From Protonemura montana (Eukaryota; Arthropoda; Insecta; Plecoptera; Nemouridae): a DNA stretch of 64,000 bases. A model generated the notes under the pieces. It saw only the letters and a list, made by a program, of their open reading frames with translations, had not been told where the DNA came from and ran no database searches. Location of the stretch: NCBI GenBank assembly GCA_947568835.1, contig OX387606.1, positions 2,542,001 through 2,606,000 on the forward strand, read 5' to 3'. Position numbers and translations under genes: made by a program. Position 1 is the first letter of the stretch; the number at the start of each line of letters is the position of its first letter. This document shows positions 1-64,000 of the stretch, in pieces.

Positions 1-82
1 CCACTTTTATTTTTCTGTTTTATGTTACTGTTAAACACAGTAAAACACTAGCGATGGTACTCTTACTGAACATGTAAACCCA

Positions 83-290
83 ATGGTGGAAAGCCAGGGT
101 CACTGGATCCATGTACTTGTTGTAAAATTTCAGAGTCACTGGATCCATGTACTCGTAGTGAAATGTCAGAGTCACTGGATCCATGTACTTGTTGTGAAAT
201 GTCAGGGTCACTGGATCCATGTACTCGTAGTGAAATGTCAGAGTCACTGGATCCATGTACTCGTGGTGTAAAGTCAGGGTCACTGGACGA
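83..290 (+). repeat. 36-bp tandem repeat, about 6 copies
   Basis: The motif CACTGGATCCATGTAC recurs at an exact 36-bp spacing (101, 137, 173, 209, 245, with a decayed copy at 281). Because 36 is a multiple of three, open frames run through the array on both strands. They encode only the repeat and are not judged genes. Confidence 0.95.
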
Positions 291-348
291 CTACAGATCG
301 CATGCTTTGATCTGCCCCCCATCCAATCGATGCTGACGCCCGTCATCT

Positions 349-349
<1 letters not shown>

Positions 350-413
<64 letters not shown>
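350..413 (+). repeat. Poly-C tract of 64 C
   Basis: An uninterrupted run of C. The opposite strand is poly-G. Shorter runs occur at about 4561-4576, 10541-10560, 21451-21462 and 21598-21613, and a G run at about 52554-52582. True lengths may be affected by sequencing and assembly error. Confidence 0.95.
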
Positions 414-589
414 ACTGCCACCTGCCGGACAAGAGCGACAACAATTGGAATTGAAAATACGCGCCGCCTCGGTGTCAATGAAACCGTTGTTATTCAGAGT
501 CCGTGCGTGATGACAGGTAGAGAGTCACGACAGGCACGAGAGTGGCTAACTACGGCTAAAATCAGAACAGGAAAATTAGTTTGAAAGTT

Positions 590-845
590 GTGTTTAACGA
601 CGCACTGTTTTGACATCTGGCCATGCGGCTCTGTTCTAATGACGTCAGTGAATGATGAGGATGATGGTGAACCTAACCTAGCCTAGAAGGGAGGTGGGGA
701 AACCCGGTGCCGGCACGTAGCCTACTCCTGTCGAAGAGCACCAAGAGGACCACCGGCTTAATGTCCCTTCCGAAGGACGGTACAACGCGAACAACAGGAT
801 TCCTCCACAAATCCATGCTGTCGAGAGTGTCGACAACGAAGAGTT
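590..845 (-). mobile_element. 5S-SINE family copy, head missing
   Basis: Reverse-orientation copy of the dispersed SINE seen about 13 times in this window. It starts with the tail TTTAACGACGCACTG and contains the core CGGTGCCGGCACGTAG and the segment AATCCATGCTGTCGAGAG. It stops before the 5S-rRNA-derived head, so it is truncated. Confidence 0.85.
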
Positions 846-1291
846 ACTTTTTCCAAGTTTCCCACAAATTTCCCTCGGATTAATTGTTAGAGTATTTTAT
901 TCGTGACTCAGCAACAGGTGGGAATAAAGCCATGCAAACAGATTTGCTAGAATGTCGATTCGAACATCTGAAAAACATCTGTTCTTTAAAACAGTGAAGT
1001 TTGGAGAAGCTCACTCCCGGCAAGTCGATGGCTCTCTATCACGAAACAGCTTCATATCTCCGCCACGGACGGCAGCACTGCAATCACGAAGCGTGCCGAT
1101 CGTAAAAAGTGAAATAAAACTCCCCGCTACACCGCGTTTCAATAGCGAGCCGGAAAATGTCGTAAACTTTGCCCAACGCACTGGCCAGTCATCCATATCC
1201 GGAGGGGAAAATTGTTTTTCCAATTTTCCGGGTCTAAACATTCGATACGCAAAAGAAGCCTTTTTGGTGCATAGAACTACAGAAAAAGCTG
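846..1291. other. Unassigned stretch
   Basis: No repeat family, RNA gene or convincing exon recognised. An open frame from 952 runs into the 78-bp array and resembles no family I know. A 52240-52345 stretch shares the piece around 850-950 (TTTCCCACAAATTTCCC and the following GTGACTCAGCAACA), so part of this DNA is dispersed repeat. Confidence 0.5.
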
Positions 1292-3562
1292 AACATGTCA
1301 AGGTATATGGCATGGTGCAAACATGGATGTGTACAGCTGGGTTGGCATCTTCAATGGTAGCCAGGGACATGTGTGTCAAGGTATAGGGCATGGTGCAAGC
1401 ATGGATGTGTACAGCTGGGTTGGCATCTTCAATGGGAGCCAGGGACATGTGTGTCAAGGTATAGGGCATGGAGCAAGCATGGATGTGTTCAGCTGGGTTG
1501 GCATCTTCAATGGGAGCCAGGGACATGTGTGCCAAGGTATAGGGCATTGTGCTAGCATGGATGTGTACAGCTGGGTTGGCATCTTCAATGGGAGCCAGGG
1601 ACATGTGTGTCAAGGTATAGGGCATGGTGCAAGCATGGATGTGTACAGCTGGGTTGGCATCTTCAATGGGAGCCAGGGACATGTGTGTCAAGGTATAGGG
1701 CATGGTGCAAGCATGGATGTGTACAGCTGGGTTGGCATCTTCAATGGGAGCCAGGGACATGTGTGTCAAGGTATAGGGCATGGTTCAAGCATGGATGTGT
1801 ACAGCTGGGTTGGCATCTTCAATGGGAGCCAGGGACATGTGTGTCAAGGTATAGGGCATGGTGCAAGCATGGATGTGTACAGCTGGGTTGGCATCTTCAA
1901 TGGGAGCCAGGGACATGTGTGTCAAGGTATAGGGCATGGTGCAAGCATGGATGTGTACAGCTGGGTTGGCATCTTCAATGGGAGCCAGGGACATGTGTGC
2001 CAAGGTATAGGGCATGGTTCAAGCATGGATGTGTACAGCTGGGTTGGCATCTTCAATGGGAGCCAGGGACATGTGTGCCAAGGTATAGGGCATGGTGCAA
2101 GCATGGATGTGTACAGCTGGGTTGGCATCTTCAATGGGAGCCAGGGACATGTGTGCCAAGGTAAAGGACATGGTGCAAACATGGATGTGTACAGCTAGGT
2201 TGGCATCTTCAATGGGAGCCAGGGACATGTGTGCCAAGGTATAGGGCATGGTGCAAGCATGGATGTGTACAGCTGGGTTGGCATCTTCAATGGGAGCCAG
2301 GGACATGTGTGTCAAGGTATAGGGCATGGTGCAAGCATGGATGTGTACAGCTAGGTTGGCATCCTCAATGGGAGCCAGGGACATGTGTGCCAAGGTATAG
2401 GGCATGGTGCAAACATGGATGTGTACAGCTAGGTTGGCATCTTCAATGGGAGCCAGGGACATGTGTGCCAAGGTATAGGGCATGGTGCAAGCATGGATGT
2501 GTACAGCTATGTTAGCATCTTCAATGGGAGCCAGGGACATGTGTGCCAAGGTATAGGGCAAGGTGCAAGCATGGATGTATACAGCTGGGTTGACATCTTC
2601 AATGGGAGCCAGGGACATGTGTGTCAAGGTATAGGACAGGTGCAAACATGAATGTGTACAGCTGGGTTGACATCTTCAATGGGAGCCAGGGACATGTGTG
2701 CCAAGGTATAGGACAGGTGCAAGCATGGATGTGTACAGCTGGGTTGACATCTTCAATGGGAGCCAGGGACATGTGTGTCAAGATATAGGGCATGGTGCAA
2801 GCATGGATGTGTACAGCTAGGTTGACATCTTCAATGGGAGCCAGGGACATGTGTGCCAAGGAATAGGGCATGGTGCAAGCATGGATGTGTACAGCTGGGT
2901 TGGCATCTTCAATGGGAGCCAGAGACATGTGTGTCAAGGTATAGGGCATGGTGCAAGCATGGATGTGTACAGCTGGGTTGACATCTTCAATGGGAGCCAG
3001 AGACATGTGTGTCAAGGTATAGGGCATGGTGCAAGCATGGATGTGTACAGCTGGGTTGACATCTTCAATGGGAGCCAGGGACATGTGTGTCAAGATATAG
3101 GGCATGGTGCAAGCATGGATGTGTACAGCTAGGTTGACATCTTCAATGGGAGCCAGGGACATGTGTGCCAAGGAATAGGGCATGGTGCAAGCATGGATGT
3201 GTACAGCTGGGTTGGCATCTTCAATGGGAGCCAGAGACATGTGTGTCAAGGTATAGGGCATGGTGCAAGCATGGATGTGTACAGCTGGGTTGGCATCTTC
3301 AATGGGAGCCAGGGACATGTGTGTCAAGGTATAGGGCATGGTGCAAGCATGGATGTGTACAGCTGGGTTGACATCTTCAATGGGAGCCAGAGACATGTGT
3401 GTCAAGGTATAGGGCATGGTGCAAGCATGGATGTGTACAGCTGGGTTGGCATCTTCAATGGGAGCCAGGGACATGTGTGTCAAGGTATAGGGTATGGTGC
3501 AAGCATGGATGTGTACAGCTGGGTTGGCATCTTCAATGGGAGCCAGGGACATGTGTGCCAAG
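1292..3562 (+). repeat. 78-bp minisatellite, about 29 copies
   Basis: The unit contains GGATGTGTACAGCTGGG and CAATGGGAGCCAGGGACATG and repeats every 78 bp. Because 78 is divisible by three, long frames stay open on both strands. Several copies carry CAGCTAGG, which is a stop in the longest + frame. Differences between copies are not concentrated at silent sites, so I read this as non-coding. Confidence 0.95.
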
Positions 3563-4794
3563 GTTTGGTAAAGTCCCTGACTGGTTCATAATATTGCATG
3601 GAGGGAAATGATAAATAGACGGTAACATGATAAGGCTTGTTGGAAGAAAAGATGACTTAAATTGTTAGAAATACATCCAGAAAGAAACATGATAGCGCAG
3701 TAATGCAGTACATTTTAAAGGCTGGTACAGTATAAATAAACGTATAGAACCAAATGTTTTCTGTTCTGTACTAATGTTGCTCGTAGCATAAAATGAGTTA
3801 TTCAAGTTGCTATAGATCTACCATTCTAACAGTCATACACGAGGCACTGCAAGGCACTTTCCATGAACTTGCCGGAGTGTTCCAACGAATACATTAAATG
3901 AAATGAACTTTAGCGGTATTTGCAGTGAAGTGCACAGTTTCGTGCTCGATCAACACCTGGTATAGGTGGAACTAGAGTGTCCTATACGTTCCAGTCTAGA
4001 TTGAGGACTGTTCAGAATAGCGGGTCCTGTAAATGAGAGTGAGAACTCTGTAGCTTGACCTTCCAGTTAGCGCACGTGGATAAATAATTGATCATTATCA
4101 TAGAACGCACTTTCATAGGCCGCTCGATACTTGCCACCTGCCCCCGCCCCCACCCACCCAACCGGCAGTACCACCCATTGCCGTGTTTGTGACGCGTCTG
4201 CTCCGCGCTATTTAATTGCCGCCCTCTCCGCCGTTACCTAGCAACGGCTACCCATCGTTACCGCTGCATTTCTACCTGCTACCATAAAAGCGTTTAATAT
4301 TTTGAAAATGTAGACGGGTGAGGTTTACATACGAGCTAAAATGCCTCGTTTTGTTTTTTGTGACTTCACTTTGGGTTGAATTGAAAAATAAGAAGGTCGC
4401 AACCATGTCCACAATCTTACCGTATGCACTGTTTTTTTTTTCCTTTCTTTAACAAGGCGTTAAGGTGTGCAAGGTCAGTTTTTGATAAGAGTTGAGGTGC
4501 TGAGTCACAATAAGAACTTGATTGCTTGCCACCTATTAACAAAAGCACGTGCAATTAACAACCCCCCCCCCCCCCAACCCCCGTCGATTTTGACCACTAA
4601 AAAATCGACGTATTTTGCTTTGAAGTCCAATTTCTTGGCTTTCTGACGTCTGACTTTGATTCGACTTCGACTTCGGACTTGAATCATTAATACCATGCAC
4701 TGCCGATAAACTTATCAACATTAAAATAATGGGATTAACTACGAAGAAGACACTCTCCGTAGAAATTAGTTTTCATTCTAATCCCCTTATGCTC
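3563..4794. other. No gene seen
   Basis: AT-rich DNA with a C-rich segment near 4140-4165 and a poly-C run at about 4561. No exon-like frame with splice sites, RNA gene or repeat family recognised. Confidence 0.5.
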
Positions 4795-5285
4795 TCTTTC
4801 GATTCACAATGCAACATTTCGTTATAGTTCACTTCAAGTGTTAACAGCCGCCGTATCGGTTAGCCTAAAAACATGATTGAAAATTCTTTGAGTAGGTGCA
4901 TGTGTTCTCCTACTGCCCTGTAAGTTTCAATCGTTTTCAATCAATATTCTTTATGAAATTGACCAAATAAAAAGGGACTGTTTTCCAGCTAAATCACAGA
5001 TTACCACGAAACATTTTAAGAGCTACAAACTTGAAATTAAACACTTGCATTGTTGACACAAAAACCATGTTGCTCATTAACTATTTTTTTCGAAATTTTA
5101 TTTGGTTTTTGCATTATATTTTATTGTTTTTATCAAAATACAGAATTGTCTGAGTGCAAACTTTGTATTGAATCTCGACTGGGCAACTTGACAATGTAAA
5201 TGTGTATTTAAAAGAAATGAAGAACGCTGTAACGAGCTAGTCAGTACAAGCATAATGAATCATTGTATGCACAGAGTAAATCGAT
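4795..5285 (+). mobile_element. Dispersed ~490-bp element, uninterrupted copy
   Basis: The same sequence occurs in reverse orientation around 37305-39130, where it is split by a 1.3-kb insert, and as a partial forward copy at about 37075-37270. Shared landmarks are GTAGGTGCATGTGTTCTCCTA and AACGAGCTAGTCAGTACAAG. It has no coding capacity, and its ends are approximate. Class unknown. Confidence 0.8.
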
Positions 5286-6604
5286 GAAATTGGGAGTCGC
5301 TTTGAGCCTCTCATACCATACATTCACGAACATGACCACAGACCATGTCACATTACAATTGTTGGGTAATCATTTATGTCAAATCGCTAAATCTGGGGCT
5401 AGGATGTCGTTCAAAAAATATTTACACATAACAAATTTCGGAAAGTGATGTGGATTGTTTTAAATTTCTGAAATCGATTAAATGACAGATACTTTGACTT
5501 GACGGGTGCTTATCTCAATGTTGATTTTCTTGGAATTCCCGCATTACTAGGTTTTATAATAATATCGCCAGGCGATTACGACTATTTGGCGAGACGGAGC
5601 AGGTGACGTCCAGTAACCTTGCTGGTTGATCACGGTAAATTGATGCTAGAAAGGGTAGTTTCAACATTAGAACATAAATTTAAACTGATTTGAAATCAGG
5701 TCTCGATGCCGAATAGAATGGCATGTTTTCAAAAAAAAATTCGAACGTGAATTAAAAGCATCAGTTGAATTGTTTAATTAAATCGCTCAGTTATTAGCGA
5801 TTCTCGGAAAACTTGTTTTGCAAATCGGCTGAGACTTTGGGAAGTTTTTTGCTACAAATCAAATCTCCAGACGCTGACGTAATGCACTCCCTTTTCACCG
5901 CGGTAGGTATGTTTAACACTGCCCTACATAGGTACACGAAATTAACTAAAAATTCAAAGATGTGGCAGCATCTTAAGCTTCAAAATTATCACTGGAATGT
6001 TAACTTACTTCAGCTGAACATTCATTTTGCTGACCCCTGACAGCGAATATCGAACCAAGTCCTCCAAAAGAATAAATCACGTGGAGGTGCCGGGTTTGCT
6101 TTGCGGGTTGCATCCAGGGGCAACCAGTGTTTACCGAGTCGACCGCCAGGCAGCGCTCGCCTCAACTCGGCGTCGCGACGCGCACGCTTCACGGCGTCGC
6201 GACGCCTCGAGAGAAAGCGTCGCTTCACGGCGTCAGTCGACAGTCGAGCTCAGCGCACGACGCATCGCAGTACGCGTGACGGCGTGTGCATTTTGCGCGT
6301 ATGTTTGCTTGTGTCATTGCGTGTGTCAACGCGTATGTCAATGCGTGTGCGTATTTTTAATGCGTGCGTGACGCGTGTCATCTTCTCGTGCGTTAACTGT
6401 GAGAATACGAGCGAAGTTTAAGAGGTTTGATGGGAAATAAAATGTGTCGACTCACGTGTGTCACGTGTGTCAGCTCACGTGCGTGATCGACAGCGATTTC
6501 AGATGTTCAAAAAATACTCCTAATAATTTTGAGACACCGGTTTGCTTCGTGCAAAAGTATTAACCAGGATTCCCAGGATGTCACAGCCTTCTCTTTCCCG
6601 GATA
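5286..6604. other. Unassigned, with a CpG-rich patch at about 6090-6410
   Basis: Most of this stretch is AT-rich with nothing recognisable. Between about 6090 and 6410 the DNA turns CpG-dense, with repeats of TTCACGGCGTCGCGACGC and then GCGTGTG-type sequence. The open frames there follow this composition and show no known domain. It could be an upstream CpG-rich regulatory region. Confidence 0.4.
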
Positions 6605-7240
6605 AGAGATCCAGCCAGCTGATCTCAAATAACCTGGATAGAGCATAGGATCCAGTCAGCTGATCTCAAATAACCTAGATAGAACATAGGATCCAGCCAG
6701 CTGATCTCAAATAACCTGGGTAGAGCATAGGATCCAGCCAGCTGATCTCAAATAACCTGGATAGAGCATAGGATCCAGTCAGCTGATCTCAAATAACCTG
6801 GATAGAGCATAGGATCCAGCCAGCTGATCTCAAATAACCTGGATAGAGCATAGGATCCTGCCAGCTGATCTCAAATAACCTGGATAGAGCATAGGATCCA
6901 GCCAGCTGATCTCAAATAACCTGGATAGAGCATAGGATCCTGCCAGCTGATCTCAAATAACATGGATAGAGCATAGGATCTAGCCAGCTGATCTCTAATA
7001 ACCTGAATAGAGCATAGGATCCAGCCAGCTGATCTCAAATAACCTGGATAGAGCATAGGATCCAGCCAGCTGATCTTAAATAACCTGGATAGAGCATAGA
7101 ATCCAGCCAGCTGATCTCTAATAACCTGGACAGAGCATAGGATCCAGCCAGCTGATCTCAAATAACCTGGATAGAACATAGGATCCAGCCAGCTGATCTC
7201 AAATAACCTGGATAGAGCATAGGATCCAGCCAGCTGATCA
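6605..7240 (+). repeat. 41-bp minisatellite, about 15 copies (array A)
   Basis: The unit is CCAGCCAGCTGATCTC followed by AAATAACCTGGATAGAGCAT, 41 bp in total. The same family occurs reversed at 10665-11305 and 57500-57995. Non-coding. Confidence 0.95.
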
Positions 7241-7705
7241 AAATTGAATGCAGGAAATTAATTGTAGCCAACAGGTAGACGTCCCTGTATCCGAGATGTC
7301 TCTATGATTTTTACTATAATTTTAGAGTTTTTGTAAAATGTAAAAATCAAATTGGACCACTTAAGTGGTGAAACCCGCAGCACCGGCCCGCTCTTGAACC
7401 AATAGTGCTCTCTCTCTCTCTCTAACTAGCTGAGGCTCGCACGAGCAAACACAGATGGTCGGTGATTATAATATGCTTGTTACGGGGCCCACCAGGGACT
7501 AGCCAATCAACGGGCGAGGCTGATCGAGTCGACGCTAGCGCCACCCGACTATTTGATTATGCGGCTAATTAATGGACTACCAGATGAGACACGTGAAGAG
7601 CTGTTAGCTTCGAGTTAATTAGATCAAAGCTTACTCTTGTAAGCCACTCGAACGTGAATCCGCGTAACCATGGTTAATCACCATAAACAATGTGAGCATC
7701 GGTTC
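7241..7705. other. Unassigned
   Basis: Contains a short CT microsatellite near 7408-7423. No gene, RNA or other repeat recognised. Confidence 0.5.
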
Positions 7706-8290
7706 TCATGAGATCACTGAAGTTAAGCAACACTGCGCTGAGTCAAGTGTTCCTAGCCTGACCAAACATAGCCATCATACACATGACCAGTTCTGTTCGG
7801 GAGAGACGTTGGAGGGATGAAAGTTAAGCAACACTGCGCTGAGTCAGGTATTGGATAGGTGACCATCATATACATGACCAGTTCTGTTCGGTAGAGAAGT
7901 TGGAGGGATGAAAGTTAAGCAACACTGCGCTGAGTCAGGTATTGGATGGGTGACCATCATACAAATGACCAGTTCTGTTTGGGAGAGAGGTTGGAGGGAT
8001 GTTAGTTAAGCAACACTGCGCTGGGTCAGGTATTGGATGGGTGACCATCATACACATGATCAGTTATGTTCGGAAGAGAGGTTGGAGGGATGAAAGTTAA
8101 GCAAAACTGCGCTGAGTCAGGTATTGGATGGGTGACCATCATACACATGATCAGTTCTGTTCGGGAGAGAGGTTGGAGGGATGAAAGTTAAGCAACACTG
8201 CGCTGTGTCAGGTATTGGATGGGTGACCATCATACACATGACCAGTTCTGTTCGGGAGAGAGGTTGGAGGGATGAAAGTTAAGGTTTACT
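7706..8290 (+). repeat. 91-bp array of 5S-rRNA-derived SINE heads
   Basis: Begins with TTCTCATGAGATCACTGAAG and GTTAAGCAACACTG, which match the interior of metazoan 5S rRNA. It continues as about six units at 91-bp spacing. Each unit carries box A-like AGTTAAGCAACACTG and box C-like GGATGGGTGACC. The SINE core and tail are absent at this locus. Confidence 0.85.
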
Positions 8291-8810
8291 AAAGTGAGGT
8301 TTGTACAGAGGTTTGTACTTCGTGCTAAGGGGTGAGACCGCAATGTTTTTGTATGGTTTGTTCTCGCCGCAGAACATGACTTTGTGGATTAACGGCTTGT
8401 AATTCGTTGAATCGATCAGGTCGCCGACTTCATAGACAGTCGAGTGCTTGGTCACCAGTCAGTTGCTACCTTTCATCGCAGTTTATTTGCACTTTATACC
8501 TGCCGTCAAATTGAAGCTCTCCTCTTGACGACGTCTATAACTTCGGGCGCTAGAGTAAAGTTCTTTTCATTTGACGCCAGAACTCGCAATAACAGTATTT
8601 CACTTTGCCACGGTTGTTCCAACAAAAGAAAGGAAGTAAAAACACACTCGAATGAAATATGAAGTAAAGTTTGCTGTTAGTTGTTCGTGTGTTCATTTAT
8701 ATTTCATAGCGGACAAAGGGTGCTGCCTTCACACACGAAGAGACGCAATGAATTCGCCACTCTCTGAGTCTTTACAGTGCGCCTTACTTAATCACTCGCT
8801 TTTGAATATC
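8291..8810. other. Unassigned
   Basis: No repeat or gene recognised. Open frames at 8444-8662 and 8652-8918 resemble no known protein. Confidence 0.45.
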
Positions 8811-9800
8811 TTTACGTGTATATCAATCGTACGCCCACGAGAAATATCGAACTTAAATTTCATACGGCAGTGGCTCTACTTAACGGGGTGTTCCGGTACT
8901 CTGGATTTTTGTCGGTAAAGTAGTCATTTGGCGGCCATCTTTCACGCAGAAAGTTTAACATTACCGTTCTGCCTCTTCCTAGAACCTGTACACTCAACGG
9001 TTTAACTTTAACGTTCTATCTCTACTTGGAACCTGTACACTAAACAATTTAACATTAACGTTGTGTTTCTACCTAGAACCTGCACACTCAACGGTTTAAC
9101 ATTAACGTTGTGTCTCTACCTAGAACCTGCACACTCAAAGGTTTAACATTAACGTTCTGTCTCTACCTAGAACCTGCACACTCAACGGTTTAACATTAAC
9201 GTTCTGCCTCTACCTAGAACCTGCACACTCAACGGTTTAACATTAACGTTGTGTTTCTACCTAGAACCTGCACACTCAACGGTTTAACATTAACGTTGTG
9301 TCTCTACGTAGAACCTGCACACTCAACGGTTTAACATTAACGTTCTATCTCTACTTGGAACCTGTACACTAAACAATTTAACATTAACGTTGTGTTTCTA
9401 CCTAGAACCTGCACACTCAACGGTTTAACATTAACGTTCTGTCTCTACCTAGAACCTGCACACTCAACGGTTTAACATTAACGTTGTGTCTCTACGTAGA
9501 ACCTGCACACTCAACGGTTTAACATTAACGTTCTGTCTCTACCTAGAACCTGCACACTCAACGGTTTAACATTAACGTTGTGTTTCTACCTAGAACCTGC
9601 ACACTCAACGGTTTAAAATTAACGTTCTATCTCTACGAAGAACCTGGACACTCAACGGTTTAACATTAACGTTGTGTCTCTACGTAGAACCTGCACACTC
9701 AACGGTTTAACTTTAACGTTGTGTTTCTACCTAGAACCTGCACACTCAACGGTTTAAAATTAACGTTCTATCTCTACGAAGAACCTGGACACCCACCGCT
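8811..9800 (+). mobile_element. Element with shared flank and 47-bp minisatellite, about 18 copies
   Basis: The array from about 8945 repeats CTAGAACCTGCACACTCAAC plus GGTTTAACATTAACGTT every 47 bp. The 130 bp before it (GTGTATATCAATCG, CAGTGGCTCTACTTAACG, CTTTCACGCAGAAAGTTTAAC) recur at about 47955-48160 beside the same satellite. The array therefore travels inside a larger dispersed element. Confidence 0.85.
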
Positions 9801-10117
9801 TGCATGTCTGCCATCTTAGACATCTATAACACTCTCCGAGTCTGGTCTTTATGGGTGTTTCTCTTTACTTTGATGTCGAGGGTAATAAGCTTTTGATCGT
9901 TTATTCCGTCCTCTCCCCAACGTGAACGCCAGATATCCTAGGAAGTCACGAGAAACACATCAAGAATGTTGGTTCTTCATGGATTGGTTGGGTGATCACT
10001 TAAAGCAGGTCATACTCTTCAATTAAAGCTCGTTACTTCTGTCTTTGTCTAATGAAGGGTAGAGTGCGGAGGATTCCACGACCTCGGAGATTTAGGTCAT
10101 CTGCAATGTCGATTTGC
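9801..10117. other. Unassigned
   Basis: Nothing recognised. Confidence 0.5.
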
Positions 10118-10250
10118 GACCAGTTGTATTAGCGATCAGTTGTATTAGCGATCAGTTGTATTAGCGATCAGTTGTATTAGCGATCAGTTGTATTAGCGAT
10201 CAGTTGTATTAGCGATCAGTTGTATTAGCGATCAGTTGTATTAGCGACCG
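10118..10250 (+). repeat. 16-bp tandem repeat, about 8 copies
   Basis: The unit AGCGATCAGTTGTATT is repeated head to tail with almost no variation, which implies recent expansion. Confidence 0.95.
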
Positions 10251-10664
10251 GTTGATGGCCGACTGCTAGACTTGAGTGCATTTCCAGTTTGAATCTCGCC
10301 GAATCTCCTCCTATAATGAAAAGTGACGTCATCCTATCAATTAACGCGACGTTGCCAAGAAGAAAGCGTCGCATGACTTTGCGACTCGCTCGTTCACGGC
10401 TTAATTAATCCCCTTTAATCTCAAATTGATGATTTATTATTCCACGCGGATTATAAAGCGAGCTTTCAAGCGGAAATCTAATTCGAGTTTTGCATGGGAA
10501 TTATTCATGTAATCCCAACTTAACGAGGGGAGCGACAAGCACCCCCCCCCCCCCCCCCCCATCAGCAACCACCAGAGGGAAGCACGTCAATGCAATCGTA
10601 CTTCAGATAGTGGGCGTTCCTAGAAGATAAAGCAAAAATGAAAGAATCAGGGCATCAGACATGG
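10251..10664. other. Unassigned
   Basis: Contains a poly-C run at about 10541-10560. Nothing else recognised. Confidence 0.5.
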
Positions 10665-11305
10665 CCGGATCCATGGCTCTATCCAGGTTATTTGAGATCA
10701 GCAGGCTGGATCCTATGCTCTATCCAGGTTATTTGAGATCATCTGGCTGGATCTTATGCTCTATCCAGGTTATTTGAGATCAGCTGGCTGGATCCTATGC
10801 TCTATTCAGGTTATTTGAGATCAGCTGGCTGGATCCTATGCTCTATTCAGGTTATTTGAGATCCGCTGGCTGGATCCTATGCTCTATCCAGGTTATTTGA
10901 GATCAGCTGGCTGGATCCTATGCTCTATCCAGGTTATTTGAGATCAGCTGGCTGGATCCTATGCTCTATCCAGGTTATTTGAGATCAGCTGGCTGGATCC
11001 TATGCTCTATTCAGGTTATTTGAGATCAGCTGGCTGGATCCTATGCTCTATCCAGGTTATTTGAGATCATCTGGCTGGATCCTATGCTCTATCCAGGTTA
11101 TTTGAGATCAGCTGGCTGGATCCTATGCTCTATCCAGATTATTTGAGATCAGCTGGCTGGATCCTATGCTCTATTCAGGTTATTTGAGACCAGCTGGCTG
11201 GATCCTATGCTCTATCCAGGTTATTTGAGATCATCTGGCTGGATCCTATGCTCTATTCAGGTTATTTGAGACCAGCTGGCTGGATCCTATGCACTATCCA
11301 GCTAA
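10665..11305 (-). repeat. 41-bp minisatellite, about 15 copies (array B, inverted)
   Basis: Reverse complement of the 6605-7240 family (GATCAGCTGGCTGGATCC, TATGCTCTATCCAGG). With array A it makes an inverted pair of about 600 bp each that encloses about 3.4 kb. Confidence 0.95.
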
Positions 11306-11349
11306 GTTTAGTTCTCTGAAACTGAATCGTGTAATTAAAACTTAAAGGC

Positions 11350-12748
11350 ATCTACTTGACATTGTGACATCGTGACCTCGTGACATCGTGACATCGTGAT
11401 ATTGTGACAGGCTGATATTGTGACAGGCTGACATTGTGACAGGCTGACATTGTGACATTGTGACATTGTGACAGGCTGACATTGTGACATTGTGACATTG
11501 TGACATTGTGACATTGTGACAGGCTGACATTGTGACAGGCTGACATTGTGACATTGTGACATTGTGACATTGTGACATTGTGACAGGCTGACATTGTGAC
11601 AGGCTGACATTGTGACAGGCTGACATCGTGACATTGTGACATTGTGACATTGTGACATTGTGACATTGTGACATTGTGACATTGTGACATTGTGACATTG
11701 TGACATTGTGACATTGTGACATTGTGACATTGTGACATTGTGACATTGTGACATTGTGACATTGTGACATTGTGACATTGTGACATTGTGACATTGTGAC
11801 ATTGTGACATTGTGACATTGTGACATTGTGACATTGTGACATTGTGACATTGTGACATTGTGACATTGTGACATTGTGACATTGTGACATTGTGACATTG
11901 TGACATTGTGACATTGTGACATTGTGACATTGTGACATTGTGACATTGTGACATTGTGACATTGTGACATTGTGACATTGTGACATTGTGACATTGTGAC
12001 ATTGTGACATTGTGACATTGTGACATTGTGACATTGTGACATTGTGACAGGCTGACATTGTGACAGGCTGACATTGTGACATTGTGACATTGTGACATTG
12101 TGACATTGTGACATTGTGACATTGTGACATTGTGACATTGTGACATTGTGACATTGTGACATTGTGACATTGTGACATTGTGACATTGTGACATTGTGAC
12201 ATTGTGACATTGTGACATTGTGACATTGTGACATTGTGACATTGTGACATTGTGACATTGTGACATTGTGACATTGTGACATTGTGACATTGTGACATTG
12301 TGACATTGTGACATTGTGACATTGTGACATTGTGACATTGTGACATTGTGACATTGTGACATTGTGACATTGTGACATTGTGACATTGTGACATTGTGAC
12401 ATTGTGACATTGTGACATTGTGACATTGTGACATTGTGACATTGTGACATTGTGACATTGTGACATTGTGACATTGTGACATTGTGACATTGTGACATTG
12501 TGACATTGTGACATTGTGACATTGTGACATTGTGACAGGCTGACATTGTGACAGGCTGACATTGTGACATTGTGACATTGTGACATTGTGACATTGTGAC
12601 ATTGTGACATTGTGACATTGTGACATTGTGACATTGTGACATTGTGACATTGTGACATTGTGACATTGTGACATTGTGACATTGTGACATTGTGACATTG
12701 TGACATTGTGACATTGTGACATTGTGACATTGTGACATTGTGACAGGC
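11350..12748 (+). repeat. 8-bp TGTGACAT array, about 170 copies, next to agrin exon 1
   Basis: Nearly pure octanucleotide repeat (ATTGTGAC), with AGGCTGAC variants clustered at the left end and a few interior positions. All three frames of the minus strand stay open only because of the repeat. Each unit contains TGACA. The array ends about 40 bp before the first candidate agrin ATG. Its outer flanks are related as an inverted repeat (AAAGGCAT then GACATT, left; reversed on the right). Confidence 0.95.
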
Positions 12749-24900: not shown

Positions 24901-27900
24901 TGGTGAGGACATAAGGCCATCTAGAAGATGGGTTCTATAAATGTGTCTCTCTAGAGCCGTGATTAGTAATCAAAATAGCGTGGATAAATGATTGTTTTAG
25001 GCTCATGTCTACTTGATGTAATCTTAGCACTAGTTTTGACAAAAACTATTTGAACTGGGTTTTGAATGCTAAGTGAAGAACAACTAAATTTCCCAGCGTT
25101 TCGTAACTTGTGCCTGTTACTTCTTCAAGGGTTAGAGCAGTCCTGACAATTTTCCGATAACAAAAGATCAAAGTAATAATTTTGTGTGGTTCATTTGTTT
25201 TCGAAAAAATTGTCAGGACTGCTTTCACACTTGATAAAGTAACAGGTACAAGTTACGAAACGTTGGGAAATTTAGTTGCCCTTTACTTAGCATTCAAAAC
25301 CCAGTTCAAATAGTTTTTCTTAACACTAGCTCATAATTATGACAACGCAAAGCGATAGCAAGGCTAAGCTTAGCTAAGCTCGGGCAACGCTAGCCTTTGT
25401 CAGGCAGCGCCGACAAAGCATAGCGAGAGTATAGAAATTGTTTCAATGTTTTTCACCTTTTGGCACAGCTTCCTCCCAAAGTAACGTACCCAACTTTTTC
25501 GTTACCAATCAACCCTAAGCTGGATTCCAGTCACCAATTCGATTACAGAAATTGTCAATTTCTGAACACTTTGTAATCTCCGATTGAAATAACTTCTTCA
25601 TCTTTTCACGCCGCGCATTTATATGACTTCGCTGAAACTTAATTAATTTAAAAGCAAACTTTAAAAGAATTTACATTCATTAAAAAGAAAATTGTCAAGA
25701 CAGCTCTTACCCTTGATAAAGTAACAGGTACAAGTTACGAAACGTTGGGAAATTTAGTTGTTCTTCACTTAGCATTCAAAACCCTTTTTAAATGTTTTTT
25801 TGCTAAAACTAGTGATAAAGTTAGATGAAGTAGACATGAGTCTAAAAACTATCATAATGATTTTGTTCCCAACAAAACATGCTGGAGTGAATTGAGGCTC
25901 TAATTGCAGTGAATTGTAGCGATCGCCTGGGTTAAGCAAGTGAAGTGTGCGTTCAACTGTCTCTTCAAAGTGCGTGTGTTGTCTGCGCAGGTGCTGCGAG
26001 TCCCTGCAGCACGCACGCGTGTGATTTCGGTGCGAAGTGCGTAGTCCACGCCGGAGTTGCGCAATGCGAGTGCGAGCTTTGTCCGCTAGAGTTCGCGCCG
26101 GTCTGCGGCTCGGACGGAGTCACTTACAACAACCTCTGCACGCTGCTGCGCGAGGGATGCCAACATCGTCGCGTTTTACGCATGCTCTACGACGGACTGT
26201 GCAGTGAGTACCGAGACTAGAAGACATGCCAGGCTGAACCCGGTGTACACGACTCTTCGTTTCATTGCAATATCAAAAATGTAATATTTTTTATTTATTA
26301 AAATATCAATTATGTCGTGGATAACATTTAAGCCAACTTATAGCCGGAATGGAAACTTTGAAAGAAGACCAACTGGTCCCCCAGTAAGGACTATAATAGC
26401 CGTCAATTCCAAACAATACCAAAAAGAAAAAAAAACTAAAAAACTGTTATAGAAAGTCACTCTTTAAATGTCCCAAATGACCCCCGTCACCCTTTTTTTG
26501 CCTTAAAACTTAAAACAAATTCATTCAATTTTTGAATCCGCAAGTATATAGGTACATAAGATGTCCAAACAAAGCAAAAAAGTTGGCTACAAATTTAAAA
26601 AATGTACCAAACTGCACCCCTAAAAATAGCCCAAACTTGCCCCACGGGAGTAAAAAATCTCCTGTAAGCAATTTAAAGTTTAAATTTCAAAAGGTTTCAA
26701 AAAGTTATACAGACATAAAGACTCGAGTTTTTGAAGAAACTCACTGACAGGTTTATTAGACTTTTCAAAGTGAGGTTGAAAAATGTATGTAAATGAAATG
26801 AATGAATGAAATGTAAACTACTCTCGCTAGTTTGGTTTTCAAGGATTGGTGACCTAACAGCGTTAGATGGACGTGACATGAGTTGGGCCGGGTTAAGTTC
26901 TCCCAAAGACGCGACTGGAGGTCATAAAGGACAAAAGTGACTCGTTGAAGTCTTTGGTCATGACAACAAAGAAGGGAATTTGATTCGGAAAGTATTTATA
27001 GAAACCTGGTTCAATTAAGAAAACCGCAAAACGGGGACACTTCTTATAACTGGTCCAGACATGTGACGTTCTTCTTCAAAATGAGAAACTTCTTATCTTA
27101 AAAAAACTTGCTAAGCTCTTGACAGCTTTTGATTTATTCCTTCCAACACGCAAACAAAAGTTATTAGGTGCCGTTCATTCAGAAATATATATGTATACAG
27201 ATACATAATTGATACCCCAAGTTTGACGTTTCCTGGCACGTTGCTAGTTTGTTTTCTTGCATCGTCTGTTTAACGACGCACAAAAGGGTTGACAAGTTTC
27301 AAGTCTCCTCATCAGTATTCACGGACAGGCCAGACGGGGCTTGACAGCGCAAACTTTAGACCAACTTACCGCTAGGTTAGCCGCGTCGGCGCGTGGAACA
27401 AGTTTCTTTACGACGCAGCAAACTATCGAGCGTCTACGCTTCATCGATCAGCAACTAGACTTGCATCAGCACTGGCTGAAGTGAAGCAGTTTAGCTAACA
27501 GACCACCAGGTGGCGCTTGCGGTCCTTCTCATTAACAACTCCCTTTATAATTGGGTAATAAGGACCAAAATATCGGTACGTGTATTTCAATCGTTGCAAC
27601 TATTTGACCGTTAACAAGTCTCAAATGCGAGTTTTCTGCGAGAAATAACGAAATTCAATGTCCTAACACTCAGACGACTCAGACTTCACCTATCAGCAAC
27701 CGCCATGATCGTCAACACACTGCGGCATGTCTTTACATAGCCTTCACCGAACGGTTTGGCGTGTTGGAAACACCGGTTCTCGTTAGATCACCAAAGTTAA
27801 GCAACACTGCGCTGAGTCAGGTATTGGATGGGTGACAATCATACACATGACCAGTTCTGTTCGGGAGAGAGGTTGGAGGGATGAAAGTTAAGCAACACTG

Positions 27901-30900
27901 AGCTGGGTCTGGTATTGGATGGGTGACCATCATACACATGACCAGTTCTGTTCGGGAGAGAGGTTGGAGGGATGAAAGTTAAGCAACACTGAGCTGGGTC
28001 AGGTATTGGATGGGTGACCATCATACACATGACCAGTTCTGTTCGGGAGAGAGGTTGGAGGGATGAAAGTTAAGCAACACTGAGCTGGGTCTGGTATTGG
28101 ATGGGTGACAATCATACACATGACCAGTTCTGTTCGGGAGAGAGGTTTGAGGGATGAAAGTTAAGCAACACTGAGCTGGGTCTGGTATTGGATGGGTGAC
28201 CATCATACACATGACCAGTTCTGTTCGGGAGAGAGGTTGGAGGAATAAAAGTTAGAACAGTAACTTCATTCGTCTTGCTTATCAACCTCTTGACAGCATG
28301 GATTTGTGGAGGAATCCTGTTGTTCGTGTTGTACCGTCCTTCGGAAGGGGCGTTAAGTCGGTGGTCCCCTTGGTGCTCGTCGACAGGAGTAGGCTACGTG
28401 CCGGCACCGGGTTTCCCCTCCTCCCTTCTAGGCTAGGTTAGGTTCATCATCATCATCATCATCATCCACTCATTCACCGACGCCATTAGACCAGTGCCGC
28501 AGGGCCAGTTGTCAAAACAGTGCGTCGTTAAACACTACAAATAAAGGAATAAGTTTCGACACAGCCTAGCAACGGGTCTCTGAGACAAAGGTTTGTCTTG
28601 GTATGACCCTAGAATGCGCTGCAGTAAGCCACAGTTTGTCTACGACACAATGCAGACTTGTTAAATTTCACCAGCGAATAGTTTGAGGATTTACAGCTCT
28701 CCCGAGCCCCGCACGCATGTCTCCCAAAGTGATAGTTAAGCAAATTAGTTTGCTAACTTTGCAACATTGCTAATTAATAGTTTGCTGCCCTGGAGACCAC
28801 GTGGACGCCGAGTCGAGCCGAGTAGAGCCGAGTCAAGCCGAGTGGTGTTTTCTTGTGTGGCATTGCAGACAAACACCGAGTACTCTCGGGAAAACTGCTG
28901 GGTGCAGAATATAAATTGCTTCTTACAGCTACTGACTTAAGTTTAAAGGACGATATTCATAACGTTGAAGGATAAGCGTTAAAGAGCGAGATTGAGGTTG
29001 ATCAAAGCGTAGAAACTGTCAAAAAAATCGCAAAATCACATAAAAAATGCGCAAAGCTTACATTGATTTTACAAGAAAATAACGTCCGGTCAACTTCTTA
29101 ACCGACGTGTATTGTAATTGATGACAGGTCTAATCAAAATATTTTTTAAAGATAATACTAAGAAATGTTGTGTCAATAGGATGAAATCTTATTTAAATCG
29201 CAAACGCTTGCAATGCGCGGGGTATTTTATTATTAACAACACCATAACCGTCTCAAAAATTGATGCCCAAACGCGGACTCGACCCCGATCCCCACCTATC
29301 GCTCAGATTACTCTCATTCCGGCTGCATTATGCTATAAAGAATATTTCTGACAAAGCTTGACACAGATTTGTCGATAATTTAAGGAGTTATCTTTATTTA
29401 ATTATTTTAATTGTAGAAGTTTGCTAAGAAAGGTCGCCATCTGGTGACAGTCATCGGGATCTACGTGTTACCGGCTCGTTTGCTCGGCAGGACGCTACAG
29501 AATTTCGCTTGGACTCTGACTAATCTCGGTCTTACAAAGTGCTTGTACAAGTGCACTACAGGGCTGCCACCGGTCGTTTTGGATGTCATGTGCGACAACT
29601 GATATTTTTAAAAGACCACCAGTGAAAACTGTGACGCCACATTCCGTTAACTAGATGGCTTTTGTCTTGCCAAGATGTTTTGATCTTCAAGCAGTTGCAA
29701 AACGTTCTCACCATTTCCATCATCACAAGCTACGAAAATACTGTGCAAATAAAAACCGAAATTGAAATCACTCTTCTAAGCGGCAACAATGCAGCGGCAA
29801 CAATGCAGCGGCAACAATGCAGGGGCAACAATGATAGCTTGTGTTTTGTCTGTGATTCTAGATGGCTGTGAAGGCAGAAAGTGCGAACACTACGCCATCT
29901 GTGAGAGCGATGGCAACGGCAACTCGGAGTGCGTGTGTCCTGCTCCCTGCGAGTCGGTGAGCATGCGTGCAACGCGTATCAACAAGATTAAGCGCATCAC
30001 ACATTACTCACAATTATTGAAAAATCGAAGGTCTTTCTGTCATTTCCTTCCCGCTTCGTTTGCTGGCTGAATCGATACCAGACTGGTGTAGTTCTGGGGT
30101 AGACTGATTATATTACTGGACGAGTTTATCCCTGTCATACAAAACGCCCTCCTGCATTTCCTGTCCTGGCAAGACTGGAATCTCGACCAACACGGAGAGT
30201 TAAGTAACACTGCGCTGAGTCAGGTATTGGATGGGTGACCATCATACACATGACCAGTTCTGTTCGGGAGAAAGGTTGGAGGGATGAAAGTTAGTACAGC
30301 AACTTCACTCGCCTTGCTAATCAACCTCTCGACAGCATGGATTTGTGGAGGAATCCTGTTGTTCGCGTTGTACCGTCCTTCGGAAGGGACGTTAAGCCGG
30401 TGGTCCCCTTGGTGCTCTTCGATAGGAGTAGGCTACGTGCCGGCACCGGGTTTCCCCTCCTCCCTTCTAGGCTACGTTAGGTTCATCATCATCCTTATCA
30501 TCATCCACTCATTCACCGACGCCATTAGACCAGTGCCGCAGGGCCAGTCGTCAAAACAGTGCGTCGTTAAACATCACAAATCATTCAATCATACTTGGGG
30601 TTGGTTTTTGGGTGGTGTGTGACGGGGGCGGGGTAAAAGTATTCCGGTTACGAAGCAAAATTTTAAACTTAACCTTATTTACACCACCTGACTAGGTGAC
30701 TATTTCACCAACACCGTTAAAATCGTACCCACTACAGGAAGATATCAGGGCAGCCCTAAACTGGGCTTACAGACATTTAAAATGGCGTGGGATTCAACGA
30801 CGATCTTTAATAACGGTAAGCTTGTGTTGGTTGTGTGCGCAGTTTTCTGCGCCGGTCTGCGGCTCGGACGGCGTGACGTACAGCAACGAGTGCGAGCTGC

Positions 30901-33900
30901 GCGCGCATTCCTGCAGAGCGCAGCTGCCCCTGGTGGCCGTCTACAAGGGCGACTGCGGTGAGTCCCAGTGACACGTCACTTCAACATGGCCGCCGTGCCA
31001 TCCAGCGCCACGTGGCACGCTTTCATGGAAACTTTACTGAACCAAGATGGCCGCCTGCCTGTATTTTATAAGACTAACAAACGACCACTTAAATCGATTC
31101 CGTTTGCTGAACTTTAGAAACCTATCTTTAAAGTGTTTAATCTTGTAAAGTGGTCACCATGGAGTGACTGTCAAGCCATGGCCGTCATGTTGACAGTTTA
31201 TGGGAGGTTTGTTCGGGATTTTATTTCCGAAAATACAAAATACCTTCGTTTTTTAGTTATTGACTCTGATTATTTTATTTGGATGCATTTAGGAAGCTTG
31301 AACTAGGTAATTGTTACAATTTTGTGTGGTTCTTTTGTTATCGTAAAACTGTTAGGACTGCTCTTATTCTTGATAAATTAACAGGTGCAAGTTACGAAAC
31401 GTTGGGAAATTTAGTAGCCCTTCACTTAGCATTCAAAACCCAGTTGAAATAGTTTTTGTTAAAACTAGTGCTAAGTTTACATCAAGTAGACATGAGTCTA
31501 AAAACTATCTGATGAGAAGTTTTTAGTCGACTCTGGCTGTTGTGTATTGAGCCTGTATCCTACGCACGCGCAGACTTGTGCGTGTCAGTGCGTTGCACGC
31601 AGGGCGCACGCTGCGAGGCCGGGGAGTGCGTATGCCCGACTGACTGCACAGACGAGGCTGACGCTGAGCCACTCTGCGCATCCAACATGGCGACCTACCG
31701 TGGCGAGTGCGAGCTGCGCAAGGCGAGATGCGCAGACCGCGGCACTGCGCCTCTGACAGTTCTCTTCTACGGGGAGTGTCGCGACAAGCTGTCCCTGAGT
31801 GAGTCATAATTTAGAGGTTAAAAGCTGGCAACATATATCAACAAAAATATGACCTTAAACCATTGAATGTCGACAACTGATAAAATAGAACGGGTAAAGA
31901 TTGGAATAAAACAAAGAGAAGTGCAATGAAAGGTACTGAAATGTTTTTTTTTATTTTCAGAAGACATGTTAGAATTAGTAATAGTAAAAAGTTTTAGTAT
32001 TTTTTCTGCCACCTGTATGATACACGCAAATTGCAGTTTTTTCTTTGGAAAAAGTGAAATATACAAATAAATAAATGAAGCTAAGCAAAGCGTTTCATGC
32101 ACTTTTAATAAAATCAGTTGTTATTTTGTGCGTACGCGCCGCTCACGCACCATTTCTTGCAATAGCGTACGTCGATCACTCATTCCGGGAAAAGTTTGGT
32201 CTACTCTACATTTAAATTCAAGAAACACACGTTATTTTTACGTGTTGGTGAACATTTCATTTGGCAATGAAATTCAGCAGAACGTAGGTATATTCACAGA
32301 ATCTTATCATTTTGAAAAATAAATGCCAACTAGCTCATAATTATGACAACGCAAAGCGATAGCAAGGCTAAGCTTAGCTAAGCTCAGGCAACGCTAGCCT
32401 TTGTCAGGCAGCGCCGACAAAGCATAGCGAGAGTATAGAAATTGTTTCAATGTTGTTCGCCTTTTGGCACAGCTTCCTTGCTCCCTTCCCAAGAAAACAC
32501 ACGATCTAGAACAGCACCTGAATTCAATTGAGAGCGCACCCACATTTTTCTTTACAAATTAACCACTGAATACAACTAAATGCCCCATCGCTTGAAGGAC
32601 CATTTGTTTCCTCCACAAAGCAACCAACTTTGCTTGGCCTGTCTTTCAGCTCCCGCCACTTCGGCCAGCCCTCAGCCGGCGGCGGCGTCGACATCGCCCG
32701 CGCTCAACAACGCTCTGGACGCCGGCTTCGGTCTGGAGGTGCCATCCTCGGCACGAGACGCCTGTCGTGACGTGCGTTGTGACTTCGAGGTAAGCACTGA
32801 ACTGTCGCGTCCTTCTTGGCAATGTCAATCTTAGGATGCTTCCAGACCACGAATATTTTGCCACTTGTCCAATTGCCGTACACCGATTAAATAAGTAATC
32901 AAATAAATAATATTTACATTTGACCAGTCAAGATAAGATAGATAAGAAAGCGGCAAGATATATTACTGGTCTATTAGGACGTTGATAATCAGTACAATCC
33001 TGAAGATATATTACTGGTCTATTAGGACGTTGATAATCAGTACAATCCTGAAGATATATTACTGGTCTATTAGGACGTTGATAATCAATACAATCCTGAA
33101 GATATATTACTGGTCTATAAGAACGTTGATAATCAGTACAATCCTGGCAGTACAAACTGAATTCAGGATACCCACGAGGCTCAGGATTCCAGGACTCTGG
33201 CGGTGACATATTCTCCGAGCTATACCTAGCCTAGAAGGGAGGAGGGTAAACTCGGTGCCGGCACGTACCCAACTCCTTTTGAAGAGCACCAGGCTTAACG
33301 TCCCTTCCGAAGGACGGTACAACGCGAACAGCAGGATTCCTCCACAAATCCATGCTGTCGAGAGGTTGATAAGCAAGGCGAGTGAAGTTGCTGTCGAGAG
33401 GTTGATAAGCAAGGCAAGTGAAGTTGCTGTCGAGAGGTTGACAAGCAAGGCAAGTGAAGTTGCTGTCGATAGGTTGATGAGCAAGGCGAGTGAAGTTGCT
33501 GTCGAGAGGTTGATAAGCAAGGCAAGTGAAGTTGCTGTACTAACTCCGAACTCTCTCAGGCGAGCTGTGAGGTCAGCGCGGATGGACTGCCGCGCTGCGC
33601 TTGCCACTTCGACTGTGCGCAGCCTGGCACGCGCATCGTGAGCTCTCCTGTCTGCGCGTCCGACTTGAAGCTCTACGCGACGCTCTGCGACATGAAAATG
33701 GAGGCTTGTCTGCGCCAGGCCGAGCTGCGCCTGCGTCCACTGGACCTATGTCGAGGTGAGCTTGTGCAGGATAAGAATGTTTCCATCAGTAAGCGCTAGT
33801 TAAATGAGCGTAACGAGCGACGTGAACATTCCATTTCACTTCGAGGGAAAATCAACGCGCGTCGTATAGCACCCATGGGGCCGGTTTTTTCCCGGCATAT

Positions 33901-36900
33901 TGGAATGAAATCCTGATATTCAAATTGGAATCTCAGTTGCGCTGTCAACGTTCATTCAATTGTTTTTTATGAAGTCACACGAGAGTATTCTTAGCCTGTT
34001 GCATTAACGCCTCTTTCAGAGATTGTTGATGAAAGAGAATTTCAATGAGTATTCTTTGAAACACGTTCAACGTTTCTTGTTCTTAGGTAAAATCACAAAT
34101 TTCTTTCCACACAATTTCTGTTTAGTATTTAGTTACGCTTGAAACTGGCAGATGGCGACGCTTACTGGGGTTGAAATCAACATGGCGGACTTTTAGTTGA
34201 AATCTTATTTCATTTGCAAACGCTTGCAATGCGCGGGGTGTTTTGTTATTATGAACACTATAACCGTCTCAAAAATGTATGCCCAAATCAATAATAACAT
34301 GTCAATAATAATCAATAAAACAAATAATAAAAAATAGTGGACTGGTTGCCTACATTGGTCACTGGTCAGAGCATAGAGAAGTTTGTACAGCGAAGGAAAT
34401 GAACTGCATTGTCATGTTAAATATCTGCGCTTCTTGGAACTCTCATTTCGAAGATGCAACTCACAAATTTTGTTTATAGATTTGCTTTGCCTCTGCTTGT
34501 GTATTAATTAGAAGAGGAAATGAATCAAGTAATTTTGAGTCACAGCACTGACTTCGTGTGTTGGCTGCAGGAATGGAGGTCCGTGCCTGCAACGGCGGTA
34601 CGCCACTGGTGGACGAAGCTGGTCGCGAGACTGACTGCGGTCATGGCCCTGGTCGTCAAGACTGTCCACCCGGGACTTACTGTCATCAGACGCCACTCTT
34701 CGCAAAGTGCTGTCACAAAGGTAAGGCATCGAACTCGAGACATTAGGAGAATAATTCAACCTGGCCGGGAAATTAACCTCTCCTGTGTCCTGTCTCCACA
34801 ATTCTAGCACTACACTAGGATTAATTTGAGTTTGCTGCTTTCTGCGGTGTTTTGTACCAACCTAGAAAACATGATACCATGATGCTACTGTTAACTATCC
34901 GTTTTAAAAGCAGAAAACAATGTTTTGCTTTGGTTGAAACATTTAAAATTTCAGTAAAAATGAATATTTAATGAAAAACAATGAATATTAATCAACCAAA
35001 GATCGAATTTATATATTTTAGGTTACTTTTAACTTTTATCAGATTGGCATGCACCCAAGCTTGCAAACCGATCTTTGGCAGCCATTGCTAGAATCCGCTA
35101 GTGTACGGTATAGGTATTTAGCATTTAAGTCACTAGGACTTTTAGTTTTGTATTCTAGTTCTTAGTTTCCCGCAAATAAACTGACCAATTGACAAAGAAT
35201 TAAAATGCGAGATGTATTGCTCTTTCACAGTGTTGAGTAGGAACTTAACGGAAGTAACGCGTTCCTTGTAACGCGTTCTTTTTCGTGAACTTTCGCGGTA
35301 ACGCGTTCTTTTTTCTTGGTAGTAACGTAACGGAATAACCGTTCCTTTATACCAAGAACGTAAAACGACATTTACGTTCCCGTTAAAGTTCCTATTTTCG
35401 GCATTTTTGTGGGTATTTGGTATTTCATTTTTTAATCCTTTTGGGTATTTAAAAAAATAGATAAACTTGGCCATAAGACATGTCACATGTCAAAGTAAGT
35501 TAACGCTGCATTGTTCTCGACATCCCAAAGACTGAGTTCCTCTTTCCGTCCATGCGTCATGCATTTTGACAAAAAAAAACCCAAGATCACTGTACAGGTG
35601 TGGAGACTGGAGAAGCGATGAAGTGGGGTTCATCGTAAACAACTAATGAGCAATTAGCATCCTGAGGGAAGAGACATCCCCATCCCCCGAAGTATCTGCT
35701 CATCCCCCTACATTTAAATCTTTGCTTTGCCCGCGTCTCGTTCAGTTTACAGTCCTCACTCGTCCTGTGGTTTCAGTCCACGGTTTTCGCTATAGAGCCC
35801 TTAAACGTTTTACCATTCGAAAATGTTAAGCCTTTTTTTGTTGGAAGATCAAGACGGCATTGGCTCGAATTTTCGTGCCAAATGTCTTTTGTGTGTTCCG
35901 TTTCAAAAGTTTTGGTATAAGTCGAGAATTTTTAAGGAACTGAAATAGGAACTTAGTTCCTTTTGAGGAACTATTCAGTTCCTTTTTATTTTTAGGACCT
36001 GGAACTGAATTAAGTTCTTTTTTAAAAGGAACTTAATCAAGACTGCTCTTTCATAATTTCCTGATTAATTTTCAAACTCCCCAGTGAAGACTAGCTTTAT
36101 TATGCATTCAAAAGTTGGCAACATGTAGTTAGTAACGTCAGAGTCCACCAGGCTGTGGCAAGGTAAGACTAACGCGACTAATCCTGTTTGTCAGCTATCT
36201 TGATTTGACTTGATTGATCTTGCAGACGGCGTGGGCGGCGGCCTCGGAGGAGGCGTTGGCCCCGGTGGCTGTGACACGTCTTGGTTTGGGTGCTGCCCGG
36301 ACGGGAAGACGGCTGCGCAGGGTGCTGACGGCGCCGGCTGCCCCGCATCATGTGACTGTCATCGTCTTGGAACGCTGCCTGACGCCCCCTGTCCCCCACC
36401 TGGCTTGGATCAGTGCGCGTGCAAGCCGGGTGTTGGCGGGGAGCGCTGCGATCGCTGTGAACCAGGCTTCTGGGGCCTGCCGAAGATCAGCGAGGGCCGC
36501 CAGGGCTGCATTCGTACGTTGCGATAACTTTATGTTAGGTTAGGTTACACCCGACAGATTGGGAGCTTTATCTCTGACATTTCAGTCACGTGCCGTATAA
36601 TTCAGAGTTTCAATGCAAAATTAAAGAGAACAAACGAATCATAGTAAAAGAATGATCAACAGTGTCGTGATCATTTTTCTAAGAAGTTGTCTTTGATTAG
36701 CAAGCCGAGTTAAACAGTCTTTTGTTAACTCTGAAACGATAGGTCAGTAGAGCCTGTGTCATGAGAGTGGAGTACTCCGGACCTCCAAACAATGACTTGC
36801 ATATAGTTTAGGTAATTAGAGTTGGTTTTATTTCTAATAATAATAATAATGGTTTTGTTAGCGACTTAGGACTATACACAATCAATTGCACTGTTCGGTG

Positions 36901-39900
36901 GTTACTATACAGTTTTACAAATTTAAAGTATTGCAATTTTACAATTTTACTATTTTGGCAAGTTCGTTGAATGGCAGGCTATTCCATAGCCTAGTTCCAC
37001 TGCCAAGGAGTGAGTGGCGTCCTATGTTTGTTCAATAAAACTTTATAAATAGTTTTTTTCCATTATCAGCTCTTATATCTTTATCTCTTTTCTGATTCAA
37101 AATGCAACATTTCGCCATCATTTCACTTCTTTTGTAAACAGCCACCGTGTCGGTTGTCCTAAATATATGATTGAAAATTCGTTGGGTAGGTGCATGTGTT
37201 CTCCTAACATCCTGCAAGTTTCAATCGTTTCCAATCAATGTTCTTTTTGAAATTGAACAAAGACAGAGATGAGAGGGGAAAACAGCCGATATATGTGGAC
37301 AGAGAACCGAATCGATTTACTCTGTGCATACAATGACTCATTATGCTTGTACTGACTAGCTCGTTACAGCGTTCTTCATTTCTTTAAAATACACATTTAC
37401 ATTGTCAAGTTGCCCAGTCGAGTTTCAATACAAAGTTTGCACTCAGACAATTCTGTATTTTGATAAAAACAATAAAATATAATGCCTTTACGAAATTATG
37501 GGCGAACCAAAGAAAATTTCGAAAAAAAAAAAGTAAAGAGCAATAGCTGGACAATGGAAAGAAAGCTAGACTGGAAAATTGTGCAACCGAACCGGGTTAC
37601 GTACCCGGTACCTCCCAATTGCCGGTCGGGTGCTCTACCAACTGAGCTATCCGGACACACATATTCCAGTTTTCGCGGGGATGGGATAAGGGATCCCCTC
37701 AAGGGAGAAGAGGCCGAGGTGACTCGTATGGACGAGTTCGTCAATGGCAACAGGACAGAATGGTCTGTCATTATCAGACCACAGAATGGTCTGTCACTAT
37801 CAGACCACAGAATGGTCTGTCACTATCAGACCACAGAATGGTCTGTCACTATCAGACCACAGAATGGTCTGTCATTATCAGACCACAGAATGGTCTGTCC
37901 CTATCAGACCACAGAATGGTCTGTCACTATCAGACCACAGAATGGTCTGTCATTATCAGACCACAGAATGGTCTGTCATTATCAGACCACAGAATGGTCT
38001 GTCACTATCAGACCACAGAATGGTCTGTCACTATCAGACCACAGAATGGTCTGTCATTATCAGACCACAGAATGGTCTGTCACTATCAGACCACAGAATG
38101 GTCTGTCATTATCAGACCACAGAATGGTCTGTCACTATCAGACCACAGAATGGTCTGTCACTATCAGACCACAGAATGGTCTGTCATTATCAGACCACAG
38201 AATGGTCTGTCATTATCAGACCACAGAATGGTCTGTCACTATCAGACCACAGAATGGTCTGTCACTATCAGACCACAGAATGGTCTGTCACTATCAGACC
38301 ACAGAATGGTCTGTCACTATCAGACCACAGAATGGTCTGTCATTATCAGACCACAGAATGGTCTGTCACTATCAGACCACAGAATGGTCTGTCACTATCA
38401 GACCACAGAATGGTCTGTCACTATCAGACCACAGAATGGTCTGTCATTATCAGACCACAGAATGGTCTGTCACTATCAGACCACAGAATGGTCTGTCACT
38501 ATCAGACCACAGAATGGTCTGTCACTATCAGACCACAGAATGGTCTGTCACTATCAGACCACAGAATGGTCTGTCACTATCAGACCACAGAATGGTCTGT
38601 CACTATCAGACCACAGAATGGTCTGTCACTATCAGACCACAGAATGGTCTGTCACTATCAGACCACAGAATGGTCTGTCACTATCAGACCACAGAATGGT
38701 CTGTCACTATCAGACCACAGAATGGTCTGTCACTATCAGACCACAGAATGGTCTGTCACTATCAGACCACAGAATGGTCTGTCACTATCAGACCACAGAA
38801 TGGTCTGTCATTATCAGACCACAGAATGGTCTGTCACTATCAGACCACAGAATGGTAAAATCACAACATGGTTTTTGTGTCAACAATGCTAGTGTTTAAT
38901 TTCAAGTTTGTAGCTCTTGAGTCGTTTCGTGGTAATCTGTGATTTAGCTGGAAAACAGCCCCTTTTCATTTGGTCAATTTCATAAAGAACATTGATTGGA
39001 AACGATTGAAACTTACAGGGCAGTAGGAGAACACATGCACCTACTCAAAGAATTTTCAATCATATTTTTAGTCTAACTGATACGGCGGCTGTTAACACTT
39101 GAAGTGAACTATAACGAAATGTTGCATTGTGAATCGAAAGAGAGGATTAGAATAGGAACAAACCTCAACTTCAGGTCAGTTTTTGTCTCCAGAGTTGACA
39201 ATATGTTGACTGGGCCACATGTTGCAGCGTGTGCGTGCTCCGTGTGGGGTTCAGTGCGTGACGACTGCGAGCAGATGACGGGCCGATGCGTGTGCAAGCC
39301 GGGCATACAGGGACAAAAGTGCACGGTCTGCACGGGTGGCAGCAACCGCGTCCTGGGACCCCACGGATGTGTCAAAGGTGAGAATCAAACTCGGATCTAC
39401 TGACAAAATGGTGCACATTTTCATAAGAAATTCAACCACTGTACGTAAGGACGGGGATAAAAACCCGGATCCTACCTTTTACGTGTTATTACCTAATGGA
39501 TGCTCTACTAACTGAGCTATACGGGCACACTAGACTGTACCCCTAGCTGACTTTACATTGGAGAAACAATGGCACAATATGCATTGTTTATGTTTTTATT
39601 TGTTTATTTATTTTATTTCTTTATTTATTTGTTTATTAATAACTTTTGTATTGCAATAATGACCTGAAACTAATAGAATTACAGTGATGTTTGTAGAATT
39701 TACAGTATAATTACATATACCTTTGTGGTTAGCTTATAAATTTACAGTGGTAATTCACGTGTTTAACTTTTGTCTGCAGGCGACGCCCCCACTCCCACGG
39801 CCACCTCGTGCTCGCTGCTTGAATGCTACTTCAGCGCCATCTGTGAAGAGCATCACGGCCACGCTGAATGCGTGTGTCGAGCTTCTTGTGCTGATGAGCC

Positions 39901-42900
39901 AATCAACACACAGGTCGTGTGTGGGAACGACGGCCAAACATACGGAAGCGAATGTCAACTTAAACTCTTCTCATGCAGATACCAGAAGGACATCGTGGTA
40001 CGGGCCCTGGGAGCGTGTAAAGGTGAGTCTACAGCACCTAGCACCTAGAACAGTGGACTGCTTGGAAAAACATGGCCCGTAAGAATAACACAGAGACATT
40101 TTTCAACCACTAGCACCTAGTATATTGGACTGCTTGGAAAAACATGGCCCATAAGAATAACACAAAGACATTTTTCAACCACTAGCACCAAGTACATTGG
40201 ACTGCTTGGAAAAACATAGGCCAAAAGAATAACACAGAGACATTTTTCTACCTCTAGCACCTAGTACATTGGGCTGCTTGGAAAAACATGGCCCATAAGA
40301 ATAACACAGAGACATTTTTCAACCCCTAGCACCTAGTACATTGGACTGCTTGGAAAAACATGGCCCATAAGAATAACACAGAGACATTGTTCAACCCCCA
40401 GCACCTAGTACATTGGACTGCTTGGAAAAACATGGCCCATAAGAATAACACAGAGACATTTTTCAACCCCTAGCACCTAGTACATTGGACTGCTTGAAAA
40501 AACATAGCCCATAAGAATAACACAGAGACATTTTTCAACCCCTAGCACCTAGTACATTGGACTGCTTGGAAAAACATGGCCCATTAGAATAACACAGAGA
40601 CATTTTTCAACCACTGGCACCTAGTGCATTGGACTGCTTGGAAAAACATGGCCCATAAGAATAACACAGAGACATTTTTCAACCACTAGCACCTAGTGCA
40701 TTGGACTGCTTGGAAAAACATGGCCCATAAGAATAATATAGAGACATTTTTCAACCCCTAGCACCTAGTACAGTGGACTGCTTGGAAAAACATGGCCCAT
40801 AAGAATAAGACAGACATTTTTTAACCCCTAGCACCTAGTACATTGGACTGCTTTGAAAAACATGGCCCATAAGAATAACACAGAGACATTTTTCAACCCC
40901 TAGCACCTAGTACATTAGACTGCTTGGAAAAACATGGCTAATAAGAATAACACAGAGACATTTTTCAACCTCTAGCACCTAGTACATTGGACTGCTTGAA
41001 AAAACATGGCCCATAAGAATAACACAGAGACATTTTAATTCCTAGCACCTAGTGCATTGGACTGCTTGGAAAAACATGACCCATAAGAATAACACAGAGA
41101 CATTTCAACATCTAGCACCTAGTACATTGGACTGCTTGGAAAAACATGGCCCTTAAGAATAATATAGAGACATTTTTCAACCACTAGCACCTAGTACATT
41201 GGACAGCTCGGAAAAATATGGCTAATAAGAATAACACAGGGAAATTTTTCAAATTCTAGCGCCTAGTACATTGGACTGCTTGTAAAAACATAGCCCATAA
41301 GAATACCACAGAGACATTTCAACCCCTAGCACCTAGTACATTGGACTGCTTGGAAAAACATGGCCCATAAGAATAATACAGAGACATTTTTTAACCACTA
41401 GCACCTAGTACATTGGACTGCTTGGAAAAACATGGCCCATAAGAATAACACAAAGACATTTTTCAACCACTAGCACCAAGTACATTGGACTGCTTGGAAA
41501 AACATGGCCCATAAGAATAACACAGAGACATTGTTCAACCCCCAGCACCTAGTACATTGGACTGCTTGGAAAAACATGGCCCATAAGAATAACACAGAGA
41601 CATTTTTCAACCCCTAGCACCTAGTACATTGGACTGCTTGAAAAAACATAGCCCATAAGAATAACACAGAGACATTTTTCAACCCCTAGCACCTAGTACA
41701 TTGGACTGCTTGGAAAAACATGGCCCATAAGAATAACACAGACACATTTTTCAACCACTAGCACCTAGTGCATTGGACTGCTTGGAAAAACATGGCCCAT
41801 AAGAATAACACAGAGACATTTTTCAACCCCTAGCACCTAGTACATTGGACTGCTTGGAAAAACTTGGCCCATAAGAATAACACAGAGACATTTTTCAACC
41901 ACTAGCACCTAGTACATTGGACTGCTTGGAAAAACATGGCCCATAAGAATAACACAGAGACATTTTTCAACCACTAGCACCTAGTGCATTGGACTGCTTG
42001 GAAAAACATGGCCCATAAGAATAACACAGAGACATTTCTCAACCACTAGCACCTAGTACATTGGACTGCTTGGAAAAACATGGCCTATAAGAATAACACA
42101 GAGACATTTCAACCCCAAGCACCTAGTACATTGGACTGCTTGGAAAAACATGGCCCATAAGAATAACACAAAGACATTTCAACCCCTAGCACCTAGTATT
42201 TTAGACTGCTTGGAAAAACATGGCCCATAAGAATAACACAGAGACATTTCAACCCCCAGCACCTAGTACATTGGACTGCTTGGAAAAACATGGCCCATAA
42301 GAATAACACAGAGACATTTTTCAACCCCTAGCACCTAGTATATTGGACTGCCTGGAAAAACATGGCCAATAAGAATAACACAGAGACATTTCAACCAGTA
42401 GCACCTAGTACATTGGACTGTTTGGAAAAACATGGCTCATAAGAAGAACACAGAGACATTTTTCAACCCCTAGCACCTAGTACATTGGACTGCTTGGAAA
42501 AACATGGCCCATAAGAATAACACAGAGACATTTTTCAACCACTAGCACCTAGTACATTGGACTGCTTGGAAAAACATGGCCCATAAGAATACTACAGAGA
42601 CATTTCGACCCCTAGCACCTAGTACATTGGACTGCTTGGAAAAACATGGCCCATAAGAATAACACAGAGACATTTCAACCACTAGCACCTAGTACATTGG
42701 ACTGCTTGAAAAAACATGGCCCATAAGAATACTACAGAGACATTTCGACCCCTAGCACCTAGTACATTGGACTGCTTGGAAAAACATGGCCCATAAGAAT
42801 AACACAGAGACATTTCAACCCCTAGCACCTAGTATATTGGACTGCTTGGAAAAACATGGCCCATAAGAATAACACAGAGACATTTCAACCACTAGCGCCT

Positions 42901-45900
42901 AGTACATTGGACTGCTTGGAAAAACATGGCCCATAAGAATACCACAGAGACATTTCAACCACTAGCACCTAGTACATTGGACTGCTTGGAAAAACATGGC
43001 CCATAAGAATAACACAGAGACATTTCAACCCCTAGCACCTAGTACATTGGTCTGCTTGGAAAAACATGGCCCATAAGAATAATATAGAGACATTTCAACC
43101 CCTAGCACCTAGTACATTGGAATTACATATTGTCCTGCTTGCAGAAGAGATGTTCGCGGGTACCGAGTGGCCTCCTCGACGGTCAACGGAGCCTGGTGAT
43201 GTCAGCTCATCGCTTTCCAAGTCAACACGACACCTGCTGGTCCCTGGCGGCAAATACCCGCCCTACAGCAGTCTGTTGACCTTGCAGCCTCGAATCCAGC
43301 CAGCAGTGAGCAGCAACCACCACGGTAATGATAATAATAACAATAATCAAATATATTTAATCCTGGGAACAATGCATTTCAGAGTAAGGTTTGTTATAGA
43401 ATACGTCATGGATAACATAAAGGGGGACAGTAGGATAGCATAAAGTGATAACACATTATTATTTCAGGATATAAATTCAAAGATAATTCAGAGTCTGTCT
43501 TGTACATGTGAGTTATAGACATGTATTGAATAAGGAGATACCTTGCAAAGAAATATTTTATGTTGAGTATTGAAGCTGTGGGAGGAACAGGTGGCTAACA
43601 GGAGGCTAGTATTGATCACGTGACGCGACGTTGCTTGCAGACTCGGCCGAGACAGCGCTAGCGTCGACTGCTGCCACGCTGCGTGCGCAGCCCGCGCTGC
43701 TCGGCGACACATGCGTGACGGACGCCGACTGTGACGTCACGAACAGTCGTTGCATGGCTCGTGCGTGCGTGTGCCACGTGCGTCACGCGCCCACGAAAGA
43801 CCGGCAACACTGCGTCGGTACGTGGAACAGCCACCAGGGCGATAGTGTTATATTTTCTGCTCGATAAATGTCCGCCAAATTACCGCTGGGCTGACACAAA
43901 TGCAGGACCACGTGTTGCCGGCCTCGTTTGCTCAGCAGTAAGCGCCATCGGGTGGCACCAACCGTTACCACGTATTCCCGGCCTCGTTGGCTCAGCAGCA
44001 AGTACCATCGGGTGGCACCTACCTTTACCACGTGTTGCCGGCCTCGTTTGCTTAGCAGCAAGCGCCATCGAGTGGCATCTATCGTTACCACGTGTTGCCG
44101 GCCTCGTAAGCTCAGCAGCAAGCTTCAAACTAGCGTTTTTAGATGAAATTTTATTTAAATTGCAAACGCTTGTAATGCGCGGGGTATTTTATTATTATGA
44201 ACAATATAACCGTCTCAAAAATTGATGCCCAAACGGGGCATCAAACGTTTGGGCATCAGTTTTTTAGACGGTTTTAGTGTTCATAATAATAAAAACTAGC
44301 GCTGGTCTTTACCTTTGAACTCAACGGTGCATTTATAGCAGTTTTGTAAATATAACAGCAGGAATTGTTCGGCTTGCCGCTAGGCTGATGGCTGGCGCTT
44401 CTCATGTCTTTAGGTTGCAATTATGTGTAAAGGGACTTCCCCTGCCAGGACTACAGCACCCCATATGTTTCCGATTGTTGCAGATGACGCCGAGGCACCC
44501 GGTGAACCGACGCATGGTGCGCGTGCGTGTTCGTCCCAGCCTTGCCAGCACGGCGGCGCGTGCGCTGACGAAGAGGACGGGGTGTTCTCGTGCGCGTGCC
44601 AGGATGGTTTCCTCGGGGCACGCTGCGAGAAGCGCCGAGGTGAGGCGGTAGCGGGTAGTGCAACTAGGAGACGAGAAGACTAGGGGACAAACCCTCTAAA
44701 TTTCAATTATTATCTGCCATTCTGATTTTGCACTGAATATTTTGTTCACTTTATTAGCTAATTAAAAGATTTTATGAACTTTGCAAAAATAATTTCAGTT
44801 TTCTCAAATATACTGTGTAAATTGCACGTATGATCCATGAGTATTGGATGGGTGACCATCATACACATGACCAGTTCTGTTCGGGAGAGAGATTGGAGGG
44901 ATGAAAGTTAAGCAACACTGCGCTGGGTCAGGTATTGGATGGGTGACCATCATACACATGACCAGTTCTGTTCGGGAGAGAGGTTGGAGGGATGAAAGTT
45001 AAGCAACACTGCGCTGGGTCAGGTATTGGATGGGTGACCATCATACACATAACCAGTTCTGTTCGGGAGAGAAGTTGGAGGGATGAAAGTTAAGCAACAC
45101 TGCGCTGGGTCAGGTATTGGATGGGTGACCATCCTACATATGACAAGTTCTGTTCGGGAGAGAGGTTGGAGGGATGAAAGTTAAGCAACACTGCGCTGGG
45201 TCAGGTATTGGATGGGTGACCATCATACACATGACCAGTTCTGTTCGGGAGAGAGGTTGGAGGGATGAAAGTTAAGCAACACTGCGCTGAGTCAGGTATT
45301 GGATGGGTGACCATCAAACACATGACCAGTTCTGTTCGGGAGAGAGGTTGTAGGGATGAAAGTTAAGCAACACTGCGTTGAGTCAGGTATTGGATGGGTG
45401 ACCATCATACACATGACCAAATCTGTTCGGGAGAGAGGATGGAGGGATAAAAGTTAAGCAACACTGCGCTGAGTCAGGTATTGGATGGGTGACCATCATA
45501 CACATGACCAGTTCTGTTCGGGAGAGAGGATGGAGGGATGGAAGTTAGTACAGCAACTTCACTCGACTTGCTTAACAACCTCTCGACAGCATGGATTTGT
45601 GGAGGAATCCTGTTGTTCGCGTTGTACCGTCCTTCGGAAGGGACGTTAAGCCGGTGGTCCCCTTGGTCTTCGACAGGAGTAGGCTACTTGCCGGCACCGG
45701 GTTTCCCCTTTCCTTGTATGCTAGGTGAATAATTGCCCACTCGTTACAGCGCTCCTTGCGGCTGTTTCAGAGTTCTCTGTGCCCGCGTTTGAAGGACGCT
45801 CGTACGTGCGTCTGGCACCACTCAAGGCCAACAACAAGTTGAGCATCGAGATTGAGTTCAAGGCGCACGCGCGGGACGGACTCCTCCTTTACAGCCAACA

Positions 45901-48900
45901 GCAAGCGGATGGAACCGGAGACTTTGTCTCGCTAGCACTGGTGGACGGGTGAGTGATGTCAGCCTCCTTGACAGCTATGCATGCTGTAATCTGTGGTTAT
46001 TTTGTGCGTACGCTCAGATACGCACTGCGTACCCACCTTTTCTTGCAATAGTGTACGTCGATTACTCATTCCGGGAAAACTTTGGTCTACTCTACATTTA
46101 AATTCAAGGAACACATGTTATTTTGGTGAACATTTTATTTGGAAATGGCATTCTGCAGAACGTAGATATATTCACAGAATCTTATCATTCTGAAAAATAA
46201 ATGCCAAATACACTAGCTCATAATTATGACTACGCAAAGCGACAGCAAGGCCAAACTCAGGCAACGCTACCCTTTGTCAGGCAGCGCCAACAAAGCATAG
46301 CGAGAGTATAGAAATTGTTTATATGTTGATATTATTATATGATATATTATATGATGATACCTATTGATACAGCATCCCCCCCCCTCCTCCCCCAAGAAAA
46401 CACACGATCTAGAACAGCTCCTGAATTCAATTGAGAGCGTACCCAACTTTTTCGTAACAAATTATCCACTAGCTGCAAAGGACGGTTTAAAATCAGTGTC
46501 ATCCGCCCCGGCCATCTTGTTTCTGAATTCATTGGCTGGGTGTTTCAAATGTAACCTGAAGTAGGTTTAACACTTTCTGCCTATTGTTAACCGTGATGAG
46601 TTTCCTTTGTTGTCTCTTCCCTGGTGGCATGTGACGTCACTGGTTTGTTCGTGTGTTTCCGCCCAGGTTCGTTGAGTTCCGCTACAATCTCGGCGCAGGC
46701 GCCGTGTCAATACGGTCGCTGGAGCGAGTGGAGCTTCGTGCTTTCCACCGCGTGGTGGCCAAGCGCTACCATCGCGACGGGCTGCTGAAGCTTGATGATG
46801 CCGAGGATGTGGTGGGCCAGTCGCAGGGAGCGCTCAAATCGCTTGATCTCGCCGGGCACGCCTATGTGGGATACGTGCCCACCAACGTATCGAGGTAGGC
46901 GAGGTTGTGGTGAGGTTGATTTATTTGTACTGTTCTTTGGCCATCTATCGGCTTGGGTTCCAAGTTGACTCTCCCCTCTCAAGATGAAATTTCAAGATGA
47001 AATGTGTCCAATGGTTTAGTGGTCAACTGAAGGCTTGTAGAGAGTAGTAGCGTTCAGTGTGCAGGTTCTAGGTAGAGACAGAACGTTAATGTTAAACCGT
47101 TGAGTGTGCAGGTTCTAGGTAGCGACAGAACGTTAATGTTAAACCGTTGAGTGAGCAGGTTCTAGGTAGAGACAGAACGTTAATGTTAAACCGTTGAGTG
47201 TGCAGGTTCTAGGTAGAGACAGAACGTTAATGTTAAACCGTTGAGTGTGCTGGTTCTAGGTAGAGACAGAACGTTAATGTTAAACCGTTGAGTGTGCAGG
47301 TTCTAGGTAGAGACAGAACGTTAATGTTAAACCGTTGAGTGTGCAGGTTCTAGGTAGAGGCAGAACGTTAATGTTAAACCGTTGAGTGTGCAGGTTCTAG
47401 GTAGAGACAGAACGTTAATGTTAAACCGTTGAGTGTGTAGGTTCTAGGTAGAGACAGAACGTTAATGTTAAACCGTTGAGTGTGCAGATTCTAGGTAGAG
47501 ACAGAACGTTAATGTTAAACCGTTGAGTGTGCAGGTTCTAGGTAGAGACAGAACGTTAATGTTAAACCGTTGAGTGTGCAGGTTCTAGGTAGAGACAGAA
47601 CGTTAATGTTAAACCGTTGAGTGTGCAGGTTCTAGGTAGAGACAGAACGTTAATGTTAAACCGTTGAGTGTGGAGGTTCTAGGTAGAGACAGAACGTTAA
47701 TGTTAAACCGTTGAGTGTGCAGGTTCTAGGTAGAGACAGAACGTTAATGTTAAACCGTTGAGTGTGCAGGTTATAGGTAGAGGCAGAACGTAAATGTTAA
47801 ACCGTTGAGTGTGCAGGTTCTAGGTAGAGACAGAACGTTAATGTTAAACCGTTGAGTGTGCAGGTTCTAGGTAGAGGCAGAACTTTAATGTTAAACCGTT
47901 GAGTGTGCAGATTCTAGGTAGAGACAGAACGTTAATGTTAAACTGTTTGAATATCGTTACGTGTATATCAATCGTTGAGGTCAACATTGATGGAGATCAT
48001 TTGAGCATGAAAAGTCTCAAAAGCGAGTAAGCCTACGATAAATATCAAAATTTAATTTCATACGACAGTGGCTCCACTTAACAGCGTGTTCCGGTACTCT
48101 GCATTTTTTTGGTAAAGAAGTCATTTGGTGGCCGTCTTTCACGCAGAAAGTTTAACATGAACGTTCTGCTTCTACCTAGAACTTGCACACTCAACAGTTT
48201 AACATTAACGTTTTGCCTCTACCTAGAACCTGCACACTCAACGGTTTAACATTAACGTTGTGTCGCTACCTAGAAGCTGCACACTCAACGGTTTTAGGGA
48301 GTCACTGCATGAGACTGGATCCTCACCCTTGGTCGCCACCTTCACAGGGTGTTCGAGAACGCAGGCACGACCTCGGGACTGGTTGGTTGCGTGCGTCGAC
48401 TACGCATCGGCAGGCGAACGTTGGAGCTGCGCGCCGGCGCAGACGAGCTGGTGCAGGCTGCGCATGGACTGCGCGAGTGCGTGGAGGATCCGTGCGCAGC
48501 GCGACCTTGCCGCAACGCAGCCACTTGTCGTGCGCTGGACACGGAACAGTATTTGTGCGACTGTGCACCGGGGAACGCCGGCACACACTGCGAGGTAAGC
48601 GTCGTGCGTCATCTCCCGAGGTCAGCAGAGCAGGGCGTGTCTATGTTCTTCGACCGTTTCAAGGGGGATATCGCACTACGGTCGATTGGTCGGTCTATCT
48701 AGCATCAGAGCAGTTATATGCTGTACTGACATTTCCAGATGTAAAAAATAAATGTTCAGAATAAATCTCTCGCCAGACTTTAGCCGCACTGATCGCCTTG
48801 ATCGCAAAATCGATGAAAAACACTGAAACAATGTTTATCAAAAATGACAAATCATAATTACATATCAATCCAGCACGTCGGAGTAGAGCGTACTGCCTGT

Positions 48901-51900
48901 TATATTTTTAGTGCAAGGTATATATATATATATATAATTTTTTTTTTTTAAGTATATGTGTTCGGGAGTGATTTCAGCTTAGAAGAACTCTGCCAATGAT
49001 TGACTAAAAAAATGTTGATCGAATACGTTTCCACGTAGCTAGTTCACAGCAGTTCCGAATGGAGATCGTCACAATTCGCTCTAACTGAAACGCCGACCGA
49101 CCGGTTGGTCCACTATAACCGCTCGGTGCAGGCGTGTGCAACCCTTAAACCTTCAAACTGTAGCGAAACCTTTCAAAATGTCATAAAAATTGGTAAAAAT
49201 TACCAAAACCAAGTTTAGCCCAATGTTGGTGAAATTGAGCATTGTACGACCAGCCAAGTCGCCGAGCTGTGAGCGGTGACTTATGAGGTAACTCCAGGTC
49301 TGCGCACGTGCGCTGACCACCACACTGTACGTAGGTTCGACTTGACGCGTGCGCATCAAGTCCGTGCGCGGCCGGAGCGACCTGCTTGACACACGCGCAT
49401 GGAGGCTTCCAGTGCCGCTGTCCAGAAGGGCTGGCTGGTGAACTCTGCAGAGAACGTGAGTCACTATTACTCTAGCGCTACCTGTTGAACAATTGAGTAA
49501 CAAGACTAACGCTCGGGGAGTGTTTAGGGGACGAAAATTAGTACAGTAACTTCACTCGTCTTGCTTATCAACCTCTCGACAGCATGGATTTGTGGAGGAA
49601 TCCTGATGTGTCCATTTTACCGTCCTTTGGAAGGAAAGTTAAGCCGGTGGTCCCCTTGGTGCTCTTCGACAGGAGTAAGCTACGTGCCGGTACTTCTGCT
49701 AGGCCCCTAGAACCTCTTGGGCCTTCTTCTTCGTTCCCTTCTAGTCTGGGTTAGGTTCATCATCATCTTTATCCTCACTGATGCCATTAGACTAGTGCCA
49801 CAGGACCTGTTGTCAAAACAAAACAACACAAGCTAGCACGTGAGCCAAGCTTGCTGATTGATTTACAGCGGGCGACTGGGCGGGCGGATGGGCGGTGCCC
49901 GACTTCCCAGGGGGTGGAGCCTACTTGAAACTGCCACGCCTTGAGGGCGTTGGTCGCGCCTGCGTGCTCGAGGTTTGGTTTCTTACGCGCGCGCTCGACG
50001 GCGTCCTCCTGTACAACGGGCAGCTCGCTGTCGGTGGAAAGGGTGACTTCATCGCCGTCTTCCTCGCCGCCGGGAGGCTGCACTTCCGCTTCAACCTTGG
50101 CAGTGGGGTGGCCAGTCTGCAGTGAGTGCGAAGTTTCCTCTGCAACTGAAATCTTATCACCTTTCAATATCAATCTACGACTTCAATTGCAAGCTAATGC
50201 TTTTTTATTGTGTTTATTTCACATTTGTGCGCACACATTCCTAATATAAAGTTATATTATCCCCGTGTTCCATGTTTATGTATTTTTTTCCAGGGATTCG
50301 CAAACGCAATTAGAGTTGCATTGTAGGATGAGTGTAGCGATATTTAGGGCTGATAAAATGTGAAGCCAAAACATTGCATGAATCAAAACGAAACAGCCAA
50401 AATTCACAAATTTAAGAAGGACATTTGTGAATAAAAAGAGAAAGAAAGCGCACTTTGGCTCAAAAACTTCACGACTAGTTCTTTTTTATGTATTTCACAT
50501 CTGTTGAAAATTTGGTGCCAAAATATCCAACGCTTTATGCTGCAAACCTCGAAAACGTTTCAAAAATAAGTTTTGAAATTTTGTAATTTGAAATTTGACC
50601 GATTTTGCTGAAAACTGTAGGATTCTAGGTCTGAGATTGAGGAGGTGCCTTGCTTTATCACCCGCTAGGAGCACAGAAGAAGTGTCGCTGGGTCGCTGGC
50701 ACGTTGCTAGGGCGACACGAGTTGACAAGGAGGCCACGTTGCAGCTGGACCAGGGTCCGGTAATCACGGGGTCATCAGGAGCTCCTCTCAACGAACTCAA
50801 CCTCGAGCTGCCGCTCTTCGTGGGGGGCGTCCCGTGAGTCATTGCTAGGCAAACTGGCCCAATGCACGAATGTTCTTAACTCAAGCTTAACTCACGCAAG
50901 TTTGCCCCTCAAAATGGATCCTTGATGGCGAGGCAGTTCTTAAATTCTCATTTCTCAGTTTGATTGCCAAAAATATCATATTATCAACGCTCTAAACTAG
51001 ATTCATGTTTTTTTCGCAAATCAGATCACTCATAATAATCATGCGGTTTATTATGACCACTATCACCGTCTAAAAAATTGATGCCCAAACGGGAACTCGA
51101 ACCCCGATCTCCACCTGTCGCGGGTGTTGCTCTTACCCATTGAGCTACTTGGACACTGGCTTTTTGAGATGATTTTAGTGTATTTGATGAGAATGACGGA
51201 TCTCCAATGAGTAGAATCAAGAGGCTGTGAATACTCACAGTCACTCTGATTCTAGTGACGCTATATCACGTCACAACCTGTCAATCTCGAGTAACTCCAA
51301 TTTGACGTTGGATGCGTTTTTTTTTTCAATATTTCTTATTAATAATCCTGCGGTTTGCTTTGAACAAGTGTGACAGGTGGAGATCGAGGTTGAAGTTCTC
51401 GTTTGTTCACCAACTTTTAAGAGGAAGATCTGAGTGAACTGTATCCATCATATTACTGTGACCCCGGTTTGAGAGAGAGATTGCTTGCAGCTCCTTGCTG
51501 GAGACAAGTCGCGAGGCTGGTCTGGCAGCGACGGGTCTAGACGGCGTCCTGCAACGAGTCGTGGTCAACGCGCAGCCACTGCTTGGGCTACACCGCGCAG
51601 GCGTCTGGCCGGCTGCGCTGCGCAGATATGATGCGCATCCCGCCTGTCATCCGCCACCCTGTGCCAACCTTGGCGTGTGTCAGCCACGGCTTGATGTGTT
51701 TCAGTGCGCGTGTCCTCCACAGGTCAGTTACCAAGGCAACCAGCGGACTGATCTTTGTTTACTCGTGCTGGACCGTATTTTGTGTCATCAACTTTAGCGC
51801 ATTGGACACTACGCCAAATATCTGGGAGATTCAAAAAACACTTATTTCAAAATGAGTACTAAATGCAAACCTATTTATTCTGGCAGGTCAGAAACCGTCA

Positions 51901-54900
51901 AATTAGTACAATCTTTCTGAAGTTTCATCTGAAAAGCAGTTATTAAGGGGGTTCATATGGAACCTGAAAGAAGACATAAGAGCAAATATTATATACAAAT
52001 GAGACAATTATTATATTTCAGAACAAAAAAAATGCTGATGATATTTCGGCGTTGAAACACAAGCAGAGTTTCTTACTCATTTCAACACCATTAAAAATAG
52101 CTATTTTATTTGGAATTAGATATAAGTAAGATGTCTGAAAACTTGTTATTCTCTCAAGATTAGAATTGTGGATGTTATGAAAAAGTTGCGAATTACTCAA
52201 CCCTATTACTTCTTGAAAAACCGAAGGCGACTACAAAAAGTTTGTTTTTCCGAGTTTCCCACAAATTTCCCACAGAATAATTGTTTGAGTATTTTATTAG
52301 TGACTCAGCAACACGTGAGAATAATGCCATGCACACAGATTTGCTCTAATGTAAATTTTCAAGGTCCGTATGAACCACCTCAACACTTTATAATCTTGTG
52401 TTGTTGAAGAATTCAGCCGTCAAGAACTTACAACGAAAACAATCATCGATTTGTAAACGATTCTAAATCACAGACGGCGCATGGGCGTCCGCAGGATTTT
52501 TTCCAGGGGGGTGCAAATGCTTCCAAGGATATCGACAATAGGGCTTCAACTCTGGGGGGGGGGGGGGGGGGGGGGGGGGGGGAGGAAGAATCACACGTTT
52601 TAAATATGTTGAATGAAAACTAATCTGGGCGAAACACTCGCCTACCGCCACTGTGGATGTCAGCTTTGTAATCATATGCACTTGACGGAGACCATGGTTT
52701 TGTCACCAGCGTGTGTCTCAGTTCGTCGGCTAGGGATGAGGTTGAGTCCTGATTCACGAAGTGGCCAATATCCAAAGCAGCTTGAGGACCATAGATCACA
52801 TTCAGTTTCAGAGACTGGTATTGGATTTTCGGAATCCACCGTCGTCGATGTAGATGCACATGCACTTTCAATACTGCGATCGTGTTGCCATAACTGTCCG
52901 AAATTCAAAGTGCGTCATCGTTCGCCTTTCTTTCCACACTCGCACTAAAAAATGTGCGTTTATCCATCCTCTTACAATCAACGCACTTAACTAAAACGCC
53001 CGGGCTAACAACCACCCTACTTGAGTCGCTCCCGACACATAACTGACTTACGTTAAGTTGGGTTCGACCGGTAGGAAAACTAAAACTTCATTAAATGTAA
53101 AATTCTGTTCGCGGAATCGGAATCACGAGGGAGAATTTCGGGGAAGTAGGAACCAGCAAAGTTCAATTATTTTAGGATCCCAGTTTCATAGAATTACGCC
53201 GCAATTTTTTCGCTGGAAAGGTTGGATGGTCACTCACCTTTCCTCTCTAGAATCCAATACTAATTCAGCGTTTTTCGTTTAAATGGCACTATTTTGATCA
53301 ATTAAATATTAAAAGAGTTAAAAGTTTGCCAACGGTTTGTTTGTCAACCTTTGACAAAACTGTTAATCTAATTTATTTCTTTTATGACATTTACTTGGGA
53401 GTGCATATACAACTTTGGGCAACATTTCTGCTAACGGGCAGTTTAATACGTCCAACTTAATTTAAGAGACTCGTCCCCAAGGTTCACCTAATCACTAATC
53501 AGATACTTCTGTTTTCATCTTAACCTGCTTATTTAACTGGCCTGTAGCATTGTGAAAACGGTGAGAATAGAAATGGAGAAGTTCGGCTGAAATTTAGGTA
53601 TTTTCCAGGAAGGCTTTCAGGAAGATACAACTCGAACAGCAGGATTCCTTCACAAATCCATGCAGTCGAGTGTTTGATAAGCAAGGCTAATGAAGTTGCT
53701 GTACTAACTTTCATTCCTGCAACCTCTCTCCCGAACATAACTGATCATGTGTATGATGGTCACCCATCCAATACCTGACCCAGCGCAGTGTTGCTTAACA
53801 TCGGTGATCTCACGAGAACCGGTGTTTCAACACGCCAAACCGTTCGGTGTTACGATTCGAGGAGGGCTCATAAGCATTTGGACCCGCTGGGTGACTTGAT
53901 TTGGTCAAGAACACTCACATCAAACAAATGCTAACAAAGTTAAAATGAATTTAACGAAACATCCGCAATTAAAGTACGAGAATTTGCAGTTCTTTAGCAT
54001 CTGCATGGCTGAAAAACATTTGGTCTGTGATAGCAGCCGTGGACGCCATTGTTTTTATCACCTCGATCCACTTCAAAAACCGGTCAGCCAATAGGAACCG
54101 AGCTACAGTCGATCGAAAGTACGAGGCGGGCTCGATCGAGCACGTGTTGTGACGTCACTTGCACAGCGATGCAGTAGGTTTCAGGTGATACTCTTCTGTC
54201 GGCTGCTCGCCTGGTACAGAGAGACAAATTTTCGCCTCGTTCTCGACGATTATTTCAGTTGAAACTCGTCATGGTTGGATTAACCGTATGTATAGGCAGT
54301 CCCGTGGCACTCACGCGTACCACGAGTTGCTTCAAAGTTTTCACAGACAAACTAAATTTCTTGACAACGTCACTCGTTCCCAGCTACTTGACACAATTTT
54401 GTGAAATATAGCTTTTGAATTTTAGACATAGGCAACGCCTCAAAATAGGACCGATCGGGAGATAAAAATATGTGATATTTTGACTTAAGTTGCAAAACTT
54501 GTTGCAAACCTTTACAAGATACGATATTTTCTGCCTTGTAGTGCGATTTTACCAGCGCACGCAATGGCAGTGACAACGGACCGGAACGGACCGGAGCCTT
54601 TGCCATCAGTGAACCAAGGGTCCGCGTTCACAATATCAACCAAGCAATGTCATACACAAAACCGAGTGTGCTCACACAAAAATCTTATTTTGAGAGGTCA
54701 AGCAATTCTCAAAAAGATCTGCTACAGTCGCTTGTTTCATACCTGTCTTATTAGAACCGGTGTTTGGACCGAAATGACTTGTCAGAGACCACTTGCTTGG
54801 CGGCCCATTCACGCACTTCCTTATCTTGTACTGCTGTTTCTTCTTAGCGACCCAGAACTGGTTTCTTGCGTATAAATTTAAATGCAGATATTTTTCTTGT

Positions 54901-57900
54901 CTCGCCTAAAGACGCTCCCAATCCCTTGTGCGGGGATGTTTATTTTCATGACCCTTGAAATCCTTGCTCTCCCGACAAGTCCCTTGCACCCATATTTCAG
55001 AATTCAAATCCAAAAGCTGAAAACCATGTGAAATGATTTAAAGCATATATTTAAATTGCAAATGGGGTTGGATTTTTTTGCTCGTTATGCTCATCAAACA
55101 CATAACATTTCAATGTGTTAATGTCGAAGTCGATACGGGAAAAATAACTTCAATAACCAAAATTTAAAGGTTGCATGAGACATTTTGCATTACATGCATG
55201 CTCCCTTATGATATCAGTGATCAGAGGCGCCGGAGCAGCGATCATATTTCAGAGATCAGCCAGATCAGTGAACTCCAGTCTGCTAGAGCCTCTCTTGCAG
55301 TCCTGGAACGTCTAACACGGAGAGAGATATTGCTGCTTTTTTTACTGCCGAGTTAAATTTTAACCAGTGGACTTGTTTCACGGCGACCAGCACTGCAGCG
55401 AAATGAGTGATTCGGCTCTGGATGGGCGCGGAGTTTTGTGTCTACAAGATAGCCGTCAAAAACAAGGTGTGGGCTTACCGATTCTTTTGAAATAAGGAAC
55501 CTGGACCAACACTTTGTTCGCTGCCAGCAAAAATTAAAAATTGATTTCGTTGCGTGGAGTGAAATAAGCACCCTGTCACGGAATGTCCTGCACAGGGGCG
55601 ACTGCGAATGTTATTTCCAGGGGGGTGCAAGCGCACCCTCTTGCACCCCTCTCCGAACGCCCATGGACGGTACTTGTTTGTTGTTGATAGTTTGTTACCA
55701 TGGTGATAACGACTTTCCCTGCAAATTAACGGGAGACCCTTGAACTTTCTGTAAGGTGTCGAGCTAATTGTTGTGTTTCTATGACGACTGTTGCAGTTCA
55801 CCGGCGAGCTCTGTGAGACGAAGCTGCAAGTAGAGGCCGTCTCTGTGCCAATCAGGTTCAACGGCGATACCTACCACCAGTACGCGCTGCTAATCGATCA
55901 CAGGTACTTGATGTTTTCAACTTTAGTTCTGTTTCTTAAGCATTTTAGTAGTTAACAAGTTTTTACTTGATGTAAACCTCTAATAATAACAAAGGAAATA
56001 AACATAAAACTGGCAGATTTTTGCCAAAAACGAAGCATTAAGAGATTGTAAAGTCTTCTGAAAATTCCGCATTTGCACGACGCATGTCACCAAACGCTAC
56101 CAACCCCCTGTCCCTTTACTTGTAGTAGGGTGAACGAGTCGCTGACAAACGCCTCCGTGCCGCGGCGAGACGAGCCAGTGAACGCCGACGACGCCGAGGA
56201 GGTCGGCGTCGACGGTGATACCGGCGTCGGCGACATGTACGACGAAGACGACGTCGAATTCTTCCACGCCGAGTAAGTTGCAGCAATTGCAGTGGCGTGG
56301 TGCTGGGATCCTGGTACATGATGTGCCTCCTGACGCATGCATATTTGGCTCTTTGGGACTTCAAATAAAAATTTAAAAAACAGACACGTCCCAGTTTTAT
56401 CAAATTTTTGCAAGTTGAGAATGTAGCTTACAGAAACATATGCACGTGATTGGAAGTCGCCATAGCAATTGTAACAATCCCCACTTTAACTCAACGTTAA
56501 GGACATTGTTTGAAACGTGATACGATGACCAAGAATAAGGCAACGTGATCCAACATGGCGTTGTCCAGTGTAACCCAGGTGTGGAGTAGCCTCCAGATGT
56601 CGCTGACCAAGTTGTTTTGTCCCAGGGACGGCGGTCGTGGGTCGACGTCAGAGTGGGCGAGCTACGAGATCAACTTCCGTTCCGCCGAGGCCGACGGTCT
56701 GCTGATCTGGACGGACTCCGGGCACGCTGCACTCGCCCTCGTCGACGGCTTCCTGGAGTTCAGTTTCCGGCTCGGCAACCATGAAGCACCGCTCGTCGTA
56801 CGCTCCAAGGTGCGTCTTCCTCTCTACAATTTCCAGTCTTAAGAACCAGCAAGAAAAACGTCCGACCACACAGCCTCCTTGCTAACACCACGGCCTGGTC
56901 CATGGGCTTGATATTGTTGCAAACTGCATGGTTGCAGTTGGTGCTTAGGTGAGCTGTCGCATGCTGGTAGGAATTTGCACGGTAAGCGTCAGCAATATCC
57001 AAATGGTCCAGCTGTATTAATGTGGTCAGGAAGTGCATCAGAGAGAAACCAGCTCCCGGGTTGAACGGTTCTTATTGTGTACTACAGTTTTGGTAAGCGT
57101 ATTATTATATTACTTTCTGTCCTAGTAGGACTTAAATTATATCCCGGCAAGTAACGACCGTTCACATTGCCAAGCGAGATCTTTCGGCCTAGCATAAACA
57201 ACAGTCTAAATTCTGGTCGTAACAAATGGTGGAGGCGCCGGGCAATGATCCCGGTACCTAATGATCCCTTATATTCTAGGTGGTTGTGAGCGACGGGGCG
57301 TGGCACTCGGCGACCGCGCAGCTGCGCAGGCGCGGGGTGTCGGTGTCGGTGGACGGTGAGCAGGTCGTGCGCGCGCAGGTCTCGCCAGGTGCCACCGCGC
57401 CACCTCCTGGGCGCGCGCTCTTCCTTGGTATGTTAGTCCCCTTGGTGCTCTTTGACAGGAGTAGACTTTGCGTTGGAATCGGGTTTTCATAATTGATCCA
57501 GGTTATCTAGGTTTATCCAGGTTCATCCCGATTATTTGAGATCAGCTGGCTGGATCCTTTGGTCTTTTCAGGTAATTTCAGATCATCTGACTGGATCCTA
57601 TGCTCTATCCAGGTTATTTGAGATCAGCTGTCTGGATCCTATGCTATATCCAGGTTATTTGAGATCAGCTGGCTGGATCCTATGCTCTATCCATGTTATT
57701 TGAGATCAGCTGGCTGGATCCTATGCTCTATCCATGTTATTATTTGAGATCGGCTGGCTGGATCCTATGCTCTATTCAGGTTATTTGAGATCAGCTGGCT
57801 GGATCCTTTGGTCTTTTTAGGTAATTTGAGATCATCTGACTGGATCCTATGCTCTATCCAGGTTATTTGAGATCAGCTGGCTGGATCCTATGCTCTATCC

Positions 57901-58353
57901 AGGTTATTTGAGATCAGCTGGCTGGATCTTATGCTGTACCTATTCAGGTTATTTGAGATCAGCTGGCTGGATCCCATGCTCTATTCAGGTTATTTGGGTT
58001 TAAATGGTTTATTCTCATATTTTCATAGGCTAGATACGCCATATTTGCTTTTAAACGTTCACTGACGCCTCAAAGCAAATGCCAGTGCATCGATAAAACA
58101 CCGCATGAATTGCTCAATCAGTTCAACAGCGCCACAACACTGCCCTGGATTGCTCTTCACGCACTAAGACCTGTGTTAACTGCTTGCAGGTGGCGCCCCA
58201 ACACTGCCCTCTGGACTACCCTCTGCATACTACCTCGGCTTTAGGGGCTGCGTGGAAGCGCTGCGCGTGGACCGGCGCACGCTCGACCTGCACAAGCGCA
58301 TCGAGTCAGACAAGATGGCCGCCGTGCTCTTCTGTGACGACAACTACGTGTGA
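12789..58353 (+). CDS. AGRN: Agrin, complete 29-exon gene model
   Basis: Agrin is a secreted basement-membrane proteoglycan. In vertebrates it organises synapses through LRP4/MuSK and binds laminin and dystroglycan. I joined 29 exons. All intron phases agree and the total is 5304 nt, giving 1767 residues (human agrin is about 2050). Diagnostic stretches are [14 protein letters not shown] in laminin-EGF 2 and [13 protein letters not shown] before laminin-EGF 1, both closely matching vertebrate agrin as I recall it. The gene has FS1-7, a lustrin-like module, LE1-2, a final FS, a linker, an EB-like module, then EGF-LamG units ending after LamG3 with an exact stop. The vertebrate NtA and SEA domains are not found. 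I see no convincing Ser-Gly clusters for heparan sulfate. Identity is sure from exon 2 on. Exon 1 and the 49335 exon boundary are the least certain parts. Confidence 0.93.
13565..13860 (+). mobile_element. tRNA-like element with inverted-repeat flanks
   Basis: A tRNA-like block (GTCCAAGTAGCTCAATGGG, box A; GGGGTTCAAGTC, box B) sits between CATCTCAAAAAGCC on the left and TTTTTGAGACGGTTATA on the right, which are inverted copies. Related copies lie at 22845-23235 and 51045-51320 (both reversed). Position 33 of the anticodon loop is not T, so this is not a working tRNA gene. Confidence 0.75.
14084..14289 (+). repeat. 46-bp tandem repeat carrying duplicated 3' splice sites
   Basis: The unit TTGCTTCCTTTGCTTACAG plus GGTCACTGACCCCT repeats at 46 bp. 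The last copy supplies the acceptor of agrin exon 2 (AG at 14288-14289). Identical acceptors end at 14151, 14197 and 14243, with a decayed one near 14105. Because 46 is not a multiple of three, use of an upstream copy would shift the frame and reach a TGA within the repeat. Confidence 0.9.
14290..14529 (+). CDS. AGRN: Agrin exon 2: follistatin/Kazal module 1
   Basis: One complete FS module (about residues 45-124): EGF-like half [14 protein letters not shown], then the Kazal half with [14 protein letters not shown] and the closing GPCG. Such modules are protease-inhibitor-like folds in matrix proteins. Flanked by phase 1 introns on both sides, the normal arrangement for shuffled FS exons. The donor is GTGAGT. 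The acceptor lies in the 46-bp repeat. Confidence 0.92.
14599..14695 (-). mobile_element. 5S-SINE tail fragment
   Basis: Only the tail end remains (TTTAACGGCGCACTG to the GATGATGAGG stretch), in reverse orientation in agrin intron 2. The following 14696-15255 is AT-rich with an ATAAATAT-rich patch and a fragment of the tRNA-like element's tail (about 14857-14912). Confidence 0.75.
15256..15835 (-). mobile_element. 5S-SINE copy with about 3 heads
   Basis: Reverse-orientation copy running from the tail TTTAACGACGCACTG through the core GGTGCCGGCACGTAG to repeated 5S-like heads at 91-bp spacing. It ends at AAACCGTTCGG, the 5' end of the family. Confidence 0.85.
15836..16758. other. Intron 2 stretch, unassigned
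   Basis: No exon, RNA gene or known repeat recognised. Around 16080-16330 the sequence is GC-richer than its surroundings but shows no conserved domain in any frame. Confidence 0.45.
16759..17770 (+). repeat. 76-bp minisatellite, about 13 copies
   Basis: The unit contains ATGGCGTCCACGCTTGGAGT and CTATCAAGGCTTCATGG, at 76-bp period. The period is not divisible by three, so frames rotate between copies. Two copies share the variant CATATGAAGTCGG, evidence of block duplication. Confidence 0.95.
17771..18463. other. Intron 2 AT-rich stretch
   Basis: Very AT-rich, with no feature recognised. Confidence 0.5.
18464..19365 (+). repeat. 64-bp minisatellite, about 14 copies
   Basis: Unit TTACAATGCAAGG followed by GGGTTGCTAACTCTAACC and TGATTCTACCTTGTTGAT, exactly 64 bp. 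Copies differ mainly at GCTGCTT/GCTCCTT/GCTCATT, showing higher-order ordering. Confidence 0.95.
19866..20645 (-). pseudogene. LINE reverse-transcriptase relic
   Basis: Minus-strand pieces read like the C-terminal part of a non-LTR retrotransposon reverse transcriptase (Jockey/CR1-like): [31 protein letters not shown], then [17 protein letters not shown] and RFVKWISYK, then [17 protein letters not shown]. The pieces lie in different frames around 20310-20320 and near 20590, so the copy is frameshifted and dead. Only the 3' end of the element is present, as expected of 5'-truncated LINE insertions. Confidence 0.85.
20771..20940 (+). repeat. 21-bp tandem repeat, about 8 copies
   Basis: The unit GAAATGCACGACTCGGTGC repeats at 21 bp. 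Open frames on both strands encode only a seven-residue repeat. No splice sites suggest use as an exon. Confidence 0.9.
20941..21665. other. Intron 2 stretch with poly-C runs
   Basis: Contains short direct repeats of AAGTCAAGGTCAT near 21312-21350 and two poly-C runs (about 21451 and 21598). No gene recognised. Confidence 0.5.
21666..22095 (+). mobile_element. 5S-SINE, near full-length copy
   Basis: Best single-head copy. The head runs from GTTTGGCGTGTTGGAAACAC to CACCGAAGTTAAGCAACACTG and GGATGGGTGACC, as in 5S rRNA. A middle segment ends TGGATTTGTGGAGGAATCC. The core CAGGAGTAGGCTACGTGCCG resembles the conserved core shared by several metazoan SINE superfamilies (from memory). The tail ends GTCGTTAAACACCACAAAAC with AATC repeats. 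Confidence 0.88.
22096..22844. other. Intron 2 stretch
   Basis: Includes a fragment of the MITE-like family at about 22555-22605 (TGTCTACTTGATG, TAGCACTAGTTTTGACA). Otherwise unassigned. Confidence 0.5.
22845..23335 (-). mobile_element. tRNA-like element, reverse copy
   Basis: Reverse orientation. The block 22890-22975 gives a tRNA-like fold with box A TAGCTCAATTGG. Flanked by the same inverted arms as the 13565 copy. Further out, GTGACGCTATATCACGTCAC and CTCCAATTTGACGTTGGAT are shared with the copies at 13590-13660 and 51250-51315. The tail fragment GCGCATTGCAAGCGTTTGC lies at about 23288. Confidence 0.75.
23537..23752 (+). CDS. AGRN: Agrin exon 3: FS module 2
   Basis: Complete follistatin/Kazal module (about residues 125-196). 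The EGF-like half is [14 protein letters not shown]; the Kazal motif is [14 protein letters not shown]; it closes GQCG. Acceptor CCTCTAG, donor GTAAGT, phase 1 at both ends. Strongly GC-rich compared with the flanking intron. Confidence 0.93.
23860..24537 (+). repeat. 6-bp AGCACA/AGCACT array
   Basis: Hexanucleotide repeat of more than 110 units mixing AGCACA and AGCACT. It is open as Ser-Thr repeats on one strand and Leu-Val on the other. It lies wholly inside agrin intron 3 with no splice sites around it, so not judged coding. Confidence 0.95.
24548..24655 (+). repeat. 5-bp GGTCA array
   Basis: About a dozen GGTCA units, decaying to GGTTA. AGGTCA, the nuclear-receptor half-site, is therefore present every 5 bp. 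The array ends about 30 bp before the exon 4 acceptor. Confidence 0.9.
24687..24902 (+). CDS. AGRN: Agrin exon 4: FS module 3
   Basis: Complete FS module (about residues 197-268): [14 protein letters not shown], then [14 protein letters not shown] and closing GACG. Phase 1 on both sides; acceptor CATGCTAG, donor GTGAGG. Same length (216 nt) as exon 3, consistent with module duplication. Confidence 0.93.
24988..25330 (+). mobile_element. MITE-like inverted repeat
   Basis: Two arms of more than 110 bp are reverse complements with some mismatch. The left contains TATTTGAACTGGGTTTTGAATG and CGTTTCGTAACTTG; the right contains CAAGTTACGAAACG and CATTCAAAACCCAG. They enclose about 60 bp. Half-copies of the right arm lie at about 25680-25865 and 31325-31510. 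No coding capacity. Confidence 0.82.
25331..25540 (+). mobile_element. Dispersed element, partial copy
   Basis: Starts CTCATAATTATGAC and CAACGCAAAGCGATAGC. Shares about 150 bp with 32330-32480 and 46213-46325, where larger copies occur. Confidence 0.75.
25680..25865 (+). mobile_element. MITE-like right-arm copy
   Basis: Matches the right arm of the 24988-25330 inverted repeat (AAAGTAACAGGTACAAGTT, then GTAGACATGAGTCTAAAAAC). The left arm is missing. Confidence 0.75.
25991..26203 (+). CDS. AGRN: Agrin exon 5: FS module 4
   Basis: Complete FS module (about residues 269-339): [28 protein letters not shown], the classic [11 protein letters not shown] and closing GLCS. Phase 1 at both ends, acceptor GTCTGCGCAG, donor GTGAGT. 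Confidence 0.94.
26204..27740. other. Intron 5 stretch, no feature
   Basis: AT-rich. I see no exon, RNA gene or repeat family, apart from a short GTTTAACGACGCAC trace of the SINE tail near 27267. Confidence 0.5.
27741..28550 (+). mobile_element. 5S-SINE copy with 5 tandem heads
   Basis: Starts CGAACGGTTTGGCGTGTTGG. It carries five 5S-like heads at 91-bp spacing (GTTAAGCAAC near 27795, 27886, 27977, 28068, 28159), then one middle, core and tail ending AACACTACAAA. A single body with several heads shows that the head alone was amplified. Confidence 0.9.
28551..29145. other. Intron 5 stretch
   Basis: Contains a short decamer repeat GAGCCGAGTA/GTCGAGCCGA near 28808-28845. No gene recognised. 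Confidence 0.5.
29180..29320 (-). mobile_element. tRNA-like element, partial reverse copy
   Basis: Tail ATTTAAATCGCAAACGCTTGC, then the arm ACCGTCTCAAAAATTGATGCCC and a broken tRNA-like block ending near CCACCTATCGC. A related GTTACCGGCTCGTTTGCTC segment follows at 29467. Confidence 0.7.
29780..29832 (+). repeat. 14-bp tandem repeat, about 4 copies
   Basis: GCGGCAACAATGCA repeated head to tail, ending about 30 bp before the exon 6 acceptor. Confidence 0.9.
29862..29956 (+). CDS. AGRN: Agrin exon 6: FS module 5, first half
   Basis: Encodes the EGF-like half of an FS module: [15 protein letters not shown], then CVCPAPCES (about residues 340-371). Starts in phase 1 and ends in phase 0 at the donor GTGAGC. 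It must join exon 7 to make [13 protein letters not shown], which restores a canonical module. Confidence 0.9.
30195..30590 (+). mobile_element. 5S-SINE copy, single head
   Basis: Head GTTAAGTAACACTGCGCTG with GGATGGGTGACC, middle segment, core TAGGCTACGTGCCGGCACC and tail GTCGTTAAACATCACAAA. It lies in intron 6, between the two halves of FS module 5. Confidence 0.88.
30843..30957 (+). CDS. AGRN: Agrin exon 7: FS module 5, Kazal half
   Basis: Phase 0 start: [17 protein letters not shown] to YKGDCG (about residues 372-409), the Kazal half completing exon 6. Donor GTGAGT in phase 1. A decayed exon is excluded: the frame is intact and the motif perfect. Confidence 0.92.
31325..31510 (+). mobile_element. 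MITE-like right-arm copy
   Basis: Matches the 25680-25865 half-copy (GTGCAAGTTACGAAACGTTGG, AGTAGACATGAGTCTAAAAAC). Lies 60 bp before exon 8. Confidence 0.75.
31574..31798 (+). CDS. AGRN: Agrin exon 8: FS module 6
   Basis: FS module (about residues 410-484): [21 protein letters not shown], then [14 protein letters not shown] and YGECRD. The Kazal motif is the least typical in the gene (ASNMATY for GSDGVTY). Acceptor ACGCGCAG; donor GTGAGT; phase 1 on both sides. Confidence 0.92.
32118..32575 (+). mobile_element. Dispersed ~460-bp element
   Basis: Shares with 45990-46470, in order: TTATTTTGTGCGTACGC, CATTCCGGGAAAA, TTCAAGAAACACA, CATAATTATGAC, AGCATAGCGAGAGTATAG and AACACACGATCTAGAACAGC. No coding capacity. 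Boundaries are approximate; class unknown. Confidence 0.82.
32650..32789 (+). CDS. AGRN: Agrin exon 9: Ala/Ser/Pro linker and start of FS module 7
   Basis: Codes for a low-complexity linker ([15 protein letters not shown]) and the first residues of an FS module, [11 protein letters not shown] (about residues 485-531). Ends in phase 0 at donor GTAAGC. The module continues in exon 10 as ASCEV, giving CDFEASCEV, a normal follistatin sequence. Confidence 0.85.
32955..33150 (+). repeat. 48-bp tandem repeat, about 4 copies
   Basis: Unit AGATATATTACTGGTCTATT plus AGGACGTTGATAATCAGTAC. In-frame period of 16 codons gives open frames on both strands; not coding. Confidence 0.92.
33220..33546 (-). mobile_element. 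5S-SINE, reverse, with internal 36-bp amplification
   Basis: Core ACTCGGTGCCGGCACG, then AATCCATGCTGTCGAGAGG. The segment GTTGATAAGCAAGGCGAGTG is amplified five times at 36 bp. The copy ends at GTACTAACT, 15 bp before the exon 10 splice acceptor, and contributes the perfect branch-point-like sequence TACTAAC at 33538-33544. Confidence 0.85.
33560..33755 (+). CDS. AGRN: Agrin exon 10: FS module 7, remainder
   Basis: Phase 0 start after [28 protein letters not shown], then [16 protein letters not shown] and LDLCRG (about residues 532-596). Ends in phase 1 at GTGAGC. No ATG opens this frame, so it is easily missed. The 196-nt length is exactly what the flanking phases need. Confidence 0.9.
34571..34720 (+). 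CDS. AGRN: Agrin exon 11: lustrin-like Cys-rich module
   Basis: About residues 597-646. The pattern [28 protein letters not shown] and FAKCC fits the lustrin/WR1-type cysteine-rich repeat (C, G-PL, CG, CP-GY-C, CC). Phase 1 on both sides, so it is an independent shuffled exon. It occupies the position of an FS module in vertebrate agrin. Function unknown; family assignment is from pattern memory. Confidence 0.8.
35228..36045 (+). mobile_element. Non-autonomous hAT transposon, complete with TSD
   Basis: 818 bp. The left end is CAGTGTTGAGTAGGAACTT and the right end, read in reverse, is CAGTCTTGATTAAGTTCC; both are hAT-type terminal inverted repeats. The 8-bp sequence CTCTTTCA flanks it on both sides (35220-35227 and 36046-36053), the target duplication length of hAT elements. 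Interior has AACGCGTTC-rich subterminal repeats and no transposase frame. Confidence 0.92.
36226..36513 (+). CDS. AGRN: Agrin exon 12: Cys-Cys module and laminin-EGF 1
   Basis: About residues 647-742. A Gly-rich start ([12 protein letters not shown]) leads to [18 protein letters not shown], a module found before the laminin-EGF pair in vertebrate agrin. Then laminin-EGF 1 follows: [34 protein letters not shown]. Phase 1 at both ends; the last codon is completed by exon 13 (GCIPCAC). Confidence 0.95.
37580..37665 (-). repeat. tRNA-like pseudogene block
   Basis: On the minus strand, GGATAGCTCAGTTGGTAGAGC is a typical tRNA D-arm and box A. CCGGGTACGTAACCCGG is a T-arm-like stem but lacks the TTCRA loop. 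The acceptor stem does not pair fully. Likely a tRNA-derived SINE remnant; a similar block lies at 39455-39535. Confidence 0.6.
37757..38857 (+). repeat. 26-bp hairpin minisatellite, about 42 copies
   Basis: The unit is ACAGAATGGTCTGTCACTAT plus CAGACC. Each unit contains the inverted repeat GGTCTG-TCACTAT-CAGACC, a 6-bp stem with 7-nt loop. Only C/T at one loop position and one T/C elsewhere vary. All three + frames stay open through the array because of the repeat; not coding. Confidence 0.95.
39228..39377 (+). CDS. AGRN: Agrin exon 13: laminin-EGF 2
   Basis: About residues 743-792: [49 protein letters not shown] is nearly identical to vertebrate agrin as recalled and is the best single identifier of the gene. 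Phase 1 on both sides; acceptor GTTGCAG, donor GTGAGA. Confidence 0.97.
39455..39535 (-). repeat. tRNA-like pseudogene block
   Basis: Minus strand reads GTATAGCTCAGTTAGTAGAGC (box A-like) and GGATCCGGGTTTTTATCCC (degenerate box B region). Pairing is imperfect. Probably tRNA-derived repeat. The rest of intron 13 is AT-rich with (TTTATT) stretches near 39595-39640. Confidence 0.55.
39780..40022 (+). CDS. AGRN: Agrin exon 14: last FS module
   Basis: About residues 793-873; corresponds by position (after laminin-EGF 2) to vertebrate FS9. [21 protein letters not shown], then [15 protein letters not shown] and GACKG. Phase 1 on both sides; acceptor TTTTGTCTGCAG, donor GTGAGT. The donor abuts the 72-bp array that fills the next intron. 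Confidence 0.95.
40030..43122 (+). repeat. 72-bp minisatellite filling agrin intron 14, about 43 copies
   Basis: Unit CTAGCACCTAGTACATTGG then CTGCTTGGAAAAACATGGCCC and AATAACACAGAGACATTT, 68-72 bp. It begins about 8 bp after the exon 14 donor and ends about 22 bp before the exon 15 acceptor, so the 3122-bp intron is almost nothing else. Copies of 41455-41760 repeat the variant order of 40150-40560, showing segmental duplication. Confidence 0.95.
43145..43324 (+). CDS. AGRN: Agrin exon 15: Ser/Thr/Pro-rich linker
   Basis: Cysteine-free exon (about residues 874-933) with [17 protein letters not shown] and [11 protein letters not shown]. Vertebrate agrin has a Ser/Thr-rich stretch here before the SEA domain. 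Phase 1 on both sides; acceptor CCTGCTTGCAG, donor GTAATG. Assigned by position, phase and frame; homology is not visible. Confidence 0.8.
43641..43817 (+). CDS. AGRN: Agrin exon 16: EB-like Cys-rich module
   Basis: About residues 934-992. After an Ala/Thr-rich lead ([15 protein letters not shown]) comes [17 protein letters not shown] and [10 protein letters not shown], ending QHCVG. This is the spacing of EB modules known from arthropod and nematode matrix proteins. It stands where vertebrate agrin has its SEA domain. Phase 1 on both sides. Confidence 0.85.
43892..44128 (+). repeat. 60-bp tandem repeat, about 4 copies
   Basis: Unit CCACGTGTTGCCGGCCTCG with GCCATCGGGTGGCACC, 60 bp. Open frames on both strands follow from the period. 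A related single unit is found near 13930-13970 and 29460-29490 beside the tRNA-like element. Confidence 0.9.
44135..44300. mobile_element. tRNA-like element reduced to a hairpin
   Basis: Left arm TGAACAATATAACCGTCTC to GATGCCCAAACG and right arm CGTTTGGGCATC to GGTTTTAGTGTTCATAATAA are near-perfect inverted copies of about 45 bp, separated by about 10 nt. The tRNA-like middle is gone. Confidence 0.8.
44484..44639 (+). CDS. AGRN: Agrin exon 17: EGF-like domain 1
   Basis: About residues 993-1044. Acidic lead [12 protein letters not shown], then [32 protein letters not shown]: six EGF cysteines. It precedes LamG1 as in all agrins. Phase 1 on both sides; acceptor GATTGTTGCAG, donor GTGAGG. Confidence 0.94.
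44845..45730 (+). mobile_element. 5S-SINE copy with about 8 tandem heads
   Basis: Heads at 91-bp spacing (GTTAAGCAAC near 44907, 44998, 45089 and on), then a single body: CAGCATGGATTTGTGGAGG, core GGAGTAGGCTACTTGCCGG, breaking off near TGTATGCTAGG. It ends 40 bp before exon 18. This is the largest head array of the family in the window. Confidence 0.9.
45771..45948 (+). CDS. AGRN: Agrin exon 18: LamG1, part 1
   Basis: About residues 1045-1103: [17 protein letters not shown], then [20 protein letters not shown] and [10 protein letters not shown], the first strands of a laminin G domain. Begins in phase 1, ends in phase 2 at GTGAGT. Completes with exons 19 and 20. Confidence 0.95.
45990..46470 (+). 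mobile_element. Dispersed ~460-bp element, second copy
   Basis: Collinear with 32118-32575, with a small insertion (TATTATATGATATATTATAT) near 46325 and a poly-C run. Located in intron 18. Confidence 0.82.
46667..46894 (+). CDS. AGRN: Agrin exon 19: LamG1, part 2
   Basis: About residues 1104-1179: [17 protein letters not shown] to [17 protein letters not shown]. Phase 2 on both sides (acceptor CCGCCCAG, donor GTAGGC). Matches the usual LamG strand order; no y-type basic insert is visible before the YVGY strand. Confidence 0.94.
47050..48300 (-). mobile_element. Element with inverted 47-bp arrays
   Basis: About 19 copies of the 47-bp satellite lie reversed at 47050-47945 (GGTTCTAGGTAGAGACAGAACG). 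Then comes the shared body 47955-48160, then about three forward copies to 48295. The same body and satellite stand at 8811-9800. The last forward copy ends about 45 bp before exon 20. Confidence 0.85.
48348..48594 (+). CDS. AGRN: Agrin exon 20: LamG1 end and EGF-like domain 2
   Basis: About residues 1180-1262. [15 protein letters not shown] and [10 protein letters not shown] close LamG1. [12 protein letters not shown] and [15 protein letters not shown] form an EGF domain. Starts in phase 2, ends in phase 0 (donor GTAAGC). Confidence 0.94.
48595..49334. other. Intron 20
   Basis: AT-rich, with a (TA)n run near 48919-48938. Nothing else recognised. Confidence 0.6.
49335..49455 (+). CDS. AGRN: Agrin exon 21: EGF-like domain 3
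   Basis: About residues 1263-1302: [14 protein letters not shown] and [18 protein letters not shown], six EGF cysteines. Phase 0 start fits exon 20 and phase 1 end fits exon 22 (121 nt). The acceptor ACTGTACGTAG is pyrimidine-poor, so the exact start is the least certain of the internal exons. The frame itself is sure. Confidence 0.85.
49520..49830 (+). mobile_element. 5S-SINE copy, head missing
   Basis: Middle segment CAGCATGGATTTGTGGAGG, core CTTCGACAGGAGTAAGC, tail GACCTGTTGTCAAAACA. Diverged from the consensus; in intron 21. Confidence 0.8.
49869..50121 (+). CDS. AGRN: Agrin exon 22: LamG2, part 1
   Basis: About residues 1303-1386: [62 protein letters not shown]. Phase 1 to phase 2; acceptor GATTTACAG, donor GTGAGT. 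Confidence 0.95.
50669..50833 (+). CDS. AGRN: Agrin exon 23: LamG2, part 2
   Basis: About residues 1387-1441: [17 protein letters not shown], then [16 protein letters not shown]. Acceptor CCCGCTAG in phase 2 joins SLQ to STEEV as LamG homologs require. An in-frame acceptor at 50623 would add about 15 unlikely residues. Phase 2 donor. Confidence 0.9.
51045..51320 (-). mobile_element. tRNA-like element, reverse copy
   Basis: Best tRNA-like block of the family (51088-51158, minus): 7-bp acceptor stem with wobbles, box A TAGCTCAATGGG, box B GGTTCGAGTTC. The anticodon loop CGCGACA lacks T33. Inverted arms ACCGTCTAAAAAATTGATGCC and GGCTTTTTGAGATGATTTTAG flank it. Confidence 0.75.
51491..51722 (+). 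CDS. AGRN: Agrin exon 24: LamG2 end and start of EGF-like domain 4
   Basis: About residues 1442-1519: [18 protein letters not shown] closes LamG2 (note the usual last cysteines are at [11 protein letters not shown]). [18 protein letters not shown] begins an EGF domain finished in exon 25 (PPQ joined to FTGELCE). Phase 2 start, phase 0 end. Confidence 0.92.
52483..55668. mobile_element. Possible transposon ends bracketing 3.2 kb of intron 24
   Basis: CATGGGCGTCCGCAGG with CCAGGGGGGTGCAA at 52483-52516 faces TTGCACCCCTCTCCG and AACGCCCATG near 55643-55668 in inverted order. Another CCAGGGGGGTGCAAG lies at 55617. No clear target duplication. Contents: a 29-G run, a reverse 5S-SINE (53595-53860) and unassigned sequence. 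It may be one element or remnants of several. Confidence 0.4.
53595..53860 (-). mobile_element. 5S-SINE copy, reverse, single head
   Basis: From AGGATTCCTTCACAAATCC through the 5S-like head (GGTGATCTCACGAGAACCGG) to AAACCGTTCGG. The core is mostly lost. Confidence 0.85.
55797..55903 (+). CDS. AGRN: Agrin exon 25: EGF-like domain 4 end and LamG3 start
   Basis: About residues 1520-1554: FTGELCETK completes the EGF domain; [18 protein letters not shown] begins LamG3. Phase 0 start, phase 2 end (AG of an Arg codon). Ends at the residue that precedes the z insert in vertebrate agrin. Confidence 0.92.
56129..56272 (+). CDS. AGRN: Agrin exon 26: acidic insert in LamG3, z-site-like cassette
   Basis: 144 nt coding 48 residues (about 1555-1602): [16 protein letters not shown] then a run of Asp/Glu ([23 protein letters not shown]). 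It contains sequons NES and NAS. Phase 2 on both sides, so skipping keeps the frame and joins LIDHR directly to DGGRG. The acceptor is the tandem TAGTAG (AG at 56125 or 56128), which would add or drop one codon. Not LamG-like itself. Confidence 0.85.
56626..56809 (+). CDS. AGRN: Agrin exon 27: LamG3, part 2
   Basis: About residues 1603-1664: [45 protein letters not shown]. Phase 2 start (acceptor TTTGTCCCAG), phase 0 end. Corresponds to the strands after the vertebrate z site. Confidence 0.95.
57280..57427 (+). CDS. AGRN: Agrin exon 28: LamG3, part 3
   Basis: About residues 1665-1713: [39 protein letters not shown]. Phase 0 start, phase 1 end at GTATGT. The intron continues at once into a fragment of 5S-SINE core (57433-57490). 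Confidence 0.94.
57432..57490 (+). mobile_element. 5S-SINE core fragment at a splice donor
   Basis: GTCCCCTTGGTGCTCTTTGAC and AGGAGTAGAC match the SINE core; it begins 4 bp after the donor GT of exon 28. Confidence 0.75.
57500..57995 (-). repeat. 41-bp minisatellite, about 12 copies (array C)
   Basis: Same family and orientation as 10665-11305 (GATCAGCTGGCTGGATCC, TATGCTCTATCCAGG), more diverged. The variant block with TTTGGTCTTTTCAGG appears twice, about 245 bp apart, so a block was duplicated. Confidence 0.93.
58190..58353 (+). CDS. AGRN: Agrin exon 29: LamG3 end and stop
   Basis: About residues 1714-1767: [28 protein letters not shown] and the C-terminus VLFCDDNYV before TGA at 58351-58353. 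The two cysteines form the LamG disulfide. Phase 1 start after CTGCTTGCAG. The protein ends right after LamG3, as in other agrins. Confidence 0.96.
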
Positions 58354-58920
58354 ATATGGAGGCCGATGTATGTGTAATTAGAGCCACGTAGAGTGATTTA
58401 GAGCTGTGAAGGGTGAGACGGGCTTTAAAAATATTGCAAAGAAGAAACATTCATATCAAGACTTGCCGTCAGTGTTGCCAACTCTAAGCAGCTAATGTTT
58501 TAATTGAGCGAATGAATGTGTTAGCAAGTGTTTTGCGTGTGGTTCTCCCAACTGAAATCTAGGAGAAGTCAGACGGCGTCGCTATCTATCGGAGGTATCG
58601 TCGGTACCGGCGGAAACACCCGACCACCGGCGACTTCCGAGACACTCGTGTACTTGTAGGGCGTGCGTTGAGTTGTGTAGAGTGCAATTTTGTTACGCAT
58701 TTGTGGTGAATCATGAACATATATACCTATTATGTAATAAGAAATAATCGATGTTGACGGGAAGTGCCATTAAAAGATATTTTGTAAAAAAAAACAATCG
58801 AGAAACTTTAGAGTTCATGTTTCCGATGACGCAGATCCCAGTGTCCTCTGTCATTTGTCCTCTGCCTAGTTCATTTGTTTTCCAAGAAAAATAAAGAAAT
58901 TTAGGAACAAAATAAACCAC
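58354..58920 (+). other. AGRN: Agrin 3' UTR with polyadenylation signals
   Basis: AATAAA occurs at 58890-58895 and 58911-58916, about 540-560 nt after the stop. No further frame of interest. The cleavage site is not visible. Confidence 0.6.
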
Positions 58921-59067
58921 GCTCGACTCCAGCTGAACTCAAATTGCGTTCACAAAAACCTGGTAATTAGGTGCTTACATTAAGTGCATCTCTCGACTAG
59001 CGATGAGCGATGCTAGCGATGCAACACCCGGCGTAAACTGCACAGAAATGGACGTTCGTTGATTAGT

Positions 59068-59805
59068 TTTTAGTGTTTAACGACGCACTTTTTCATATCT
59101 GGCCTTTTGGTACTGGTCTGATGGCGCGGTGAATGAGCGGATGATAATGTGGATGATCACGAATCTAACCTAGCCTAGAAGAGAAAACTTTTCTCCAGGA
59201 TAGAAAATAGGGTGATCCGGTTGACGATTGAACTGTCAGAACTTGAAAGTCAAAGAGCACCAAGGGGACCACCGGGTTAGCGTCCTTCCAAAGGACAGTA
59301 CAACACGAACATCATAATTCCTTCACAAATCCATGCTGTCGAGAGGTTGATAAGCAAGGCGAGTGAAGTTGCTATACTAACTTTCATCCCTCCAACCTCT
59401 CTCCCGAACAGAACTGGTCATGTGTATGATGGTCACCCATCCAATAACTGACCCAGCGCAGTGTTGCTTAACTTGCATCTCTCCAACCTCTCTCCCGAAC
59501 AGAACTGGCCATGTGTATGATGGTCACCCATCCAATAACTGACCCAGCGCAGTGTTGCTTAACTTTCACCCCTCCAACCTCTCTCCCGAACAGAACTGGT
59601 CATGTGTATGATGGTCACTCATCCAATACCTGACCCAGCACAGTGTTGCTTAACTTTCATCCCTCCAACCTCTCTCCCGAACAGAACTGGTCATGTGTAT
59701 GATGGTCACCCATCCAATACCTGACCTAGCGCAGCGTTGCTTAACTTGGGTGATATAACCGATGTTTCCTTCCTACGCATCAAAACGCTCGGTTCCAGCA
59801 GTGTT
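59068..59805 (-). mobile_element. 5S-SINE copy with 4 heads, reverse
   Basis: From the tail TTTAACGACGCACTTTTTC through a partly lost core to four 5S-like heads at 91 bp (CTTAACTT near 59467, 59558, 59649, 59740), closing near TCAAAACGCTCGG. It lies between agrin and the polycystin-like gene. Confidence 0.85.
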
Positions 59806-61442
59806 ATCGAACCCTTCACTACTTTGAAAATTACTTTTGATAATTAACAAATATTACAATTTAAGTGGCAAATTACCGCACCTATTTGCTGCCTTGTCGC
59901 TTTTAGAAATCTTAATGTTATCTTTTAATGAAGCGGCGTAGTAAAGTCAGGAATGACAAGAACGCACTTTCGTAATAGTATGTTTTGTTTAACTTTTTGT
60001 CGTTTAAGTTACATGCCAGATCTTGGCATCGAAATGTTTGTGTTCAAATTTTTGTTTATTGGTAAGTTTTACAATTAAACGTGTTGTTTATTAATTTGCC
60101 AGTTTTATAATTACCTTTTTGGTAACTTTTCAATGAGTAAACTCATGGGTTATGAGTTTCTTATGAGTTTCTTATGAGTAAATCAAGAGTTACTTTGAGT
60201 TACTTTGCAATTCGTTACAACGAGTAACCAGCGCCTTGAAAATTGGTCCAACTTGTGATTTGTGAGGGAATACGTTTGTGTAACAAAGCAGGACTTTATG
60301 ATTATCAATATTATCTATATATAATTATAATTTATAATATATATAATATATACTTATTTATTTATTAATCAGAATAATAAATATATATTTATACATATAA
60401 TTTTCTCTAAATATGTATATAATCTTATATCTTATATCTTATATCTACATCTTATAATGTAGAATATAATTAAACATCTTAATTTACTTAACCTGGGAGA
60501 AAATAAATATTTATTCATTCTTCACTGTCATAAAGGCGGTGATGAAGTTCTTTCCACCTTCTTGCAAATAAGCTCGTATTGGCAAATGTTCTAAGAAAGA
60601 AAGTTTTTATAAATCAACACTTTTTCTGTGGTTCTTATTCGGAAAAATCTGCAACATCAACCATTGTTGTCGGTAAAATAGTTAATCAATAGCTTTTTTT
60701 TTGGCGAAGGCGCCTTGACTCTGACTTGGTGCAGGTTAAAAACATTTTCTAATTAGATGTTCCCAAGCAAACAACGAACTAACGTTCTGTACCTACGTTT
60801 CTACCACTGAATGACCAGTCGTTACACTACGAAAAGCCGATTTCTATATAAATTTATATGAAACAGATTTATACAATTATGTTGTTCCTTTCCATTTTTT
60901 CATTCACATCCGCTCCGTTATCCATTTCCTAAAACTTTTCAAATTCCTCATCCCTTTTTCGTCGAGACCATTAATTCAATTCCAATCTTCAAAACCTTTT
61001 TCTACAATCCCAATGCCCTTCTTCAATTTAAATCAATTTAAAAAATGTAATAAATTTAAATTCATGCCCAACTTTACCATCTCTAATCTCTTGTCACCTT
61101 CCACGCATTCCACTCCCAAAAGGATTTAAACCACAGATTTTTAAACGTGAACCTTGTTATTTTTTTAATTCGTCACATTTTACTTTCTAAATTTCTTTAT
61201 TCGTACTTGTGTATATTCTGTCTGTTATTTCAATTTCTTCCTCGATTTGTCTCTCATCTGTTTTCTCTTTGCGTTCATCATCGTCTTTGTTTTCTGTTTT
61301 CTCAACATTATTTCTTTCTTCCGTTCCATTTCCTTCCTTAATAACCTCATTTCGACGTTCTTTTTTACCATTGTCTTCATCATCTTTCCTTGTTATTAAA
61401 ATTCATTGTTCAACTAATCTAACGCTTTCTGAAACCAAGCAG
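59806..61442. other. Intergenic or intronic AT-rich DNA
   Basis: Low-complexity TA-rich DNA at about 60300-60480, then pyrimidine-rich sequence. No exon recognised. It may be an intron of the polycystin-like gene, whose 5' end is not found here. Confidence 0.5.
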
Positions 61443-61747
61443 CAAGCATGACAATCTACGCATCACCTCCAGCAGCTGCTTTCGAAATAACTGATATAAA
61501 TTGCATTGGGATGTACATCCCAATTAGCACTGATCGGTACGGTGTGACTTCCCAAGTCGATCTCACCTGGATGGACATGGATGCACTCTGTCGATCAAAT
61601 TTCCCGGGGTACGCGTTAATCACCGACGTCTACCGTTTCACGCCCAGGGAATTGGGTCTGTGTCCCGAAGGTTCTATCGTAGCGATCGCCAAAGAGATTC
61701 AACCCTACGGCGTCAAATGGTACAAGGCTGACAATGACGACGATCAG
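61443..61747 (+). CDS. Polycystin-1-like receptor, exon a (5' boundary uncertain)
   Basis: Encodes CIGMYIPISTDRYGV, TWMDMDALCRSNFPGYALI and ELGLCPEGSIVA. The cysteine and aromatic spacing recalls a C-type-lectin-like or Link fold, but I cannot assign it firmly. An ATG at 61448 could be a start, but an acceptor-like CAG ends at 61442, so an internal exon is as likely. The end, DDDQ with GTTTGG donor, is phase 0. Confidence 0.6.
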
Positions 61748-62244
61748 GTTTGGCATTTTTTTCTTATTTGCTAACTTAATAACTTATCATTACATATTGA
61801 ATTATGAACACGTCTTTAATGCAACAGCGCAAGGTGGAGATAGGTGTTCAAATCCGCGATTTGGTACATTATTTAAAGAGATAAATAGTGATAATAATAA
61901 TAAAGTGTCTTACTCATTGCAAGCATGAGACAATGAACATTTTAGTATACATTTTATAACAGCAAGAAATGCCTGTTTATGGCAGAAAGTCCGTAATTTT
62001 ACAAAACCTCGTTTATCATTTTTATTTCCTTAATCTTCGCCAAAAATAAAATCAAACTTCTAAACCTTTACCCTAAAAATAAGAGTCTCGCATTGAAAAC
62101 AGGCGTACTCTCTCAAGAAATACCGATTCGTTTTCCTTAGGTTAGCTTTTTTGAAATTTATATTGCAACTCAAAACATCGATTTCTTTCTTTAATCTGCT
62201 AAGATGGTTAGTAACGCTTGTTTTTTTTCTGTCTGTCACACCAG

Positions 62245-62782
62245 ACAACAGACACGGGATTGTCCAAGCAATCGAGTCCAAATGCCAGCGTCAGCGCAAT
62301 TCACTGGCCGAATCCCGAGCCATTTACCGTAGACAATGAGCCCATGTTCCGCTGTGGCGTCTGCCAACTGATGCGAAGGTTGAACGTCGTCACTCAGGGC
62401 GTTTACCCACCACACAACAACTCAGAGTACGCCTACGACCTTGAGCTAATTAGCGACGACAGCGTCGACGACGTCGGTCTCGTGGCTAACGGCAGCGACC
62501 TCACGAACCGGTTGCTAAAAGACATGGCAGAGGTTTTCAACATTTCGGTCAAAGCATTGCGTTGGCATGGAGCGAAGTTGAACGATGACCGCAAGGCCGT
62601 GGTGCATGTCTACTACGACCGAGAGGATGGCAAAATGGATTGGGACCAGTACCTCCGCCGAGACGATCAGTACTTTACTGCGACGGCGGTCTCCAGCTTC
62701 AAAGTGACGACCATCAAGCTCAGTACGGAATGTATGCAAGGAAAAATCTTAAAGAACACTATACGGGAGCCTATTCTGACAG
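62245..62782 (+). CDS. Polycystin-1-like receptor, exon b
   Basis: Phase 0 start after GTCACACCAG: SAIHWPNPEPFTVDNEP, FRCGVCQLMRRLN, then SEYAYDLELISDDSVDD and VFNISVKALRWHG. The first part seems to finish the Cys-containing domain of exon a. Ends in phase 1 at GTATGC (ILTG), which fits exon c. Ectodomain, with N-glycosylation sequons such as NAS, NGS and NIS. Confidence 0.75.
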
Positions 62783-62880
62783 GTATGCTTAGCCAAAAAT
62801 TATTAATATATAAAAGTTAGTTAACAATATAAATCTAAGTAAAAGGTCAGCTAATTTTCTTCCTTTTTTTACTAACGCAG

Positions 62881-64000
62881 GAGACATCGACATCAAAGTC
62901 GATCGACTTAAGGTGCATGTTAAGTGCAAGGAGTGCTATTGGGACGCCAAGATGGAGGGTGCCGTCTGGAGTGATCCCACAGAATGGTCGATCGAATGGG
63001 AGCCGTGCGATACGAGCGGCGAGTACATTTTCCAGCTGCGTAAGATGAGAGGTCACGCCCTAAAGTTGGCGCTAAGAAATGTGGACGTCCAGGCGGCAAT
63101 GTCCTTCAACCTTCTGTTGGATGGCGTGAATCCTCGGTACACCATTAAGAGTATTGCGGAAATAGCAAACTTTTTGATTGTCATCCATACTCAAGACACC
63201 TACGTAGCTACCGCTGGCGGTGTAATGGCATATAAAATTCTTTTACACTTGGGACTTTTTTTTTTGAGACAACCTCTGAAAGGTGTTCAGATTACAAACT
63301 TTATCCACACCAAGTACGTGCACGTTTTGGTCACAACTCTTCTCCCAGACGACCCAGTTGCTGGCTTCGCTCTAACGCTAGCCACCAACGAAACAGGCAA
63401 CCTATCGCAAGGAATGGTTCTAACTATCGCCAACTTAAGCTCGCCACCCAGCACGTCTCACGTAGTGGTGACCGTATCGACCTCAATTGCCTCGACGGCG
63501 TCTCGCTTGGTGATCTTTACAATGGCCGCTCATCTCGACACTAACGACCGACCGTCGCTGGACGCCAGCATGGGCAGCTGGATGGCTATCGTGCAGGTGG
63601 CGTTCACGCGAAATGCGTCGCTCGGCGGGGACGCGGACTTTGTCGACATTGCGTTCAAGCCAGCGTTTCGCAACCCATCGCAACGGGGGAAGTGCGCCGA
63701 GAAGAACTACGACACGGACGAGTGGCTCGGAGACCAGTGTCGCATCCTCAAATCGACGCGAAACGACATGCTTGTGTGCCGATGCACGAGGATCTTCTTC
63801 CAGGAAACTGATGATACCATTGGCAGTTACCTCATCTACGGGTTTGACGCCAGCCTGAGTAGCTACCTTTCCAATAATCTCACTCTCATTATAGTGATTG
63901 TCATAGTCAGTGTTATGTCTATTCTGGGTCTTTTTACCGTAATTCTCACCGGCATTTGTTTCCCCGCGTGGCGGAAGGATCAAGGACACAAAATCTTCAT
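62881..64000 (+). CDS. Polycystin-1-like receptor, exon c (runs off the window)
   Basis: Phase 1 start after ACTAACGCAG. Open for all 1120 nt, about 373 residues. Ectodomain sequence includes CKECYWDAKMEG and WSIEWEPC. A GPS-like motif follows: DEWLGDQCRIL then VCRCTRIFF (about 63690-63800). After about 25 residues comes a hydrophobic helix, LTLIIVIVIVSVMSILG to ICF (about 63879-63960). AWRKDQGHK follows, resembling the basic stretch after TM1 in polycystin-1 proteins. A PLAT domain would be expected next but is outside. An adhesion GPCR is the alternative. Partial gene. Confidence 0.75.

Follow-up and report, generated by a model that had tools for sequence, protein, structure and literature searches.

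Agrin gene and LG3 exons

Pfam and PDB matches together with exon modelling place an agrin gene on the plus strand of the window, i.e. the whole stretch of 64,000 nucleotides of Protonemura montana DNA that was analysed. Pfam searches with ten peptides, nine of them from this gene, led to matches with Kazal_2 (2), EGF_laminin (2), EGF (1) and Laminin_G (4, two of these entries being forms of LG3), and the gene shows by Pfam the arrangement of agrin, with follistatin/Kazal, laminin EGF and EGF domains and three C-terminal LG domains. Nineteen exons were modelled, with exon numbers as in the initial annotation of this DNA. At least seven further exon-like stretches lie outside this model, near 32.6, 36.2, 39.2, 39.8, 43.6 and 44.5 kb and one inferred only from a phase break; as the LG1c/LG2a junction is out of phase (0 versus 1), an exon is probably missing in between. 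One Kazal exon has a second copy of its acceptor and first bases 46 bases further upstream (14234-14300, with starts at 14244 and 14290), and the duplicated acceptor is a decoy whose reading meets a stop.

When the spliced LG3 (exons 25 and 27-29) was searched against PDB sequences, the best match was agrin 8s9p with an E value of 1.9e-32. We take 8s9p to be the human protein, given its length of 2068 and residue numbers that agree with those used for human O00468 in PMC6966886. Comparison with the individual domains of 8s9p gave 60.9 bits for LG3, 39.9 bits for LG1 and 17.6 bits for LG2, and the identity of the window LG3 to human agrin is 39% for LG3, 34% for LG1 and 29% for LG2. With an identity of no more than 39% to human LG3, the gene is very unlikely to come from a vertebrate. 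By these scores and identities, the last LG domain corresponds to LG3 of vertebrate agrin, and with the Pfam matches the identification of both gene and domain in the initial annotation is borne out.

All LG3 exons lie on the plus strand. Exon 25 (55797-55903, phase 0-2) completes the last EGF domain and opens LG3 as far as the z point, has the splice sites ttgcag/TTC and CACAG/gtactt and fits in phase to the preceding exon, which ends in CPPQ. Exon 26, the z-site insert (56129-56272, 144 nt, phase 2-2), consists of 47 full codons and two split ones between an acceptor tagtag/GG and a donor CGA/gtaagt. The LG3 core past the z point follows in exon 27 (56626-56809, phase 2-0), assigned from its splice sites and the Pfam Laminin_G match of the spliced LG3, and in exon 28 (57280-57427, phase 0-1), and exon 29 (58190-58353) holds the end of LG3 and the stop codon (58351-58353). 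The reading frame is kept to this stop both with exon 26 included and with exon 26 skipped. The intron between exons 28 and 29 contains a 41-bp tandem repeat of 11.3 copies (57525-57996).

The acceptor of exon 26 is a tandem TAGTAG of the NAGNAG type (56123-56128, plus strand), the first AG of which scores 7.5 and the second 3.2. Use of the first AG would move the exon start to 56126 and give 147 nt with one extra Ser, the exon then beginning with Ser-Arg-Val-Asn (DHSRVNES versus DHRVNES). Depending on the AG used, exon 26 may thus have 144 or 147 nt; with this addition, splice sites and frame agree with the position, phase and open frame first given for it.

Position of the insert at the vertebrate z site

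Phmmer alignment of the exon-skipped LG3 to the insert-free structure 1q56, taken here as chick agrin LG3, ran without a gap between the first strand and the z point, with R of LLIDHR opposite S of YHNAVTKS and, following directly, DGG opposite EKA. The z8 form 1pz8 has its eight insert residues, HLSNEIPA, between that S and E, and a MAFFT alignment with the insert-free and z8 forms put the exon 26 insert at the z point. The insert therefore follows the residue aligned with S and precedes the one aligned with E in TKS/EKAL. The skipped-form loop of the window LG3 is four residues longer than that of 1q56, and in the phmmer alignment to 1pz8 this longer loop covers the z8 insert, leaving a two-residue gap just before DHR. 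From these alignments, the insertion point of exon 26 is at the z site with an accuracy of about three residues, as the initial annotation had it. Loop identity had been set beforehand as a refuting test by alignment, and the insert was found in the vertebrate z loop.

The z-site intron of the gene is of phase 2, and in LG1 and LG2 of the same gene a single exon spans the equivalent place without an intron. A supplementary legend in PMC12445529 lists a z-site intron without Z exons for C. elegans and sea urchin, and so an old intron was there for use. The coincidence of the site should nevertheless not be overrated: we estimate that an exon gained in LG3 would hit the z intron with a chance of about 1/3, because LG3 without exon 26 has three introns.

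Composition of the insert and state of LG3

Of the 47 residues of the insert 15 are Asp or Glu, whereas the 18 other modelled exons have no 47-residue window with more than 10, which agrees with the very acidic character ascribed to it before. An acidic stretch at 56181-56270 (plus strand) has a Tyr in acidic context, and this Tyr, in DMYDEDD, is in our view a candidate tyrosine sulfation site. Two N-glycosylation sequons, NES and NAS, lie at 56133-56156 (plus strand); all 18 other modelled exons together, with 1127 residues, contain one, and two or more are reached in 1.3% of composition shuffles of exon 26.

An Asn-Glu pair near the start of the insert had been read as a loose echo of the vertebrate NEI motif. 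This reading has to be given up, as the pair belongs to the first sequon, Asn-Glu-Ser, and appears in 34% of the composition shuffles, and as no N-x-I/V/F motif was found in exon 26. These motifs are of interest as N-x-I/V is the LRP4 contact in vertebrates (described in PMC6966886) and N-x-F the contact proposed for Ciona (described in PMC12445529). A hidden microexon with N-x-I/V/F beside exon 26 can be dropped as a candidate, since open phase-2 microexons of 12-63 nt with this motif numbered zero in introns 25 and 26, a weak negative result given the expected 0.4 and 0.8.

In a figure legend of PMC6966886, Asp1940, Leu1957, Gln2007 and Asp2009 of human agrin are named beside the N-x-I residues, and from this legend we assumed that they form the Ca2+ site. 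The equivalent of Asp1940 in the window LG3 is Gly in two alignments and a gap in the MAFFT alignment, and Leu, Ala and Pro are found at the positions of Leu1957, Gln2007 and Asp2009. Both aspartates of a Ca2+-binding LG3 are hence absent; the LG1 and LG2 domains of the window retain Asp at the first of these positions and Asp or Asn at the second. A shifted Ca2+ site is possible, as the shortened loop, WTDSG, has an Asp a few residues ahead of the position where the ligand is lost. In addition, a constitutive N-x-I/V before the z site, said in PMC12445529 to be common to all agrins, was not found in exon 25, which has LLI where 1q56 has NAV. The window LG3 thus appears to lack two features that are tied to LRP4 signalling, plus one to which no role is assigned.

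Coding signal and splicing of exon 26

Judged by its codon usage, exon 26 is a real protein-coding exon. Its GC3 is 0.85, close to the 0.77-0.84 of exons 25 and 27-29, between introns of 35% and 44% GC, and its codon log-odds score amounts to 40.3 bits. The resulting 0.86 bits per codon lie within the 0.29-0.99 of the other exons, as expected if exon 26 were constitutive and LG3 in this lineage simply had a longer z loop. Such a loop seems tolerant of expansion, the skipped form already exceeding that of 1q56, and we see an even chance for this reading. The weak donor of exon 25 and the shortness of the introns would rather suit a cassette, without being decisive.

The alternative, to which we give a real but less than even prospect, is that exon 26 is alternatively spliced and tissue-regulated, so that the gene would have a z-site switch of its own with the vertebrate logic and a different cargo. 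Consistent with this are the flanking introns of 225 and 353 nt, the shortest of the 18 modelled gaps, the exon 25 donor, which is the lowest of 18 with 1.7 bits (leave-one-out matrix), and the tandem acceptor. Skipping of exon 26, which is in frame, would leave the Pfam Laminin_G match unchanged (74.0 and 74.7 bits), this match lying wholly past the insert, and slightly raises the match to 1q56 from 60.6 to 64.9 bits. GCATG, the Rbfox core, also occurs once in intron 25, where 0.1 would be expected and 8% of shuffles reach this count, and once in intron 26 against 0.7, neither being significant. On the other side, exon 26 is not notably weak, as six of the 18 donors score lower than its own (7.1 bits) and its better acceptor (7.5) stands above 13 of 18 others. 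YCAY is not enriched in the flanking introns, and no TGCATG was found. YCAY even remains below expectation (1 versus 2.5 in intron 25, 2 versus 6.1 in intron 26) and no YCAY pair within 10 nt occurs in intron 26, and Nova regulation was rejected on the missing YCAY enrichment. PTB-like TCTT/CTCT occurs 3 times versus 1.7 expected and 2 times versus 1.0, which is not significant.

Exon 26 had initially been called skippable without frameshift on account of its symmetric phase. This holds insofar as both forms are in frame, but the symmetry is no hint at skipping, as an exon that sits in a phase-2 intron and keeps the frame has to be symmetric. Symmetric phases are also found in 7 of the 17 other modelled internal exons, two of which, LG1b and LG2b, are core LG exons of phase 2-2. 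From the sequence, cassette and constitutive use of exon 26 would be near even.

That exon 26 is unreal, a chance open stretch flanked by chance splice sites, we consider very improbable. Pairs of splice sites with scores at least equal to those of exon 26, 60-300 nt apart in multiples of three, were collected as pseudo-exons (with one misplaced exon in the training set). Introns on the plus strand gave 33 such pairs, 6 of them open in phase 2 and none scoring as coding, and the minus strand of the whole window 39 pairs, 9 of them open in phase 2 and again none scoring as coding. The plus strand of the 43.6-kb gene span (14600-58189) has 4718 open windows of 47 codons outside the modelled exons. 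Of these, 26 reach 40.3 bits, and they occur only at exon-like places, clustering at 32649-32652, 43634-43661 and 44483-44525. The last of these is a Pfam EGF exon and the other two resemble Cys-rich agrin exons by eye; as such unmodelled exon-like stretches were counted as intron background, the coding test is slightly conservative. On the minus strand, 4 of 5239 windows reach the codon score of exon 26, all of them antisense to exon 28.

No other significant copy of exon 26 was found within the window, which speaks against a chance exon and also against a piece of a repeat or transposon. A structured RNA across exon 26 was likewise dismissed, as Rfam gave nothing for 55700-56900 at E values of up to 0.1, and a search for relatives in viral contigs led to six pattern matches, none of which was confirmed.

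Origin and possible role of the z-site exon

The agrin z insert is a textbook case in which one small exon makes a matrix protein act as a synapse organiser, and its origin has recently been placed in chordates (as presented in PMC12445529). According to the same source, Z exons are neuron-specific in vertebrates, present in Ciona and a candidate in amphioxus, and were not found in nematode and sea urchin. Like the vertebrate Z8, Z11 and Z19, exon 26 is inserted in frame at the same point of LG3, in vertebrates a flexible loop beside the Ca2+ site (described in PMC6966886). It differs from them in size, with 48 residues versus 8-19, in being acidic and sequon-bearing without N-x-I/V, and in belonging to an LG3 that lacks the Ca2+-ligand aspartates.

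Ciona robusta offers a non-vertebrate example of exons in the z-site intron, Z6 and Z5, which are described in PMC12445529 as Nova-dependent microexons that encode 6 and 5 residues, carry N-x-F and were detected by RT-PCR, with YCAY-rich Nova sites in the intron after them. Exon 26, in contrast, is one large predicted exon with neither N-x-F nor an enrichment of YCAY. C. elegans AGR-1 is also an invertebrate agrin, for which, unlike here, PCR with neighbouring exons and intron inspection are reported to show the absence of a z insert (PMC1939731). A large z-site exon in a non-chordate agrin was not found in the literature, as far as titles and the openings of abstracts, by which this was mostly judged, reveal.

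The likeness that bears on function comes from neurexin, where SS#2 and SS#4 are in-frame inserts in the LNS (LG) fold; LNS2 and LNS6 are bound by dystroglycan only when these inserts are absent, for SS#4 a steric block being suggested by the authors (PMC4183798). Neurexin is another gene, and it differs further in its retained calcium-coordinating residues and in the location of SS#2 in the loop β8-β9 (PMC4183798). Vertebrate agrin without the z insert is itself described as a strong dystroglycan binder (PMC1939731).

Taken together, we favour with a probability of roughly 0.58 that exon 26 arose by an independent gain, in an old intron interrupting agrin LG3 at its z point, and would not be homologous in sequence to the chordate Z exons. 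Its inclusion would extend the rim of LG3 by a long loop that is acidic, prone to glycosylation and probably disordered, and the insert would most likely alter the contacts of LG3 by bulk and charge, as the neurexin inserts keep dystroglycan off. Docking to LRP4 through an Asn-x-Ile motif is not the proposed mode. Arthropods have LRP4 (PMC8006230). A steric gate or a new charge contact would fit the loop better, and as LG3 is without the Ca2+ ligands, the partner is probably not a classical Ca2+-dependent glycan. We infer disorder, glycosylation, gating and independent gain alike, the last of these from the non-resemblance of exon 26 to Z exons, from the published work and from the gene lying outside vertebrates. 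Some distant homology may still be hidden, as similarity can vanish altogether in a disordered loop that evolves fast.

That exon 26 shares its origin with the chordate Z exon and has since diverged, by which the z exon would be older than chordates, is hardly credible despite the shared insertion point, as exon 26 is six times the length of Z8 and has no N-x-I/V/F, its NE pair is expected from composition, C. elegans and sea urchin yielded no Z exons (as far as stated in PMC12445529 and PMC1939731), and the z motif is stated in PMC2874008 to be missing in invertebrate agrins, with Apis and Tribolium among those aligned there (Figure S8). The statement on the missing motif leaves room for an unrelated exon, and the same source had declared the motif missing in Ciona as well (PMC2874008), where it was later found in a changed form (according to PMC12445529). 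Concerning the two origins suggested in the initial annotation, 'invented twice at one spot' is the one that fits the independent gain favoured here; 'older than vertebrates' had already been published for chordates (PMC12445529).

It is a more doubtful extension of the independent gain that a non-vertebrate lineage evolved its own regulated z-site switch, independent of chordates, with a large cassette toggling an acidic, glycosylated and possibly tyrosine-sulfated loop on an LG3 that lost its Ca2+ site. If this were true, the same loop would have been recruited twice, with different chemistry, as an interface controlled by splicing. A non-homologous exon in the same agrin loop would suggest this loop as a favoured place for adding function, and a z insert would then not have to imply LRP4 signalling.

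Further elements in the window

Downstream of agrin, a gene at 61433-64000 (plus strand) runs off the window. It ends here in a Cys-rich stretch and a transmembrane segment, which to us recalls polycystin-like proteins; Pfam gave no match for its last 105 residues. Three 5S rRNA-like elements score above the Rfam gathering score (21666-21784 and 27746-27866 on the plus strand, 53729-53848 on the minus strand), and by eye a 91-bp tandem array at 59378-59747 seems to repeat part of the 5S-like sequence, so that elements and array look like a 5S-derived SINE family. Three tRNA-like elements (13749-13821 on the plus strand, 37584-37656 and 51082-51154 on the minus strand), two of them tRNA-Ser(cga), are possibly tRNA-derived SINEs.
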